From: Maribacter caenipelagi
Lineage (GTDB): Bacteria > Bacteroidota > Bacteroidia > Flavobacteriales > Flavobacteriaceae
Length of the DNA stretch: 64,000 nucleotides
Reading direction: 5' to 3'
Assembly (NCBI RefSeq): GCF_004364175.1
Contig: NZ_SNZW01000015.1
Location: 62,001 to 126,000 of the forward strand
Shown here in pieces: positions 1 to 64,000 of the stretch. Within the stretch, counting starts at the first letter, position 1, and each line of letters opens with the position of its first letter. Both the position numbers and the translations under genes were made by a program. Under the pieces are notes generated by a model. That model was not told the DNA's origin and made no database searches. It was given only the letters and a program-made list of their open reading frames with translations.

Positions 1-150
1 ACTGAATCCTGCCGTAGATACTGTATTACGTGCATACCTAATATTTCCGCTATTATAACCGCTTAGATTTATCTCGCAGGTATCGGCTTTGGAAAAGCTC
101 AACGCCTTCTCCAATATTTTTTTTGCTTCTTCTTTTGTATAAATTGCCAT
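1..150 (-). CDS. TldD/PmbA family protein, N-terminal part (runs off the window)
   Basis: The minus strand is open from an ATG at 150 to the window edge, giving 50 codons that begin MAIYTKEEAKKILEKAL and continue with a stretch rich in Ser, Asn and Gly ending ARNTVSTAGFS. This matches the N-terminal strand region of TldD/PmbA (TldE) proteins, which pair with TldD to form a metalloprotease. It lies 25 bp downstream of the tldD-like gene on the same strand, the usual two-gene arrangement in Bacteroidetes. Only the N-terminus is visible, so the assignment rests mainly on context. Confidence 0.6.
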   Translation of the reverse strand, partial: MAIYTKEEAKKILEKALSFSKADTCEINLSGYNSGNIRYARNTVSTAGFS

Positions 151-175
151 TGTTGTCCTTTTTTAGGTGAACCAA

Positions 176-1816
176 TTAAATGTTTCTACCAGTGTTAATT
201 ACGTTTACATCATTGAACCTGGCAGTTGAACTACCATGGGATACAGCGCTTACCTGAGAAGGCTGCCCTTTACCATCGAAGAATGTACCGAATAAACGGT
301 AATCATCTTTATCGCAAATCTTAACACATGAATTCCAAAACTCTTGAGTGTTGCTTTGGTAGGCTACGTCTTCTAACATACCTACTATTTCACCATTTTT
401 GATTTCATAAAATACAGTACCACCAAATTGGAAATTGTAACGTTGCTGATCTATAGAGTACGATCCACGACCTGCTATGTAAATACCTTTTTCCACATCT
501 TTAATCATTTCGGCAATTGAATACTTTTCCTTGCCCGGCTCTAATGATACGTTTGGCATACGTTGAAACTGAACATCGTCCCAACTTTGTGCATAGCAAC
601 AACCGTGAGATTCCTCTTCTCCGATCATATGTGCTTGGTCACGTATGGCTTGGAAATTTGTCAATACTCCGTTTCGAACTAAATCCCATTTCTTAGCTTT
701 CACTCCTTCATCATCATATCCAACAGCGCCTAAAGAACCAACTTGGGTCTTATCTGCAACAAGGTTTACAATATCGCTGCCATATTTAAAATTGCCCGAT
801 TTCAATTTATCTAAAGAGGCGAAACTAGTACCGGCATAATTTGCTTCGTAACCTAATACTCGATCTAATTCTAATGGGTGACCCACAGATTCGTGAATAG
901 TCAACCCAAGGTGATTTGGCTCTAAAACCAAATCATATTTACCGGCATCAACAGATTTTGCGGTTAATTTTTCTTTAGCTTGTTTTGCTGCCATAGTAGC
1001 ATCTTCTACCATATCGTAGCTATTTCTGTATAAGCGTAAACCTGCAGGACCTTCAAGTTTTTCAGATTCTAATCCGTCTAGATACTCATAGCCCATACCT
1101 ACGGGAGCACTCATATTTTCCCTAGTTTTAAAAGTACCTGCAGATTTATCAACTGCGGTAACTCTCAAAGTAGGCCATAAACGGTGAATGTCTTGATCTA
1201 TGTAAGAACCATCGGTCGATGCAAAGTATTTTTGCTCGTTAACCATAAATAAGGCGGAGTTCACAAAGTTTGCTCCATTATCCAAAGCGGCGGCATTTGC
1301 ACTTAATAATAGGTCTACCTTTTCTGAAACAGGAACTTCTTTAAAATCTTTTTTGATCGGTGTTTTCCAAGACACCTCTCCATATGCTTTAACAGGAGCT
1401 AACTTTACCGGTTCTTTTTGAATTTTAGAGTTTGCTTTTGCAATGGCAACTGCCTGCTCGGTAGCTTTTTTAATACCGTCTTCGGTAACGCTATTGGTAG
1501 AGGCAAAACCCCAGGTTCCATTAGCAATAACACGAATACCAATACCGAAAGATTCTGTATTTACTACATTCTGTACTTTATCTTCCCTAGTGAATACATA
1601 TTGGTTCAGATACCTACCAATTCTGGTATCTGCATATGTTGCTCCTAAAGATTTGGCAGTGTTCAATGCCACATCTGCCATTCTCTTTTTTACCAAGGTA
1701 TCCATACCAGGTTCTAGTAAAGCCTCTGTGGGGATGTCATTTCCTAGCAATAATGATGGCATCATTAGTGCTCCGGCACCCAACCCGGCGTACTGTACAA
1801 AATCTCTTCTTTTCAT
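176..1816 (-). CDS. tldD: TldD-type metalloprotease with Tat-like signal
   Basis: This is a 546-residue member of the TldD/PmbA family. TldD/TldE heterodimers degrade unfolded peptides and process microcin or CcdA-type substrates. The metal-binding HExxxH motif is visible as HESVGH at residues 308-313, followed by the conserved Gly/Tyr-rich stretch LGYEANYAGTSF. The N-terminus MKRRDFVQYAGLGAGALMM has a twin Arg and a hydrophobic segment, which suggests export by Tat or membrane anchoring; Bacteroidetes often carry such signal-bearing TldD paralogues. It precedes a second TldD/PmbA family gene by 25 bp, so the two are probably cotranscribed and form a dimer. The family call is firm; the substrate is unknown. 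Confidence 0.9.
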   Translation of the reverse strand: MKRRDFVQYAGLGAGALMMPSLLLGNDIPTEALLEPGMDTLVKKRMADVALNTAKSLGATYADTRIGRYLNQYVFTREDKVQNVVNTESFGIGIRVIANGTWGFASTNSVTEDGIKKATEQAVAIAKANSKIQKEPVKLAPVKAYGEVSWKTPIKKDFKEVPVSEKVDLLLSANAAALDNGANFVNSALFMVNEQKYFASTDGSYIDQDIHRLWPTLRVTAVDKSAGTFKTRENMSAPVGMGYEYLDGLESEKLEGPAGLRLYRNSYDMVEDATMAAKQAKEKLTAKSVDAGKYDLVLEPNHLGLTIHESVGHPLELDRVLGYEANYAGTSFASLDKLKSGNFKYGSDIVNLVADKTQVGSLGAVGYDDEGVKAKKWDLVRNGVLTNFQAIRDQAHMIGEEESHGCCYAQSWDDVQFQRMPNVSLEPGKEKYSIAEMIKDVEKGIYIAGRGSYSIDQQRYNFQFGGTVFYEIKNGEIVGMLEDVAYQSNTQEFWNSCVKICDKDDYRLFGTFFDGKGQPSQVSAVSHGSSTARFNDVNVINTGRNI

Positions 1817-1972
1817 GTGTTAGTTTTAAATTGGTTCTTTATAATACCATATGAAACTCTAAAGAATAACATATATAGTGAGTTCTTACAATGTCCGATT
1901 TTCTAGAAAGTTGGTAGGTAATTTTCTGCCGTAAATTCTAGCTCCCTAAAAATAGACAGGCTTTTGAAACAA

Positions 1973-1992
1973 TTATGTTAACCTTAACATAA
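1973..1992. promoter_or_regulatory. Perfect 9-2-9 inverted repeat upstream of tldD
   Basis: TTATGTTAA, then CC, then TTAACATAA form an uninterrupted inverted repeat in the 286-bp space between the tldD-like gene (starts at 1816) and the gene ending at 2103. It has no T-run, so it looks more like a protein-binding site than a terminator. No regulator is identified. Confidence 0.4.
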
Positions 1993-2102
1993 AATATAAC
2001 TTAATTTGATGCTTTTGAGAATTATGTAAAAATATGGGGATGATATTTTGATCTTCGGAAGGGTTAAACAGAAACTAATATTCTGATATCAGTATTCTTT
2101 TT

Positions 2103-2732
2103 TTAAAAATTTCTCCCAATTTTTAAAGAATAGTGTGGAACTGTATCGCCAGTAGTATCGGTTTGAAATGCTCCTAAGACTCCAACATAATATGAATTGG
2201 CAATTTCATAACTATAATGCAAACGCAAAGATCCGCCAAAAGCAAAGGTACGTCCTGATTCTAATCTAGTAATATCCCTTACAGGTATGGGTAAATTTGT
2301 AGCTGCCGGATAAAGGGTAATATAAAAATCGCTAAGTGAAGTAGCTTGATATCTAAACATTGAAAGTACAGAAGTACCAAATTGATGACGATTTAATTCA
2401 ATAAAATTATACCTAAATCCCAAAACCAATTGATATCCTGCAGTTACAGTATGAAGAGAACCATCATATTCATTACCCTGTGAATCTTCATAAGTTAAAA
2501 AATAATCAGGAGTATCATTTAAGGTACCTTCAAAACCTAATTGCCAATATAGTTTATTGGCTAATTCTTGACCGTAATTAATTCCGTAATGATAGCCAGG
2601 TATATCTGCAGAACCATGTGTACTTCTACCGAACATAAATTCTAAATAAGACACATCATTATTCTGAGAATAGATTGATAAAGTGGTAAGTGATGTAATG
2701 ACAAAGAAAAAAATACTTTTTTGGATATCCAT
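2103..2732 (-). CDS. Putative outer-membrane beta-barrel protein
   Basis: A 209-residue protein with a cleavable signal peptide (about residues 1-22, ending SIYSQ). The mature part alternates polar and aromatic residues as in short beta-barrels: YHYGINYGQEL, YQLVLGFRYNFIEL and SLRLHYSYEI. It ends in Phe (SLKIGRNF), as outer-membrane barrels usually do. No enzyme motif is seen. It follows the LytTR response-regulator gene on the same strand after a 123-bp gap with its own TATATTTG box, so it is likely a separate unit. Function unknown; an outer-membrane location is inferred. Confidence 0.6.
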   Translation of the reverse strand: MDIQKSIFFFVITSLTTLSIYSQNNDVSYLEFMFGRSTHGSADIPGYHYGINYGQELANKLYWQLGFEGTLNDTPDYFLTYEDSQGNEYDGSLHTVTAGYQLVLGFRYNFIELNRHQFGTSVLSMFRYQATSLSDFYITLYPAATNLPIPVRDITRLESGRTFAFGGSLRLHYSYEIANSYYVGVLGAFQTDTTGDTVPHYSLKIGRNF

Positions 2733-2747
2733 AATTCAAGAGTTGAT

Positions 2748-2755
2748 CAAATATA
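2748..2755 (-). promoter_or_regulatory. Bacteroidetes -7 box for the 2103-2732 gene
   Basis: On the minus strand this reads TATATTTG, an exact match to TAnnTTTG, 16 bp before the ATG at 2732. A short leader is implied. Confidence 0.45.
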
Positions 2756-2855
2756 ATTATGTGTCAACAATTAACTGCCCAGGAAGTCCTTCGAAAAACT
2801 GTGGTTATTATGTTTTAATTCTGAAAAAATCAATATGTTATTACAAATTTCCAAT

Positions 2856-3605
2856 CTACCTATGCATCTTATCTAAAATCTCAATAATCTCGGTTTTTTT
2901 GCGGACAGATACAGGTACATTTTCTCCATTCTTCAACATTAAATAACCGCCATCAGTTTTTATATAGGCGCTAATGCATTGTAGGTTGACCAAGTGACTT
3001 TGGTGCACACGAACGAAATCGTGACTACTTAAAAGGTCTGCAAAGTACTTTAAAGTCTTTGTTACGAATATCTTGCGTTTATCTTGAAGGTGGAAAATAG
3101 TATTATTACTATCAGATTCACATCTGATAATATCATCTAAACTGACAATGATAATTTGATCTAGCGTATGTAGCGAAATCTTGTTCGGCTTTTTCTCTGG
3201 CGCTGCTATAGTTTCCTTCAAAATCTGCAAACGCTCTTTATTGGGTTGCAACTGCTCTTTTGCTCGTGAAATGGCTAAACTTAAATCGGCATTTGAATAA
3301 GGTTTTAATACATAGTCGATTGCAGCAAACTTAAAAGCGCGTATGGCAAATTCATCACTTGCGGTTACAAAGATTATTTTCGACTTCAGGTCTGGAAAAA
3401 TCTCTAAAATATCAAAGCCCGTACCATCACCCAACATAATATCTAAAAATAGAATATCTGGCTGATTTTTACGTAGCACCTTGGCGGCTTCCACTACACT
3501 CTGCGCCGTGGCGATAATTTCAATTTCTGGGTGTTGCGTCTCAATATCCTTCTTTAAAAGGGTTAACGCGTCAATCATATCTTCTACTATTATCGCTGTA
3601 TGCAT
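2856..3605 (-). CDS. LytTR-family response regulator
   Basis: A 249-residue protein with an N-terminal receiver domain (about 1-120) and a C-terminal LytTR DNA-binding domain (about 145-245). The receiver keeps the acidic pocket E8-D9, the phospho-acceptor Asp55 in ILFLDIMLG, and the conserved Lys in DYVLKPY. The LytTR part shows VRVHQSHLVNL, typical of this beta-type DNA-binding fold. The gene starts 6 bp after the stop of the sensor kinase gene, so the two form one operon and presumably a cognate pair. LytTR proteins bind two direct repeats about 21 bp apart. Such repeat pairs lie before 9205 and 11647, and I infer these are its targets. Confidence 0.93.
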   Translation of the reverse strand: MHTAIIVEDMIDALTLLKKDIETQHPEIEIIATAQSVVEAAKVLRKNQPDILFLDIMLGDGTGFDILEIFPDLKSKIIFVTASDEFAIRAFKFAAIDYVLKPYSNADLSLAISRAKEQLQPNKERLQILKETIAAPEKKPNKISLHTLDQIIIVSLDDIIRCESDSNNTIFHLQDKRKIFVTKTLKYFADLLSSHDFVRVHQSHLVNLQCISAYIKTDGGYLMLKNGENVPVSVRKKTEIIEILDKMHR

Positions 3606-3611
3606 AGGTTT

Positions 3612-6600
3612 TTAATAATCTGTTAGTAAAGGTATTTTAAAGGTAATCTTGGTACCTTCAATACTACCATCTTCATTTTTGATTTCACTGATATGCAAGC
3701 TGTTTTTACCTGCAATTGATTCTAGTCTTTCTTTGGTCACCGTTAATGCCATTGATTGATGGTCTGTTTTTTGTTTTTCGCTTTGCGATTTAAAAATACC
3801 TAATCCGTTATCAACAATACTACATTGCAAATGAGTTTTTGTAGTGGAAAAGGTAATCTCCAATTTACCAGGTCTTTCGCCTTTTAAAATACCATGTCTA
3901 ATGGCATTTTCCACAAAGGGCTGAATCAACATAGGGGGAATCAAAATCTCTTCTGCATCAGGAGTGGTTGCTACATTAACCGTATATTTAAAAGGCTTTT
4001 GAGCCATCAACTTTTCCACTTCTATATAATGTCGTATCGCCTTTATTTCTTGGTCTAGACTTATGTGTTCTTTTCTTGAATTCTGTAAAGTTTCTCTCAA
4101 CAAAATGGCAAAGCTGTTGATCGTAGCATCCATCTTGTCCGGTTTGGTACCCGCCATAGCTTTTACCCCGTTCAAGACATTAAAAATAAAATGGGGATTC
4201 ATTTGTAATTGCAGAGCTTTCTGCTCCAAAGTAAGTAAGTAATTCTGTGTTTTTAACCGTTCTTGTTCCGCTCTATTCTTTGCCTTGATTTTACGGATAT
4301 AAAAAATCCCTATTCCCAATAACAGCAATACCGCCAACGCCAATATCGACCATTGAAACCAGTCTTTTTGGTATAGCGGACTATCAATAAAAAAACCAAA
4401 TCTTATGGGTTTGCTTTCTTGCCATCTGTAATTTCTAGATTGTACTTGAAAAGTATGAGATCCATAAGCCAGACCAGCGAAATTCTGCTTGTTCTCCTTA
4501 ACCCACGGACTCCACTCCGTTTCATCTAATTTTGTTCTGTATTCCACCTCATTTGGGTGGTCTACATCTACCGTTCTAAAGGAAAAACCTAATTGTGTCT
4601 GCTCGGGAGATAACTGTAAAACTTTGTTGCTGTTTGTCCAATCTTTTAAAACTAAAGTATCAATATTCCTATACCGCTCTTCTACTCCTGTAAAATATAC
4701 TGTTGGTGGCGCTGCCGTTTTCTTGCTTTCACTGGGAATATGTTTTGTTAACCCATAAATTGCCCCAAACCACAAATTGCCGTCTTCATCTTTATCTACT
4801 GCATTTAAACACGTTTCTATGCCTAAAAATCCGTCATTTCTTCCAAAGTGATAGACATCTACAATTTCATTTTCGGTGCTCAATTCTATTTTATCCGCTC
4901 CCCGTTCGGAACCTGCCCAAAGAAAGCCTTGATCATCAAATATGAGCTGATAAATGTTATTAGACGATACGTTTTTAGCTCCTTTCAATTGTTGAAAATT
5001 TACAGGATTGGTGCTGTTCGCATACCAAATCCCTTTACCCGATGTACCTAGAAAAATGTAATCTTCATGAAATAATATGCTATTAATTGCAGTTTGTTGC
5101 TCCAAACCTGTGGCAATACTTGTTACCTTATTATTTTCAATAGTACCTAAATGTCCGTTTTGTGTAGCGTACCATAATTTACCCTGTACGTCTTTTTTGA
5201 AATCTTTGATGAGCATATCCGTAATTCCATCACGGGTGGTAAATTTCTTTTTTATGACCAGGCTATCCTTATCGGAATAATAGTTGAATTTCACTATTCC
5301 CTCTGCATAGGTTGCTGCCCATACGTAATCATCTGCTGCAATAACGGTTCGTACCCAATCGGACGGAAAACCTTTACTTTCATCAATAATATGATTGATG
5401 GTCTTTTTAACCGCAACCGTATCTATCTGTATTAAATAGGTCTCGCTTGATGAGAATACCAGACTATCTACCATTTTAGTCTCCCTAAACAACACCCCTC
5501 GGTTATCTGATCCTGCCCAAATATTGCCTTTAGAATCGCTAGTGATGGTTTTGATTTTAACATCAAAAAATGAACCTTCGTTAGGTATGGCGTGTATTCC
5601 TGCAGAATCAATTTTTGCCAAACCAGCTTCCGAAGTTGAAAACCATAGTCCGTCCGCAGCATTATGTACGGCGTAAATTCTATTTCCCCTTAAACCCGTT
5701 CGCTGATTGTAATGCTTAAAATTATTCTGAAAGTATTTGTAGAAACCACCACCAGATGTCGCAATCCAGATATTGCCATTATTGTCGTTAATTACTTTTC
5801 TAATATGCGGAGTAGCCAAACCGTTAGCGGTATTCAACCTTTTTATCTCTGAAAATTTATTGGTTTCCACAACGGTAATTCCTTCATTGTCAGTGGTTAT
5901 CCACAACTCATCTTCATTCTGAATTGACATGGAATTTATGCGTGATGGTTCTGGCATTAGAAACCGGTCATCGTTATTATCTTGATCGATGATAAATACC
6001 CCATCATCAAAAGTAGCCGCAAGAATTTTGTTTTGATGTACAATAACGGACTTAAAGTTATTGACCTCAACTTTCTTTATTTTGGTGGCAGCATCGTTTA
6101 AGTCATTTAGTTTCCATAGCGCCTTATTGGTCGCTAGCCAGTAGTTTTTTCCATCAAAAAAAATTGAATTGATTTCACTTTTATCTATCTCTGGATGGAT
6201 GGATATTTTATTGAGTTTTTTGCGCTTAGTATAGGTATACACTCCTCTTTTCGTACCAATATACAGCACTTGCTTCTCGGGATATATTTGAAGTATTTGA
6301 GGAGCATCAAAATTGACGAATTGATTCTTGACTTTAATGGAAAGTCCTTTCGTAGTACCCACAAAAACCGAGTCATTGGAGGTGTATAATGCGTCTATGT
6401 AGTTGGAGAGTAGTCCATCACTTTCATTCCATACCTCAAAGGCATTTCCATCAAAATTTGCCAATCCGCCACCTTGTGTACCCAACCACAAGTAACCCAT
6501 ATCATCTTGTACCATATCATATACCTGAGACTGTGGCAAACCATCTGCAATGGTATATGCGCGTAGCTGACTGTTTTGCGCGAACAACTGTATTGTTCCG

Positions 6601-6644
6601 AAGAAACAAAAAACAATCAACACATATTTTACAGATAACTTCAA
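3612..6644 (-). CDS. Hybrid-sensor-like histidine kinase with beta-propeller and Y_Y_Y domains
   Basis: A 1010-residue protein: signal peptide (1-22), about 650 residues of two-component propeller repeats (motifs such as YLWLGTQGGG, NIWIATSGGG and FLWAGSERG), a Y_Y_Y domain near 660-750, one membrane span near 760-782, then a LytS/YehU-type kinase domain. The phospho-acceptor is His818 in LQMNPHFIFN. The ATP-binding part contains PPMLIQPFVENAIRHG and DNGLGI. The periplasmic propeller implies ligand sensing outside the inner membrane and signalling to the adjacent LytTR regulator. A gap of only 41 bp to the upstream secreted-protein genes suggests the kinase is transcribed with them. There is no C-terminal receiver or AraC domain, so it is not a one-protein hybrid. 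Confidence 0.94.
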   Translation of the reverse strand: MKLSVKYVLIVFCFFGTIQLFAQNSQLRAYTIADGLPQSQVYDMVQDDMGYLWLGTQGGGLANFDGNAFEVWNESDGLLSNYIDALYTSNDSVFVGTTKGLSIKVKNQFVNFDAPQILQIYPEKQVLYIGTKRGVYTYTKRKKLNKISIHPEIDKSEINSIFFDGKNYWLATNKALWKLNDLNDAATKIKKVEVNNFKSVIVHQNKILAATFDDGVFIIDQDNNDDRFLMPEPSRINSMSIQNEDELWITTDNEGITVVETNKFSEIKRLNTANGLATPHIRKVINDNNGNIWIATSGGGFYKYFQNNFKHYNQRTGLRGNRIYAVHNAADGLWFSTSEAGLAKIDSAGIHAIPNEGSFFDVKIKTITSDSKGNIWAGSDNRGVLFRETKMVDSLVFSSSETYLIQIDTVAVKKTINHIIDESKGFPSDWVRTVIAADDYVWAATYAEGIVKFNYYSDKDSLVIKKKFTTRDGITDMLIKDFKKDVQGKLWYATQNGHLGTIENNKVTSIATGLEQQTAINSILFHEDYIFLGTSGKGIWYANSTNPVNFQQLKGAKNVSSNNIYQLIFDDQGFLWAGSERGADKIELSTENEIVDVYHFGRNDGFLGIETCLNAVDKDEDGNLWFGAIYGLTKHIPSESKKTAAPPTVYFTGVEERYRNIDTLVLKDWTNSNKVLQLSPEQTQLGFSFRTVDVDHPNEVEYRTKLDETEWSPWVKENKQNFAGLAYGSHTFQVQSRNYRWQESKPIRFGFFIDSPLYQKDWFQWSILALAVLLLLGIGIFYIRKIKAKNRAEQERLKTQNYLLTLEQKALQLQMNPHFIFNVLNGVKAMAGTKPDKMDATINSFAILLRETLQNSRKEHISLDQEIKAIRHYIEVEKLMAQKPFKYTVNVATTPDAEEILIPPMLIQPFVENAIRHGILKGERPGKLEITFSTTKTHLQCSIVDNGLGIFKSQSEKQKTDHQSMALTVTKERLESIAGKNSLHISEIKNEDGSIEGTKITFKIPLLTDY

Positions 6645-6685
6645 AAAATGGATTTATTTTAGGTTTTAGATTAACGCCTTTATCT

Positions 6686-7717
6686 CTATAATATTTGATA
6701 AAGTGAAGGGTCTTCTACCGTGGCATTTTGGTACTCATTTACATCATTGGACTGCAAAATAGGTGCCAATATGCACAGCACGGTTGTTTTACCTTTTATT
6801 ATCAACTTATTCCCTTTCACCGTACTTCTCCAACGGAATTTCTCTATCGGAATTTGTAATTTATAAATCACTTCAGCCATTTCAGGGGATTCCGAAATCC
6901 AATCCATAATAGCTTCTTTGTCTTCTAAAGTAGGTATATCGGTAACGGAATCAAAAGTAAATTCCCATTCAACCGGAATATTGAATTTAAAACTATACGC
7001 TTCTCCAAAAGAAGACTCTTGCCTGGTCTTTAACGCGGTAAACCACTCGATTGCTACATTGGGATATTCTTGCTCAAACTCTTTAGCAAGGTATGCCGGA
7101 CCTTTAGACTCTGCCGTTGGATAGTAACCGTAGTAGGGTTTTGCCAAATAATGTTCGGCATACTTACCGCCGAAAACATTAAAATAAGGAGAAGCAATTA
7201 CTTGTTCTGCCGCTAAGACATGCTTCAATTCTTCTAACAATTGTTTGTTTTTCCCTAACCCACAGGAGTGAAAAATAACCTTGGTATCGTTCATAAACTC
7301 ATCGCGAATAGATGCGATGCTATTGGTAGCCATGGCACGTTGTAAACTTTTTACCGTAATACGCTCGCCATTTACTGTAGTTTTCAAAGACATACCCAGC
7401 CAGGCATTACTATGGCTTACAATGTTAATTTCCTGAAATTTTATATGCTGCTCTCCTGCTTTGTTTACATAGGCTATGATCTCGTCAATAGTACATAAGC
7501 TATCTACAATTGGCATTCCTTGCTTTTCAAAATACCGTTTTGCATTGTTATAATAGGTGTTATCACCTTCATCAATACCAGCAATAAAAACGATGGATTC
7601 TACTATTCGTTCTTTTTCTAACGGGTAAGCAAGAGCCGTTTCCGACTGTGGCGAAAACGGCTTCTTACTTCCAAGCATTAGCACACTAACCAATACTAAA
7701 ATGAAACACTTATTCAT
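6686..7717 (-). CDS. Secreted protein with a possible caspase-like His/Cys dyad
   Basis: A 343-residue protein with a signal peptide (about 1-17). I do not recognise a named family. The region 40-160 reads like an alpha/beta caspase-type fold: a strand VFIAGID, then INIVSHSNAWLGM containing His102, then VIFHSCGLG containing Cys152. His followed by Gly about six residues later and a Cys after a hydrophobic strand some 50 residues on resembles DUF4347/CHAT/caspase-like domains, but this is only a pattern reading. It sits 9 bp downstream of an SH3b protein and 41 bp upstream of the sensor kinase, so it may be an exported partner or product of that signalling system. Confidence 0.55.
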   Translation of the reverse strand: MNKCFILVLVSVLMLGSKKPFSPQSETALAYPLEKERIVESIVFIAGIDEGDNTYYNNAKRYFEKQGMPIVDSLCTIDEIIAYVNKAGEQHIKFQEINIVSHSNAWLGMSLKTTVNGERITVKSLQRAMATNSIASIRDEFMNDTKVIFHSCGLGKNKQLLEELKHVLAAEQVIASPYFNVFGGKYAEHYLAKPYYGYYPTAESKGPAYLAKEFEQEYPNVAIEWFTALKTRQESSFGEAYSFKFNIPVEWEFTFDSVTDIPTLEDKEAIMDWISESPEMAEVIYKLQIPIEKFRWRSTVKGNKLIIKGKTTVLCILAPILQSNDVNEYQNATVEDPSLYQIL

Positions 7718-7726
7718 AACTGTTCT

Positions 7727-8620
7727 TTAAAAATTAGTACTCACTACTGCATCATCCTTAATTTCACGAACATCTTCCTTTTTAATCAGCTTAGAACCGT
7801 TCCACACATAAGGTGTTGTAATGAATTCTACATTATCTTGAGCCAATGCATCATCTAAGGATTTAATATTCTTTGTAATGGTCGTCTTCAACAAAATGGT
7901 ACTCTTTACCCCTTGCATATCCGACGGAAAAACAAAATGCTCCGTTTTTAAATAATTGGTATCGGCATAATCTATTAAGTCCGCCACTTTCTTGAATCTA
8001 CCATTATTCCAAAACAGGTAGCTCTTACCTACTTGGTAACCTGTGTCTTTATCAGCTAAATCTACTGTAATCACATCTTCTACATTGAACAGACCTAAAC
8101 TACCGTGGTTTTCAATATGAACCGGAATCGCAGCCAAACTATCTAACACCATTTTATCCAATTGTTGTCCATTTTTAAAGGCTCGTAGTTGGTATGTTGT
8201 TTCCGTAACGCCGGATGCATTTTTGGTACTACTTTCATAACCGTACACAAACTTTACTTGGTTGTCTGCAATACTCCCAAAGGATTTCTGAGCGATCATT
8301 CCGCCCCATACCCAGCCAGTTTGGTCACCCGTTGTTACACGGTACCAGTGACTTTTAATACCATCTATTTCTTTGACGTACAAGCTCTTTTCCCACAATA
8401 CCATTTTAGTTCCAATATCCAATAGCGTTACTTTTTTACTGCGTACCGATGGCTTTTCACGAAGAAATACTTTGTGGGCCAATAAATACTCATACGTTAA
8501 TTCTTCTGCAGGAATATCTTTATCCATCACTTCAAATTCTACTTGTTCTACACTTTGGGCGAACATGTTTACAAATGCAAATAAGCATAGGAATAAGGCA
8601 CTTTTCTTCAAATTTTTCAT
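7727..8620 (-). CDS. Secreted SH3b-domain protein
   Basis: A 297-residue protein with a signal peptide (about 1-21, ending NMFAQ). Residues about 45-115 form a bacterial SH3 (SH3b) domain: FLREKPSVRSKKVTLL, a Trp-rich middle (SHWYRV) and TGWVWGGMIA. SH3b domains commonly bind peptidoglycan or peptide ligands in the periplasm. The C-terminal 180 residues contain beta-rich sequence without recognisable catalytic residues. It is the middle of three closely spaced secreted-protein genes (21 bp after the upstream gene, 9 bp before the downstream one). Function unknown beyond the domain. Confidence 0.75.
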   Translation of the reverse strand: MKNLKKSALFLCLFAFVNMFAQSVEQVEFEVMDKDIPAEELTYEYLLAHKVFLREKPSVRSKKVTLLDIGTKMVLWEKSLYVKEIDGIKSHWYRVTTGDQTGWVWGGMIAQKSFGSIADNQVKFVYGYESSTKNASGVTETTYQLRAFKNGQQLDKMVLDSLAAIPVHIENHGSLGLFNVEDVITVDLADKDTGYQVGKSYLFWNNGRFKKVADLIDYADTNYLKTEHFVFPSDMQGVKSTILLKTTITKNIKSLDDALAQDNVEFITTPYVWNGSKLIKKEDVREIKDDAVVSTNF

Positions 8621-8641
8621 AATTCTAAATTTTAAGGGTTA

Positions 8642-9205
8642 TTAATAATTAATTGCTGTTATAGCGTCTTCTGTATCAAAGTCATCATCGTTCCAAGCAA
8701 TGCTTCTAAGTACTTTAATATCTTTGATTGTAGCTGTTTGTGTGTATTGTACCGCGGCTCTTAATATGGTTCCTTCCTTGCCAAATAACTGATTAGGAAA
8801 AATGTAGTGTATATCTGTAATTGGTTCGTAGGCATACTCATTTTTTATACTTGGCAAGGCGATAAAATCATTTTTATTGGTGACCAAATAATAGTACTCT
8901 TCCTTACTTGAACAGCAAGCATTATACGCTACCGTTACTTTTAAAATTTCATTGATATCCTCTAAATAAGGATTGCTTAAAACCGAAATTCGTATTCCAT
9001 CTAACAAACCAAAATCTGGAATAGACAATGTCGCAACATGACTTTCTGGGTTGTTTGTTACTATAATATCTACCAACCATGTATCTTCCTCTTCTTGACC
9101 ACTATTTCTTTGGTTCGTGATATCGTAGGTATCCGTTAATTGAAACTCCTGTGCATTGATGATACAAATGCCGAATAAAAAGGCGAATAGGATTAAATTT
9201 TTCAT
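8642..9205 (-). CDS. Secreted hypothetical protein, first gene of the LytTR-linked run
   Basis: A 187-residue protein with a signal peptide (about 1-18, ending CIINAQ). The mature part is acidic and beta-rich (DTWLVDIIVTNN, YEPITDIHYIF) and contains a vicinal Cys pair in NACCSSKEEYYYLVTN. I recognise no family. It is the first gene of a minus-strand run that continues through two more secreted proteins to the kinase and regulator genes. Its promoter has the same 72-bp layout as that of the VIT/vWA gene, so it is probably LytTR-controlled. Confidence 0.6.
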   Translation of the reverse strand: MKNLILFAFLFGICIINAQEFQLTDTYDITNQRNSGQEEEDTWLVDIIVTNNPESHVATLSIPDFGLLDGIRISVLSNPYLEDINEILKVTVAYNACCSSKEEYYYLVTNKNDFIALPSIKNEYAYEPITDIHYIFPNQLFGKEGTILRAAVQYTQTATIKDIKVLRSIAWNDDDFDTEDAITAINY

Positions 9206-9238
9206 ACTGTTATTTTTAGTTGTTTTGTTTCTACACTT

Positions 9239-9310
9239 CTAAATTAAAGTAGAGTTAGGGCTTTTAAAGGGGTGTTCTAGTATTCGTAGCTGTTCCTCTA
9301 GAATTCGTTG
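9239..9310 (-). promoter_or_regulatory. Candidate LytTR-controlled promoter: 21-bp direct repeats plus -7 box
   Basis: Two imperfect copies of CTAGAATTCGTTG lie at 9298-9310 and 9277-9289 (the second is CTAGTATTCGTAG), 21 bp apart start to start. A -7-like box TAATTTAG (minus strand) lies at 9239-9246, 31 bp from the proximal repeat edge. Spacing and order are identical to those at 11680-11751. Two direct repeats one 21-bp period apart are the known binding mode of LytTR regulators. Confidence 0.65.
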
Positions 9311-9400
9311 AAATACCCGTATTTATTCAGATGCTATATGTTCTTACTTGATATTTCAATAAAGAAAAAGAGACCATTTAGAAAGCAAACATTAGATATT

Positions 9401-9452
9401 ATAAAAAGGCACGAAGCAATCGCTATCAACTTGATACAGATTGTTTCGTGCC
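9401..9452 (-). terminator. Long hairpin with T-run, terminator of the VIT/vWA gene
   Basis: GGCACGAAGCAATC (9408-9421) pairs with GATTGTTTCGTGCC (9439-9452) with one G-T wobble, and the inner TATCA/TGATA extends the stem. On the minus strand the hairpin is followed by TTTTTATAAT, placing a terminator about 48 bp past the stop of the gene ending at 9500. The right arm continues CTCGCAAAGACG, which resembles a palindromic repeat dispersed in flavobacterial genomes. Confidence 0.65.
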
Positions 9453-9499
9453 TCGCAAAGACGTTTTTATTAAAACTGCTTAACGAAAACTGATTCTGT

Positions 9500-11647
9500 C
9501 TACTTTTTAAGGGTTAACGTCATTTCTTTTTTAACGGATTTTAAACTGATTTTCTCCAATTCCAATTGTATGGTTTCATCTATCGTCCAGATACCATTTT
9601 CAAGTTTTTCTACACAAACCACTTTTCCTTCTGCATTGAATTTTATGCGCAGACTGTCATACTTTTTTAAATAGTCCGTCACAAGTTTGCTGTACATCAC
9701 CTTAAACTCCATTGTCAATTGTCTTTTTACATTCTTCTCAATTTCATTATCAAAATCTATGGTAAACGTGCGTTTGAATTTGCTACTTTCCTTTACCTCT
9801 GCTTCTGCACCTACGGCTGAATTATTTACATTTTCAGACATTGGCAAGGGTTGCTTTACGTTCTTAAGCGTACCATCTTTATTGACTATAGTTTCATCTA
9901 CTGCTACGAAAGAGGTGTAGTTGGTCAGCAGGTTATATTTGAGTCCTAGTGCAACCACCTCAGCTTTCACATCTTCATTAAATAACTTTTTGTAATCGTC
10001 TAACTCCGCTATTTTCTTTCTAGCCCACAAGTAGCCCAATGCCCTGTTCGTTTTGCTGACACTACCATCAGAAACATTATAAACCTCCCTAAAACGTTTC
10101 TTGCCTTGGTAACCGGTTATTATAATTTTACCCTCTGCCTTACCCCTATATTTTCCGTGTACAACAACTGGTCTTGCCGCGAAAACATCTGGTATACTCT
10201 TTTGGGCAAGGTCGTACATATCAAATCCTCTAGCCTCTACTTTTACCCGTGTCAATAATGGTGTTGCTATATAATTTGCAAAGTCTTTGGCTACTTCCGC
10301 AGCCTCTTCTGAGGTAGTGGCAATGAAAGATTCGCTATTAGACACCTTTGCCACACCTTCAATTAAATACCTATTGACGCTAGAACCAATGCCAAATGTG
10401 AAGACATTAGCTTGATCCAGGTTATTTGCAATAAGCTCAAAAGCTTCTTTTTCCACGCTAACATAACCGTCTGTAATTACCACCATAGACCTTGCAACGC
10501 TCATGTCTTTCCTGGGTAATTTGTATGCTGTTTGAAGTGCACTTAATAACTGGGTACCGCCACCACCTTGACCTTCGGATAAGAACCGAATGGCGGCTTC
10601 AATATTCTGTTCGTTAATTTCTACAGGGGTGGGACTAAAAATGGTTGAACTTGATGCAAATAACTGAACGTTGAACGTATCGGTCATTCGCAATCCGCAT
10701 AGAAGATTACGCATCAATGTTCTTGACACCTCTAATGGATAACCGTTCATAGAGCCCGATACATCTACGATGAACAAATATTCACGTGCCGGAATATCAT
10801 CTAACACCACATTAATATTGGGTTCCATTTGAAACGTAAAGAAATTTTCATCTTCACCCTCGTACATTAAAAGTCCGGTTTGTATTTGATTGCCCCTTAA
10901 ATTATAGTTTAGGATAAAATCTCTGTTCGACGGATTTTTATTTTCTTCGGACAATATAATCTCGGCTGTTTTTGCATCAGGATAATCGACGGCTATGTGG
11001 TGTGATGCACTAGTGACATTTTGAATGATCATTCCCGCATTCAACCTCACCGAAATATCATAATTAAACGTATTTGCTATTCCTTTAGCGGTATACGGCA
11101 TATTGAAACTTTCTTCGTTATCCGTATTTTCACCTGTAAATCTGGGTCCCACAACCGCTGGCGCTACAAACTGATATTCGCCATTTACAGGCACCAGAAT
11201 TTCAGTATAATAAATGTCCAACGTAATTTCATCGCCGGGCATAATATTACCAACGTTCATTTGAAATACATTGGGTCTGTGCTGGTCTAATTTAGCAGCA
11301 CGTTTGCCTTCTTGCAATGCGGAATCATACACCTTTTGTGCCTCTTGCTTTTCAAATATTTTAGCAATAACAAGTCGCTCATCAACAATCATATGCATTT
11401 TATGAACCGCTGCTTGTGTAGAAAGCGGAAACACATATTTGGCTTCAATTGCCTCTGCACCCTTATTTTGATAGACTTGTGTAACCCGCACATGGGCAAT
11501 GGTGCCAGCTATATTGACTTCTGTAATTGAAGATTTTAAAGGTATATTGGCATTCTCGGTAGCGACCAGTAAATACGGACTATCCCCGTCTTGGGAAAAA
11601 CCTATAAAACAGGTAATGCAAAGTAAAAGGGTGTAAAGTGGTTTCAT
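9500..11647 (-). CDS. VIT and von Willebrand A domain secreted protein
   Basis: A 715-residue protein with a signal peptide (about 1-18). Residues about 25-150 form a vault/inter-alpha-trypsin (VIT) domain, recognised by VRVTQVYQNKGAEAIEAKYVFPL and NVFQMNVGNIMPGDEI. Residues about 285-460 form a von Willebrand A domain with metal-site motifs DVSGS, GGGGTQL and ITDGY. Such proteins mediate calcium-dependent or metal-dependent protein binding at the cell surface; the exact partner is unknown. It is monocistronic, with a hairpin terminator downstream and a promoter that shares the repeat pair found before 9205. That links it to the adjacent LytTR two-component system. Confidence 0.9.
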   Translation of the reverse strand: MKPLYTLLLCITCFIGFSQDGDSPYLLVATENANIPLKSSITEVNIAGTIAHVRVTQVYQNKGAEAIEAKYVFPLSTQAAVHKMHMIVDERLVIAKIFEKQEAQKVYDSALQEGKRAAKLDQHRPNVFQMNVGNIMPGDEITLDIYYTEILVPVNGEYQFVAPAVVGPRFTGENTDNEESFNMPYTAKGIANTFNYDISVRLNAGMIIQNVTSASHHIAVDYPDAKTAEIILSEENKNPSNRDFILNYNLRGNQIQTGLLMYEGEDENFFTFQMEPNINVVLDDIPAREYLFIVDVSGSMNGYPLEVSRTLMRNLLCGLRMTDTFNVQLFASSSTIFSPTPVEINEQNIEAAIRFLSEGQGGGGTQLLSALQTAYKLPRKDMSVARSMVVITDGYVSVEKEAFELIANNLDQANVFTFGIGSSVNRYLIEGVAKVSNSESFIATTSEEAAEVAKDFANYIATPLLTRVKVEARGFDMYDLAQKSIPDVFAARPVVVHGKYRGKAEGKIIITGYQGKKRFREVYNVSDGSVSKTNRALGYLWARKKIAELDDYKKLFNEDVKAEVVALGLKYNLLTNYTSFVAVDETIVNKDGTLKNVKQPLPMSENVNNSAVGAEAEVKESSKFKRTFTIDFDNEIEKNVKRQLTMEFKVMYSKLVTDYLKKYDSLRIKFNAEGKVVCVEKLENGIWTIDETIQLELEKISLKSVKKEMTLTLKK

Positions 11648-11679
11648 GATCGTAGTTTTAGATTATTACTATTTAAAGT

Positions 11680-11751
11680 CAAATCTAAAGGGGTACGAAC
11701 GGTAATTTTGGGTGCTTTTAGAATTCGTTGGGTATTATCTAGAATTCGTTG
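11680..11751 (-). promoter_or_regulatory. Candidate LytTR-controlled promoter of the VIT/vWA gene
   Basis: TTAGAATTCGTTG (11718-11730) and CTAGAATTCGTTG (11739-11751) are direct repeats 21 bp apart. On the minus strand an exact -7 box TAGATTTG lies at 11680-11687, again 31 bp from the proximal repeat. The start codon follows about 33 bp later. This is the same 72-bp architecture as 9239-9310. Confidence 0.7.
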
Positions 11752-11864
11752 AAGAACCGTTATTCCGGATATGAAAATTTAGCGATTATCTTCTATGGTT
11801 TTGATTTAACAGGTACGTGAGAAATAACCGTAAGCCTATATTCACAATAGTTTATCTATAACTA

Positions 11865-11905
11865 AAAAAGGATTCTACCTTTTAAGTGGAAGTAGAATCC
11901 TTTTT
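11865..11905. terminator. Terminator downstream of the GH29 gene
   Basis: AAAAAGGATTCTAC (11865-11878) and GTAGAATCCTTTTT (11892-11905) form a 14-bp perfect stem. A-rich and T-rich flanks allow function in both directions. It sits 18 bp past the stop of the fucosidase gene. Confidence 0.85.
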
Positions 11906-11922
11906 AGAATATCTTAATAGCA

Positions 11923-14187
11923 CTACTTAAAAAAATCTAATTCAGCTATTGCTGCAGAAGAATTACCTCCCGCAATTTCTACTACCTGTAGTTTTACATA
12001 CCTCGTAGAAAATGATTTTTTAAACTTAAACAGTCTACCCGTTGGATCATTGATCAGATTACCAAATTCAAATGTTTCTTCAGCTTGCCAATGAATACCG
12101 TCCATACTGCTATAAATAATTCCTTTTTCAATCATTCCTGTCGAAATTGTAGAAGTCGGTGTATATTTAAAAGCGCTGATTTCAGTTTCATCCCCTAAAT
12201 CTAAAGTAACATAATGGTCTTCGTCAACACCTTCTTTAGATAGCCAATACGAATCTTTATTCTCATCAAACAACAAATTGACATGGTGATCTTCATAATT
12301 ACTACTGGCTTTAACAGCCTTCCAATTATTTTTTTGCAACCCAAGACTCAATTGAGCAACACTGCCCAAATCTTGGTTTATAATTGCCAATGCTTTAACC
12401 GTACCATTGGCAAATGAAAATGGTTTACTAAAAATTGTAGATGACTCGTTGGGCTCTTCACCATTGGTGGTATAAACAATTTTCATACCCTTAGTTAAAT
12501 TACCACTTGCGTTTTCACCATGAGGTTTCCATTTGAAATCTGCCATTTTAGGAGCTATATCAACCAAGCCCGCTTCTGATCTATGAATATCTAAAACAGG
12601 AGGTCTACTTTTGTAAAAATGGGCAGATACATTCTGAAGCACGGGAATAGCTCTAAAATCAAGTATACGTAATCGCAACTTATTAGTTGCTACTTCCGGA
12701 AATCTAAGAATTCTTTTATACCCAATATTCGTGCTTAAAACCAATTCTTGCCATGAGCCATCCACCCATGCATCCAAGGCATGACGAGATACACGTTCAC
12801 CGTGCCTCTTCACATCTTCTTGAATTGTAAACCTATTGATCTTTACCTCTTTTGGCAGTGTAAATTCGAGTATTAATTTATCATTATCCAATACTAAAAA
12901 AGAGTCTTCATCGGTATCCAATAATTCTGCCGGACCATCAGCATTTTCCAATAAATCAATACCATAGGTTTCATTAATACGAATACCCGTTTCTTTTAAA
13001 ACTTTTACATCTTTATCTGAAAATTTCCCTTCTCTGTTTGGAGGAATATTCAATAAGAAAATTGAATTGCCACCAACGGACCTTTCGTAGATATCAAAAA
13101 CATCATCTGTATTTCTTACTTTCTGCTCGTCTTCATTTCTATAGAACCAACCCTCTCTAATTGAGGTATTTGTTTCTGCTGGCTGGTAATGCAAGTATTT
13201 ACCTTTCATAAGCTTATCGACACTTGCAACATCTTCACCCGTAATATCGGCAAACAAGTTCATTGTTCTAGGGTCTTCAGCGTATGGTATTATATTCCAC
13301 TCTGTTTCTCTCGTTGCTCCGGCTTCATTGCCGCACCATCGCGTTCCTTCTTTACCGAATACCACCGCGTCGGGAGCTAAAGCTGTGATAAGCTTTTTCC
13401 AATCTCTATATTTATATTGTTGTCCGCCTTTTCGCTTAGGGTGAGCACCATCAAACCAAACTTCATCTATTGGTCCGTATTCGGTTAGCAATTCAAATAG
13501 TTGATTTAAAAAGTATTCATTATAATCATCAACTTCAAATTCAAAAGTTGTTTTATTTTCAAATGGTCTTCCTTCTACTGCTCTTGGAATAGTTCGTACA
13601 GTATACTCACTTAAATTACCGTACAAGCCATCTTTATTTTCTATCTGATATAAATCTGCAGGCGATAAATAAACACCTAGCTTAATGCCATATTTTTCGC
13701 ATGATTTGGATAGTTCTTTGAGAATATCTCCTTCACCGTTTTGAAAGGGCGAAGACATAACGCCATGTTTTGTATATCTGCTTTGCCATAATACAAAGCC
13801 ATCATGATGTTTAGCAGTAATGATTACCTTTTTCATACCCGCATCTTTCATTGCCCTACACCATTGATCGGTATCTAGATTTTTCAGATTAAACACCGAA
13901 GGGTCTTCCATACCATTGCCCCACTCAAGTTTTGTAAATGTATTTGGTCCAAAATGTACAAATGCTATAAATTCGTCTTTTAAAGCATTCATTTGATTTT
14001 TTGAAGGAACTACATGGGCAGCCTTTAAAATTATAGAGTCCCTAGAATCATCTTCATCTATTTTAATCGTATTTTGTGTAGTATAGATTAAATTTTTTGT
14101 GGTTTCCTCTCTACATGAAGCTACTAAAAACAGGAGCATTAATAATTTTAAAATTGATGGTACTTTTTTTAATGTTGATTTAGTCAT
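11923..14187 (-). CDS. GH29 alpha-L-fucosidase lipoprotein with C-terminal discoidin domain
   Basis: A 754-residue protein that hydrolyses terminal alpha-L-fucose, in marine Bacteroidetes typically from algal fucans or glycoproteins. The lipoprotein signal ends LFLVASC. The catalytic domain spans about 45-430 and shows AKHHDGFVLW and the nucleophile motif IDEVWFDG with Asp246. Residues about 570-640 resemble the chitobiase/HEX C-terminal beta-sandwich (IVYTTNGEEPNESS). Residues about 645-754 resemble an F5/8 type C (discoidin) carbohydrate-binding domain (NYEDHHVNLLFDENKDSYW, FSTRYVKLQVVE). It is flanked by a terminator and has its own TAGATTTG box at 14238. No SusC/D genes or other polysaccharide-utilisation genes are adjacent. 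Confidence 0.93.
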   Translation of the reverse strand: MTKSTLKKVPSILKLLMLLFLVASCREETTKNLIYTTQNTIKIDEDDSRDSIILKAAHVVPSKNQMNALKDEFIAFVHFGPNTFTKLEWGNGMEDPSVFNLKNLDTDQWCRAMKDAGMKKVIITAKHHDGFVLWQSRYTKHGVMSSPFQNGEGDILKELSKSCEKYGIKLGVYLSPADLYQIENKDGLYGNLSEYTVRTIPRAVEGRPFENKTTFEFEVDDYNEYFLNQLFELLTEYGPIDEVWFDGAHPKRKGGQQYKYRDWKKLITALAPDAVVFGKEGTRWCGNEAGATRETEWNIIPYAEDPRTMNLFADITGEDVASVDKLMKGKYLHYQPAETNTSIREGWFYRNEDEQKVRNTDDVFDIYERSVGGNSIFLLNIPPNREGKFSDKDVKVLKETGIRINETYGIDLLENADGPAELLDTDEDSFLVLDNDKLILEFTLPKEVKINRFTIQEDVKRHGERVSRHALDAWVDGSWQELVLSTNIGYKRILRFPEVATNKLRLRILDFRAIPVLQNVSAHFYKSRPPVLDIHRSEAGLVDIAPKMADFKWKPHGENASGNLTKGMKIVYTTNGEEPNESSTIFSKPFSFANGTVKALAIINQDLGSVAQLSLGLQKNNWKAVKASSNYEDHHVNLLFDENKDSYWLSKEGVDEDHYVTLDLGDETEISAFKYTPTSTISTGMIEKGIIYSSMDGIHWQAEETFEFGNLINDPTGRLFKFKKSFSTRYVKLQVVEIAGGNSSAAIAELDFFK

Positions 14188-14237
14188 TGATTAAATTTTG
14201 ATTGTTGTTTGGTCATTAAAAATAACCTTAAAAATTT

Positions 14238-14245
14238 CAAATCTA
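14238..14245 (-). promoter_or_regulatory. -7 box of the fucosidase gene
   Basis: The minus strand reads TAGATTTG, an exact TAnnTTTG match, about 51 bp before the ATG at 14187. Confidence 0.5.
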
Positions 14246-14342
14246 AATTTTAAATAAGGGTAATAATGGCTCACATTTGCGAATATCCTTAAAAAAGCCC
14301 CCTTTGAAAATTGCAAGTGAAACTATAGCAACAAACTATAAA

Positions 14343-14385
14343 TGACCAATATCATGTGCAACTATTTCAATGATGTATACATTTA
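14343..14385 (+). promoter_or_regulatory. FNR-type class II promoter module, unit 1 (PNPOx-like gene)
   Basis: Operator TGACCAATATCA (14343-14354), read in context as ATGAC-N4-ATCAT, is followed by the -7-like box TACATTTA (14378-14385). Operator centre to box start is 29.5 bp, the same as in eight other promoters up to 35 kb. This places the operator near -41.5, the class II position of FNR/CRP activators. Confidence 0.75.
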
Positions 14386-14410
14386 TAAAATTAATAAACA
14401 ACAATAGGTC

Positions 14411-14872
14411 ATGAGAAGAAATTTGAACGTAAAAGAATGTGTAGCATTGTTAGAGCAAAACTACATTGGCAGGCTTGCATATATTTCTGGCGAATGTCCA
14501 CACATTGTACCCATTACCTACTTCTACGATTTGGATACTAACACTATAACAAGTTATTCTTCTCAGGGACATAAAATTCGGGAAATGAGAAAAAACACCA
14601 CCGTTTGTCTTGCCGTAGACGAAATTGCCTCTATAGCCAATTGGAAATCGGTATTGCTGCATGGTACTTTTGAAGAACTTGCCCGAATAGATGCCAAACA
14701 TATGCTACATGAATTTTCAGAAGGAGTGAAAAAAGTAATATCAAATAAGTACGGTGAGAATCCTAAATATATAAGCGAGTTTTCCGCTAAAATTGATGCA
14801 GAAGATGCTCCAATAGTTTTTAGAATAAACATCACTGAACTAAACGGAAAAATAAGAGTTACGAACTACTGA
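14411..14872 (+). CDS. Pyridoxamine 5'-phosphate oxidase-like flavin-binding protein
   Basis: A 153-residue protein with the split-barrel FMN-binding fold of the PNPOx/NimA group. It contains IGRLAYISGECPHIVPITYFYD near the N-terminus, SSQGHKIREMRKN (phosphate-binding region) and WKSVLLHGTFEEL. Relatives include nitroimidazole-resistance and F420 or FMN reductase-like proteins; the physiological substrate cannot be told. It is a single-gene unit with an FNR-type operator upstream and a shared bidirectional terminator downstream. Membership in the same presumed regulon as the universal stress proteins parallels hypoxia regulons in other bacteria, where such flavoproteins also occur. Confidence 0.85.
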   Translation: MRRNLNVKECVALLEQNYIGRLAYISGECPHIVPITYFYDLDTNTITSYSSQGHKIREMRKNTTVCLAVDEIASIANWKSVLLHGTFEELARIDAKHMLHEFSEGVKKVISNKYGENPKYISEFSAKIDAEDAPIVFRINITELNGKIRVTNY

Positions 14873-14898
14873 TCATTAAATAACTTTTGAAATTGCAT

Positions 14899-14937
14899 AA
14901 AAAAACTCTCATTTTTAAAGAGAGCTTTTTCTTTTTT
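14899..14937. terminator. Bidirectional terminator between convergent genes
   Basis: The core stem AAAAACTCTC / GAGAGCTTTTT (14901-14930), with A-run and T-run flanks, lies between the PNPOx-like gene (ends 14872) and the sigma-like gene, whose stop at 14936 falls in its edge. Confidence 0.8.
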
Positions 14938-15694
14938 AATTACTTTCAAACAAAAACCTTTTTTCAAAACTATCTTTTAATAGTTGCCTTGCAGAAGTCA
15001 ATAATTCTTCTACTTGGGTAATTGTTGTTTTACGTATTTCAGCTATTTCTTTTGTCGTCAAACCTTCATTTGTAAAGAGCTCAAAAACAGTTCTCATGGG
15101 CATATTCATTTTGTTGAGCACTAACTGAATATGACGATAAATGCGTTCTTTATTCAAAGAGGCATCGAGCTTGTCTGCCAATTGTTTTTCTTCTTCCGTT
15201 ATAAAAACGTGACTAAGTGAATAGTTGCTTTTATCTAAAAATGTATCATCTAACTCTTCTAATAACAAGAAATCGCCATCAGCATCTTGAGTATAATTTT
15301 CTTCCATTGCATCCCATTCCTGCTTAGAATAGGAATCTATATTATCAAAAAACACATGATCAAACTCTTCTTCTATCAAACTGTCTTCCAACAATTCATC
15401 CACTTTTTTAAACAAGAAAATATGTAATTCATTTTCAGTCTTTATATCGTCTATATTGTCATACACTTCAATAAATAACTGGTCGGTAAAATCATTTGGG
15501 TCAAACATACCCTTATTTAATTTACCATTGGCAACTGCACTATTAAGTCTTTTAGAAACGTATCTATATATTTGGGGCAATACCTTTAATAATTCACTAT
15601 TAAAAGATCCCCTATTTTCTTTGCGTTTAAAAGAAACCAACTTAGCGTAAGTTTCTTTCATAATTATGCGAACATCATTAACTACGTTTTCCAT
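14936..15694 (-). CDS. Sigma-70 region 4-like protein
   Basis: A 252-residue protein. The C-terminal 65 residues read as an RNA-polymerase sigma region 4 / ECF-type helix-turn-helix: MRTVFELFTNEGLTTKEIAEIRKTTITQVEELLTSA. The N-terminal 180 residues are acidic and helical. They contain FDPNDFTDQLFIEVYDNI and HIFLFKKVDELLED, which resemble a degenerate region 2 (the usual place for -7 box recognition) without a clear aromatic melting patch. It may be a divergent ECF sigma factor or an anti-/co-regulator. It is divergent from the P-type ATPase gene and shares a 152-bp intergenic region with an FNR-type operator. Confidence 0.65.
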   Translation of the reverse strand: MENVVNDVRIIMKETYAKLVSFKRKENRGSFNSELLKVLPQIYRYVSKRLNSAVANGKLNKGMFDPNDFTDQLFIEVYDNIDDIKTENELHIFLFKKVDELLEDSLIEEEFDHVFFDNIDSYSKQEWDAMEENYTQDADGDFLLLEELDDTFLDKSNYSLSHVFITEEEKQLADKLDASLNKERIYRHIQLVLNKMNMPMRTVFELFTNEGLTTKEIAEIRKTTITQVEELLTSARQLLKDSFEKRFLFESN

Positions 15695-15755
15695 ATGAAT
15701 AGTATTCTAAGATTATTAGTTATATAAATTTGCACATTTTTCGATTAAAATAATA

Positions 15756-15798
15756 TGATAAATATCAGTGAGTTAGCTAAAGATTTCAAATACTTTAG
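15756..15798 (+). promoter_or_regulatory. FNR-type class II promoter module, unit 2 (P-type ATPase)
   Basis: Operator TGATAAATATCA (15756-15767; perfect TGATA/TATCA arms) is followed 29.5 bp from its centre by TACTTTAG (15791-15798). The operator also lies 62 bp before the divergent sigma-like gene and could act on both. Confidence 0.75.
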
Positions 15799-15846
15799 TA
15801 CCTTATTGTATGTTCAAAATCAGTAAAGAAAAATCAAAATAAGTTC

Positions 15847-18354
15847 ATGACGAACGCTACAGACTTTGGAATTACCGGACTCACCAATGAACAGGTCGAT
15901 GCTTCTAGAAAAGAACATGGCATCAATTCTTTCTACTATAAAAAAGAAAATAGCTTTATAGAAGCTCTAAAGAGTATCGCCAAAGAGCCCATGGTTATTT
16001 TACTATTAATTGCTTCGTCAATTTATTTTATTACGGGGAATTTTGGTGATGGTGTTTTCTTAGCTATTGCCATTGTTCTTGTTGGATCTATATCGTTATT
16101 TCAAGATTCAAGAAGTAGAAAAGCGTTAGAGAATCTAAAAAAATTAACGCACCCAAAAAGTAAGGTCATACGTAACGGCAATGTTGTAGAAATTGATAGT
16201 CAAGATGTAGTATTAGGCGACTATATCATTGTAGAAGAAGGCTCAACCATTTCTGCGGATGGTATTATTGTTCATTCTAATGATTTTTCTGTGAACGAAT
16301 CTATTTTAACCGGCGAGTCACTTTCTGTTTATAAAGATGCTACAAGTACTGACAATCTTATTTTTACAGGAACCACGGTAGGTAGTGGGTTGGCCATTGC
16401 CCAAATTACCGCAATAGGCAACTCAACAAAGCTTGGAAAAATAGGAAAAAGCCTTGACGATATTACCGAAGAAAAAACACCGCTTGAGCTCAAGATTTTC
16501 AACTTCGTAAAACTAATGTCTATTTGGGGAGGGATCATATTTCTATTGGTATGGGGTATAAATTACCTGCGTTCTGGTATTGTATTAGACAGCTTATTAA
16601 AAGCATTGACCTTGGCAATGAGTATTCTACCGGAAGAAATACCTGTAGCATTTACCACATTTATGGCTTTGGGTGCATGGCGCCTTATGAAAATGGGTAT
16701 TGTGGTCAAGCAAATGAAAACTGTTGAAACACTAGGTAGTGCTACTGTTATCTGCACTGATAAGACCGGTACAATTACACAGAATAAAATGGCTTTGGCC
16801 AAATTGTTTACAGTAAAGACCGGCACCATAGTAAATACTGACGATATTTTAGGGGCTAATGAAAAAGAGTTAATTGACATTTCTATGTGGGCCAGTGAAC
16901 CTATACCCTTTAATCCTATGGAAATTGCGATTCATAATTTATACGAAAAATTGAGCGATAATGATGAGCGACCAAATTATAAAATGGTTCATGAATACCC
17001 TTTAGGTGGTAAGCCGCCTATGATGACCCACATCTTTCAGAATAAAGAAGGCAAACAAATTATTGCCGCAAAAGGAGCTCCAGAGGCAATAATTGCAGTA
17101 TCCAATCTAACAACTACTGAAATTGAAACTATTCAGAATACACTTGACGACCTAGGTAAAGATGGCTTTAGAATGCTTGCGGTTGGCAAAGCGAATTTTG
17201 AAGGAGAAAATTATCCGAAAAAGCAGCAAGATTTTACATTTGATTTTAAGGGAATCATAGCCTTTTACGATCCGCCAAAAGAGAATATTCCGCAAGTACT
17301 CAAAGATTTTGAGAGCGCTGGTATTGAAGTTAAACTGGTAACTGGCGATAATGCAAATACCGCGATGGCAATTGCCAAGCAAATTGATTTTATAGGATAT
17401 GAAAAATGTATTTCGGGTGATGAATTAATGCAACTTACAGATGCTGAACTACAAGAAAAAGTAAAAGATATCAATGTATTTTCTAGAATGTTCCCCGATG
17501 CGAAACTGAGAATTGTAAATGCGTTGAAGAAGAATAATGAGGTCGTTGCAATGACGGGTGATGGCGTAAACGACGGCCCTGCTTTAAAAGCTTCTCACAT
17601 TGGTATTGCTATGGGTAAAAAAGGTACTGAAATTGCCAAACAAGCCGCTTCATTAATCTTAGTTGATGATGACCTTTCAAGAATGGTAGACGCCGTTGCT
17701 ATGGGTAGAAAAATTTATACCAATCTTAAAAAGGCAATTCAGTATATCATCTCTATTCATATACCCATCATCCTCACCGTTTTTATACCATTGGCGCTAC
17801 GTTGGATTTATCCAAATATATTCTCGCCTTCACATGTAATTATTTTGGAGCTGATAATGGGTCCTACCTGCTCTATTATATTTGAAAACGAACCGATTGA
17901 GAAAAATTTAATGATAAAAAAACCAAGACCTTTTACAACAACTTTTTTCAATTACAAAGAACTGACTACCAGTATCATACAAGGATTAGCCATAACTATA
18001 GGTGCACTAGCTGCTTATCAATATTCGGTAACCGAAGGGTTCTCTGAAAATAGTACTCGTACCATGGTATTTATGGTGTTGATCGTGGCAAATATATTTT
18101 TAACCTTGGTAAACCGATCTTTTTATTATTCAATTTTCACCACTTTGAAATACAAAAATAATTTGGTGCCATTGATCATAGGTCTAACCATCATACTTTC
18201 GCTTGCAATGCTTTATATACCAACCTTAACCCAATTTTTTGAATTTGAACGTTTATCTATACCTCAACTAGGCACCACTATACTTATAGGTGCTATTTGT
18301 GTACTTTGGTATGAACTTGTAAAAGGAATAAAACGTTCTAAGAAAAAGTCATAA
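15847..18354 (+). CDS. Cation-transporting P-type ATPase (P2, Ca2+-ATPase-like)
   Basis: An 835-residue integral membrane ATPase that couples ATP hydrolysis to cation transport across the inner membrane. Landmarks in order: N-terminal cation-ATPase domain, actuator motif TGES, M4 motif LPEEIP, phosphorylated Asp305 in DKTGT, KGAPEA in the nucleotide domain, TGDGVNDGPALK, then four to six C-terminal spans and a basic tail KRSKKKS. The M4 motif places it among P2-type (Ca2+/Mg2+/other) pumps rather than heavy-metal P1B pumps; no CPC metal motif is seen. Ion specificity is not settled. An FNR-type operator precedes it. Its stop abuts the upp stop with no gap. Confidence 0.93.
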   Translation: MTNATDFGITGLTNEQVDASRKEHGINSFYYKKENSFIEALKSIAKEPMVILLLIASSIYFITGNFGDGVFLAIAIVLVGSISLFQDSRSRKALENLKKLTHPKSKVIRNGNVVEIDSQDVVLGDYIIVEEGSTISADGIIVHSNDFSVNESILTGESLSVYKDATSTDNLIFTGTTVGSGLAIAQITAIGNSTKLGKIGKSLDDITEEKTPLELKIFNFVKLMSIWGGIIFLLVWGINYLRSGIVLDSLLKALTLAMSILPEEIPVAFTTFMALGAWRLMKMGIVVKQMKTVETLGSATVICTDKTGTITQNKMALAKLFTVKTGTIVNTDDILGANEKELIDISMWASEPIPFNPMEIAIHNLYEKLSDNDERPNYKMVHEYPLGGKPPMMTHIFQNKEGKQIIAAKGAPEAIIAVSNLTTTEIETIQNTLDDLGKDGFRMLAVGKANFEGENYPKKQQDFTFDFKGIIAFYDPPKENIPQVLKDFESAGIEVKLVTGDNANTAMAIAKQIDFIGYEKCISGDELMQLTDAELQEKVKDINVFSRMFPDAKLRIVNALKKNNEVVAMTGDGVNDGPALKASHIGIAMGKKGTEIAKQAASLILVDDDLSRMVDAVAMGRKIYTNLKKAIQYIISIHIPIILTVFIPLALRWIYPNIFSPSHVIILELIMGPTCSIIFENEPIEKNLMIKKPRPFTTTFFNYKELTTSIIQGLAITIGALAAYQYSVTEGFSENSTRTMVFMVLIVANIFLTLVNRSFYYSIFTTLKYKNNLVPLIIGLTIILSLAMLYIPTLTQFFEFERLSIPQLGTTILIGAICVLWYELVKGIKRSKKKS

Positions 18355-19008
18355 TTATAGCTTTTCGCCATATGCTAAATCTCCGGCATCGCCAATACCT
18401 GGTAGAATATATCCGCGGGCATTCAATTCTGGATCTATTGCAGCGATCCATAAATGTGTTTGCTCTGGAAAGATTTTTTCAACAAAGTCAATGCCTTGCT
18501 TTGATCCTATAACAGAAACAATATGAATTTGTTTGGGTTTGCCATGTTCTTTTAAGGCTTTTAAAACATTTTCTAAAGTTTTACCTGTTGCCAGCATTGG
18601 ATCTGAAAGTACTAAAATCTTACCTTCTAAAGATGGTGCTGCAAAGTAGTTGACGATGACCTCAAAATCATCTTTGTTGTCTTCATGTTTTCTAAATGCG
18701 GATATGAATCCGTTTTCTGCAGTATCAAAATAATTTAAGAGTCCTTGATGCAAAGGTAAACCTGCTCTTAAGATAGAACATATAACCACTTGATCTTGAA
18801 TTAAATCCATAGACTTAACTCCAAGCGGAGTTTCTACATTTTTAGAGCTGTATGAAAGAGTCCTACTAAATTCATAACCTAAAACCTCCCCTATTCTTTC
18901 TATATTTCTACGAAAACGCATAGCATCTTTTTGAATCTGTGAGTCTCGTATTTCTGAAATAAACTGATTGAGAATTGAATTTTCGTCTCCTAAATTATGA
19001 ATGGTCAT
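18355..19008 (-). CDS. upp: Uracil phosphoribosyltransferase
   Basis: A 217-residue enzyme that makes UMP from uracil and PRPP (pyrimidine salvage, cytosol). It has the PRPP-binding loop LVLSDPMLATGKT and the C-terminal uracil-binding segment GYILPGIGDAGDLAYG, both typical of Upp. Length fits the family. It is convergent with the P-type ATPase gene with zero spacing. No FNR-type operator lies in its 107-bp upstream gap, so it is probably regulated separately from its neighbours. Confidence 0.95.
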   Translation of the reverse strand: MTIHNLGDENSILNQFISEIRDSQIQKDAMRFRRNIERIGEVLGYEFSRTLSYSSKNVETPLGVKSMDLIQDQVVICSILRAGLPLHQGLLNYFDTAENGFISAFRKHEDNKDDFEVIVNYFAAPSLEGKILVLSDPMLATGKTLENVLKALKEHGKPKQIHIVSVIGSKQGIDFVEKIFPEQTHLWIAAIDPELNARGYILPGIGDAGDLAYGEKL

Positions 19009-19115
19009 TTATACTAGTTTTATTTTCTAAGGTACTGCTTTCAAAAATAAAACTTGAAATTATAAAGGTTGTCATTTACAAAATCAAGTTTTACAAAAAA
19101 ATATTCTATTACAAA

Positions 19116-19877
19116 TTATGCATTTACCATACCTCCATCAACAACATGTGTACAACCTGTAATGAATTTACTTTCATCTGAAGCTAAAAACAAGGCAAGT
19201 TCACCTATTTCTTTTGAGGTAGCGTAACGATCAAAAGGAACTGTCGCTATAAAACTATCTTTAACCTCATGAGGACTATCTGGTGACATATCTCTTTCTA
19301 TTCTACGCATCATTTCATTGTCAACAGGACCGGGATGTATGGTATTTACACGAATTTTTCGAGCTGCGTTCTCTATGGCTGCAACTTTCATTATCCCAAC
19401 AACGGCATGCTTTGTAGCAACATATGCTCCCAACCCCGCAAAACCTTTTAAGCCTGCAACCGATGAAGTAATGATGACACTACCACCAGCTTCCATCTTC
19501 GGAAGAAGATATTGACAACCCAACCATACCCCTTTCAAGTTTACCGCTATTACTTTATCGAAAATATCTTCTGGGTAATCTGAAATAGGACTTGATATAC
19601 CCTCTATACCGGCATTGGCAAAGAAGATATCTATTTTGTCAAAAGTCTTTAAGGTATGATTTAAAAACTTTATGGTATCCTCTTTCTTTGAAACATCGGC
19701 TTGAAAAAAAGATATATTCTTGTCATTAAATTTAGTGCGGGCTTTATCAATGGCTTCTGCATCAATATCAACTAAAACAACCTTTGCCCCTTGTTCTAAA
19801 AAAAGGTGGGCCGTTGCAAGACCAATTCCTCCGGTTCCTCCGGTAATAACTGCAACTTTATTTTCTAATCTTTTCAT
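19116..19877 (-). CDS. Short-chain dehydrogenase/reductase
   Basis: A 253-residue classical SDR: cofactor motif TGGTGGIGLA near residue 12, the NAG motif in FFANAGIEG, catalytic Ser in IITSSVAG and YxxxK in GAYVATKHAV. The acidic residue after the second strand (LVDID) indicates preference for NAD(H). C-terminal GCTHVVDGGMVNA is typical of FabG/glucose dehydrogenase-like SDRs; the substrate is unknown. It is transcribed on the minus strand from a promoter with an FNR-type operator, divergent from the universal stress protein cluster. Confidence 0.9.
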   Translation of the reverse strand: MKRLENKVAVITGGTGGIGLATAHLFLEQGAKVVLVDIDAEAIDKARTKFNDKNISFFQADVSKKEDTIKFLNHTLKTFDKIDIFFANAGIEGISSPISDYPEDIFDKVIAVNLKGVWLGCQYLLPKMEAGGSVIITSSVAGLKGFAGLGAYVATKHAVVGIMKVAAIENAARKIRVNTIHPGPVDNEMMRRIERDMSPDSPHEVKDSFIATVPFDRYATSKEIGELALFLASDESKFITGCTHVVDGGMVNA

Positions 19878-19923
19878 AGCTCGATATTTTACTGTTTTTA
19901 GATCCTATATTTAAAATGCTTTA

Positions 19924-19966
19924 CGAATGTACGCTCAGTAAAAAACAATGGCTATGACGAATATCA
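19924..19966 (-). promoter_or_regulatory. FNR-type class II promoter module, unit 3 (SDR gene)
   Basis: Operator TGACGAATATCA (19955-19966) lies upstream on the minus strand of a box reading TACATTCG (19931 down to 19924), with the same 29.5-bp spacing. The start codon is 47 bp further on. Confidence 0.7.
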
Positions 19967-20012
19967 GTATTGAAGGGTTTTAATGTGAGCTCAGTCAAAG
20001 AGATAGACCAAA

Positions 20013-20053
20013 AAACACCTCTTATTGGTCAAATAACCAAAACTGAAGTGTTT
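20013..20053. other. Imperfect hairpin in the SDR/Usp intergenic region
   Basis: An outer AAACAC.TC / GA.GTGTTT stem and an inner TTGGT/ACCAA stem form a 41-bp imperfect palindrome, with an A-run on its left (a T-run on the minus strand). It could stop leftward transcription or be a binding site. The rest of the 316-bp gap holds the two promoter modules listed. Confidence 0.4.
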
Positions 20054-20129
20054 AATCTACAATTCACCTATATACGATGTCTTTACTTCAAGATTTAACC
20101 AGATATACAGCTTTTGTCTATTTACCGCA

Positions 20130-20172
20130 TGATAATTATCATAGGATTTTTTTACATGGTCTAATACTTTTA
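20130..20172 (+). promoter_or_regulatory. FNR-type class II promoter module, unit 4 (first Usp operon)
   Basis: Operator TGATAATTATCA (20130-20141) is part of the perfect palindrome ATGATAATTATCAT. The box TACTTTTA (20165-20172) begins 29.5 bp from its centre. The ATG follows at 20194. Confidence 0.8.
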
Positions 20173-20193
20173 GAGTGATTAAAAAGATAAGCC

Positions 20194-21039
20194 ATGAAAA
20201 ATATTCTCATACCTACTGACTTTTCAGAAAATGCAGACCACGCTATATCATACGCCCTAAATGTATTTAAATGTGAGCGTTCCAATTTTTTCTTTGTGCA
20301 TGCATATGCAGATGAAGTATATGGTCCTTATCATAATGTGGATAAAGAAACTTTTGATAAACAAAAGAATAGTATTGCCAAAGATTCTGAGAATAAATTA
20401 AACAAGCTTATAACAGATACACAAACAAAAACTCATAATCCGCTACACACATACGAAGCTGTATCCTCATTTGAATCTTTAGTAGATGCCATTAATGACT
20501 TTGCAGACTCAAAAAATATTGATTTGATAATAATGGGCACCAAGGGTAAAACCGCTAATTCTAAAATTACTTTTGGCAGCAACACGGTACAAGTTTTTAA
20601 ATATGTAAAATGTCCGGTTTTAGCAGTTCCTGACCAATATGACTACAATCAGCCAAAAAAAATACTTTTTCCAAGCAACTATATGCTTCCCTATAAACGT
20701 CGAGAATTGAAACTGCTAGATAATATGGCTGCAGAATTCAAGGCAGAAATTCATAGTCTATATATTTCTGATTTTGAAGATTTGAGCCTTAGACAATTGG
20801 ATAACAAAAAATTCTTGGAAGAATCTTTACCTAATGCTAGATTATCATTTGTTAGAACAGGTGTTGAAAATAGGTCTAAAGCAATAACAACTTACTTCAA
20901 TGAGAACAAAATGGATCTTCTGGTCATGGTAAATTCAAGACACTCTTTTTTAGAAGATATGCTTTACCGGTCTACCATTGATGAAATTGGTCTTTCACCT
21001 ACCATTCCGTTTTTGGTAATGCAAAATCTACCTCGCTAA
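20194..21039 (+). CDS. Universal stress protein 1 (tandem UspA)
   Basis: A 281-residue protein of two fused Usp domains. The N-terminal domain begins MKNILIPTDFSENA and has the ATP-binding signature GTKGKT...FGSNT (G-x2-G-x9-GS). The C-terminal domain is degenerate and lacks that signature. Usp proteins bind ATP or dimerise and support survival during growth arrest or low oxygen. It is the first gene of a three-gene run with the two following Usp genes (gaps 16 and 32 bp), driven by the palindromic FNR-type promoter at 20130. Confidence 0.93.
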   Translation: MKNILIPTDFSENADHAISYALNVFKCERSNFFFVHAYADEVYGPYHNVDKETFDKQKNSIAKDSENKLNKLITDTQTKTHNPLHTYEAVSSFESLVDAINDFADSKNIDLIIMGTKGKTANSKITFGSNTVQVFKYVKCPVLAVPDQYDYNQPKKILFPSNYMLPYKRRELKLLDNMAAEFKAEIHSLYISDFEDLSLRQLDNKKFLEESLPNARLSFVRTGVENRSKAITTYFNENKMDLLVMVNSRHSFLEDMLYRSTIDEIGLSPTIPFLVMQNLPR

Positions 21040-21055
21040 CTAAAATCACTGTACC

Positions 21056-21898
21056 ATGAAGAAAATATTGATTACTACAGATTTCTCAGAAAATGCCTGG
21101 AACGCCATTTTTACGGCATTAAAAATTTATGCAGAAGTAGATTGTCAATTTTATTTACTGCATGCCTATGAACCTTCCCCATTAAATTTAATGGGCTCTA
21201 AAAGTCAACAAAGACTTGGTGTAATCTATGATTCGCTTTCAAAATATTCGGTACAAGAGCTAGAAGAGGTGCTTTCATATCTTAAAATAAATCATAAAAA
21301 CACAAAACATCATTTTACTACACTTTCTAAACCAGGAAACATTGAAGATTCTGTAGCATCGGCCATAAACGAAAATGATATCGACTTATTGATCATGGGT
21401 ACACAAGGTGCAACCGGTGCCAAAGAAGTTTTCTTAGGCAGTAATACGGTAAAAGTATTGAACCAAATAAAAAATATTCCAATTCTTGTAGTACCTACAG
21501 GTTACAATTTTCAAAGTTTGAAATCCATACTTTTCGCCACTGATTTTAGTGATTCTTACAAGAAAAATCTATTTGATCCCATTATTGAACTTAGCAAAAT
21601 TTGGAATGCCGGCATTGAAGTAGTTCATGTAGCCATAGAGTTTAATTTGAACGATAACCAAGATGCCCATAAAGAAGTATTAAAAGAACGTTTATCTGGG
21701 TTCGATATTAAATTTAAGAATATAACTTTTGAAAATAATATTTCTAAGAGTATTGACATTTATGCCAAAGACAAAGAGTCTAGCTTCTTAAGCATTCTAA
21801 GACATCAGCATACTTTTTGGGAGAAAGTAATTGGTGAAGCAGTCGTAAAAAAGGTAGCATTTCACTCTAAGATACCGGTCTTATTTTTACCTCAATAA
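21056..21898 (+). CDS. Universal stress protein 2
   Basis: A 280-residue two-domain Usp. The first domain starts MKKILITTDFSENAWNA and carries GTQGATGAKEVFLGSNT. The second begins near residue 150 (ILFATDFSDSYKKN) and has lost the glycine signature, ending RHQHTFWEKVIGEAVVKKVAFHSKIPVLFLPQ. It follows Usp 1 by 16 bp, which implies cotranscription. Its HxxxxW/F-x-E/R tail segment is shared by the whole array, showing descent by tandem duplication. Confidence 0.92.
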   Translation: MKKILITTDFSENAWNAIFTALKIYAEVDCQFYLLHAYEPSPLNLMGSKSQQRLGVIYDSLSKYSVQELEEVLSYLKINHKNTKHHFTTLSKPGNIEDSVASAINENDIDLLIMGTQGATGAKEVFLGSNTVKVLNQIKNIPILVVPTGYNFQSLKSILFATDFSDSYKKNLFDPIIELSKIWNAGIEVVHVAIEFNLNDNQDAHKEVLKERLSGFDIKFKNITFENNISKSIDIYAKDKESSFLSILRHQHTFWEKVIGEAVVKKVAFHSKIPVLFLPQ

Positions 21899-21930
21899 CA
21901 TTACACTATTCTAATAATTAAACTATTCTA

Positions 21931-22770
21931 ATGAAAAATATATTAATACCTACAGATTTCTCAGATAATGCATGGAATGCATTAGTATATGGTATTTCTT
22001 TCTTTAAAAAGACACATTGTACCTTTCATATTGTACACATAAATTCTATTAACACCAATGCGAGTGGAGAAGCTGCCATGTATGTCTCTCCAGATATTTT
22101 AGAAAAAACGATACTAGCAGAAAGTAAAGAAAAACTTAAGGCTCTTAGTAAAAAAATAGAACAGCTACCGTTAAACGTTAAGCACGAATTTCACTTTAAA
22201 GCTATTTATGGCTTTTTCACAGATCAGCTTAAAGAGTTCGTCAAGAATAAGAGCATTGAACTTATAATTATGGGAACAAAAGGAGCTTCTGGTCTTAAAT
22301 CTGTGTCTATAGGTAGTAACACCGGTAATGTTATAACAAAAGTACCTTGCACGTTATTGGCCGTACCTGAAGACGCTACTTATGAAAAAATATCAGAAAT
22401 AGGCTTTCCGTCTGATTTAAATTTATTCTATGATGTAAAAATACTAGACACCATTAAGGATATTATACTACTAAAAAAATCTGCTCTACGATTATTATAT
22501 GTTTCTAGTAAAGGGGAAGAACTAAATGCCAATCAAATAAAAATTAAAAATTTATTACTTGATTATTATAAAGAAAACGAATGCACATTTCATGAAGTTA
22601 CAGGAAAAAACCTAGATGAATCCGTTCAATGTTTTACAGAAAGTAGAGATCTAGATATGCTGATAATGGTCGCCAAAAACCTTAATTTTTTAGAGCGTAT
22701 TCTGTTTAGACCTACTGTCGAGAAAATTAGCTATCATACAAAAGTGCCATTTTTGGTCATTCATGAATAA
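21931..22770 (+). CDS. Universal stress protein 3
   Basis: A 279-residue two-domain Usp. The N-terminal domain MKNILIPTDFSDNAWNA has the ATP loop GTKGASGLKSVSIGSNT. The C-terminal half is degenerate (IGFPSDLNLFYD) and ends in the array-type tail NLNFLERILFRPTVEKISYHTKVPFLVIHE. It is the last gene of the first Usp run; the next gene on this side, thioredoxin, is convergent. Confidence 0.92.
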   Translation: MKNILIPTDFSDNAWNALVYGISFFKKTHCTFHIVHINSINTNASGEAAMYVSPDILEKTILAESKEKLKALSKKIEQLPLNVKHEFHFKAIYGFFTDQLKEFVKNKSIELIIMGTKGASGLKSVSIGSNTGNVITKVPCTLLAVPEDATYEKISEIGFPSDLNLFYDVKILDTIKDIILLKKSALRLLYVSSKGEELNANQIKIKNLLLDYYKENECTFHEVTGKNLDESVQCFTESRDLDMLIMVAKNLNFLERILFRPTVEKISYHTKVPFLVIHE

Positions 22771-22802
22771 TATTTAAAAGTCAATTAAAATTGATTATTG
22801 TC

Positions 22803-23102
22803 TTAAATATGCTCTTTTATGACTGTTCTTATATCTTCGATCGGCATTACACCGGTATGCCTCCAAAGAGGCGTACCGTTTTTAAAAAGTATTAAAGTCG
22901 GCACCCCTTTAATTTTATATCTTTTAACTATACCTAGTTTCACCTCTACATCTATTTCAATGCTTTTTATTGCTTCTCCAAACTCCTCTATTACCTGTTC
23001 TATTACAGGCCTCAATAATTTGCAGGGTGCACACCATGGCGCATAAAAATAAACCAATGTAGGAGTATCTGACGCTATGCTCTTTTTAAATTTCTTCTTC
23101 AT
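22803..23102 (-). CDS. Thioredoxin
   Basis: A 99-residue thioredoxin-fold protein with the redox motif W23-CAPC-27, the buried Asp replaced as usual in short forms by neighbouring acidic residues, and the cis-Pro loop in IKGVPTLILFKNG. It has no signal peptide, so it is a cytosolic disulfide reductant. It lies inside the Usp array on the opposite strand. The FNR-type operator at 23152 is at mirror distance from a weak minus-strand box (TATTCTTA, 23128 down to 23121), so it may share the operator with the divergent Usp 4. Confidence 0.9.
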   Translation of the reverse strand: MKKKFKKSIASDTPTLVYFYAPWCAPCKLLRPVIEQVIEEFGEAIKSIEIDVEVKLGIVKRYKIKGVPTLILFKNGTPLWRHTGVMPIEDIRTVIKEHI

Positions 23103-23151
23103 AGATATGCTTTTATTACTTAAGAATAATAAATAATTAATAGAACCGAGA

Positions 23152-23194
23152 TGACGAATGTCATACTATTTATTACTCAGCGTACTTAATTTTA
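23152..23194 (+). promoter_or_regulatory. FNR-type class II promoter module, unit 5 (Usp 4, possibly thioredoxin too)
   Basis: Operator TGACGAATGTCA (23152-23163; ATGAC/GTCAT arms) precedes the box TAATTTTA (23187-23194) at 29.5 bp. Both lie inside the longest possible Usp 4 reading frame, which argues that translation starts at 23215, not 23158. Confidence 0.78.
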
Positions 23195-23214
23195 AAGTAT
23201 CAAATTATAGTATT

Positions 23215-24048
23215 ATGACCCGTATTCTACTACCCACAGATTTTTCTGAAAACTCTTTTACAGCAATAAGTTACGCACTTAAATTGTACAAAGATTTAAA
23301 ATGTACCTATTATCTATTAAACAGTTATATGCCACCCGTATACCATACAGAATATTTGATGGGGAGTCCGGCGCAAATAGGTCTTGGAGATATTGTACAG
23401 CAAAACTCGCAAGACAATCTTAAAAACCTCAAAGAGCAATTATTAAAAGAATTTGATAATCCTTTACATACCTTTATTACCCATTCTGCATTAAATGTTC
23501 TTTCTAGCGAGGTAAGCAGAACGGTAGAGGCTGAAGATATAGATATCGTTGTTATGGGTACCCAGGGCGCTACCGGTGCTAAAGAAATATTATTGGGCAC
23601 CAATACGGTACATGTCATTAAGAATTCTAAATGCCCCGTTTTGGTGATTCCTTCAAAATTTGAATATGAAACTCCAGAGCAAATACTTTTTCCGAATGAT
23701 TTTGAAGTATCACTAGATAAAAACAGCTTGTCTCAGCTTTTAAAAATTGTAAATTCTCATGTATCTCAAGTTAACGTAATGCATGTTTATACAGGCGATG
23801 TCCTAACCCCTGTTCAACAAAAAAATAAAGAAAAATTAGCCCAGGTATTATCAAAAAATGGATTTTTTCACGAAGTATCCAGCAATGAAATTATCGCAGC
23901 AATCAATGATTTTCAGGTAAAACAAAAAATAAACATGTTGGTTATGGTACAAAATAAACACACCTTTTTAGAACGTTTGTTCATTGAACCTGTAATCAAG
24001 AAAATTGGCTTTCACGTTACTGTTCCATTCTTAGTAATTCCACAATAA
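23215..24048 (+). CDS. Universal stress protein 4
   Basis: A 277-residue two-domain Usp starting MTRILLPTDFSENSF. The open frame extends 19 codons upstream to 23158, but that part has no Usp similarity and contains the promoter, so 23215 is the chosen start. The first domain has GTQGATGAKEILLGTNT. The C-terminal domain is degenerate and ends in the array tail KHTFLERLFIEPVIKKIGFHVTVPFLVIPQ. Usp 5 follows after 4 bp, so the two are cotranscribed. Confidence 0.92.
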   Translation: MTRILLPTDFSENSFTAISYALKLYKDLKCTYYLLNSYMPPVYHTEYLMGSPAQIGLGDIVQQNSQDNLKNLKEQLLKEFDNPLHTFITHSALNVLSSEVSRTVEAEDIDIVVMGTQGATGAKEILLGTNTVHVIKNSKCPVLVIPSKFEYETPEQILFPNDFEVSLDKNSLSQLLKIVNSHVSQVNVMHVYTGDVLTPVQQKNKEKLAQVLSKNGFFHEVSSNEIIAAINDFQVKQKINMLVMVQNKHTFLERLFIEPVIKKIGFHVTVPFLVIPQ

Positions 24049-24052
24049 AATT

Positions 24053-24901
24053 ATGAATATCAAAAATATATTAGTCGCTACAGATTTTTCGAATGAAGCT
24101 TATAATGCGCTCTATTATGCTACCCAAATTTTTGCGTCAAAGCAATGTACTTTTCACATAATACATGCATATGACGATATGATTGTAAATGCTAAGAATG
24201 TTTTATTCACAGGGCAGAAAGAGTTAGAAAAATTACAAACTACATCTCAAGATAACTTGACCAAAACTGTACACAAAATAGTACTTGACACGGGAAACAA
24301 ATTACATAAATTCAATACTATTTCTGTTAAAGGTAGTTTGCCATCGGTCATTTCAAAAACTATTGAGAGCCATGAAATAGACCTCGTAGTTTTGGGAAAT
24401 AAAGGTAAAACAGGTGCCAAAGAGTTATTTATGGGCAGTAACACAATTCAAATTGCTAATACCATTACCACATGCCCCATACTGGCCATACCAAAAGAGA
24501 TTGCCTTTAAACCAATAGAAGAAATAGCTTTTGTGACCGACTATAAAAAAGGGTGTACAAAATCAACAATTTCAATGTTATTGAATATTGCCAATATAAC
24601 AGATGCATCTATAGCGGTTCTGCATATTAATGAAGAAGAAATAATGACACCTAAACAGGTATCCAATCAAAAACTATTAGATAAATGTTTAGTGCAAACG
24701 CCGCATAGTTATGATGAAATTTGGAACTATGCCGATAAAGCTAATGTCATTCAAGATTTTATAGCTGAAAGAGAAATCAACATGTTGGCAATGTCATACC
24801 ATAGAAGAAAATTCTTTGAGCGTTTTTTACATGAACCAGTAATTATGGACTTGAGTATTTATGCAACAATTCCGTTTCTAATTCTACCAGTACAGGACTG
24901 A
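24053..24901 (+). CDS. Universal stress protein 5
   Basis: A 282-residue two-domain Usp. The N-terminal domain MNIKNILVATDFSNEAYNA has GNKGKTGAKELFMGSNT. The degenerate second half ends RRKFFERFLHEPVIMDLSIYATIPFLILPVQD. Its TGA stop codon overlaps the first bases of the FNR-type operator that drives Usp 6. Confidence 0.92.
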   Translation: MNIKNILVATDFSNEAYNALYYATQIFASKQCTFHIIHAYDDMIVNAKNVLFTGQKELEKLQTTSQDNLTKTVHKIVLDTGNKLHKFNTISVKGSLPSVISKTIESHEIDLVVLGNKGKTGAKELFMGSNTIQIANTITTCPILAIPKEIAFKPIEEIAFVTDYKKGCTKSTISMLLNIANITDASIAVLHINEEEIMTPKQVSNQKLLDKCLVQTPHSYDEIWNYADKANVIQDFIAEREINMLAMSYHRRKFFERFLHEPVIMDLSIYATIPFLILPVQD

Positions 24902-24941
24902 TATTTATCATAGTAATTCTATTGCCTAGACTATATATTTA
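24899..24941 (+). promoter_or_regulatory. FNR-type class II promoter module, unit 6 (Usp 6)
   Basis: Operator TGATATTTATCA (24899-24910) overlaps the Usp 5 stop codon. The box TATATTTA (24934-24941) starts 29.5 bp from the operator centre. This argues for the ATG at 24966 as start of Usp 6. Confidence 0.78.
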
Positions 24942-24965
24942 TTGAACAATCTAAATCATTTTATA

Positions 24966-25805
24966 ATGAACAAGCGTATTCTAATACCTACTGATTTTTC
25001 TAAAAACGCCTTAAACGCAATTCGCTATACAATTGATCTTTATGCCAAATTAAATTGCGATTTCTATTTTTTAAATGTTTTCAGTTTTGAAAAGTATACG
25101 ACCAATAGTTTAAATATACCCGAAGAAGGTAGTGCTGCATATGAACAAGCCAAAGAGGATTCTGAAAAAAACTTTGTAAAACTATTAGATACCTTGGCCT
25201 TACACCCTGAAAACCTGAAACATAATTATTATACCGAATCTACATCTAATTATCTATCAGAAGCCATTAAAAAACTGATTGCCGAAAAAGATATTGATCT
25301 AGTTGCAATGGGTACCAAGGGAGCTACAGGATCTAAAGGTGTTCTATTTGGCAGTAATACCGTAATGGCTATGGAAAAGATTAGAGAATGCCCTGTACTC
25401 GCTATACCTGAGCATGTTTCTTTTATGTCGCCGAAAGAAATTGTTTTTCCAACTGATTACAAAGATGTTTATAAGCGGTCAGAATTTAGATATCTCATTG
25501 AATTGGCTAAAATGCACAATGCCGAAATTGCCATTTTACATCTAGAAAAGAATAAAGAACTTACTGAAGCTCAATTAAGTAATAAAAAATTATTATCATC
25601 AATATTAAGTGAGACTGCACACCAATTTCACACACTTACCGAAAAGAATTTGGGTAAAGGTATTCAGACTTTTATTGAAAGTAGAGAAAGTGATATGGTG
25701 TCGTTTATTAACCGCAAGCATTTCTTTTTTGGTAATGTTTTCTCAAGACCGTTAATTAAAGAAATTGGCTATGATAGCGATGTACCAATTTTGGCATTAC
25801 ATTGA
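24966..25805 (+). CDS. Universal stress protein 6
   Basis: A 279-residue two-domain Usp starting MNKRILIPTDFSKNALNA. An upstream TTG at 24942 is in frame but sits directly against the promoter box, so it was rejected as the start. The first domain has GTKGATGSKGVLFGSNT. The second is degenerate (IVFPTDYKDVYKRSE) and ends KHFFFGNVFSRPLIKEIGYDSDVPILALH. It has its own promoter and is followed by a terminator. Confidence 0.92.
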   Translation: MNKRILIPTDFSKNALNAIRYTIDLYAKLNCDFYFLNVFSFEKYTTNSLNIPEEGSAAYEQAKEDSEKNFVKLLDTLALHPENLKHNYYTESTSNYLSEAIKKLIAEKDIDLVAMGTKGATGSKGVLFGSNTVMAMEKIRECPVLAIPEHVSFMSPKEIVFPTDYKDVYKRSEFRYLIELAKMHNAEIAILHLEKNKELTEAQLSNKKLLSSILSETAHQFHTLTEKNLGKGIQTFIESRESDMVSFINRKHFFFGNVFSRPLIKEIGYDSDVPILALH

Positions 25806-25870
25806 TTACTAGTTAGTATTACGATAAGACAATTTTTAGGCATTTTTAGTTGGTTGATGTCTAAAATTAG

Positions 25871-25907
25871 AACCGTCAACGAAATGTATTCTTTGGCGGT
25901 TTTTTTA
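25871..25907 (+). terminator. Terminator abutting the MscS start codon
   Basis: AACCGTCAA (25871-25879) pairs with TTGGCGGTT (25893-25901) with one wobble, followed by a T-run. It ends the Usp 6 transcript but lies only about 10 bp before the MscS ATG at 25918. Confidence 0.8.
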
Positions 25908-25917
25908 AATATAATAT

Positions 25918-26817
25918 ATGGATACATTTTCGACCTTATTAGAAAATACAACACTCATCAAGATTGTTAAACTAGTTGCTTGGATACTATTTATAGTCTT
26001 TATCATAAGTTTTATAAGAAAAACTCTTAAAAAAAGAATTGAAGATATTTCTATTAGGTACAAAGCACAAAAAGGTGTTGAAATTTTGGGTTATGTGCTT
26101 ATAATCTTCTTGGTGTTAATGGCCTTTACTGTTGATAGCGTAAAAGATTATACCATAATTATTGGCTTGTTTACCGCAGGTATCACCTTTACACTTCAAG
26201 AGCTGATTCTAAGTATTGCGGGGTCGTTCTATATTTTTTTTGTTCGTGTATATAAACCTGGTGATCGAATTGAAATCAACAACATAAAGGGAGATGTTAT
26301 AGATATTGATAGTATTTATACCACAATTATGGAAATGGGAGAATGGATAAGTAGCGACAACTATTCTGGTAGGATTGTAAAAATTAGTAACGCCTTTGTA
26401 TTTAAGGGTCCTATAAAAAATTATTCGATGGATTTTCCCTTTGTTTGGGATGAACTCAACATTCTAATTACATATGGTTCTGATACCGAACTTGCCAAGA
26501 ATATTATGCTTAATACAGCTAATGAGCTATTATCTGATTATACCGAAAAATCTAAAGCCAAATGGCATCAAATGGTTGCCCGCTATTATATTGAAGATGC
26601 AACAATAGAGCCAACTATAGCTATTAACCTAACCGATAATTGGATTCAGTTGAACCTACGCTATATCACCGATTACAAAAAAAGAAGAAATACCAAACAC
26701 GCACTATTTCAACATATAGAACAGACTATTTCAAAGACAGACGGCAAGGTTACTTTAGCGTCTACAACATTACAATTACTAGAAGTACCACCACTTAATG
26801 TTAATCTAAAAAAGTAA
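25918..26817 (+). CDS. MscS-family mechanosensitive channel
   Basis: A 299-residue protein with three N-terminal spans (about 13-33, 55-75, 80-110) and the MscS pore/beta-domain signature: FTLQELILSIAGSFYIFFVRVYKPGDRIEINNIKGDVIDI. MscS channels release solutes when turgor rises. It is the first of three tightly linked genes (the next two start 1 bp apart from the preceding stops) with an ATP-cone nuclease-like protein and a beta-CASP RNase. No promoter box of the FNR-type module lies before it. Expression may depend on read-through of the terminator at 25871. Confidence 0.92.
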   Translation: MDTFSTLLENTTLIKIVKLVAWILFIVFIISFIRKTLKKRIEDISIRYKAQKGVEILGYVLIIFLVLMAFTVDSVKDYTIIIGLFTAGITFTLQELILSIAGSFYIFFVRVYKPGDRIEINNIKGDVIDIDSIYTTIMEMGEWISSDNYSGRIVKISNAFVFKGPIKNYSMDFPFVWDELNILITYGSDTELAKNIMLNTANELLSDYTEKSKAKWHQMVARYYIEDATIEPTIAINLTDNWIQLNLRYITDYKKRRNTKHALFQHIEQTISKTDGKVTLASTTLQLLEVPPLNVNLKK

Positions 26818-26818
26818 T

Positions 26819-27664
26819 ATGGACACTACAAAATCTATTGACATTATAAAATCTTCAGGGCAAAAAATGAAGTTCTCCTTAGACAAACTACGTAACTCTC
26901 TAAAACATAGTGGTGCAAATCATGAACTTGTAGAAGAAATTGTCAGTAGGGTTAATGATGAGCTTTTTGAAGGCATTACCACTAATGAGATCTATAATAG
27001 AGCGTATGCTTTACTTAAAAAACATAAAACCGTATTCGCCTCGAAATACAAACTCAAAAAGGCAATCTATGAATTGGGTCCAACCGGTTTCCCATTTGAA
27101 CGTTTTATTGCCGAAATACTAAAATACTCAGGTTACGGGGTTAAAGTTGGTGTTATTTTAAACGGTGACTGTGTTACCCACGAAATTGATGTTGTAGCAG
27201 AAAAAAATGATACCGTTACGATTATAGAATGTAAATTTCACAACGAAGAAGGGCGTAATTGCAATGTTAAGATTCCGCTTTATATACATTCTAGATATAA
27301 TGATGTAAAAGCGCATTGGGTAACAAATAAAAATAATAGACCATTAAATAAAGGTTGGGTGGTAACCAATACTAGATTTACACAAGATGCCATAGACTAT
27401 GGCAAATGTGCAGACCTCTATCTTTTAAGTTGGGATTATCCAAAAAATGACGGACTAAAAGATAGAATAGATCGGCTTGGACTCTACCCTATTACGGTCT
27501 CTAGCTTACTCTCTAATAGAGAAAAACAATTTCTTTTAAGTAGAAATGTAGTACTGTGCAGACAACTCATAAAAGACAAGTTTTACTTAGACCATCTTGG
27601 TGTTTCTAACACACGTAAAACAAAAATTCTAGACGAAATATCACAACTCTGTAATAATCATTAA
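26819..27664 (+). CDS. ATP-cone domain fused to a PD-(D/E)XK nuclease-like domain
   Basis: A 281-residue protein. Residues about 6-90 form an ATP-cone (SSGQKMKFSLDKLRNSLKHSGA...), the nucleotide-sensing module of ribonucleotide reductases and NrdR. Residues about 100-210 resemble a restriction-endonuclease (Mrr-like) fold with the catalytic pattern HEIDVVAEK...TIIECKFH (Asp, Glu-x-Lys). This suggests a nuclease whose activity responds to ATP/dATP. It lies 1 bp after the channel gene and 1 bp before the RNase gene, so all three are coexpressed. Such fusions are widespread but their target is not established. Confidence 0.8.
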   Translation: MDTTKSIDIIKSSGQKMKFSLDKLRNSLKHSGANHELVEEIVSRVNDELFEGITTNEIYNRAYALLKKHKTVFASKYKLKKAIYELGPTGFPFERFIAEILKYSGYGVKVGVILNGDCVTHEIDVVAEKNDTVTIIECKFHNEEGRNCNVKIPLYIHSRYNDVKAHWVTNKNNRPLNKGWVVTNTRFTQDAIDYGKCADLYLLSWDYPKNDGLKDRIDRLGLYPITVSSLLSNREKQFLLSRNVVLCRQLIKDKFYLDHLGVSNTRKTKILDEISQLCNNH

Positions 27665-27665
27665 G

Positions 27666-29036
27666 ATGAAAAAGGTAAGATTAAAATTTTTAGGTGCCTC
27701 AGGTACGGTTACCGGTTCTAAGTTTTATATAGAAACTCCCGAACTGAACATCATGATAGATTGTGGCATGTTTCAAGGCCTTAAAGAATTACGTGAAAAA
27801 AATTGGGAACCGCTGTCTATAGATGCTAGTAAATTAGATGTTGTTATTTTAACACATGGTCACCTTGACCATACCGGTTACTTGCCCAGGTTGGTGAAAG
27901 AAGGTTTTAATGGTAATATTATTGGCACCTACCCCACTTTGGCGGTAGCCCGTGTTATTTTACTGGATAGTGCAAAAATTCACGAAGAACAGGCAAAAAA
28001 AGCAAATGAGGAAGGTTATTCAAAACACCCTGTAGCTTTACCTTTTTATAATATTTTAGAAGCTGAAAAAACCATTAGATTATTTTCTGGATGCAAAAAA
28101 GATGAGTGGATCCAACTTTCAGAAAACATTAAATTAAAATTTAAATACAATGGACATATTATTGGATCAACCTTTATAGAATTAGATATGTTCGGTAAAA
28201 TCTTTGTTTTCTCAGGAGATGTTGGCAGGTTGAACGATGAACTTTTAATGGCCCCTGAAAGACCTAAGTGGGCAGACTATTTGTTTTTAGAAAGCACCTA
28301 TGGCAACAAACTACACCCAAAAGAAAATATTGTAGATATTTTAAGCGATTTGGTTCATAAAACCATTAATGATAGAGGTACATTGATCATACCTTCTTTT
28401 GCGGTTGAAAGGCTACAATTGCTTATGTTTTTATTTTGGAACTTATATAAAAAAAACAAAATACCCAACATACCCATTTTCATAGATAGCCCTATGGGCA
28501 GTAACGTTCTTGATGTATTTGAGCAATTTACAGATTGGCATAAACTAAGCCAAGGCGACTTCAAAGCCATGTGCGATCACTTTACCATTACAACATCATA
28601 CGCAGATACTTGGAAAACTATAGACGACCCTAGACCCAAAATTGTTATTGCAGGTAGCGGTATGGTTACAGGCGGTCGTGTACTTACCTATTTAAAACAA
28701 TTAATAGACCAATCAAAAACAAGAATTTTGCTCGTTGGTTATCAAGCTGAGGGTACTCGGGGCAGACAATTATTAGATGGTACACATGAGTTAAAGTTAT
28801 TTGGAAAATACTACCCCGTAAAAGCGAGTATTCATTTTATAGAAAGCCTTTCTGCACACGCAGACCAAGCAGAACTTCTTCATTTTATAGATGGTATTAA
28901 AAATACCCCGGAAAATGTATTTTTAATTCATGGTGAACCGGGTGCTTTAGATGCCTTTAAAGTAAAAATAAGAGATACCAAAGGATGGAACTGTCATATT
29001 CCAAAATTGGAAGAAACTATAGATCTGTATTTATAA
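27666..29036 (+). CDS. MBL-fold beta-CASP RNA-processing exonuclease
   Basis: A 456-residue enzyme of the CPSF73/Ysh1-like branch of metallo-beta-lactamases that cleave RNA. Zinc ligands are seen in LTHGHLDHTG and later His/Asp residues (FSGDVGR). The beta-CASP motifs are present as IVIAGSGMVTGGRV and SLSAHADQAELLHF, and the last His in FLIHGEPGA. The MBL and beta-CASP order is normal and the length fits. It probably processes or degrades RNA in the cytosol. Its neighbours (ATP-cone nuclease, channel, Usp genes) suggest use during energy stress. Confidence 0.92.
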   Translation: MKKVRLKFLGASGTVTGSKFYIETPELNIMIDCGMFQGLKELREKNWEPLSIDASKLDVVILTHGHLDHTGYLPRLVKEGFNGNIIGTYPTLAVARVILLDSAKIHEEQAKKANEEGYSKHPVALPFYNILEAEKTIRLFSGCKKDEWIQLSENIKLKFKYNGHIIGSTFIELDMFGKIFVFSGDVGRLNDELLMAPERPKWADYLFLESTYGNKLHPKENIVDILSDLVHKTINDRGTLIIPSFAVERLQLLMFLFWNLYKKNKIPNIPIFIDSPMGSNVLDVFEQFTDWHKLSQGDFKAMCDHFTITTSYADTWKTIDDPRPKIVIAGSGMVTGGRVLTYLKQLIDQSKTRILLVGYQAEGTRGRQLLDGTHELKLFGKYYPVKASIHFIESLSAHADQAELLHFIDGIKNTPENVFLIHGEPGALDAFKVKIRDTKGWNCHIPKLEETIDLYL

Positions 29037-29073
29037 TCGGCTTTTTTTGTCAAATTGTACTTTTCTTATAAAC

Positions 29074-29116
29074 TGACAATCGTCATATTTACGACATTTT
29101 CAATATAGTATCTTCG
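29074..29116 (+). promoter_or_regulatory. FNR-type class II promoter module, unit 7 (lipoprotein gene)
   Basis: Operator TGACAATCGTCA (29074-29085) and box TATCTTCG (29109-29116) have the common 29.5-bp spacing. The ATG follows at 29147. Confidence 0.75.
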
Positions 29117-29146
29117 ACATATATAAGAAATAAATACACCTGCCCT

Positions 29147-29785
29147 ATGAAAAAGTTGATTCTGCTATTCTCATTGATATTCATGGGTTGTTCTTCTATT
29201 AGTTTAGTTGAAAACTGGAAAAACCCCGATATCGTTATTTTCAACGCAAATAAAGTTCTTATTGTTGGTATGGCACAAAATGATGACACACGAGAAAACT
29301 TTGAAAGTAAACTACAAAAAGAATTTACAAATAGAGATGTTGAAGCATGGCGTAGTATAGATATTTTCGATATTTCGCTAACCGATTCTCGCAAGACCGA
29401 ACAAGAACTAGACGATGTGGAACAAAGCCTTTTAGACAAAGATTTTGACGCCATTTTGCTTACGAAGATCATAGGTTCTGAAAGTCGAGAGAACTTTGTA
29501 AAATCTATTACAAGATGGGATGATCACCAATCTAGATTCAACGATGATTATTTAGAACACCAAGGTATTTATTACGATGACAACTATTACGATAAGTATA
29601 CCATATATCATGCAGAGACTACATTATACTGCATTTGTGAAGGTAAAGAAAGAGCTATGATTTGGAGGGGAATCATTGAAATAACCGAACCTGACAATAT
29701 TAATAAAGCTATTAAAGATTATGTAAAAATGATTATTGTTGCTATGGAAGATCAAGATTTGGTATTTACTTCTCAAATAGAATAA
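29147..29785 (+). CDS. Lipoprotein of unknown function
   Basis: A 212-residue protein with a lipobox (IFMGC, Cys near residue 16), so it is lipid-anchored in the envelope. The mature part begins SSISLVENWKNPDIVIFNANKVLIVGMAQND, similar in style to small periplasmic alpha/beta lipoproteins (DUF4136-like), then acidic and Tyr/Asp-rich segments (YYDDNYYDKYTIYHAETTLY). No catalytic motif. It has its own FNR-type promoter, so it belongs to the same presumed stress regulon. It faces the convergent cardiolipin synthase gene. Confidence 0.65.
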   Translation: MKKLILLFSLIFMGCSSISLVENWKNPDIVIFNANKVLIVGMAQNDDTRENFESKLQKEFTNRDVEAWRSIDIFDISLTDSRKTEQELDDVEQSLLDKDFDAILLTKIIGSESRENFVKSITRWDDHQSRFNDDYLEHQGIYYDDNYYDKYTIYHAETTLYCICEGKERAMIWRGIIEITEPDNINKAIKDYVKMIIVAMEDQDLVFTSQIE

Positions 29786-29796
29786 AAGGAATATTA

Positions 29797-31221
29797 TTAA
29801 AACAACGGACTAAGCACTCTGCCCACACCTTCTTTTAGCTTTTTGCTCCATGGTCTTTGTATAAAATCATCATAAACCAGTTCATTACTGATTTTACAGT
29901 CGTAAAGAAAATCTTCTTTTAACTGTTTGGCTATCTGTGTATGGTACATAATGGCATTTACCTCATAGTTCTGTTCAAAACTTCGGTCATCTAGATTTGC
30001 CGTGCCAATAGAAGATATGGCATCGTCACTCACCATTATTTTACTGTGTAGAAAGCCGTCTGGGAAAAGATATATTTTAATTCCTGCTTTCAAGAACAAC
30101 TCAAAATAAGAATGAACTGACCAACTTACCACTTGGTTGTCCGCCTTTTCTGAAACAAGTAACCTAACATCTACCCCACTTAATGCTGCCGTTTGTAATG
30201 CCCTTATCAATGCCTGACCTGGTACTATATATGGGTTGGTAATATAAATATAGTCTTTTGCCATGTTGATCATTGAAAAATAGGTTTGCTCCAACACCGG
30301 AAAATCATCATCTGGTCCGCCAGCAACAATTTGGACCAATTCATTGGAGACAGGTTGTTTTGCGTAACTCTTGGGTTGTTCTATAGCTTCCAGTAATTTT
30401 GTACTTACCAAATACCAATCGGTCATAAATACTTGATCTAACTGCGTGGCTGCTGGTCCTATAAGTCTTAAATGCATATCATGCCATTTACCTAAACCAA
30501 CCTGACCTTTCAAATACTTATCTGATACATTAATACCGCCTGTAAAAGCAATTGCACCGTCAACCACTATAATTTTACGATGATTCCTAAAATTCAATGA
30601 ATAAAAATACCTACCGAATTTAAAGGGTAGAAATGAATATACTTCAACCCCTATTTCTAAAAGTTTCTTTAGATATTTTTTGCTTAATGAGAAACTACCT
30701 ATACCGTCATATATTAATCTTACGACCACTCCATGGGCTATCTTTTGCTCAAATAAATTTAGTAATCTGGTCGCCAAATCTCCATCTTCAAAAATGTAAT
30801 ACTGAATATGAATACGCTTGGTCGCTCCCTCTAAAGCACGAAATATGGTTTCAAAAGTTGATTTCCCGTCTTTTAATATTTTAAGATCATTACCTGAAGT
30901 TGGCGGAAAATGAGAATTCTTATAACTAAGCGTCATTAATTTACCATACTTGCCGTCAAAAACATTGATCTGCTCGGTATTTGGCTTGGGTAGTTTGCTA
31001 AACAGGTCTTTTTGATGCTCAATAAGCTTATACCTTCTTCTATTTCTACCCAATAATAAGTAAAGGAAAATACCACCAACAGGTAGTGCAAAAATCGCTA
31101 AAAGCCATGCCAGACTTTTGGTAGGTTTTGCTCCATATAATAAAATCGAAAGCACAATTGCCAAGGCTATTATAACGTAAATACCAATAAAAATTGAAGT
31201 CCACATAAAGTTCGTGTTCAA
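29797..31221 (-). CDS. cls: Cardiolipin synthase
   Basis: A 474-residue phospholipase-D-family enzyme that condenses two phosphatidylglycerols into cardiolipin in the inner membrane. Two N-terminal spans (about 8-28 and 35-58) are followed by two HKD motifs, NHRKIIVVDG and HSKIMVSDD, each with the downstream GGIN/GTANLDDRS. Length matches bacterial Cls. It is convergent with the lipoprotein gene (11-bp gap) and has its own short upstream gap, with no FNR-type operator seen. Confidence 0.93.
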   Translation of the reverse strand: MNTNFMWTSIFIGIYVIIALAIVLSILLYGAKPTKSLAWLLAIFALPVGGIFLYLLLGRNRRRYKLIEHQKDLFSKLPKPNTEQINVFDGKYGKLMTLSYKNSHFPPTSGNDLKILKDGKSTFETIFRALEGATKRIHIQYYIFEDGDLATRLLNLFEQKIAHGVVVRLIYDGIGSFSLSKKYLKKLLEIGVEVYSFLPFKFGRYFYSLNFRNHRKIIVVDGAIAFTGGINVSDKYLKGQVGLGKWHDMHLRLIGPAATQLDQVFMTDWYLVSTKLLEAIEQPKSYAKQPVSNELVQIVAGGPDDDFPVLEQTYFSMINMAKDYIYITNPYIVPGQALIRALQTAALSGVDVRLLVSEKADNQVVSWSVHSYFELFLKAGIKIYLFPDGFLHSKIMVSDDAISSIGTANLDDRSFEQNYEVNAIMYHTQIAKQLKEDFLYDCKISNELVYDDFIQRPWSKKLKEGVGRVLSPLF

Positions 31222-31275
31222 GAAATCATATTACGCTCTAATTGTAAAAATAAAAAAGAATTTAAATGTGATTTG

Positions 31276-31965
31276 TTACAAGTTACTCGATTTACCTACA
31301 ATACGCCCATCTTCCATTTGAATGATGTAATCCGTTCTTTTAGCAAAGTCCTCATCATGTGTAACAACTAGCAATGATAGCCCTTCTTCTTCTTTTAGTT
31401 GCTTAAAAATATTAAACACATTGTCAGCATTATAACTATCCAGATTTCCGGTCGGTTCATCTCCCATAAGTATTGATGGGTTGTTAATTAGTGCCCTAGC
31501 AATAGCTACACGCTGTTTTTCTCCACCAGAAATACGTGACGCCTTTTGTTTTGCCAACGACTCTATGCCCAACATTTTTAATTTCTGAATAGCGTCATGC
31601 TCAATTTCTTGGTGACTCTTTCGAGCTAACTTTTTTGCCGGCAACATTATATTTTCAATAACACTAAATTCAGATAACAAATAATGAAACTGGAATACAA
31701 AGCCAATATTTTCATTTCTTAAAAGCGACAATTCAGTTGCAGACAAACCGGTTACTAATTTATTGTTCAAAAATAACTCGCCAGTATATTCTGTATCCAT
31801 CGTTGACAAAATATAAAGCAACGTAGATTTACCAGAGCCAGATTTACCCATGATAGAAGCAAATTCCCCATTAAATATTTTAAAGGAAATATCTTTTAAG
31901 ACATGAAAATCTTTAGGTTTATGAAAGTGCTTATTGATATTTTTTGCTTCTAATACAATATCCAT
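31276..31965 (-). CDS. ABC transporter ATP-binding protein (MacB/LolD type)
   Basis: A 229-residue ATPase with Walker A GKSGSGKST, Q-loop FQFHYLLSEF, signature RISGGEKQRVAIARAL, Walker B ILMGDEPTGNLD and the His switch VVTHDEDFAKR. It belongs to the LolD/MacB/FtsE branch that works with four-span permeases on envelope substrates. It is the last gene of the three-gene exporter operon that begins with the HlyD-type adaptor. Confidence 0.92.
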   Translation of the reverse strand: MDIVLEAKNINKHFHKPKDFHVLKDISFKIFNGEFASIMGKSGSGKSTLLYILSTMDTEYTGELFLNNKLVTGLSATELSLLRNENIGFVFQFHYLLSEFSVIENIMLPAKKLARKSHQEIEHDAIQKLKMLGIESLAKQKASRISGGEKQRVAIARALINNPSILMGDEPTGNLDSYNADNVFNIFKQLKEEEGLSLLVVTHDEDFAKRTDYIIQMEDGRIVGKSSNL

Positions 31966-31975
31966 TTACTGCTGC

Positions 31976-33235
31976 TTAAGTACCTCTAATAATTTTTACC
32001 GGATCAATATGCTTTGCTTTATTCGAGGGAAGCCACCCTGCTATAAAAGTTGAAATCAACGCGAAGACAATACCTATAACATAATATATAAAATTAAAAT
32101 TAACCGGATAAGTCGTCATTGTAGGTAAAGCATCTGTTTCAAAAGGAACTCCATCTATAATAACTGATAAAACAAAACCTAAAACCAAGCCCAAAACACC
32201 ACCTACCATGCCTATTATCATTGCTTGACTCATAAAAATGTATTGTACATCTTTACCAGAAAAACCGGTAGCTTTTAAGATGGCTATATCCTTCATCTTT
32301 TCATAAATAAGCATGTTAAGAATATTATATATTCCGAAGCCTGCTACAATTAAAAGCGTAATTGAAACGGCATAGGTAATTAAATTACGAATATTGGTGC
32401 CGGTCTCAAATTGGGCATTTGCCTCGTTAATATCAGTTGCGGTAACCTCAAACTGTTTTTCGAAACCTTTGGCCAATATTGGGGCATTTTTAATATTGTT
32501 CAACTTTATATTTATGTCGGTAATATAATTTTGCGCCTCTCCTAAAATACGCTGTACCGTTTTCAAGTTACAATAGCTTTGAGTGTTATCGATATCTGCA
32601 ACTCCACTTTGGTAAATACCAACTATTTTCAATGGAAAAACTGTACCACGTACAGTACTTATCTGTACTCTATCGCCAACTTTCAGTGACATTTTACTGG
32701 CTAGACCTGAACCCAATAAAATTCCGTTAACCATATTATCTAAAGCTTCTGGCGAGCCCTCAATGATGTAATCGCGCATGTTAGACAGTCTAGTTTCTTC
32801 CATAATGTCTACCCCTGTCAGATTACCAGATAATTCAATAGAACCGGATAAATAAAATATTTGTGCGCGTACTTGTGCCGTAGCTCCTTTTACCTCTTCC
32901 ATTTGTTTTAAATGGTCTAAAATAGGAAGCGCATTATGAATCTTTTTTTGTCCGCTTTTCGGTTTTATAGAGCTGATCATTTGAACAGAATTATTAAACT
33001 GCTCATAAAGTGAAATTGGCTGATCTATTGTAGGTTCTATTTCATTATATAAATGAATATGTGGTGTTTGGTTCAATACTAAATCATCTAACATTTCATT
33101 TAGACCGGTCATAAAACTTACCATGGTAATATAAGCTCCAATACCAAAGGTTACACCTAACGCTGCCGTTGCGGTAGATTTCATCTTGGTCAGAAGATGT
33201 GTTTTGGCAATATTTAGTATTACTGGCCAATTCAT
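31976..33235 (-). CDS. ABC transporter permease (MacB/LolC-like)
   Basis: A 419-residue permease with one N-terminal span (near 20-45), a large periplasmic MacB_PCD domain (about 45-275), and three C-terminal spans forming the FtsX domain (LLIVAGFGIYNILNMLIYEKMKDIAILKATGFS). Such permeases transmit ATP-driven movement to periplasmic partners and expel or lift lipoproteins, peptides or drugs. Its start overlaps the adaptor stop by 1 bp and the ATPase gene follows after 10 bp, so all three are one operon. Confidence 0.92.
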   Translation of the reverse strand: MNWPVILNIAKTHLLTKMKSTATAALGVTFGIGAYITMVSFMTGLNEMLDDLVLNQTPHIHLYNEIEPTIDQPISLYEQFNNSVQMISSIKPKSGQKKIHNALPILDHLKQMEEVKGATAQVRAQIFYLSGSIELSGNLTGVDIMEETRLSNMRDYIIEGSPEALDNMVNGILLGSGLASKMSLKVGDRVQISTVRGTVFPLKIVGIYQSGVADIDNTQSYCNLKTVQRILGEAQNYITDINIKLNNIKNAPILAKGFEKQFEVTATDINEANAQFETGTNIRNLITYAVSITLLIVAGFGIYNILNMLIYEKMKDIAILKATGFSGKDVQYIFMSQAMIIGMVGGVLGLVLGFVLSVIIDGVPFETDALPTMTTYPVNFNFIYYVIGIVFALISTFIAGWLPSNKAKHIDPVKIIRGT

Positions 33236-34317
33236 TATTTAATTGGCTTTAAAATCATATCATTTTCTGTAATCCCTGAAATAATTTCTATCCTTTCTAA
33301 ATTTTCAGCACCTACTTTAACAATTATCGTATCGTCTTCCGTAATAACTTTATTGCCCTCAACTAAATATTCTCTTGGTATAGTAAGTGCCTCTTCTTTC
33401 TTAGAAATTACAATATTACCTTCGCCCGCAAGACCAGGGTATAATACCTTTGGCGGACTATCAAAGATGGCCTCTATCTTAAATGTTTGTGATGTCTCGT
33501 CTTTTTTGGGATATATTTTACTTACCGTAGCCGTAAAAACCACCTTAGGATAAGCATCTAAGGTTACTAATGTTGTCTGACCTATTTTGATTTTAATGAT
33601 ATCTACCTCATCTATCAACATTTCTATTTTAAAATCGGTTGCGCTACCAATTGCCCCTAATGGTTCTAAAGTATTAATTAACTCACCAGGTTCTTTAAAC
33701 AAAGCATAGACCTTACCATTGATCTTGCTGTTAATGGTATAATCTTCTGCTATTATTCTTGAGGACGAATAACTGTTTTTAGCCTGTTGTAAAGCAGTCT
33801 CTAAATCATTCTTTGTTCTTGCGTAGCTAGATTTTTGCTGACGTAGTTGATTTTTTGAAAGTTCATAAGCCAACTTTTGGGTGTCGAACTCTGCTTTTGA
33901 TCCTATATTCTGCTCCCAAAGTCGTTGTTGTCTCGCAAAATTAATGGAGTCATTGTTGAACTTTAATTCTGCTGCATAAATGTCATCTTCAATACTTTTT
34001 AAAATGGCTGCATTTCCTTGAAAATTTTCTTTGGACTGCTGCAAGGTCAAATACGCATTTTCTGAATTTAATTTAGGAGTGCGGTTATTAACCTGTAAAA
34101 TAGGGTCTCCTTTCTTAACCAAATCTCCTTCTTCTACTAGATTATCATCTAAAATACCTGCTACAACGGCATAAACTTGATATATGCTATCTGGTTGAAT
34201 AGTGGCAGACGCATAAACAGATGATATAAGTTCAGATTTTTGCGGAAATACCTTTTCTTGTTTCTCTCCACAAGAAAGAAAAAGTAGAAATAGCAAACTA
34301 ATGTTCAGATATCGCAT
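33235..34317 (-). CDS. HlyD/MacA-type periplasmic adaptor lipoprotein
   Basis: A 360-residue membrane fusion protein with a lipobox (LLFLSCGEK). It has the biotinyl-lipoyl segment (VVAGILDDNLVEEGDLVKKGDPIL), a long coiled-coil hairpin (about 85-180) and the closing half (KINGKVYALFKEPGELINT), then beta-barrel and membrane-proximal domains. It links the MacB-like permease to the outer membrane channel. No TolC gene is nearby. It is the first gene of the exporter operon and has an FNR-type promoter 53 bp upstream. Confidence 0.9.
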   Translation of the reverse strand: MRYLNISLLFLLFLSCGEKQEKVFPQKSELISSVYASATIQPDSIYQVYAVVAGILDDNLVEEGDLVKKGDPILQVNNRTPKLNSENAYLTLQQSKENFQGNAAILKSIEDDIYAAELKFNNDSINFARQQRLWEQNIGSKAEFDTQKLAYELSKNQLRQQKSSYARTKNDLETALQQAKNSYSSSRIIAEDYTINSKINGKVYALFKEPGELINTLEPLGAIGSATDFKIEMLIDEVDIIKIKIGQTTLVTLDAYPKVVFTATVSKIYPKKDETSQTFKIEAIFDSPPKVLYPGLAGEGNIVISKKEEALTIPREYLVEGNKVITEDDTIIVKVGAENLERIEIISGITENDMILKPIK

Positions 34318-34338
34318 GAATTATAGATTATTATAATT

Positions 34339-34381
34339 CAAAATAAAAGGAAATCTTTTAGGTATTATATGAGTAAAATCA
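34339..34381 (-). promoter_or_regulatory. FNR-type class II promoter module, unit 8 (ABC exporter operon)
   Basis: Operator TGAGTAAAATCA (34370-34381; ATGA/TCAT arms) lies before a minus-strand box TTATTTTG (34346 down to 34339), 29.5 bp from the centre. Start codon follows at 34317. This is the weakest operator of the nine. Confidence 0.6.
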
Positions 34382-34490
34382 TGAATAGAAGATTCTAGGT
34401 ATACACACCATAAAACAATGGAGTAAAATCAAATAAAAACCCAAATAATATTCTCTTTAAATTCAAGAGAACTTGATGAATATGGCGTAT

Positions 34491-34522
34491 AAAAAAACCG
34501 AGATCAAAAACTCGGTTTTTTC
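34491..34522. terminator. Strong bidirectional terminator
   Basis: AAAAAACCGAG (34492-34502) and CTCGGTTTTTT (34511-34521) form an 11-bp stem with an 8-nt loop, 5 bp past the stop of the lysine-rich gene (minus strand). Confidence 0.9.
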
Positions 34523-34526
34523 TATA

Positions 34527-34712
34527 TTATTTTAATGCCTTTCTAAGTTTAGCCTTCTTATTTTTCAATCTTTTGACCGATGCGCTTAACTTGCTTTTCA
34601 TTTTTTTAATCTTAATTTTCTTAGCGTCTTTCTTTTTCGCTTTTTTTAACTTACTCTTTAAACTTTCTACTTTCTTAGCTGATTTTGTAACCTGTTTAAT
34701 CTCTGCTTTCAT
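34527..34712 (-). CDS. Lysine-rich small protein, histone-H1-like
   Basis: A 61-residue protein with 26 Lys and 2 Arg, no Gly, Pro, Cys or aromatic residue, composed of Lys/Ala/Leu/Ser heptad-like repeats (KSKLKKAKKKDAKK). It should form one or two basic amphipathic helices. This composition resembles histone-H1-like or nucleoid- or RNA-binding small proteins of bacteria, but no family is recognised. A strong terminator directly after its stop supports it as a real gene. It is divergent from the AarF operon. The 370-bp gap upstream (34713-35083) holds the FNR-type module at 34941. Confidence 0.7.
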   Translation of the reverse strand: MKAEIKQVTKSAKKVESLKSKLKKAKKKDAKKIKIKKMKSKLSASVKRLKNKKAKLRKALK

Positions 34713-34940
34713 TTTTTTACTTAATTTATATGTGCGCTATTTAATTTAAAATCCTCTTTAAAAAGTTATCATTTAGGTAATACTTTTTCCACTTAAAATA
34801 ATGTTTTACTGTACTATCTCCTTTCGCATTTGCTAAAACCCCAATTAATCTAAGTTGTTAAATTTACCTTGCAGCAACTATTTATTCCTCTAAAAATATA
34901 AGTAAAAACTTTATAAAAAATTATCACCTCTCCCCATATA

Positions 34941-34983
34941 TGACTTTGGTCATAATTTTTCAATGCTTCTGACTATAACTTTA
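34941..34983 (+). promoter_or_regulatory. FNR-type class II promoter module, unit 9 (AarF operon)
   Basis: Operator TGACTTTGGTCA (34941-34952; ATGAC/GTCAT arms) is followed by TAACTTTA (34976-34983) with 29.5-bp spacing. It precedes the 71-residue gene at 35084 and the AarF-like gene. Confidence 0.75.
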
Positions 34984-35083
34984 TCCTAAAAATATAATGT
35001 AAAAAATGTTACATCGACTTAGTCTAAACACTTAATACGGTAAGCTGATGATTCATTTTAATCCACTTATAAAATCCTACTAT

Positions 35084-35299
35084 ATGAAAAAATTACATAA
35101 AGTATTAATCGAAATTACAGCGCTAACTACCAACATAGAAACCAATTACCCAGAGCTCTACCGATCATTGGATGAAAATCCAATGACCTTACCAATTAGT
35201 CAACACCCACATATGGACAAGGTTGTTATGCAAGAATATTTAGAAAGCTTAAAACAAATGTTAGGTCACTATTTAGAAGAACATAAAAGTTCTAAATAG
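35084..35299 (+). CDS. Small conserved-looking protein ahead of AarF
   Basis: A 71-residue protein starting MKKLHKVLIEITALTTNIETNYPELYRSLDENPMTLP. The frame is open 12 codons further upstream to 35048, but the MKK start is the more natural one. Two helices flanking a Pro-containing loop (PISQHPHMDKVVMQEYLESLKQML) are predicted by eye. Family not recognised. It lies between the FNR-type promoter and the AarF gene (92-bp gap) and is probably cotranscribed with it. Confidence 0.6.
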   Translation: MKKLHKVLIEITALTTNIETNYPELYRSLDENPMTLPISQHPHMDKVVMQEYLESLKQMLGHYLEEHKSSK

Positions 35300-35391
35300 C
35301 ATTTAATTTATTCCTAAAATTTATCAAGACTTAAATTCCTAAATTTTTAAATACCAAGTTTTAAATAACACAGCATAATATAACGACTATA

Positions 35392-37074
35392 ATGGCCATC
35401 TTAAGAATTCCAACTCAAAAAGAAATAAAGCGGTACGCTTCCCTATTCAATGTACTGGTAAAATACGGTTTTGAAGATGTGTTATCACACAGTCCCATTC
35501 TTAAAATAATTCCAAAAAAATATTTAGAAAAGCACCCAGAGACGAAAACAAATCTATCCTTTTCTAAATATGAACGCATAAGAATGGTGTTAGAGGAATT
35601 AGGACCCACCTATGTAAAACTCGGACAAATTTTTAGTACTCGCGAAGACATGCTTCCTATTGAGTTGATAGAAGAGCTAGAAAAGTTACAAGATCATGTA
35701 CCTAAACTTAAAGACTTCGATGTTTTAAATACTGTTGAAGAAGAATTAGGTATTGAAAAGTTCAAGTATTTTGCTACAATTGAATTAGAGCCTTTAGCAG
35801 CAGCATCATTGGCACAGGTACATCGAGCGCAACTCGTAAATGGTGAAGAGGTAATTTTAAAAATTCAAAGACCAAATATCACCGAGATTATTGAAGCTGA
35901 TCTTATGGTAATGAAGCAGGTCGCAGATAGTCTTGAAAAATACAGCACACAGGCAAAAGCTTTTCAACCTATTCGTATTATAGAATCTTTCGAACGCAGT
36001 ATAAAAGAAGAACTTCAGTTTGCAAGAGAAATAGACAATACCGAACGTTTTGCCCAAAATTTTGCGGGTAATGAATTTATTCATGTTCCAGAAGTCTATA
36101 AAGAACTTTCTTCAGATAAAATTATTTGTTTAGAGTTTATAGATGGTATTAAAGTATCTAATGTAAAAGCATTGATTACCGCTAACATAAACCCAAAAGC
36201 GGTTGCCAAAATTGGTGTAGACCTTTATATTGAACAGATCTTGGATTTTGGCTTTTTTCATGCAGACCCGCACCCAGGTAACATATTTATAATTCCTGAA
36301 AGCGATCAAATTTGCTTTTTAGATTTTGGAATGATGGGCACTATTTTACCAAACGAAAGAGAATCCATTAATGACTTACTTTTATATTTTTTAAGTAAAA
36401 ACGTTAAAAAAATAATCACTTTACTAGAGAAAATTGCCATTAGAACTAACATACCTGATTATAAAAAACTAGAGCAAGACCTTTATCAATTACTTGAAGG
36501 TGTAAGTAATACCGCCATACAAAACATTAAACTCGGCGATACCTTGTCTCAGTTTAAAGTTGTTTTATACGAGAATCAAATTATAATACCCCACTACTTA
36601 TACATGATGATAAGAGGTATTGTTCTTATTGAAGGTGTGGGACTGAAACTAGATCCTGAATTTAATATCACTGAAAATCTAGAACCTTATACCGCGAAAA
36701 TTTTGCGAAAGAGATTTAGCTTAAAATACCTGTTTAAAAAGAACCTGAATCGTTTAAAAGATATCAATGCCTTAGCAGATTCCCTGCCCGATGATATAAA
36801 CACTATCGTAAAAAAAATAAAAGATGGCAAGTTAGAAATTATACACGAACATAAAGGTCTTAAAGAATTTCAAACTGCTACAAGTAAAGCGGTAAACCGT
36901 TTAGTCTTCGCTGTAATCATAGCTGCACTTTCAATAGGGTCATCATTATTAGTAATGGCAAAAATGCCGCCACTAATTAATGGAATACCACTTTTAGGTG
37001 CTATTGGCTTTGTAATTTCTGCACTTTTAGGATTGTATATTATCATTTCGATTTTCAGAAATGATCATTTTTAA
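35392..37074 (+). CDS. AarF/UbiB/ABC1-family atypical kinase
   Basis: A 560-residue atypical protein-kinase-like protein. Signature KxGQ as YVKLGQIFSTREDMLP, the Ala-rich loop LAAASLAQVHRAQL, Lys in VILKIQRP, catalytic loop HADPHPGNIF and DFG as CFLDFGMMG, with two C-terminal membrane spans (about 505-525 and 530-552). Relatives (UbiB, ADCK/COQ8) have ATPase activity supporting quinone biosynthesis at membranes. It is followed 12 bp later by an MgtC/DUF4010 gene, so both are in one operon. Confidence 0.92.
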   Translation: MAILRIPTQKEIKRYASLFNVLVKYGFEDVLSHSPILKIIPKKYLEKHPETKTNLSFSKYERIRMVLEELGPTYVKLGQIFSTREDMLPIELIEELEKLQDHVPKLKDFDVLNTVEEELGIEKFKYFATIELEPLAAASLAQVHRAQLVNGEEVILKIQRPNITEIIEADLMVMKQVADSLEKYSTQAKAFQPIRIIESFERSIKEELQFAREIDNTERFAQNFAGNEFIHVPEVYKELSSDKIICLEFIDGIKVSNVKALITANINPKAVAKIGVDLYIEQILDFGFFHADPHPGNIFIIPESDQICFLDFGMMGTILPNERESINDLLLYFLSKNVKKIITLLEKIAIRTNIPDYKKLEQDLYQLLEGVSNTAIQNIKLGDTLSQFKVVLYENQIIIPHYLYMMIRGIVLIEGVGLKLDPEFNITENLEPYTAKILRKRFSLKYLFKKNLNRLKDINALADSLPDDINTIVKKIKDGKLEIIHEHKGLKEFQTATSKAVNRLVFAVIIAALSIGSSLLVMAKMPPLINGIPLLGAIGFVISALLGLYIIISIFRNDHF

Positions 37075-37086
37075 GTAGCATATTGT

Positions 37087-38358
37087 ATGGATGAAGTTGA
37101 GAACATAATTAAGTTTTTAGACCCCTATATTTTAGGTGTGCTCATCAGTTTAGGTATAGGTCTTATTCTCGGACTAGAAAGAGAATATAATAACCTGAAA
37201 GAAGATAAAGGATTTGCCGGTATACGAGCTTTCCCTATAGTGGCTATTTTAGGTTATACATTAGGTAGCCTTACCGAAATCTACACAACTTGGCTGCCTG
37301 TTATTGGTTTAGGTGCCTTCATTTTCTTTTTAGGATTCAATCATTTATATAAAGAGACTGCAGCATACGAACGAAGTTTTACCACCAACATAGCTTTAAT
37401 TGCAACCCTTATATTAGGGTTAATGGTATCGGCAGAATATTATAGAAATGCGGTTGCTACTGCTGTAATTATTGTAACATTACTTTCTCTTAAAACACGT
37501 TTTCATACCGTTATTAGAAATATTACATCAGACGAACTTTTTGCATTAATAAAGTTTTCTATCATCGCTCTATTAATTCTACCGTTTTTACCTAATAACA
37601 ATTACGGTCCTAATGAATTGATAAATCCGTTTGAAATTGGGTCTATTATCGTCATTGTTTCTTTCTTAAACTTCATTGGTTATTTTCTGGTAAAATTTGT
37701 AGGCTCTAAAAAAGGAATTCTATTAACCGCTATTCTCGGCGGACTTATTTCAAGTACCGCCGTAACTTGGAGCTATGCATCGCGTAGTATTGAGTCTCCA
37801 GAACTGTCTAAAAAATATGCCGCTGGTATTATAATTGCCTCGGCGATAATGTTTCCACGACTCGCATTATTGACCTACATATTCAATAGTGCGCTATTTA
37901 TGTATGTAGCTATACCTTTTGCTGTATTCTCCCTGATGTGCCTTATTATTTCCCTCATTCTAATTAAAGAGGATACCAATAAACCTGATACAAATTTTAA
38001 GCTTGGCAACCCAATGAACCTTCTTAACGCAATTGGGTTTGGTGTAATTTATGTGGTTATACTAATTGCTGTATTTTACAGTAATCAATTCTTTGGAGAA
38101 AGCGGTTTGTACTATTCAGCGCTAATTGCTGGTTTGACCGATACCGATGCAATTACTATTAGCCTAGCCAAATTTGCTTCTGATGGAGAAAGAATAAAAT
38201 TAGCATCGTCTGTCGTTGTCACTGCTGTAATGAGCAATATGTTGGTTAAACTAGTCATATCTGTTTTTAAAGGGTCCCAAAACACAGGTAAAATAGTAGG
38301 CTATACTTTTCTAGGTATAATTGTAATCGGCGTTTTATATGCTATGATTGCTAATTGA
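37087..38358 (+). CDS. MgtC/SapB and DUF4010 family membrane protein
   Basis: A 423-residue polytopic membrane protein of about twelve spans. The N-terminal 130 residues have the MgtC/SapB signature ISLGIGLILGLEREYNN and GIRAFPIVAILGY. The C-terminal part corresponds to DUF4010 (LGGLISSTAVTWSYASRS, GLTDTDAITISLAKF). MgtC-type proteins modulate ion homeostasis or ATPase activity under stress; the role of this two-part form is not established. It is the last gene of the AarF operon. Confidence 0.88.
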   Translation: MDEVENIIKFLDPYILGVLISLGIGLILGLEREYNNLKEDKGFAGIRAFPIVAILGYTLGSLTEIYTTWLPVIGLGAFIFFLGFNHLYKETAAYERSFTTNIALIATLILGLMVSAEYYRNAVATAVIIVTLLSLKTRFHTVIRNITSDELFALIKFSIIALLILPFLPNNNYGPNELINPFEIGSIIVIVSFLNFIGYFLVKFVGSKKGILLTAILGGLISSTAVTWSYASRSIESPELSKKYAAGIIIASAIMFPRLALLTYIFNSALFMYVAIPFAVFSLMCLIISLILIKEDTNKPDTNFKLGNPMNLLNAIGFGVIYVVILIAVFYSNQFFGESGLYYSALIAGLTDTDAITISLAKFASDGERIKLASSVVVTAVMSNMLVKLVISVFKGSQNTGKIVGYTFLGIIVIGVLYAMIAN

Positions 38359-38715
38359 TGTAATCTAATTAGGGAAGTATTTTGTCTGGTTTCACCACAA
38401 GAAAAAAATAGTAGATAGAGTACATTAATGTTCTGCCAAATTTTATTTATGAAGTTTTTTAAAACCCTAATGTTGGCTTAAGTGATAGTATGAATATTGA
38501 ATCGTCATAACTATTAGAATTAAGAATACCGTGTTACTATTAATCATAATTCACTAAACCAGTTAATTTGAAGAAGAAATATATTGATTCTGAATTTATC
38601 TATATAGAAAGTTTTGACCTTTAGATATGCTGGTACGCTAACCATGCTTTCTAACATTTTACTAAATAAGAAATGAATAATGAAACGCTAGATAAAAACT
38701 TAATCGAAAATTCCG
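38359..38715. other. 357-bp intergenic stretch with no recognisable feature
   Basis: Between the convergent DUF4010 gene and the broken kinase gene. I see no ORF, operator of the FNR-type module, strong hairpin or recognisable gene remnant. Confidence 0.6.
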
Positions 38716-40821
38716 TTAGGCTAAATCTTTTAATTTATCGATGGCTTTTGGAATACTACAGTAAAAGCAAGTGCCCTTACCCACAATGCTTTCAGCCCTA
38801 AGGCTCCCTTCATTTTTTTCAACCATTTCTTTACATAACATTAGCCCTAAACCGGTACCTTTCTCGTTATTAGTACCGTAAGTGGTAAATGTTTCTTCCT
38901 TAAAGAATATTTTCTGAAGTGATTCTTTAGTTAAACCCACCCCAGTATCTTGAAACCAAATTTCCCAAAATTCATTTTTATCATTAGCTCCAATCGTAAT
39001 CGTACCATTTTCAGGGGTGAATTTTAAGGCATTACTAAGAATATTTCTAATGACAATTCCAATTTGATTTTTATCTGACCATGTCAAAACCTGATTATCA
39101 ATTTTACTTTCGACAATTATTGATTTTTGACTAAAACTTTTTGAAAGTAACCCAATGTTTTCATCAACTATAGATTTGATATTTGTAACTTCTTGTTTGG
39201 TTATCATACCATCCATTTGAGATTGACCCCAGGAAAGTAAATTATCAAGCGTAAATGAAATATTGTTTATGTTTTTCGACATCGATGGTGCAAAATTCAT
39301 AAAATCAGAAGAACTCATATCACCAGAATTCACCAAATCAAACATAGATTAAATGAGTTTATAGGTCCTTTTAAATCATGGGCAATAATGGAGAATAATG
39401 GAGAATAATCTACTTTTTGTATTGTTAGAATTTCTTAAGAAGGTTTCTTTTTTCTTTAATTGAACAGATTGTTGGGTAAGTTTATTATTTAATCGATTTT
39501 GAACAGTATTATTTCTTCTAAGAATAAATATTATTACCAATGCAGATAAAAGAACAAAAAGAGCACTATAGAAATAATATTTTTGTTGGGCAACTTTCTT
39601 TTCGTTTTCTATAATATATCTTTCTTTTTCTTGGTCAAATTCAAGATTGGATTTTAATATACGTAGTTCCCTTTCGTTCTTTTTGATGTTTAGTGTGTCA
39701 GATAATGTTTTCAACTCTTCTAAATAGGTCAATGCCTTTATAGGTGCATTAACCGTCTTATTGATATCATATAGAATTTGAAGAGTTACATCACGATCCT
39801 CTAGAAGATTCATAGTTTTTGATATTTCTAACGCTTTTAAGGCATAACCTTCAGAAGTTTTAAAATCTTCTAATTTGAAATAAGCTTTAGCAATACCATT
39901 ATATAGCGGTATTTTATATCTGGTTTGATCTATGGACTCATGAATTTTTTCACTTTTCTTAAACCACTGTAATGCTAAACTGGGTTGGTTTTGTTGGTTA
40001 TAAATTATAGCTTTTAATTCATAAGCATACATTTGCCAACTTTCTAAATTAATTTTATCAAAAATGAAAATACTTTCATCAACGTAACTACCAGCGGTTT
40101 CCAAATCATTGATATCAATATAGCTTGCTGCTAAATTAGCCAAGGTCAAACCTTTAATATAATCGTCATTTACTAATTTATTGTTTTCCTGTGCTAGTTT
40201 CAAAAAATAGATACATTGCTGTATTTCCTTTTGACTGCTGTATAAATTGGAAATATTTACATAAAAAGTAGAAAGATAGCTATAAGATTTGGTTTGTTTT
40301 GCTAGCTCAACACCTTCTAAATACTCCCGTAAAGCCTTTGCATATTCTTCATGGTATTCATATTCAATAGCTAGAAGGTTTTTAGCCCTCAATATATGTG
40401 TTATTTCATTTATGGATTTAGCTTTATCAAGAGCCTTTGAGAAATTTTCAATGGCCTTTTCGCGTTGCCCGGTTTCTGAATAATATGACCCCATGCTTAG
40501 ATAGCCTATCGCCTCTCCCTTTGTATAATTTATAGATTTGCTTAGATCAATAGTCTCCTTTGCCAACTTGGATAGACTGTCTAAATCATAGATTGCACTT
40601 TTTCTCGCTAGTTCATATAAAAAATCTATGTAGAGCGTATCCTGTTTATAATTTGGAGTTGCTCTAAAAGCTTTCAGTCTTGTGCTTGTACTATCATTTG
40701 AAACAATTTGGGCATTTGAATTTATCGACGGAAGCCACAAACATAGCATCAGTATAATCTTTAAACCTAAATAATTTATTTCAACTGAACTTTTGCCTAT
40801 TAGCATGAATGGTGTTTTCAT
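38716..40821 (-). pseudogene. TPR-containing sensor histidine kinase, broken at the H-box
   Basis: Two in-frame open parts (39376-40821, 481 residues; 38716-39345, 209 residues) together form one kinase. First part: signal peptide, TPR repeats (about 80-380), a membrane span near 410-432, coiled coil, then the H-box start SRLFSII. Second part: MFDLVNSGDMSSSDF, ATP-binding motifs NILSNALKFTP, DTGVGL and GTGLGLMLCKEM. Between them the frame is lost: the plus strand has aataatggag twice (39384-39403), a 10-bp tandem duplication. Removing one copy restores IIAHDLKGPINSF. A further 1-base loss near 39346 restores the original frame. The ATP-binding part alone would lack the phospho-His, so the gene is probably inactive unless the repeats vary between cells. 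Confidence 0.85.
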
Positions 40822-40834
40822 TTTTTACTTTATA

Positions 40835-40842
40835 CAAAGCTA
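40835..40842 (-). promoter_or_regulatory. -7 box of the broken kinase gene
   Basis: Minus-strand TAGCTTTG, an exact TAnnTTTG match, 13 bp before the ATG at 40821. Confidence 0.4.
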
Positions 40843-40976
40843 TCATTCATTAAAGACTATACTAATTATAGTTGTCCATTAAACCTTTTCTGTAGGTAAA
40901 ATACTACATTTATGTAGTTTAACTAATATTGATTTTAAATTATAATTATAAGATCATTAAATATAATTCTATTATT

Positions 40977-41141
40977 AAAACAGTTTTCAAGAATAGTCGC
41001 ATAACCCATAACAACACACATGGTAGCTAATGCATACCGTCCACCAGACCGAATCAATTTATTAATAGCCACTTGTAAAATTCTTGTACCTGACATACCT
41101 AATGGGTGCCCAAAATTTGGGGCTGTGCCCGCCTGTTTAAT
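40977..41141 (-). pseudogene. Thiolase (acetyl-CoA acetyltransferase) C-terminal remnant
   Basis: The minus strand reads, without a start codon, a segment that contains FGHPLGMSGTRILQVAI, KLIRSGGRYALATMCVVMG and YATILENCF. This matches the C-terminal motifs of thiolases (GGAIALGHPLG, RYALATMCVGVGQG and a closing E). The upstream GGAIA equivalent has decayed to GTAPN, and nothing of the remaining 350 residues is present. It is an old gene fragment in the 900-bp gene-poor zone before the accessory operon. Confidence 0.8.
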
Positions 41142-41189
41142 TATCCTAATATGTTTTATACTTCCCTTTATTTCGTATTTGCTTAAAAA

Positions 41190-41372
41190 TTGAATCTCAT
41201 TTTCTTCTCATTTGGTAGTGCACTACTTATTGTTTTATTGGCATCGGTACGGCAGTTTATAGCTAGTGCAGAATGCCCTAAAACTGATTTAGGAATACCT
41301 ATGTGTTATATATCATTATTGATTTTCACATCACTTATCATCCTTATAAAATTCAACTTAATTACCTTATAA
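41190..41372 (+). other. Possible small membrane ORF or fragment
   Basis: A 60-codon frame starting at TTG (a stop codon lies 6 nt upstream) encodes two hydrophobic segments around AECPKTDLGIPMC. It could be a real small membrane protein or the remains of a longer one; no family is recognised. The rest of 40822-41742 contains the thiolase remnant, the promoter at 41606 and A+T-rich sequence without genes. Confidence 0.3.
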
Positions 41373-41605
41373 ACAATTAATTACGCAACAAAATTCGCCT
41401 ACTCACTTTTTGTGTTTACCGCTTATATAAATAAAGCAAAACTCCATAATAATACCACATATTAAAATGTATTTTTCTTCAACCCCAGTTTATACTTTAT
41501 TAAGCTCATATTCATATCCTAATTAGGTAGAATACTTCTTATTGGCTATTGGTATCCTGTTTTACACTCTCCCTAAAACATAACCTAAATACTACGTTAC
41601 ACAAA

Positions 41606-41634
41606 CTATTTTAAAATAGAATCAATTATATTTG
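41606..41634 (+). promoter_or_regulatory. Palindromic operator candidate and -7 box of the accessory operon
   Basis: CTATTTTAAAATAG (41606-41619) is a perfect 14-bp palindrome. Seven bases later the box TATATTTG (41627-41634) matches TAnnTTTG exactly. A leader of about 100 nt follows, including a small hairpin AACGA/TCGTT (41680-41695). A repressor or activator site overlapping the -33 region is inferred. Confidence 0.5.
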
Positions 41635-41742
41635 AGTACACCTCATGTAGTTGTAATTGTCTTTTTAATTGAAATATAAAACGACTCATATCGTTCAATT
41701 AATAAGTGATTACTAATCTTTATAAATTCAAGTCTATAATAT

Positions 41743-43566
41743 ATGAAAGACACCAAAGTAAGATGGCTCCAAGACTTAAGACGTTTTGTTACACTTAAAA
41801 GCCAATTTATACTTTCAGGCAATACCAAAGATTTACAACTGATTAAAAATGACTTTAACGGTTTTAGCTGGCACAGGCTAGAGAATGCGATTGATATAGA
41901 GCTTAAAAGTTTAGGTTATACAGAGGTCATTTATTATAATCCATTAGAGGGATTTGAAATTCCTTTTTTTACCGGAAATGCGGAAGAAAAGAAAGTATTA
42001 TTTGATCAACTCAATATTCCTCTGGGTAGTCCGTCTAGCTACAATAATCTAGAGACTTTTAACAGCGTTCTCCAATCTATAGTCAACCATAAGGACAACC
42101 CTATTGCATTAATTGTAGACTTTGCATCGCAACTGCTTATGAATCCAGAAAATTTGGTCAAAGCAGAACATGATACTTTTAGCCTTGCAAATGTATTATC
42201 GCAAACGACAAACACAAGACCTCACGGCACTCCACCTTCGCCATTTTATAATACAGTAATTTGGATTGTAGACAAAGAAGGAGATCTCCCTGATTGGATG
42301 GTGGTAAACAATCCAAAAATACGTCACATCCCTATAGAAAAACCTGACCATATTGTTCGTAGAAGACTTGTAGATACACTTATTCAAAGCTTTAGTAAAA
42401 AAGAAGAAGTAGAAGTAGATAAAATTGTTACCGATTTTGTAAATGAAACAGAAGGTCTATTACTTTTAGATCTTGTTGCAATTATAGAGCTTACAAGAGC
42501 AGAGTCTATACCTATTACCCATATTGCCGATGCCGTACGTAGATACAAAGTTGGAGTTACGGAAGATCCTTGGATAAATATTGACCGAGAGAAAATTGTA
42601 CAGGGAGAAACCTTTATTAAAACTCGTGTAAAAGGGCAAGATCATTCTGTACAACATATTATGGATATTGTTAAAAGAGCTATTACAGGTGTAGGCTCTT
42701 CTAAACGTAATAGTCGCCCTAGAGGTGTAGTATTTTTAGCAGGACCAACAGGTGTTGGTAAAACAGAACTAGCAAAAACACTTACTAGCTTGCTTTTTGG
42801 TGATGAGAATGCATACATACGTTTTGATATGTCTGAGTTTACCGCTGAACACTCTGATCAGCGACTTTTAGGAGCACCTCCAGGATATATTGGTTATAAT
42901 GTTGGTGGCGAGCTTACCAATGCGGTACGTGAAAAACCTTTTAGTGTACTTCTCTTTGATGAAATTGAAAAAGCGCATCCGCGTATATTAGATAAGTTTC
43001 TTCAGATCCTTGATGATGGGGTTTTAACCAGCGGACGCGGTGATAAAGTATATTTTTCTGAAACCCTTATCATTTTCACCTCTAACTTAGGTATTTACAA
43101 GAAAACTGCAACTGGTGGCCGTGTAGCCCATACTTCTTATGAAGATCCTTTTGAAGTCATTCAAGAAAAAATAAAATACGAAATAGAGAATTACTTTAAG
43201 TTTGAGCTAAACCGTCCAGAACTACTAAATCGAATTGGTGATAATATCATTGTTTTTGACTACATAAGACTAGACGTGGGAGAACTCATTTTTAATATGA
43301 TGTTAGAGAATCATTTAAAGGCTATTCAAAAGCAACTCGATATTACTTTAGACCTAAACCATACCGTAAAAAATAGCCTTAAAGCATTAGCCTTAAAAGA
43401 CCTTAGTAATGGTGGGCGAGGTATTCGTAATAAAATTGAGTATCACTTTATTACGCCTATTTCTAGATCCCTTTTCAGTCTAGACCCATTACCTAAAGAT
43501 GTTTTAAAAGCAACAACTATTACCGTAGATAATACTGGTACAACAATCACGTTACAAAAACAATAG
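41743..43566 (+). CDS. Clp-type AAA+ ATPase of the four-gene accessory operon
   Basis: A 607-residue protein. The C-terminal half is a ClpA/B D2-type AAA+ module: Walker A GPTGVGKT (334-341), pore-loop-like GAPPGYIGY, Walker B LLFDEIEKAHP (Asp406-Glu407), sensor 1 FTSNLG, arginine region FELNRPELLNRIG and sensor 2 GGRGIRNKIE, then the C-terminal D2 small domain. The N-terminal 290 residues look like a second, degenerate AAA domain: LIVDFASQLL and TVIWIVDKEGDLP resemble strands of an ATPase core, but no P-loop is seen. An unfoldase or remodelling ATPase is likely. No ClpP-binding loop was recognised. First gene, 5 bp before the radical SAM gene. Confidence 0.88.
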   Translation: MKDTKVRWLQDLRRFVTLKSQFILSGNTKDLQLIKNDFNGFSWHRLENAIDIELKSLGYTEVIYYNPLEGFEIPFFTGNAEEKKVLFDQLNIPLGSPSSYNNLETFNSVLQSIVNHKDNPIALIVDFASQLLMNPENLVKAEHDTFSLANVLSQTTNTRPHGTPPSPFYNTVIWIVDKEGDLPDWMVVNNPKIRHIPIEKPDHIVRRRLVDTLIQSFSKKEEVEVDKIVTDFVNETEGLLLLDLVAIIELTRAESIPITHIADAVRRYKVGVTEDPWINIDREKIVQGETFIKTRVKGQDHSVQHIMDIVKRAITGVGSSKRNSRPRGVVFLAGPTGVGKTELAKTLTSLLFGDENAYIRFDMSEFTAEHSDQRLLGAPPGYIGYNVGGELTNAVREKPFSVLLFDEIEKAHPRILDKFLQILDDGVLTSGRGDKVYFSETLIIFTSNLGIYKKTATGGRVAHTSYEDPFEVIQEKIKYEIENYFKFELNRPELLNRIGDNIIVFDYIRLDVGELIFNMMLENHLKAIQKQLDITLDLNHTVKNSLKALALKDLSNGGRGIRNKIEYHFITPISRSLFSLDPLPKDVLKATTITVDNTGTTITLQKQ

Positions 43567-43571
43567 TCGTT

Positions 43572-44201
43572 ATGGATATTCATATATCCCGTGTACATTT
43601 TCCCGTAACAACTTTAGGACCTGGAAAACGCATAGGTATTTGGTTACAAGGATGCACTATTCATTGTAAAGGCTGTATTTCAATGGATACTTGGCAATTT
43701 AATATTAACAAGGTACCCCTTAACGACCTCAAACAAGTTTTAGAAGTATGGCTACCACAATGTGATGGAATTACCATCTCTGGCGGAGAACCTTTTGATC
43801 AAGAAAATGCCCTATTTGAACTTCTTGAGTTTTTAAATTCCTATAAAACGAACATCTTAGTGTATAGCGGATTTTCTTTTGAAACCTTAAAGGAAAAAGA
43901 ACTTGTGCAAAACGGATTCATAGATGTTTTGATTTCAGAACCCTATAATCATACAGAAACTCAGACAAAACGACTTCTAGGTAGTGATAATCAACAAGTC
44001 CATTTTTTAACCCCGCTAGGCAAAAGAGAATTTGCCACCTATCTAGAACAACCTTTAGAAAAAGAATTAGACATTCATATTACCGAAGAAACCGTATGGT
44101 TGGCTGGAATACCAATCAATGGAATGAAAGAAATTACGCAAGCGGGGAAAGATAATAATGTAGACCTGTCGCACAGTCAAGCAGTGACTAAAACTAAATA
44201 A
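43572..44201 (+). CDS. NrdG-like radical SAM protein of the accessory operon
   Basis: A 209-residue radical S-adenosylmethionine enzyme. It has the 4Fe-4S cluster motif C28-x3-C32-x2-C35 (GCTIHCKGC) and the SAM-binding GGEP in ITISGGEPFDQ. The size and the WLQGC start match glycyl-radical activating enzymes such as NrdG/PflA, but no glycyl-radical partner with a C-terminal RVxGY-type motif is encoded nearby. It may activate another protein of the operon or modify a nucleotide or protein. Flanking gaps are 5 and 3 bp, so translational coupling is likely. Confidence 0.88.
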   Translation: MDIHISRVHFPVTTLGPGKRIGIWLQGCTIHCKGCISMDTWQFNINKVPLNDLKQVLEVWLPQCDGITISGGEPFDQENALFELLEFLNSYKTNILVYSGFSFETLKEKELVQNGFIDVLISEPYNHTETQTKRLLGSDNQQVHFLTPLGKREFATYLEQPLEKELDIHITEETVWLAGIPINGMKEITQAGKDNNVDLSHSQAVTKTK

Positions 44202-44204
44202 TTT

Positions 44205-47200
44205 ATGGAATTTGTAAGACTTTGTCCAGCTTGTCATAGCGAACGTCCGGTTCAAGAAATGTACTGTCAAAATACCGTTGATGATACAGGCTGCAGCTGG
44301 TTGCTTATGAACGTTACCCAAACACCAAAGGGCGGTAAAATAGAAATAGAAGAGTCACCGATAGTCAAAAATGCACGCCACTGTACAAATGGACATGAGG
44401 TGCAGGCAGGTGATTTTATGTGTATGGAATGTGGTGCTGACATTGAAGTACTACCAACACCAGAAAAAATTGCTAAAGCGCAGCAAATAGACGAATATCA
44501 GATTATAAAATCTGTTAAGGCAGAACGCACTACAAAAGAATGTTTTCTAGTTAAAGATGCAGCCGACAAAGAATATTTTCTAACCTTATATTTCGAGAAT
44601 AGTGAGCCAGACAAGAGTATTTACAAGGTATTGGAGAAAATGGATACCGATCATATTGCAACGCTCATAAAAACAGGCGATTATAACGGTCGTTTTTTTG
44701 AAGTCTCGGAACTAATCTCTGATGGATCATTAGATACACTGGGATACTTACCTATAGACAAGATTGAAAAGTTGGTAAATGAGGTAGGTAGAGCTATACA
44801 TAAACTTTCTGAAGCAGGTATCCGCCACCGCGATATATGTCCTAAAAATCTACTTTTAAGAGATTCTGCAAGTTTTGATGTTGTTATTATTGACTATAGC
44901 TCGGCACGTCTGTCCGATTATGATCTTGATACCGACACTCCTATAGAGCTCACAAGATATACTGCTCCGGAAGCGATTATTGGTGGAATTAGTCCCGCTT
45001 CAGATTGGTGGAGTTTAGGTATGATTGTTCTAGATCACATTACAAAAGGAACTTTCTTTGAAAAAATAAACGACAAAGCTTTTATGATTCATTTGATCAC
45101 TAGAGGTGTTGACATTCCATCTTCTATTGATGCACGCATATTACTTTTACTTAAGGGGCTTTTAACCCGAGATCCTTTAAAACGCTGGAATTGGGAGCAG
45201 GTTGATAAATGGCTTAAAAAAGAAGAAGTTGAGGTTCCTGTTGAACAAATTAGCACTTCAACAAAAAAAGAAAAGAAAATTACGCTAGGCTCAGCAGATT
45301 ACACTAATGTAGCATTCTTTGCCCTGGCCGCAGCCGAAGAAGAACATTGGGAAGAAGGAGTCTCCCTATTTAATTCTGGATCTCTTGCCAGCTGGGTAAC
45401 TGAAGTATTTGGTAATGACAAAAAAGCCGCTGCTGTTCGCAATCTTCGTAACAAAGAGGATATTCCGCTAGAATGGTGCTATCCCCTAGCTTTAATGGTT
45501 TTAAACGAGGCATTACCATTAACTTGGCGCGGACAAATTATAATCCCTGCATGGCTTATGGGAAACACAAAGGAAGCAATAAAACTTGTAGAAGGCCATG
45601 TGCCAGATTATTTGGCAAGTTTACAGCGAGAAAAGTGGCTCATACAGCTCAAAGAAAGAAAAGCAAACATTGCCAGAAAAGCAAAGAACCTTGATATTCA
45701 ATTAGATAACGACAAATTTTTAATTTACAGCCTAAGTTCTTCAAGAGTAAAACTTAAATCTGAATTAGATTTCTTGCGCCGTCTCTATCCAGATGCACAT
45801 AACCCTGGTCTATCTGATGTTATGAGTAATCTTCGTTTAACAGAAGAAGATATGATACTGGTTTTAAGTGCCAGGCGCAACCAGTTTATTACACTTGAAG
45901 AGCTTTTAAGCAAAACGGAAAAACTTGCAAAAAAAAATGGTCTAGAACCCAATCTCCCTTTTTATAAAGATAGCTTGGTAAAGTATAGATTAGAAATATT
46001 TGAAATGCTTAATAACCATTTAGAAGGTTTTTCTAGATGTAATAATGCAGCGCTTGATCGCTGGGCAGATCGTTTTAGAATTGAAAAAAGATTGCCCATA
46101 ATACCATCTGTTCTCTGCCTTTCTATTCCAAAAAATAAATGGGTAGCACCACCTAAACACGAGTATGGTTCTAGCTTATTACGACACTTTGAGAAAAAGG
46201 TCGTTTACGCTTCTTCTAGAGGTCCACTTGTAAGATTGATTATATCTAAACACTCGTCTCGTATTGATTTAAGCGAACTAGGCACAAGCTTAAAATCATC
46301 TGAAAAACTTGTACACAGCATTCTTAAAAGATCTACTGGTACCGAAAATGTTGATCCATTAGCCTTCAATACAAAAGCCTTATTGGCACAGCGAATACGG
46401 CGTATGCTTCTTAAAGCTGATAATTTTAAGCGAGATACAGGTTTAGATTCCCTATTTATGGGATTCCCTTTTTTGATCGCTCAGCACAAGATGACGCATA
46501 GGCCCCGTATTATGCCTATTCTGCTATGGCCAGTTAATCTTGATTTTAGTTCACGAGGGGCTACAACTCTTAAATTTAGTTTTGATTATGCACATGGTGA
46601 AATAAGGCTTAATCCGGCACTTGTAAATACATTAGACCCGGATAATTACAAGAAATTAGAAAAAATAACTCGCGAGATTTTAGGAAGGCAATCACTTCAC
46701 GTTTCTGAAGTTATTGATGCTTTTAGTGCCTGTTTTCCTGCCCATACAAATGAACTTACCGCCCACCCTAGCGTTAATTTTAAAAGAGATGAAATTGGGA
46801 CAGAGCTTCACGCTTCGGCCGTATTTTTCAATGCGAATTTCACGGGGCAAGCAATTAGTGAAGACTTACGTCTTTTACAAAAATTGCCACATTCAGGCTC
46901 GTCAATGGAGCCCATTTTAAAAATTTCTGAACCTGAAATAAATTCAACGATAGAAATCAGTCCTGAAAATGGTCGTTATACCACAATGGCTATTGATCCT
47001 TCTCAAGATAATGCGGTGCTAAAAAGTAGATCAAGCCCTGGCATTGTAATAGAAGGTCCTCCTGGAACTGGAAAAAGCCAAACAATTGTCAATATCATTT
47101 CTGATTGCATTGGGCGAAACGAAAAGGTTTTGGTAATTTCTCAAAAGAGAGCGGCAATACAGGTTATATTAAAAAGATTACAAGCTGTAGGCTTAGAAAA

Positions 47201-50200
47201 GAGAGCGTTGCTAATTACAGATTTATCTAGAGATAGACAACCCATTATACAAGGTATACGAGAACAGGTAGCGCATTATTATTCTCAACCAAATAACCAA
47301 CGCACGTTAGACAATCTGGTGCAGAAACGTGAGGATCTCGGAAAAAAAATAGATCGCATAGAAACTAATCTTGATGTGCTATCGCATCAAATTCACCTTG
47401 TAGACGATACCTCTGGATTAAGCTACCGAAATATACTTTCGGAATTAATTGATATTACATCAAAGGAGTATGTTGAAGTTCCTGAACTAAGATTGCTTTT
47501 TGAAAATAGTACTAAAAACAAGCTTAATATTCTTAGCGAAGAAATAAGTAATTTAATAACAGATTGGGTACCTTCTAAGTATGAAGGCAATCATCTTAAA
47601 AACTTACAAATCACTTCTTTTGACCATACTACCGAAACAGCGTTAAATAAAGATTTAAACGAATTTTACGAAACAGAAAAAGAACGTGTACAATTTATTA
47701 AAGAGACTTCAGGCAAACTGGATACGCCTAACGCCGCCCATTATAATCAATATTTAGCTATCCATAAAGAGACACTGCTCAATGTGTCAAAATCGCAGGC
47801 AACCAAAAATCAACTCTGGTTAAATTTACTTTACGATAAATTTGATAATCAATCTATTGGGGATGATATTCATGACAACCTAGTTAAACTATTAGAGCAA
47901 GTAGAACAACTTATCTCTAACTATCAAGACAATAGATTTGCAGTTTATTTTGATACATTAGATGATGAGAAAGTATTAAAATTGAATAAGGCTTGCGCTA
48001 CATACTTGGGCACATCTAGTTTTAAAAAAATTAATCCCTTCTACTGGATTAATAAATCTCAACTTAAAAAAGTAGTTACTGAGCATCATTTACAATTAAA
48101 TGAAAAGGTCGTGAGTGAACTACACTCAGCCGTACTCCTTGAGAATAATTTTAGAGCCTATCGAAAAGAGTATGCTCAACATCTTTTAAAATTGAAGACT
48201 CGGTATGTGATGGTCAAAGAGCCAAGGCGACTAGCGGTCGATATTAAGTCGACTATACGAGAGTTAGCCCAAGCAATCTCACTAGTAAGTGTATTACGAA
48301 GCTGTCCTGCAAAAGATGAAGCAAGAACAATACTAGAAACCGGTGATGAGAATGCATATAAAGATTTCTCAATAGCGTTAGAGAGTGCAAGTAGGCGTTT
48401 TCAAAACAGACAACAGTCTCTAAGCAAATTAAACGTACTTGAAAAATGGCTAACCCCACATTCGGTCACTACATTTACTAATGCTGTAGAACAAAACAAC
48501 ACCGATCTAGATACAGTCGCATCCATCATATCTGATATGGTAAATTTTGTCGCATATCAAAAATTTAGAATACGCTTTCAAAATAGTACTGCACAAGATG
48601 AACTCATTGAAATCTTCGCTATCCTTAGAAAATATGAGCATGAAATTTCTAATTTTCCGATTGAAAATTGGTCAGATTTAATAAGTATTTCGCTACATCG
48701 CGAAGGGTTACTGGCTTGGAAACAACGTATTGAGAAATCGTATCCCTCAATGCTAATGGCAGAAAGGGAAGTACTTCAACAAATAAGTGATTTAGAAGAA
48801 AATCTAAATTCGATGAAAACCCTCAATCGAAATATTTTAGCGCTGAACTATAATTTCGAAAATATAGAATCGCAAACAGCATGGAACAGCATCACAAGAT
48901 TAAGAGGTAAGAATTACAAAAAACTTCGTGAATTTATTTCTGAAGGAGAACCCTTGGGTTTACTTGAATTGAGACCTGTTTGGCTTATGAACCCTGAGGT
49001 AGTTTCTCAAGCATTGCCCCTACAATCTGGAATGTTTGACGTTATTATTTTTGATGAGGCGTCACAAATGTTAGTGGATCACGCAATACCTTCATTATAT
49101 AGAGGAAAACGGGTAATCATAAGTGGAGATGAAAAACAAATGCCGCCTACAGGATTTTTTACAAAAAAGCTGGAAGAAGATGATGATGACACAGATCAAA
49201 CAGAGCTTGATGAAGATCATTCTGAAGAAGAGCTGGTAAACTATGAAGACGCGTGGAACAAGAAAGAAGTTAAGGATAGTCCAGACCTTCTTTCATTGGC
49301 AAAAACAGTCTTACCTACCACTACACTACAGATTCATTATAGATCAAAATACAAGGCGTTAATCAACTACTCAAATTATGCATTTTATGACGGTATGTTA
49401 CATATACCTGCGTATCACCCTAAAGAAGAAATTTCAGTTGTAAAACCTATAGAAGTACTTCGCGTAAATGGAATATATGACGAACAAACCAATACCGCCG
49501 AAGCGGATACTTTAATAGCTTACCTCGCTGAACATTGGGCACTTCCTGAGCACGAGAGACTAAGTACGGGTATTGTAACCTTCAATAAAAAGCAAGCAGA
49601 ACTAATAGAAGACACCATTGAACAACATGCCGCACAAGATGATACTTTTGGTCGTGCCCTAACCATTGCGCGTAATAAAGAGCAAGATGGAGAAGATATG
49701 GGTTTCTTTGTTAAAAATGTAGAAAATGTTCAAGGTGATGAACGAGATATGATTTTATTCAGTACCACTTTTGGTATTAACCCATTAGGATCCTTCCGCC
49801 GTAATTTTGGAGCATTAGGACATCGCGGTGGAGAACGTCGTCTGAATGTTGCTATTACGAGAGCAAGAAACAAAGTAGTTATTGCGACCTCTATGCCTAC
49901 GCAAGCGATTTCCGATATCTTATCTACTGGAAGGCTTGCTTCTAAACCTAGGGATTATATACAGACCTATCTCAATTATGCTGAAATACACTCAAACAAT
50001 CAGATAGCAATGGCAACTAATACTTTACGCCTTTTATCCACTAGTGATCACCAACAAATAGCTAAGATTAGAAATGATGGATTTAAAAATATTGTTAAAG
50101 CCTATGTTGAAAGTTTGGGATATGAGACTGTAGAAGACAGTGACAACTCCGTTTTCTATATGGATCTAGCAATTAAAGATAAGCAGCAAGGTCAATTTAT

Positions 50201-50396
50201 ACTAGGTATAGAATGTGATGCACCTTATAATAATCTTTTAAAACAAGCTCGTTATAGAGAACTATGGCGCCCTAAAGTATTAAAGCGTTCTATTCCACAT
50301 ATACACAGAACCACATCTTACCAGTGGCTTCAGAACACCCATGAGGAGCAATTAAAATTAAAAAACGCCATTGAGATGGCACTTATTCAAGACTAA
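44205..50396 (+). CDS. Giant zinc-ribbon / kinase-like / SF1 helicase / nuclease protein
   Basis: A 2063-residue multidomain protein. Two N-terminal Cys clusters (C7-x2-C10...C21...C30; HCTNGH and CMEC near 58-76) look like zinc ribbons. Residues about 95-345 are protein-kinase-like: HRDICPKN (His208-Asn215), D230-YS in place of DFG, APE at 254-256, but no Gly-rich loop and no clear beta-3 Lys. From about 930 a COG1112/Upf1-type SF1 helicase: Walker A GPPGTGKS (951-958), a roughly 650-residue helical insert, Walker B DEASQ (1617-1620), VQGDERDMI and RRLNVAITRAR. The last 80 residues resemble the Vsr-like PD-(D/E)XK nuclease (Asp1987, IECD 2002-2005). The kinase-helicase pair recalls Mokosh anti-phage proteins, but partners differ. 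Its stop overlaps the next start by 1 bp. Confidence 0.85.
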   Translation: MEFVRLCPACHSERPVQEMYCQNTVDDTGCSWLLMNVTQTPKGGKIEIEESPIVKNARHCTNGHEVQAGDFMCMECGADIEVLPTPEKIAKAQQIDEYQIIKSVKAERTTKECFLVKDAADKEYFLTLYFENSEPDKSIYKVLEKMDTDHIATLIKTGDYNGRFFEVSELISDGSLDTLGYLPIDKIEKLVNEVGRAIHKLSEAGIRHRDICPKNLLLRDSASFDVVIIDYSSARLSDYDLDTDTPIELTRYTAPEAIIGGISPASDWWSLGMIVLDHITKGTFFEKINDKAFMIHLITRGVDIPSSIDARILLLLKGLLTRDPLKRWNWEQVDKWLKKEEVEVPVEQISTSTKKEKKITLGSADYTNVAFFALAAAEEEHWEEGVSLFNSGSLASWVTEVFGNDKKAAAVRNLRNKEDIPLEWCYPLALMVLNEALPLTWRGQIIIPAWLMGNTKEAIKLVEGHVPDYLASLQREKWLIQLKERKANIARKAKNLDIQLDNDKFLIYSLSSSRVKLKSELDFLRRLYPDAHNPGLSDVMSNLRLTEEDMILVLSARRNQFITLEELLSKTEKLAKKNGLEPNLPFYKDSLVKYRLEIFEMLNNHLEGFSRCNNAALDRWADRFRIEKRLPIIPSVLCLSIPKNKWVAPPKHEYGSSLLRHFEKKVVYASSRGPLVRLIISKHSSRIDLSELGTSLKSSEKLVHSILKRSTGTENVDPLAFNTKALLAQRIRRMLLKADNFKRDTGLDSLFMGFPFLIAQHKMTHRPRIMPILLWPVNLDFSSRGATTLKFSFDYAHGEIRLNPALVNTLDPDNYKKLEKITREILGRQSLHVSEVIDAFSACFPAHTNELTAHPSVNFKRDEIGTELHASAVFFNANFTGQAISEDLRLLQKLPHSGSSMEPILKISEPEINSTIEISPENGRYTTMAIDPSQDNAVLKSRSSPGIVIEGPPGTGKSQTIVNIISDCIGRNEKVLVISQKRAAIQVILKRLQAVGLEKRALLITDLSRDRQPIIQGIREQVAHYYSQPNNQRTLDNLVQKREDLGKKIDRIETNLDVLSHQIHLVDDTSGLSYRNILSELIDITSKEYVEVPELRLLFENSTKNKLNILSEEISNLITDWVPSKYEGNHLKNLQITSFDHTTETALNKDLNEFYETEKERVQFIKETSGKLDTPNAAHYNQYLAIHKETLLNVSKSQATKNQLWLNLLYDKFDNQSIGDDIHDNLVKLLEQVEQLISNYQDNRFAVYFDTLDDEKVLKLNKACATYLGTSSFKKINPFYWINKSQLKKVVTEHHLQLNEKVVSELHSAVLLENNFRAYRKEYAQHLLKLKTRYVMVKEPRRLAVDIKSTIRELAQAISLVSVLRSCPAKDEARTILETGDENAYKDFSIALESASRRFQNRQQSLSKLNVLEKWLTPHSVTTFTNAVEQNNTDLDTVASIISDMVNFVAYQKFRIRFQNSTAQDELIEIFAILRKYEHEISNFPIENWSDLISISLHREGLLAWKQRIEKSYPSMLMAEREVLQQISDLEENLNSMKTLNRNILALNYNFENIESQTAWNSITRLRGKNYKKLREFISEGEPLGLLELRPVWLMNPEVVSQALPLQSGMFDVIIFDEASQMLVDHAIPSLYRGKRVIISGDEKQMPPTGFFTKKLEEDDDDTDQTELDEDHSEEELVNYEDAWNKKEVKDSPDLLSLAKTVLPTTTLQIHYRSKYKALINYSNYAFYDGMLHIPAYHPKEEISVVKPIEVLRVNGIYDEQTNTAEADTLIAYLAEHWALPEHERLSTGIVTFNKKQAELIEDTIEQHAAQDDTFGRALTIARNKEQDGEDMGFFVKNVENVQGDERDMILFSTTFGINPLGSFRRNFGALGHRGGERRLNVAITRARNKVVIATSMPTQAISDILSTGRLASKPRDYIQTYLNYAEIHSNNQIAMATNTLRLLSTSDHQQIAKIRNDGFKNIVKAYVESLGYETVEDSDNSVFYMDLAIKDKQQGQFILGIECDAPYNNLLKQARYRELWRPKVLKRSIPHIHRTTSYQWLQNTHEEQLKLKNAIEMALIQD

Positions 50397-51736
50397 TGAG
50401 CGGACCTAAAGTAGTGCGTATTGTTACACCACAAGAACGTCAAATAATTAAAGATAGATGGCTCTCACAACTCAAACATGCCTTAAAGCGAACAGAGGAC
50501 TATGCCAAAAAAAATAACCTTCTAGATAACGATTTAGAGAAAGGGCTTTCTGATACCCATGAGCATTATGCCAATTTATCTATTAATGATTACTTAAAAA
50601 TAGAACGCGAGGTTCCACAACAAATTGAATTCTTAAACGTAGAACTTAAGAAGTTAAAGAAAAAAGTTGCCGACAAACGAACATCAGATTGGGAAAGGTT
50701 TAGGAATCTTAAGAGTACCCACAATGAATTGAAAGCCTTATCATTTGAAAAAAATATTGCTTTTGACGCCTTTAATGCTCCGCAAAGTATCACAAATAAA
50801 AACTTAGAAACATATCAGGCTCAAATAGATAATTTATACGAACTACTGCAAAAATCAATTTCTAAAACTGACGAATTATCTGAAGAACAACTAGCGATGC
50901 AAGAGCGGTTATCTCAAGGAGATAGTATGTTAACTGTCACCGCTTGGAAAGTAAAGTTAGAAGGAACTAGATCACGTTTAAAAAAACTAGAGAATACGTT
51001 AAAAGAAATGCACGTCCACGAAATGTCACAAGAAAAAATACAGACATTGATAAATCGTTGTGGTCAGCTAGATTCAAGACAAACAAACTATGATCTTCAA
51101 CTAGATTCTCTTATTATTGATGCTGCAGACTTTACTAAAAATGAACTAGAGCTACGAGAGACTCGTGAAGATTTAAGTAATAACTTACTCCTTATAGAAA
51201 CACTAGGTGAAGACTTTAAATTTGTAGCTCAGTGGAAAGAGAAACTTCAAAATTCGACACTTGAAGATTTAATAGAAACAGCTGCAAAAGCACTTAAATT
51301 TTACGAGACAACTTCGGAGAACCGTATTGTCGAAGCCAGAGGAAAAGCTATCAAATCTGCACTAGAGAAAGCTGGGTACACCATAAACGATTCAATGCAA
51401 ACTGCTTGGGTAGAAAATGGACGCCTAGTCGTGAAGAAAGCTACCCATTCGCTTTACGGCATTGAAATAATGAGTCCCACCAACTTAAGTCGTATTCAAG
51501 CGCGTGTAGTAGCCGACGAAAACCGTACTAATGAAAGATCGCCAAGTCTTGACAAAAACGAAGAAGAAATTTGGTGCGATAATATTGATGAAATAAAAAC
51601 TTTATTCGCTAATGAAAATCTTGAAATCATCATTGACAAAATGGAAGAACCTGGAGCAATACCACTTAAAGAAGTTCCCCTAAATAGTGGCTATGCTGCT
51701 CTTAACATAAACATTGAGAAGAAACGACGGAGTTAA
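50396..51736 (+). CDS. Coiled-coil protein, last gene of the accessory operon
   Basis: A 446-residue, mostly helical protein. It starts MSGPKVVRIVTPQERQII, has long heptad regions (about 60-130 and 140-300, e.g. EFLNVELKKLKKKVADK), and ends with a beta-rich C-terminal third (about 320-446: AGYTINDSMQTAWVENGRLVVKKATHSLYGIEIM). No enzymatic motif is recognised. The ATG overlaps the stop of the giant gene (TAATG), so it is made in stoichiometric coupling with it and is likely a structural or sensor subunit of the same complex. Confidence 0.75.
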   Translation: MSGPKVVRIVTPQERQIIKDRWLSQLKHALKRTEDYAKKNNLLDNDLEKGLSDTHEHYANLSINDYLKIEREVPQQIEFLNVELKKLKKKVADKRTSDWERFRNLKSTHNELKALSFEKNIAFDAFNAPQSITNKNLETYQAQIDNLYELLQKSISKTDELSEEQLAMQERLSQGDSMLTVTAWKVKLEGTRSRLKKLENTLKEMHVHEMSQEKIQTLINRCGQLDSRQTNYDLQLDSLIIDAADFTKNELELRETREDLSNNLLLIETLGEDFKFVAQWKEKLQNSTLEDLIETAAKALKFYETTSENRIVEARGKAIKSALEKAGYTINDSMQTAWVENGRLVVKKATHSLYGIEIMSPTNLSRIQARVVADENRTNERSPSLDKNEEEIWCDNIDEIKTLFANENLEIIIDKMEEPGAIPLKEVPLNSGYAALNINIEKKRRS

Positions 51737-51825
51737 ACTAGAAATGATAGGTAATCATAATTTGAATTTCTGAGATGTGACGATTTAGATAATCCTAATG
51801 AACCCTCATTGCAAATGACAAGATG

Positions 51826-51852
51826 AAGGCCATCGCCTTTTCATTTTTTGTT
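51826..51852 (+). terminator. Probable terminator of the accessory operon
   Basis: AAGGC-CATC-GCCTT (51826-51839) followed by TTTCATTTTTTG, about 90 bp past the coiled-coil gene stop. The stem is short, so this is a moderate call. Confidence 0.5.
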
Positions 51853-51997
51853 GCCAATCGTTTACAAAAACAAACTGTTGACCGATTTGTTGACGGTGTT
51901 TTAAATGAACTTAAAGTAAATTGACTTACTTTCTGATGGCGTAAAGATATAATTTGAGTAATTCAAAATAATAAAAGAGCATATTTTTTTATAAAAT

Positions 51998-54256
51998 CTA
52001 TCCAACAATTTCCCGACTCTTGTTAAAAGGTTGCTGATAATGCCTTTGCCCCGTGGCTTTGTAAAGTGCATTGGCCACCGCTCCAAAAACAGGGGGAAAC
52101 GGAGGTTCTCCCATACCCGTTGGGTCGATTTCATTCTGCACAAAATGTACGTCGATTTCTTTCGGTGCCTCTTTCATACGGATCATTTGGTATTGGTGGA
52201 AATTGTTTTTCTGTGGCACCCCACCCTCAAAGGTCAATTCCCCATAAAAGGCATTGCCTACACCATCGGTAATGGCTCCCTCGGCCATGTTTGTTGCTGC
52301 ATCAGGATTTACCACCACTCCACAATCAATGGCACAAACTACTTTTTCAACTACAGGTTTACCGTTCTCCATCTTTAAATCCAGTACATGCGCCGCATAG
52401 GAGTTATGGCAAAAATAGGCCGACACTCCTCGATGTTTCGTTGCATCATTTTCTTTCCAAGCCGATTTTTCACGAACCAATTCCAAGACTCCGGCGTACC
52501 TATCAGCATCATAATCATTCCGTTCGCCTACAGGATTTTCCTTGGCGCGTTTTAGCAGGTCCAAGCGAAATTGAATGGCGTCCTTGCCCGTAGTTTCAGC
52601 AACTTCATCCAAGAACGCTTGTTCGGCACCGGCCATAAAATTAGATCGTGGAGCTCTAAAGGCTCCTATGGAAATGTTGGAATCAATGGTCCACTCTTCT
52701 GCCATATAATTATCAATGGCCCCTGCCGGAAAACGATTGGCGAACAATGGACTCTCCGGCACTCCTCCAGCCTTTACATGTAATGCCGTTAAATTATTGT
52801 TTTCATCAAAAGCCGCGCGATAGGTTGCGTGATAAGTTGGGCGATAAATACCATTGGTCATATCGTCTTCACGGCTATATACTAACTTGATAGGTGCATT
52901 GACTTTTTGTGAAATCAGGGCCGCTTCCACTACAAAGTGGGCATAGGCCTTGCGTCCAAAACCACCGCCCATCCTTGGAAGGTCCATCTCAATATTCTCT
53001 TTCGGTATTCCCAGACTACTAGCAATGGTAGGGATGATCAAAGGCGGAATCTGTATTGGTGCTGCAATTTTCGCCTTATCGCCTGCTACATGGGCAAAAG
53101 CATTCAAGGGCTCCATGTTATTATGAGCAAGAAAAGGCGCCGAGTAACTTCTTTCCAAAATCGTTGTTGCATTTTCGAAGGCTACTTCTGGATTTCCATC
53201 TTTTCGGACAACTTTTCCCGGTTTTGCAGCAAGTGCTTCCATTTGTGATTTATGGGTCGTGGTAGATTCCAGTCCTGCGGGTATGTTAATCGTTTGTTTT
53301 CCACCAAACCCAGCGATTGTTTCCGAATAGGCGGTAATGGGTTGCCATTCAACTTTTAATTTCTTTTTAGCTTGCATCACCTCCCAAGTAGAGTTGCCCA
53401 CTATCGCAACCAATTCAGGAAAAGCGTTGGTGTCGAAACCGCCTTTTTCATATCCGTCCTTAAAACTCTTGATCGTAACCACATCCTTGATTCCAGGCAT
53501 GGCTTTGGCTGCTTCACCATCCACTGATTTTAAGGTCAAACCAAAAGCTGGTGGATGTTCGATCATGGCGATCAACATTCCTTCCTCTTGAATATCCATG
53601 CCAAATAGAGGCCTACCGGTTACAATGCTTTTTGCATCTACATTTTTTTGCGAACGGCTGATCAGTTTAAAATCCTTTACCTCTTTTAGTTGTACTTCTT
53701 CGGGTACGGTAAGTGTTGCTGCAACTGAAGCCATTTCTCCGTAACCGGCCGATTTTTTGGTGGCTGCATGTTGTAATACTCCTGCTTCTGCGGTAATCTC
53801 TTCCTTGGGTACCTGCCAGGTTTCTGCCGCCGCCGCTATCAACATCTGCCTTGCGGTTGCTCCGGCCATTCTAAGCGGCTCCCATCGGGCACTTATTCCC
53901 CTACTGCCCCCCGTAAATTGAAATCCATATTTGTCTGCATGATAGGGCGCCTGTTCAACCAGTACATTTTTCCAATCTACATCTAACTCTTCTGCTACCA
54001 ACATGGGCATAGATGTCCTGATATTCTGACCGAATTCCGGATTGGGCGTATAAATGGTTACAACCCCGTTATCACCTATTTTCAGATACGAATTCATTTC
54101 GAACCATTCTTTGGGCATTTCCCTGACAACCATCTCTTTTGCCTGCTCAGGTTTGCAGGAGTTTAAAATACTAAAGCCAAGTACCAATCCGCCACTTGCC
54201 AAACTTGTATTCTTGATAAAGGCCCTACGTCCCATATGCGTCTTTAGCTTTGTCAT
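51998..54256 (-). CDS. Molybdenum hydroxylase large subunit (isoquinoline 1-oxidoreductase-like)
   Basis: A 752-residue xanthine dehydrogenase-family molybdopterin-binding subunit. The N-terminus RRAFIKNTSLASGGLVLG is a twin-Arg signal, so the enzyme is exported folded. Two fused Ald_Xan_dh_C2-like parts are visible, with cofactor motifs GGFGRKAYAHF and GAFRAPRSN and the catalytic Glu in TGMGEPPFPP. Such enzymes oxidise aldehydes or N-heterocycles with water as oxygen donor; the natural substrate is unknown. It pairs with the [2Fe-2S] subunit gene 16 bp upstream and is the last gene of the nine-gene run. No cytochrome c subunit is adjacent. Confidence 0.92.
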   Translation of the reverse strand: MTKLKTHMGRRAFIKNTSLASGGLVLGFSILNSCKPEQAKEMVVREMPKEWFEMNSYLKIGDNGVVTIYTPNPEFGQNIRTSMPMLVAEELDVDWKNVLVEQAPYHADKYGFQFTGGSRGISARWEPLRMAGATARQMLIAAAAETWQVPKEEITAEAGVLQHAATKKSAGYGEMASVAATLTVPEEVQLKEVKDFKLISRSQKNVDAKSIVTGRPLFGMDIQEEGMLIAMIEHPPAFGLTLKSVDGEAAKAMPGIKDVVTIKSFKDGYEKGGFDTNAFPELVAIVGNSTWEVMQAKKKLKVEWQPITAYSETIAGFGGKQTINIPAGLESTTTHKSQMEALAAKPGKVVRKDGNPEVAFENATTILERSYSAPFLAHNNMEPLNAFAHVAGDKAKIAAPIQIPPLIIPTIASSLGIPKENIEMDLPRMGGGFGRKAYAHFVVEAALISQKVNAPIKLVYSREDDMTNGIYRPTYHATYRAAFDENNNLTALHVKAGGVPESPLFANRFPAGAIDNYMAEEWTIDSNISIGAFRAPRSNFMAGAEQAFLDEVAETTGKDAIQFRLDLLKRAKENPVGERNDYDADRYAGVLELVREKSAWKENDATKHRGVSAYFCHNSYAAHVLDLKMENGKPVVEKVVCAIDCGVVVNPDAATNMAEGAITDGVGNAFYGELTFEGGVPQKNNFHQYQMIRMKEAPKEIDVHFVQNEIDPTGMGEPPFPPVFGAVANALYKATGQRHYQQPFNKSREIVG

Positions 54257-54272
54257 CTCCTAATTTTTTTGA

Positions 54273-54737
54273 TTAAACGTTTTCCGAACTAGCGGCTGTT
54301 TTTATTGCTTTCTTGATACGAGTGTATGTACCACACCTACAGATATTCCCGTTCATAGCGCTTTCAATTTCTTCGTCCGACGGATTGGGATTCCTTTTCA
54401 ACAAGGCCGAGGCCGACATTATCTGCCCTGCCTGGCAATATCCGCATTGGGGTACATCGATTTCCAGCCAAGCTTTTTGTACAGGATGATCACCATGCTC
54501 CGACAATCCTTCAATGGTCGTGATTTTTTGCTCCCCAACAGCCGAAACAGGTAATTGGCAAGAACGTACCGCATTGTCACCTAAATGCACCGTACAGGCA
54601 CCACATTGAGCGATACCGCAACCATATTTAGTTCCTACCAATTTAAAGTGGTCCCTTAGTACCCAAAGCATTGGTGTATTTGAATCAACATCTACGCTGT
54701 GTTCCGATCCGTTGATGTTTAAGTTGAATATTGCCAT
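54273..54737 (-). CDS. [2Fe-2S] ferredoxin-type subunit of the molybdenum hydroxylase
   Basis: A 154-residue electron-transfer subunit. The plant-type cluster motif is [14 protein letters not shown] with a later Cys. The second cluster motif is [10 protein letters not shown] ... ICRCGTY, as in all XDH small subunits. No signal peptide is seen, so it is presumably carried out with the Tat-tagged large subunit. It sits 16 bp before the large-subunit gene. Confidence 0.94.
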
Positions 54738-54833
54738 TTTTAAAAAATTTACTTAAAAATAAAGATTATATATTGGGTGTTGCTTACGAAATTCAAACAG
54801 TTTTAACCTACTTTGTCAAAATCCTAATTGTTT

Positions 54834-55436
54834 TTAGTTTTTGATAGTCAGTGGTTTAAGCTTTTCAAGCCATTCCACAAGTAATTCCTTCACTTCTACT
54901 TTACGGTTCCCTTTTATGGCCAAGTAAATTCCATCTCTCTCAATACCCCCGGTTACCGAAAACCCTTCTAAAATGTTGCAATCGGAGCAAAGGCTTTCCA
55001 CCGTTCGAAAGGTACTGCCAATACCGTACCCAGCATTGGTGTTAAAAGGAATGACCGTTTTATCCTTAAGGTCGTGCCGGGTCAAAAAGCTTTTAATTGG
55101 TGGAGGCAGTTGCATTCCCCATGTGGGGAAGCCTAAAAAAACGGTATCATACTTGTCCATATTTATCTGTGTTTTTAGGGGCGGAAGAAACCCGGTACGA
55201 TTTTCTTCTGCCACTTGTTCCACAATCGACTTGTAGTTTTGCGGATAAGGATTTTTTAATTCCAGTGCCACCAGATCACCGCCCACATTTTCATGGATCA
55301 TTTCGGCCACAACCTTAGTATTGTTTGTTCTTGATAAATAGACAATCAATATGTTGTCCGCTTTATTCTCGTACCCTTGGGCACTACACCATCCGGATAC
55401 CAAGAAAATAATAAATAGTAAACGAGATATTATCAT
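54834..55436 (-). CDS. Exported flavodoxin-like protein
   Basis: A 200-residue protein with a signal peptide (about 1-19, ending WCSAQ) followed by a flavodoxin domain: FMN phosphate-binding loop LSRTNNTKVVAEMI, the strand FLGFPTWGMQLPPP, and FNTNAGYGIGSTF. Flavodoxins carry one- or two-electron transfers; an exported form is unusual but occurs in Bacteroidetes and may work with the neighbouring aldo/keto reductase and hydroxylase. Its ATG overlaps the AraC-type gene stop (ATGA). Confidence 0.88.
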   Translation of the reverse strand: MIISRLLFIIFLVSGWCSAQGYENKADNILIVYLSRTNNTKVVAEMIHENVGGDLVALELKNPYPQNYKSIVEQVAEENRTGFLPPLKTQINMDKYDTVFLGFPTWGMQLPPPIKSFLTRHDLKDKTVIPFNTNAGYGIGSTFRTVESLCSDCNILEGFSVTGGIERDGIYLAIKGNRKVEVKELLVEWLEKLKPLTIKN

Positions 55437-55816
55437 TTTTTAATTTTCAATTTTCTGAAATCTGTTGGCGTATGTCCTACATGTTTTTTAAAAAAGGTGC
55501 TAAAATGATTTACTTCCCTAAATCCTAAGACTGTAGCTATGGTAGTAATTGACCAGTCATTTCTTTTGAGCAATGCCCTTGCTTCCTGAATAAAACGTTC
55601 ATTTATATTTTGGGTAGTCGTTTTTCCAGTATACAACTTGACGGACCTATTCAAGTGATTTACATGAATATTTAAAATATCCGCAAAATCTGAGGCTTTG
55701 CGCAACTTTATGGGTTGTGTGTCCTCTGTAATGGGGAATTGTCCGCTCAGTTGCATCAAAAAATTTTGGGCTATTTGAATATAGGTTTTTTGATTTGTTG
55801 AGAGGGACGAATCCAT
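55433..55816 (-). CDS. AraC-type DNA-binding protein, HTH domain only
   Basis: A 127-residue AraC/XylS regulator consisting of the two-helix-turn-helix domain and about 30 preceding residues. It contains RFIQEARALLKRNDWSITTIATVLGFREVNHFSTFFKKHVGHTPTDFRK, the standard second HTH. It lacks the roughly 150-residue cupin sensor domain found in most family members and may be a truncated or naturally short form. It is cotranscribed with its neighbours and overlaps the flavodoxin gene. It probably controls this operon through the 21-bp repeats at 60979-61009. Confidence 0.85.
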   Translation of the reverse strand: MDSSLSTNQKTYIQIAQNFLMQLSGQFPITEDTQPIKLRKASDFADILNIHVNHLNRSVKLYTGKTTTQNINERFIQEARALLKRNDWSITTIATVLGFREVNHFSTFFKKHVGHTPTDFRKLKIKK

Positions 55817-55858
55817 ATTTTCAATATCGATAACTACAGTTTTTTTTGACGTATTCTT

Positions 55859-56989
<1,131 letters not shown>

Positions 56990-57014
56990 TTACTTTACTA
57001 ATTAGTACTCATTT

Positions 57015-57923
57015 CTATAGATGTCTTTGCAAAAAAGCAATAACCTTTGTCCGTATATGTTCCACATCGAACATCTCTCCAAAATGTGGGGCATCCTTAA
57101 CCACGATCAATTCGTTTTCAACACCATTCACCGTCAACCATGAACTCAAAAGTTGGGATTGCCTGGGCGAAACCAAATCATCCTTTTCCCCATGAACAAT
57201 CAGAAAAGGAGGATCCTTTTCATCCACATAGGTTACCGGACTAGCCATCTTGGCCAAGTCAGGTCTATCAAGAGGAGGAGCACCTATCAATAAAGCTTCA
57301 GGCGATTTAGCATCATTGGCCCCTGGGAATAAAATCAGTTCGGCAGGTCCGTAGAAATCCACCACGGCCTTAAAATCAAACCCTTTAGTGGTTTTCGACA
57401 CAAAGAAATCGGTAACGTCATTGTTCTTGGAAAGTCCCATTAATGAAGCCAGATGACCCCCTGCGGAAAATCCCATTACGGCAATTCGGTCTTTATCGAA
57501 ACCGTACCTATCGGCATTATCGACCAAAAAGGAAACCGCACGATTACAATCTTGAATTTGTACCGGGAAAATAGCTTGGGTCGCAAAACGATAATCAATG
57601 GAGGCCAAAGCGAAACCTTTGGAAACAATTTCAGCCACGGTTTCTTTCATGTAACCGATATCGGCGTATTTGTCGTTGACCAACCAACCGCCGCCATGCA
57701 CAAAAATAACCAAGGGTATTTTACCGGATACTTTTTGGGGCAAATAGATATCCAACAAATGTTTTTGCAGCGTGTCGTTGGCATAGTTGACATTGCCATG
57801 CAAAACGGTGCCCTTAGGAAATACCTCAATTACCGGATTTGTTTGTGAAAAACCTTGACCTATAAAGGTTAAAAACAATACCGCTGTTGTAACTATGTTG
57901 TTGATTTTATTCATCGAATGCAC
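57015..57923 (-). CDS. Secreted alpha/beta hydrolase (BD-FAE-like esterase)
   Basis: A 302-residue esterase with a signal peptide. Oxyanion-hole motif VHGGGW, nucleophile in MGFSAGGHLAS, acid Asp in HGEKDDLVSP and catalytic His in DAPHFGEM. The fold and motif order fit bifunctional feruloyl and acetyl xylan esterase or carboxylesterase families acting on acylated sugars or small esters. It lies 7 bp downstream of the type-B carboxylesterase gene, so the two are coexpressed. Confidence 0.9.
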   Translation of the reverse strand: MHSMNKINNIVTTAVLFLTFIGQGFSQTNPVIEVFPKGTVLHGNVNYANDTLQKHLLDIYLPQKVSGKIPLVIFVHGGGWLVNDKYADIGYMKETVAEIVSKGFALASIDYRFATQAIFPVQIQDCNRAVSFLVDNADRYGFDKDRIAVMGFSAGGHLASLMGLSKNNDVTDFFVSKTTKGFDFKAVVDFYGPAELILFPGANDAKSPEALLIGAPPLDRPDLAKMASPVTYVDEKDPPFLIVHGEKDDLVSPRQSQLLSSWLTVNGVENELIVVKDAPHFGEMFDVEHIRTKVIAFLQRHL

Positions 57924-57930
57924 AACTGGT

Positions 57931-59550
57931 TTATATTCCCCGTGATTGTAGTTCGTTTCTCAGTTTAACCCCCTTTTCAATGACATCCAATCTCGCTTTT
58001 CTTGGATCTGGCTTTCCAACGGCTTCACCATCTAACTGTATATCCATAATTTCACCTTCATTTTTAGCATAGACTGGCCAGTTTGGTAGTCCATCTCCAT
58101 TCGGGTTTCCGGTCTTGGCGAAATTTACCCAGTATCCGTTCATAAGTTCCGCCACCTTCTTGTCCTCTGGAGTGGTCTCGGGATTGCCCCAACGTGCATC
58201 AAGATTATTAAACACATAGCCAACTTCGGAACCATGGCCGGCACCATATTTCATTCTTTCCTTCATAGGTTCGGGTACAAACCCAAAATGGTAAATAAAC
58301 GTGGGTTCACCTTGTTCCGCGAAAGCTCTTGCGGCAAAACGTCCTGGTTCTCCCCACACCCAATCGGTATTGAACTTGGTAATCACCTCTTCGAATGCTT
58401 TGCTTCCATCAGGATCATAGGCAGCTTGTGCTTCCTCCTTAAACTCGCCAAAAAGTGAAAATAGTTCTTCTTTTGTTTTACTGTTGTTGACAAAACTACC
58501 TCCGATTTCGGCGCTGTTAGAACCGATCATCAACGGTATTTGCATTTGTCTACCAGCATTGTAGGCACTTTCGGCAGTTTCCGTTACCAATTTGCCGTCC
58601 AAAATCGGCCCGGAATAGATTCTTGGACCCCCTTCACCATCCGTTTCTTGACCACTATCCACAATTTCTTCCACTGGCAATGCGCGCAGGTTGGTCAAGG
58701 CATCGGCATCCGTACCTTCTATTCCGTGTTTTTTGGCAAAGTTGATACCAATGGTTTCTGCCGATAAGGGGTAAAAAGCACTTGCATTTTCTTCCTTTAT
58801 TGGCCTTCCGGTAAGGACACCATCTCGGGCACCACCAGATTCGCTAATGGCTTTATGAAAAAGTCCTTTTGCATCTGGAATGGTCATCAAAGAATGTACG
58901 GAAACCCCTCCGGCAGAAAAACCAAAAATTGTCACATTATCTGGATTTCCGCCAAAGGCAGCAATGTTCTTTTGTACCCACTGAAGTGCCGCAATCTGAT
59001 CCATATAAGCATAGCTACCCTTGTGTTCTTCAGGATGTTCTGCACTTAAAGCAGGAAATGCAAAATGGCCCAAACGCCCCAAACGGTAATTAATGGTGAT
59101 TAAAACCACTCCCTTCTTCGCAAATTCATCACCCGCGATTCCAGCTCCGGAACCACTTCCTCCAACAAAGCCTCCACCATGAATCCAAACCATGACCGGC
59201 AGGTTCGCACCCGAATTTACATCAGCGGGTTTCCACACATTCAGGTACAGGCAATCTTCGGATGAACCTTCACTAATGGTTCCCGGGGCACCGCCCCATC
59301 CGGACTGTGCGCAGTTTGCACCGTACTCCGTAGCATCCAATTCACCTTCCCAGGGGGATAATGGTTGAGGGGCTCTCCAACGAAACTCACCAACTGGAGG
59401 AGCCGCAAAGGGTATTCCTTTAAAGCTATCAACACCATCTTCATGGACGCCTCGAATTACCCATAATTCGGTCTTTACTTTGGGTGTACTTTCTTGCGCG
59501 GAAATAGTAACTCCAAGGAGTACCAACAATCCTAATATGTATTTTTTCAT
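57931..59550 (-). CDS. Type-B carboxylesterase/lipase
   Basis: A 539-residue secreted carboxylesterase (signal peptide about 1-18). Landmarks: EDCLYLNVW, oxyanion hole WIHGGGFVGGSGSG, nucleophile in FGFSAGGVSVHSLM, and the catalytic His in AGHGSEVGYV. Family members hydrolyse carboxylic esters of small molecules (for example aromatic or p-nitrobenzyl esters). It is adjacent to a second esterase and near an aldehyde/heterocycle-oxidising enzyme, which suggests breakdown of an ester substrate. Confidence 0.92.
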   Translation of the reverse strand: MKKYILGLLVLLGVTISAQESTPKVKTELWVIRGVHEDGVDSFKGIPFAAPPVGEFRWRAPQPLSPWEGELDATEYGANCAQSGWGGAPGTISEGSSEDCLYLNVWKPADVNSGANLPVMVWIHGGGFVGGSGSGAGIAGDEFAKKGVVLITINYRLGRLGHFAFPALSAEHPEEHKGSYAYMDQIAALQWVQKNIAAFGGNPDNVTIFGFSAGGVSVHSLMTIPDAKGLFHKAISESGGARDGVLTGRPIKEENASAFYPLSAETIGINFAKKHGIEGTDADALTNLRALPVEEIVDSGQETDGEGGPRIYSGPILDGKLVTETAESAYNAGRQMQIPLMIGSNSAEIGGSFVNNSKTKEELFSLFGEFKEEAQAAYDPDGSKAFEEVITKFNTDWVWGEPGRFAARAFAEQGEPTFIYHFGFVPEPMKERMKYGAGHGSEVGYVFNNLDARWGNPETTPEDKKVAELMNGYWVNFAKTGNPNGDGLPNWPVYAKNEGEIMDIQLDGEAVGKPDPRKARLDVIEKGVKLRNELQSRGI

Positions 59551-59580
59551 TTGAGTGTTTATTAAGTTGCGTTGTTCAAG

Positions 59581-60027
59581 TTATTCCCTTGTCATTGTTT
59601 TGCTAAAGGTCAGATCGGCCAATTTCCAAGTGTTATCCTCCTTTACATAAACCTCCGTTACCATAAAGGGATTGGTCACTTCATTACTGCCTACTACGGC
59701 CAAGAGTGTAATTTGGTTCCAAAGTATAACGGTATTATCATTCAAGACTTCGACCATGACTTCATGGACATCAGCTTTTTTATAGTGGATGAACCCACCT
59801 CTAATGATTTCTACTTCGCGGTCCTTTCCCCATGTGCCGCCCATGTGGACGAACTTGGCTTTATCATGAAAAAGGCCTTCCAATTTATCGGCATCCCTAT
59901 CGGCCATCCATTGCCATTTATGTATGGACAGCTCTCTGATTTCCTTTTCTAAATCAGTCGATTGGGCAAGGGCGACTTTTCCTGTGATGAGCATAACTAA
60001 TAGACTTAGTATTATTTTCCTGTTCAT
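59581..60027 (-). CDS. Secreted NTF2-like (DUF4440) protein
   Basis: A 148-residue protein with a signal peptide (ending VALAQS) followed by one NTF2-like fold (SnoaL/DUF4440 type): HKWQWMADRDADKLEGLFHDKAKFVHMGG and TWKLADLTFSKT. Such domains bind small hydrophobic ligands or act as isomerases/hydratases. It is paralogous to the C-terminal half of the next protein (60054-60899), with which it shares most motifs. Confidence 0.85.
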   Translation of the reverse strand: MNRKIILSLLVMLITGKVALAQSTDLEKEIRELSIHKWQWMADRDADKLEGLFHDKAKFVHMGGTWGKDREVEIIRGGFIHYKKADVHEVMVEVLNDNTVILWNQITLLAVVGSNEVTNPFMVTEVYVKEDNTWKLADLTFSKTMTRE

Positions 60028-60053
60028 TTTTATAAATTATTTGTTCTGAAGTA

Positions 60054-60899
60054 TTAATGCGCAATTTCATGGGTATCACGAACGCTGCTAAAGGTAAGGT
60101 CCAATAATTTCCAATCGTCGCCTTCTTTTTTATAGAATTCGGTCACGGTAAATTCATTGGATACATCGTTACCACGAACATGGGCCATGAGGGTTATGCG
60201 GTTCCAAAGTACCACGGTATTGTCATCAAAAGTTTCCACAACCACATCGTGTACATCGGCATTTTTATACCAAATGCTTCCCGTCTCGATGATTTCCAAT
60301 TCCCTGTCTTTTTTCCAGGAGCCGCTCATGTGTACAAACCTTGATTTGTCATGAAACAAATTGGCCAACTTGTCCACATCCTTTTCGGCCATCCATTTCC
60401 ATTTGGCTTTAGAAAGTTCCTTGATCTCATTTTCAAGACTTGAATTGTTAATTTCAGGAAGCGGTATGTTGTTATAATCCTTAACACTAAGTTCATCTGT
60501 CCATTTGGTAGGTGTGCTACCACCTATCGCCAAATAGGTCACTGCACTTTTAGGAGTGGCACCATGCCAATGTTCTACGTTGGGAAGGCATTTGATAACG
60601 TCACCAGCTCGCATCACTTGTACTTCCTTTCCTTTTTCCTGATAAAAACCAACGCCGCTAGTAATCAACAATTGTTGGCCGTCTGGATGTAAATGCCAAT
60701 TGAGAAATGCTCCAGGTGCTGAAACCGCTTGGGCTACGTTATGTTTAAAAGTTTCATCGGCATCTACAACATGCGTAAGCCAAATATCACCGGTATGGTG
60801 TACGTTTTTCGCTTTTGCTCCCATGGGAAAAATAGCTTCTTGCGCAAAGGAAGATATGCTTAACATACCTATAAACAAGCCTATTAACAATGCTCTCAT
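60054..60899 (-). CDS. Secreted cupin plus NTF2-like fusion protein
   Basis: A 281-residue protein with a signal peptide (ending SSFAQ). Residues about 35-135 are a cupin with metal-binding His in FLNWHLHPDGQQLLI and VEHWHGATPKS. Residues about 155-275 are an NTF2-like domain nearly matching the separate gene 59581-60027 (KWKWMAEKDVDKLANLFHDKSRFVHMSGSW). The cupin half resembles carboxymuconolactone-associated (R)-mandelonitrile-lyase-like cupins. It is the first gene of the nine-gene run and follows a TAGATTTG box at 60941. Confidence 0.88.
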   Translation of the reverse strand: MRALLIGLFIGMLSISSFAQEAIFPMGAKAKNVHHTGDIWLTHVVDADETFKHNVAQAVSAPGAFLNWHLHPDGQQLLITSGVGFYQEKGKEVQVMRAGDVIKCLPNVEHWHGATPKSAVTYLAIGGSTPTKWTDELSVKDYNNIPLPEINNSSLENEIKELSKAKWKWMAEKDVDKLANLFHDKSRFVHMSGSWKKDRELEIIETGSIWYKNADVHDVVVETFDDNTVVLWNRITLMAHVRGNDVSNEFTVTEFYKKEGDDWKLLDLTFSSVRDTHEIAH

Positions 60900-61255
60900 T
60901 TTGTTTTATTTAATTGATTTAGATTATAAATTACTTTTTCCAAATCTATGAAATTTTAAAAATGAAATGCTTACCACAATTACGGATTCACCTACCATTA
61001 TTACGGATTACAGGAGTACAAACCATTTGTTCACAAAGCATTAACTAAATTCAAAAAACAGATTTCTTCTCTGTCCAACACAAAAGATTAGATATGGGTC
61101 GATGATTATTGTTCCGAATTTAAATTTAGGTACAGTGTACCCAGAGCACTTCAAAAGACTTTTTAAGAAACGTGTGGTACACACTTCAAGAGTATCGAAT
61201 GTCAAATTGAATAATACCGTTTGTTTTGTTCATATTAAATTTTTAAAATTAACTT
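60900..61255. other. 356-bp divergent intergenic region
   Basis: Holds the minus-strand promoter and direct repeats at 60941-61009 (separate entry). The right half (61010-61255), upstream of the Crp/Fnr gene, has no exact TAnnTTTG box or strong hairpin that I can see. Confidence 0.6.
60941..61009 (-). promoter_or_regulatory. Promoter of the nine-gene run with 21-bp-spaced direct repeats
   Basis: ATTACGGATT occurs exactly at 60979-60988 and at 61000-61009, 21 bp apart. A minus-strand -7 box TAGATTTG lies at 60941-60948, 31 bp from the proximal repeat. Two same-face half sites just upstream of a promoter fit an AraC-type activator, encoded within the operon. Confidence 0.6.
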
Positions 61256-61834
61256 ATGAATGATGTATACGTAAAATTATATGACTACCTACAGCGAAAA
61301 ACTCAAGTAGAAAAAAACGCTTTTCTTGACTATTGCCACTATTTTAAGCTAAAAACACTTAAACGAAACGAGGTACTTCTTCATCAAAATACTGTTTGCA
61401 ACTTCAATATTTTTGTCAACAAGGGATGTCTTAGGTTCTATTCCAATAGCGAGGAGGGAAAAGAATTAACGCGATATTTTGCTTTCGAAAATAAATTTGG
61501 CACCTCATTAACAAGTCTTATAAGCCAAGAACCCTCCAACGAGAATATACAAGCCGTAGAGAAATCAGAAGTACTTATAATTTCTAGAAATGATTTCTAC
61601 CACCTTGTTAAAACGATTCCAGAGATAAATCTTGTCTACAGAGATATTCTTGAAATGGCGTATATTACAACCACAAAACGGGTTTATAATTTTCAAGGAG
61701 AAAGTGCACTGGATAGATTGAAGTGGTTAATGAAATACCAGCCTTTTATTCTTACGCGTTTATCCAATAAAATGGTAGCTTCCTATTTGGGAATAACTCC
61801 ATATACCTTAAGTAGGTTAAAAACCGAACTCTAA
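61256..61834 (+). CDS. Crp/Fnr-family transcriptional regulator
   Basis: A 192-residue regulator with an N-terminal cyclic-nucleotide-binding-type jelly roll (LHQNTVCNFNIFVNKGCLRFYSNSEEGKELTRYF) and a C-terminal winged helix (NKMVASYLGITPYTLSRLKTEL). There are no clustered N-terminal Cys for an Fe-S cluster and no heme-binding motif visible, so it is unlikely to be an oxygen-sensing FNR itself. It is divergent from the nine-gene run. Whether it recognises the TGA-N6-TCA operators 26 kb away is unknown. Confidence 0.88.
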   Translation: MNDVYVKLYDYLQRKTQVEKNAFLDYCHYFKLKTLKRNEVLLHQNTVCNFNIFVNKGCLRFYSNSEEGKELTRYFAFENKFGTSLTSLISQEPSNENIQAVEKSEVLIISRNDFYHLVKTIPEINLVYRDILEMAYITTTKRVYNFQGESALDRLKWLMKYQPFILTRLSNKMVASYLGITPYTLSRLKTEL

Positions 61835-61841
61835 ATATTCA

Positions 61842-61865
61842 AAGTGTTGCTCTAGGGCAATACTT
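61842..61865 (+). terminator. Hairpin after the Crp/Fnr gene
   Basis: AAGTGTTGC and GCAATACTT form a 9-bp stem with one wobble and a 6-nt loop, just past the stop at 61834. It lacks a clear T-run, so termination is uncertain. Confidence 0.45.
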
Positions 61866-61909
61866 CTTCGTTGTAGGCCAACTAATTTTGTCCCATATAA
61901 ATTTTACGT

Positions 61910-62566
61910 ATGGATTGGCCAAGGTTTAAAAGATTTGTTTTCATTCTATTTTTTCTAATTTTAGGTAAAGTAATGGCACAAAAGCCAGAACCTCCAATAC
62001 CCGTTGAAGCTTTTTTTGGTAATGAAGCCTTGTATTTTCAGTTGGTGGTCAAGAAAAAATTCACCCCTAATAGTAGGCTTAATTTCTTTACTGTAGCCAC
62101 CTACACTGCCGATTATGAAAATAACAAAGAGGAAAACAGCATTGTTATGCCTGTTCAGGTGAGTTATGATATAGGGAAAGGCTTCGGACTAATGGTAGGT
62201 ACGGACATCAACAGTATCTCAGGATTTTCTGCCATTGTTGGACCTCAATTCAACTATGCATCAAAAGATTGGCTTATTGTAAATGTCGCGTCTTTTTTTC
62301 TAAATGAAGACCAAGACTTTAAACTTTTTGGTCTCTACGAATATAAGCCCGCTTTCAATGAGCATTGGGGACTTTATACCCGGCTACAATATGTTTATAA
62401 TCAAAGTTGGAAGCTTGGCACCAATAACCATCGCTATCTGTATTTAAGAGCGGGGCTTAAAAGAAAACAGTTTATATTTGGTCTTGCAGCTAATTTGGAA
62501 CAGTCAGGTCCATTTAAGGAAGAAGGCGCAAATTATGGACTTTTTGTTCGATGGGAGTTTAGATAG
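61910..62566 (+). CDS. Putative outer-membrane beta-barrel protein
   Basis: A 218-residue protein with a signal peptide (about 1-24, ending GKVMAQ) and a run of amphipathic beta-strands: ALYFQLVVKKKF, RLNFFTVATYTADY, GFGLMVGTDIN, GLYTRLQYVYNQ, RYLYLRAGLKRKQFIFGLAANL and YGLFVRWEFR. The C-terminus ends in Phe-Arg close to the barrel-closing aromatic. No family name can be given. It follows the Crp/Fnr gene by 75 bp on the same strand and may be regulated by it. Confidence 0.7.
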   Translation: MDWPRFKRFVFILFFLILGKVMAQKPEPPIPVEAFFGNEALYFQLVVKKKFTPNSRLNFFTVATYTADYENNKEENSIVMPVQVSYDIGKGFGLMVGTDINSISGFSAIVGPQFNYASKDWLIVNVASFFLNEDQDFKLFGLYEYKPAFNEHWGLYTRLQYVYNQSWKLGTNNHRYLYLRAGLKRKQFIFGLAANLEQSGPFKEEGANYGLFVRWEFR

Positions 62567-62607
62567 AACAGCTACAAATTGACCGATTAAGAAATGTTCC
62601 TGTATGG

Positions 62608-63033
62608 TCAAAGCTTTTTAAAAACCATCGACATCGATTCAGGATCAATAGCTTCCATATCAATCAGTTTTAAATCTTTTACCATTTCTGCTGTGGTTGT
62701 TTTGTACTTTTGAAAATGAGGTGTTTTCAAATGCGATTCGTAAGCCTCCTTATTGGCATAAATTTCCAAAAGTCGTATCTGTGCAGGGTTTTCCTTTTGA
62801 AACATGGGGTAAATGCAGATTACCCCGGGCTCCAGCCTAAGTGATGCTTCCGATTCCTCTTTCAGTATCTCTAAATATTCATCTAGATAATCCGTCTCAA
62901 TTTCAAGTTCCGCTATGCGAACCATCATTTTTCTTTGATCAGTATCCGCTTTTAGGGCATCATCGCTTTGCCCCAAACTAAGTAAAGACAGATGCAGTAA
63001 TACCAATAACAGCCCCAATTTTTTAGTCAGCAT
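62608..63033 (-). CDS. Secreted antibiotic biosynthesis monooxygenase (ABM)-like protein
   Basis: A 141-residue protein with a signal peptide (ending LSLLSLGQS) and one ABM dimeric alpha/beta-barrel domain: RIAELEIETDYLDEYLEILKEE, LEPGVICIYPMFQKENPAQIRLLEIYANKEAYESHLKTPHFQKYK. Related small proteins are quinol monooxygenases (YgiN type) or heme/small-molecule-binding. It lies 4 bp downstream of an alpha/beta hydrolase gene and is cotranscribed with it. Confidence 0.85.
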   Translation of the reverse strand: MLTKKLGLLLVLLHLSLLSLGQSDDALKADTDQRKMMVRIAELEIETDYLDEYLEILKEESEASLRLEPGVICIYPMFQKENPAQIRLLEIYANKEAYESHLKTPHFQKYKTTTAEMVKDLKLIDMEAIDPESMSMVFKKL

Positions 63034-63037
63034 AGTG

Positions 63038-64000
63038 TCATTTTTTATCCAACCCTTTTTCTTTTAGCCATTCCGCTAACAACACGGCCACCTTTTCATT
63101 GTTCAGGTCGGACATTGGAAAATGGGTATTTCCCTTTAGGCCCTTTTCTGGAAGGTGTACCAATGTGGCATCACCCCCATGCTTGTTCACCGTGGCCGTC
63201 CAAAGCTTTGCCATTTGCAAGGCGGCTCGCCATTGTTCCTGACCAGGATGCGCTACTGGTTCGTTGGGTATATAATCCCCATAATAGATAACAATGGGTA
63301 TTTCCGTCAATCGTTTAAATTCTGTCATGGGTACGCTTCTCGCACTTAAAGCTCCTCCCACATAGGGGATGGTCTCAGGGACTTCGCCTTCTGGAAAGAC
63401 AAAATTACTACCGGGTTCATAGGATGCAATGCCTTTTATGTTCCCATTTTTTAAGGCCGTCAACCAACCTTGGCCGCCACTATGGGAATGGGTAACCAAA
63501 ACACCTGGTCCAATCTTATCGAACAGCGTGGAAACCGCCTCTATGTTAAGGTTAATGTTCAATGGTCCCGTATCCGGGGTAATTTGCCTAAAGAACTGGT
63601 TCAGCGCTTCTGGATCATCAGAAAACTGAACATCTGGATAAAATGTGCTTCCCGTTCCCAATCTAAATATCCCAAACCACAACTGATCATCCGTGGCTGC
63701 TGAAATCGTAGTAGGTTCCGTGCTCCTTCCTGATAATCCTCTACGGGGCTGGTCAATAAGGTATATGGGAAAATTACGCCTTAAAAATAGGGTTTGAAAT
63801 CCCTCCCTGCCATCTGGGGTCGTTTGCCAGGTACGCATGCTCTGTCCATACCCATGCCAAAAAACCAAGGGTAATTTTTTTGCACTATCAGGAATTTGAT
63901 AAAAAACAGTGGCATGGTCTCCATGCAAGGTTTGTCCTTCCGAAGATTGATTTGAAGGGTTGAAGGCTCCATGGGTGATTGGGTCAAAAGTACCGGGGCT
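63038..64000 (-). CDS. Secreted alpha/beta hydrolase (esterase-713-like), 5' end outside the window
   Basis: The frame is open to the window edge, so at least 24 more residues (PITHGAFNPSNQSSEGQT before LHGDHATVF) precede the internal TTG at 63928, and the gene start is not in view. Motifs: VFWHGYGQSM (oxyanion hole), nucleophile Ser in VTHSHSGGQG, YYGDYIPN and catalytic His in GNTHFPMSD. This pattern resembles the esterase-713 group of secreted carboxylesterases. It is coupled to the ABM-like gene (4-bp gap) and thematically matches the esterases at 57-59 kb. Confidence 0.85.
   Translation of the reverse strand, partial: SPGTFDPITHGAFNPSNQSSEGQTLHGDHATVFYQIPDSAKKLPLVFWHGYGQSMRTWQTTPDGREGFQTLFLRRNFPIYLIDQPRRGLSGRSTEPTTISAATDDQLWFGIFRLGTGSTFYPDVQFSDDPEALNQFFRQITPDTGPLNINLNIEAVSTLFDKIGPGVLVTHSHSGGQGWLTALKNGNIKGIASYEPGSNFVFPEGEVPETIPYVGGALSARSVPMTEFKRLTEIPIVIYYGDYIPNEPVAHPGQEQWRAALQMAKLWTATVNKHGGDATLVHLPEKGLKGNTHFPMSDLNNEKVAVLLAEWLKEKGLDKK

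What the first reader, a model, noticed from the sequence alone, without database searches (positions are those of the whole stretch)
41743..51736. Four-gene AAA+ / radical SAM / kinase-helicase-nuclease / coiled-coil operon, candidate new defence or quality-control system
Four genes are packed with gaps of 5 and 3 bp and one 1-bp overlap, behind a single promoter. They encode a Clp-type AAA+ ATPase, an NrdG-like radical SAM protein, a 2063-residue zinc-ribbon/kinase-like/SF1-helicase/Vsr-like-nuclease protein and a coiled-coil protein. The kinase-like plus COG1112 helicase core is known from Mokosh anti-phage systems, but there it pairs with a PLD nuclease, not with a radical SAM enzyme and an unfoldase. 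The operon lies in decayed, gene-poor DNA. To my knowledge this combination has no described function.
Basis: partly seen in the sequence, partly recalled or inferred. Interest (0 to 1): 0.9.

Follow-up and report, generated by a model that had tools for sequence, protein, structure and literature searches.

The report
Mobile radical-SAM unfoldase helicase-nuclease cassette
Four tightly packed genes in a marine bacterium form a conserved, patchily spread unit that pairs a DNA/RNA-cutting helicase with a protein-unfolding machine and a radical enzyme; it looks like an undescribed type of anti-virus system, though no experiment has yet tested that.

Summary
The operon is real and where described. 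It is a genuine unit: in 16 of 16 loci where gene 3 is matched over at least 80% of its length (8 Bacteroidota, 8 proteobacterial plasmid records), AAA+ / radical SAM / helicase-nuclease / helix-rich protein keep their order, down to 38% identity. It is patchy (5 of 36 genomes of the genus), with an exact empty site in one relative and remnants in four other records. Its AAA+ and radical SAM genes recur, with a helix-rich partner, in three other operon types carrying different effectors (helicase + PIN nuclease; ProA-like helicase + kinases + FHA; DO-GTPases). So a reusable control core is likely. Corrections: the kinase domain is a pseudokinase; gene 4 starts with a near-invariant peptide, MSGPKVVRIVT; its coiled-coil label was not supported by a simple heptad test; only the upstream flank is decayed. 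Most likely a counter-invader system in which the core gates the helicase-nuclease. Defence is inferred, the radical SAM target is unknown, and homology of gene 4 to the partner proteins of the other operon types was not shown. None of ten paper searches (listings, some capped) showed the combination.

The parts
41581..41742 (+). Upstream region that goes with the cassette; 41581 is where similarity starts in a relative where the cassette directly follows the MgtC-like gene
   Evidence: blastn (L064 and the remnant in L066 both begin at 41581); alignment
41627..41634 (+). TATATTTG, match to the Bacteroidetes -7 promoter element TAnnTTTG (consensus recalled)
   Evidence: Found in 8 of 9 upstream regions compared
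41743..43566 (+). Gene 1: AAA+ unfoldase/remodeller; degenerate AAA-like N-terminal half without Walker A, then a ClpB-D2-like AAA+ domain
   Evidence: Walker A GPTGxGKTE, Walker B DEIEKAH and the aromatic pore loop G(Y/F)(V/I)G in 13 of 13 aligned homologues
42718..43236 (+). AAA_2 domain (residues 326-498) of gene 1
   Evidence: Pfam AAA_2 161.9 bits
43572..44201 (+). Gene 2: small radical SAM protein of the NrdG / pyruvate formate-lyase activase type
   Evidence: closest solved structure 3c8f, E 2.7e-17
43653..43676 (+). CxxxCxxC motif (C28, C32, C35) for the 4Fe-4S cluster
   Evidence: Invariant in 11 of 11 homologues
44205..50396 (+). Gene 3: zinc-ribbon / pseudokinase / DUF4011 / SF1 helicase / MTES_1575 nuclease, 2063 aa, candidate effector
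   Evidence: PDC-S37 498.6 bits, ProA 482.4 bits (cut-off 1500), Hhe 304.9 bits (cut-off 2000), MkoA 152.9 bits
44205..44480 (+). Cysteine-rich, zinc-ribbon-like region
   Evidence: CPxC and CxxGH...CxxC conserved in 8 of 8; no Pfam match
44490..45254 (+). Pseudokinase domain (residues 96-350)
   Evidence: Pfam Pkinase 78.7 bits; catalytic lysines absent in 8 of 8, DFG Asp absent in 3 of 8
45255..46364 (+). Conserved region of unknown fold (residues 351-720)
   Evidence: 32-35% identical to proteobacterial homologues over residues 351-700; no Pfam match
46977..49934 (+). SF1 helicase (residues 925-1910) with a fast-evolving insert at 1060-1560
   Evidence: GPPGTGKSQT, DEASQM, SGDEKQMPP, NVENVQGDERD and LNVA(I/V)TRAR in 8 of 8
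50082..50372 (+). MTES_1575 restriction-endonuclease-like domain (residues 1960-2056)
   Evidence: Pfam PF18741 54.6 bits, cut-off 38.2; GIECD in 8 of 8
50396..51736 (+). Gene 4: helix-rich (putative coiled-coil) protein, least conserved of the four, no known family
50396..50428 (+). Near-invariant N-terminal peptide MSGPKVVRIVT of gene 4
   Evidence: 9 of its 11 positions invariant in 10 homologues versus 30 of the other 435 (Fisher P 6e-9); each of codons 2-11 varies synonymously in 11 sequences

Best explanation
A four-gene, horizontally moving counter-invader (anti-phage or anti-plasmid) system. Gene 3 is the effector: its zinc ribbons and pseudokinase act as a receptor or regulatory head, its SF1 helicase loads on foreign DNA or RNA, and its MTES_1575 nuclease cuts it. 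Genes 1, 2 and 4 are a control core. The helix-rich protein (gene 4) tethers or caps the effector and presents a fixed N-terminal peptide (SGPKVVRIVT after loss of Met). The radical SAM enzyme (gene 2) makes a radical-chemistry mark on a protein of the complex, the near-invariant peptide being the first candidate. The AAA+ protein (gene 1) grips that protein through its aromatic pore loop and pulls it apart, setting the effector free (or resetting it) on infection. Shown: the unit, its order, its patchy presence, the catalytic motifs, the pseudokinase, the selection on the peptide, and the sharing of AAA+ and radical SAM genes (with a helix-rich partner) among different effectors. Inferred: that it is defence, who is modified, what the AAA+ acts on, and the trigger.
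For: Gene order kept in 16 of 16 loci with gene 3 matched over at least 80% (12 read directly; 4 from tblastn positions, with a 659-666-base gap where gene 2 would sit). Patchy: 5 of 36 genomes of the genus. Empty site: G018 has 110 bases where G026 has 14,031 bases with the cassette; G003 keeps a 348-base remnant with the promoter region and a stop-ridden start of gene 1. Further remnants in Microvirga and Roseomonas beside transposases and a gene-4 fragment in a Rhizobium plasmid. Core shared: 20 plasmid records hold a relative of gene 1 over at least 80% of its length; 11 of 11 that I read have a radical SAM gene and a gene-4-sized helix-rich protein. AAA+ and radical SAM distances correlate across 11 loci, r = 0.94, Mantel P 0.0001. 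The effector resembles anti-phage families; the separate DUF4011 helicase of the Aristaeella operon scores 1187 bits to anti-phage ProA (cut-off 1500). Defence-type genes near several copies. In Aristaeella, where the kinase keeps its motifs, the operon also has an FHA protein and an annotated Ser/Thr phosphatase; where the kinase is dead neither is in the operon.
Against: No experiment. The neighbours scanned were picked by eye, so no enrichment was measured; around G054 and Roseomonas I saw no defence gene, and the flanks in the genus look mostly ordinary (by eye). The copies in the genus share one chromosomal site, so there they are inherited vertically. The 8 plasmid records are not independent: five are closely related Rhizobium plasmids. 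PIN-type partners lack MSGPK, so the peptide cannot be a universal radical SAM substrate. Profile comparison did not join gene 4 to the partner proteins of the other operon types, and a heptad test did not support a coiled coil in the window's gene 4, so the third core partner rests on position, size, composition and, in two types, an MSG(S)PK start. No glycyl-radical enzyme was recognised in the operon. The Aristaeella phosphatase had no Pfam match at E 1e-5.
Confidence: 0.55

Rival explanations
1. A nucleic-acid repair or maintenance module (for example rescue of stalled forks or RNA-DNA hybrids) that plasmids and chromosomes gain and lose, not an anti-phage system; the AAA+ and radical SAM proteins service the helicase complex.
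For: Helicases of this superfamily act in repair and RNA metabolism in other organisms (general knowledge); the nearest solved helicase is SMUBP-2, matched over residues 908-994. Several copies lie on large rhizobial plasmids.
Against: Patchy distribution, empty site and remnants; a nuclease domain shared with anti-phage families; fast-evolving gene 4 and helicase insert (insert 24-25% identical to proteobacterial homologues against 57-59% for the C-terminal helicase part).
Confidence: 0.15
2. A stress or protein quality-control system: a ClpB-like remodeller with a radical SAM redox or iron sensor controlling a helicase.
For: The D2 domain is closest to ClpB (252.8 bits; 4lj4). 4Fe-4S clusters can sense redox state (general knowledge).
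Against: The D1 half has no Walker A, and the operon is rare in the genus, unlike a conserved stress gene. The nuclease is unexplained.
Confidence: 0.08
3. The radical SAM protein makes a stored glycyl radical or a cleaved or cross-linked residue on gene 4, which itself is the toxic agent or signal; the helicase-nuclease is secondary.
For: The nearest relatives of gene 2 are glycyl-radical activases (NrdG, PFL-AE). Gene 4 carries an invariant Ser-Gly-Pro at its start, and synonymous codon changes show selection on the peptide.
Against: Only a resemblance: the C-terminal SGY of the window's gene 4, glycyl-radical-like at first sight, is not conserved, and PIN-type partners lack SGP.
Confidence: 0.1
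4. A divergent Mokosh (type I) system with extra genes.
For: Kinase fold plus COG1112-type helicase in one protein; MkoA profile 152.9 bits. The helicase of the PIN-type operon scores 310.5 bits to MkoA.
Against: Better scores to PDC-S37 and ProA; no PLD nuclease; three extra genes kept in 16 of 16 loci; pseudokinase.
Confidence: 0.05

Closest known systems
Anti-phage protein ProA (NCBIfam NF058533) and Hhe (NF042953)
   Same: DUF4011-type SF1 helicase with a C-terminal nuclease; gene 3 aligns to ProA with 482 bits, best stretch residues 925-2060.
   Different: Far below ProA's cut-off of 1500 and Hhe's of 2000; gene 3 adds zinc ribbons and a pseudokinase and comes with three further genes. 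A paper search for ProA by name gave nothing.
PADLOC candidate PDC-S37
   Same: Best PADLOC match of gene 3, 498.6 bits over residues 724-2059.
   Different: Matches only the C-terminal two thirds of gene 3; gene 1 matches PADLOC profiles only in its AAA+ domain, gene 2 only at E 0.01 and gene 4 not at all.
Mokosh (MkoA/MkoB, MkoC)
   Same: Kinase fold and COG1112-type helicase in one protein (MkoA 152.9 bits).
   Different: No PLD nuclease; dead kinase; different nuclease; radical SAM, AAA+ and helix-rich partners.
TerY-P triads and CoCoNuT systems (PMC11090510, passages read)
   Same: Zinc ribbon plus kinase fold, helicase and nuclease in one conflict operon.
   Different: No vWA domain, PP2C or McrB-type GTPase matched in this operon; the Aristaeella relative has kinases, an FHA protein and an annotated phosphatase.
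MoxR-vWA, FtsH-ternary and DO-GTPase conflict systems (PMC7159879, passages read)
   Same: Constant core with exchangeable effectors; that paper proposes that a radical SAM protein modifies a peptide effector in FtsH ternary systems; the Geminocystis relative contains two DO-GTPase-type genes.
   Different: Different ATPase (ClpB-D2 type, no vWA); the passages read do not describe the core seen here.

Membership tests
Mokosh | MkoA-type kinase-helicase at full-length similarity (definition recalled) | tested here: not met
   MkoA 152.9 bits in three stretches, best at residues 1609-1902; PDC-S37 498.6 bits
Mokosh | PLD-family nuclease partner or domain (recalled, and in the finding) | tested here: not met
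   No PLD match at E 0.1 in any of the four proteins
Anti-phage ProA | NCBIfam NF058533 cut-off of 1500 bits | tested here: not met
   482.4 bits for gene 3; 488.9 for a Rhizobium homologue
Anti-phage Hhe | NCBIfam NF042953 cut-off of 2000 bits | tested here: not met
   304.9 bits
TerY-P triad | vWA protein, PP2C phosphatase and kinase with zinc ribbon | tested here: not met
   No vWA or PP2C match at E 0.1 in the four proteins; kinase motifs degenerate
NrdG / glycyl-radical activases | CxxxCxxC motif and radical SAM fold | tested here: met
   Fer4_12 88.5 bits; motif invariant in 11 of 11
NrdG / glycyl-radical activases | NrdG equivalog cut-off of 126.1 bits | tested here: not met
   81.4 bits
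NrdG / glycyl-radical activases | Cognate glycyl-radical enzyme in the operon | tested here: not met
   None among the operon's Pfam matches; the rest of the genome was not searched for one
ClpB disaggregases | ClpB D2-type AAA+ domain with aromatic pore loop | tested here: met
   ClpB 252.8 bits over residues 258-603; pore loop conserved
ClpB disaggregases | Full two-ring ClpB (cut-off 1232.1 bits) with an active D1 | tested here: not met
   252.8 bits; no Walker A in the N-terminal half
Prokaryotic viperins (pVip) | PADLOC pVip profile | tested here: not met
   E 0.01, 13.4 bits
Anti-phage defence system (any) | Protection against phage when expressed | not testable with these tools

The most novel reading that the evidence does not exclude
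The AAA+/radical SAM/helix-rich-protein trio is a general, undescribed control core of prokaryotic immunity that has been joined to at least four different effector sets (pseudokinase-helicase-nuclease; MkoA-like helicase with PIN nuclease; ProA-like helicase with kinases, FHA and a phosphatase; DO-GTPases). It works by radical-SAM marking of a partner protein, possibly a fixed N-terminal peptide, which licenses an unfoldase to arm or disarm the effector. To my knowledge that would be the first immune switch run by a radical post-translational modification coupled to unfolding.
Probability: 0.3. Interest if true: 0.92.

Novelty: new variant of a known kind. Interest (0 to 1): 0.76.

Why it matters
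If right, radical SAM chemistry and protein unfolding join the list of switches that control bacterial immune nucleases, and one control core would explain a set of operons now annotated only as 'AAA family ATPase' and '4Fe-4S single cluster domain-containing protein'. It gives a directly testable pairing: an activase-type radical SAM enzyme without a known substrate, beside a protein with a near-invariant peptide under selection. It also offers profiles (gene 1 full length plus gene 2) for finding more such systems.

Tried and rejected
Glycyl-radical protein: gene 4 of the window ends in ...NSGYAAL..., resembling the RVSGYAV motif of pyruvate formate-lyase (recalled), but SGY is not conserved. 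Rejected as a general feature.

Mokosh, ProA, Hhe, TerY-P and viperin membership: tested and not met (see Membership tests).

Phage origin: tblastn of gene 3 in 50,697 phage records gave one distant hit; gene 1 gave none at E 1e-60; in viral contigs gene 4 gave none, gene 1 one, gene 2 only distant radical SAM proteins (21 loci, 27-40% identity).

Wider search in Bacteroidota: gene 4 in 2 of 395 genomes, one being the window's own and the other a weak partial hit; core AAA+ at E <= 1e-105 only in the window's own, 1 of 390 (only the best 3 candidates per genome were scored, so misses are possible); broad gene-4 profile 4 of 390, three of them weak partial hits not followed up. Genomes of other phyla could not be sampled this way.

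PIN-type operon in E. coli genomes by megablast: no match.

Homology of gene 4 to the other partner proteins: hhalign E 0.02-0.24, not significant; PIN type against Geminocystis is supported (E 4.5e-6).

Coiled coil: a home-made heptad-periodicity test gave z = 0.3 for the window's gene 4; z was 3 or more in 3 of 12 gene-4-like proteins (L024, L038, L039); the controls, genes 1 and 2, gave 1.2 and -1.3. The label is therefore left as putative.

92-base element downstream (51782-51873): single copy in the genome, so a conserved flank and no dispersed repeat.

Full report
What is there. Gene 1 (607 aa) has an AAA-like N-terminal half without a Walker A motif and a ClpB-D2-like AAA+ domain with Walker A, Walker B and aromatic pore loop. 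Gene 2 (209 aa) is a minimal radical SAM protein nearest to NrdG and pyruvate formate-lyase activase. Gene 3 (2063 aa) runs zinc-ribbon-like region, kinase fold, a 370-residue region of unknown fold, DUF4011, SF1 helicase with a fast-evolving insert, MTES_1575 nuclease. Gene 4 (446 aa) matches no family above its cut-off. It is poor in Pro and Gly and rich in polar residues, but a simple heptad test does not show a coiled coil (z = 0.3), so I call it helix-rich.

The kinase is a pseudokinase. In an alignment of 8 homologues from Flavobacteriaceae, Rhizobium and Caballeronia, the lysine of VAIK is Thr in 8 of 8, the lysine of HRDxK is absent in 8 of 8 and the DFG aspartate is absent in 3 of 8; the HRD aspartate is kept in 8 of 8. 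Helicase motifs I, II, III, V and VI and the nuclease GIECD are conserved in 8 of 8. So the catalytic parts of gene 3 are the helicase and the nuclease. An unorthodox activity of the kinase fold is not excluded.

It is a unit. The order gene 1 - 2 - 3 - 4 holds in 16 of 16: 12 read directly and 4 inferred from tblastn positions of genes 1, 3 and 4 with a 659-666-base gap where gene 2 would sit. The plasmid records are not independent: five are closely related Rhizobium plasmids (gene 4 92-100% identical). In one (L027) gene 3 is split into two frames, and in three more the tblastn match to gene 3 is in 2-3 pieces. Loci with only part of the cassette were left out of the count: Microvirga L028, Roseomonas L072 and Rhizobium pSK02 L073, the first two with transposase genes beside the remnant.

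It comes and goes. Within the genus 5 of 36 genomes carry it, in each downstream of an MgtC-like gene. Between G026 and G018 the empty site is exact: similarity stops after the MgtC-like gene and resumes at a GH5 cellulase-type gene, with 14,031 bases including the cassette in G026 and 110 bases in G018. G003 keeps 348 bases with the promoter region and the first codons of gene 1, interrupted by stops. In broad samples of Bacteroidota the gene-4 and core-AAA+ profiles found only the window's own genome with confidence (395 and 390 genomes).

The core is larger than this operon. Relatives of gene 1 over at least 80% of its length, including the unusual N-terminal half, occur in 20 plasmid records (union). 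I read 11 of the 20, and 11 of 11 have a gene-2-like radical SAM gene and a 367-452-residue helix-rich protein in the same cluster. Four operon types result: (A) the present one; (B) SF1 helicase - PIN nuclease - helix-rich protein - AAA+ - radical SAM (Photobacterium, Leisingera, Acinetobacter, Moellerella, Polaromonas); (C) ProA-like DUF4011 helicase-nuclease - Ser/Thr kinase - helix-rich protein starting MSGPK - zinc ribbon/FHA - radical SAM - AAA+ - annotated Ser/Thr phosphatase - DUF6273 - kinase (Aristaeella; ProA 1187 bits; domains); (D) radical SAM - a stretch with two DO-GTPase-type genes - helix-rich protein starting MSGSPK - a toxin-antitoxin pair - AAA+ (Geminocystis). Pairwise distances of the core partners agree across 11 loci (AAA+ and radical SAM r = 0.94, AAA+ and helix-rich protein r = 0.91), as expected if they travel together; much of this reflects the operon types. 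In type C the kinase next to the helicase gene keeps its Lys, HKDLKPAN and DFG motifs and the operon has an FHA protein and an annotated phosphatase; in type A the kinase is dead and neither is in the operon. Caveat: profile comparison links the helix-rich proteins of types B and D (E 4.5e-6) but not those of A with B, D or C.

The peptide. Gene 4 is the least conserved protein (22-24% identity across phyla, against 52-54% for gene 1, 43-45% for gene 2 and 38% for gene 3), yet its first 11 residues, MSGPKVVRIVT, are almost fixed: 9 of 11 positions invariant in 10 homologues against 30 of the other 435 (Fisher P 6e-9), while every codon from 2 to 11 varies synonymously in 11 sequences. Selection therefore acts on the peptide, not on the DNA. 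It is the natural candidate for what the radical SAM enzyme modifies or the AAA+ protein grips. Type B partners lack it, so it is not universal.

Surroundings. I scanned 10 neighbours picked by eye against PADLOC; 8 of 10 matched a profile at E 1e-5, some weakly: an AriA/OLD-like ATPase in Joostella (AriA 190 bits), a NADAR protein in the Dokdonia MAG (PDC-M42C 139 bits) in an NAD-salvage-type cluster, a TcmP-like protein (PDC-M41A 254 bits) and a weak SIR2 match (30 bits) in Rhizobium, a weak SIR2 match in Microvirga, a type II methyltransferase in Rhizobium (302 bits), a weak HATPase match in Caballeronia (67 bits) and a WYL regulator in the genus (86 bits). Around G054 and Roseomonas I saw none by eye. 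This is no measured enrichment.

How it most likely works. Gene 3 is the nucleic-acid-cutting effector with a dead-kinase head as a docking or sensing part. Genes 1, 2 and 4 control it: radical-SAM marking of a partner, threading by the AAA+ pore, and release or reset of the effector. The parts and motifs are shown; the acting order, the substrate and the trigger are inferred. I put the general reading (counter-invader system with a control core) at 0.55.

What is known. ProA, Hhe, PDC-S37 and MkoA are the nearest families for gene 3; ProA and Hhe are not reached at their cut-offs. Ten full-text searches listed no paper that describes the combination; several lists were capped (20 of 168, 20 of 477, 15 of 724, 10 of 17, 10 of 17). 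I read only passages of PMC7159879, PMC10853773, PMC10250203, PMC11090510 and PMC13092281. PMC7159879 proposes that a radical SAM protein modifies a peptide effector in FtsH ternary systems, the closest precedent in idea. [quoted passage not shown] aeruginosa defence hotspot cDHS1; whether these are related to genes 3 and 2 was not tested. The library lacks most subscription papers, so a description elsewhere is possible.

Noticed in passing
window 38716-40821 (-): A TPR/histidine-kinase-like gene (by eye) is split into two ORFs (38716-39345 and 39376-40821); probably a pseudogene next to the cassette.
   Followed up: no
window 41100-41364: Remnant of a small gene (125-127 aa) that is open in L061, L062, L063 and L068 next to the same place.
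   Followed up: partly
window 51782-51873: 92-base element just downstream of the cassette, single copy in this genome. A relative without the cassette (L065) has two adjacent copies beside a tRNA-Pro gene, and L062 one. No tRNA lies in the window, so its right flank has been rearranged.
   Followed up: partly
window 51998-60000: Right flank (molybdopterin-oxidoreductase-type genes) has 39-46% G+C against 29-35% on the left; its first gene is 97-99% identical to copies in five other genomes of the genus, one partial.
   Followed up: partly
L032 (viral contig IMGVR_UViG_3300031825_000373): A contig with a single-subunit RNA polymerase and a phage ssDNA-binding protein ends in a relative of gene 1 (56% identity); whether this is phage-borne or a prophage's host flank is open.
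   Followed up: partly
L061:15964-18552, L064:1055-2077: WYL-domain regulator near the cassette in two genomes of the genus, in L061 followed by an RtcB RNA-ligase gene.
   Followed up: partly
L022:11933-16567: Beside the Dokdonia cassette: NADAR, nucleoside-deoxyribosyltransferase-like, NAMPT-like and PRPP-synthetase-like genes, resembling NAD-rebuilding clusters (resemblance recalled).
   Followed up: partly
L073:3221-12262: In Rhizobium pSK02 the gene-4 fragment lies near annotated multiubiquitin, ThiF and HEPN genes.
   Followed up: no
L036 (Acinetobacter sp. plasmid pNDM1_010055): The PIN-type relative of this system sits on a plasmid whose name suggests a carbapenemase gene; described only.
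   Followed up: no
L039:2987-7306: Geminocystis cluster with two genes matching DO-GTPase families and a third GTPase-like gene without a match, between the radical SAM gene and the helix-rich gene.
   Followed up: partly
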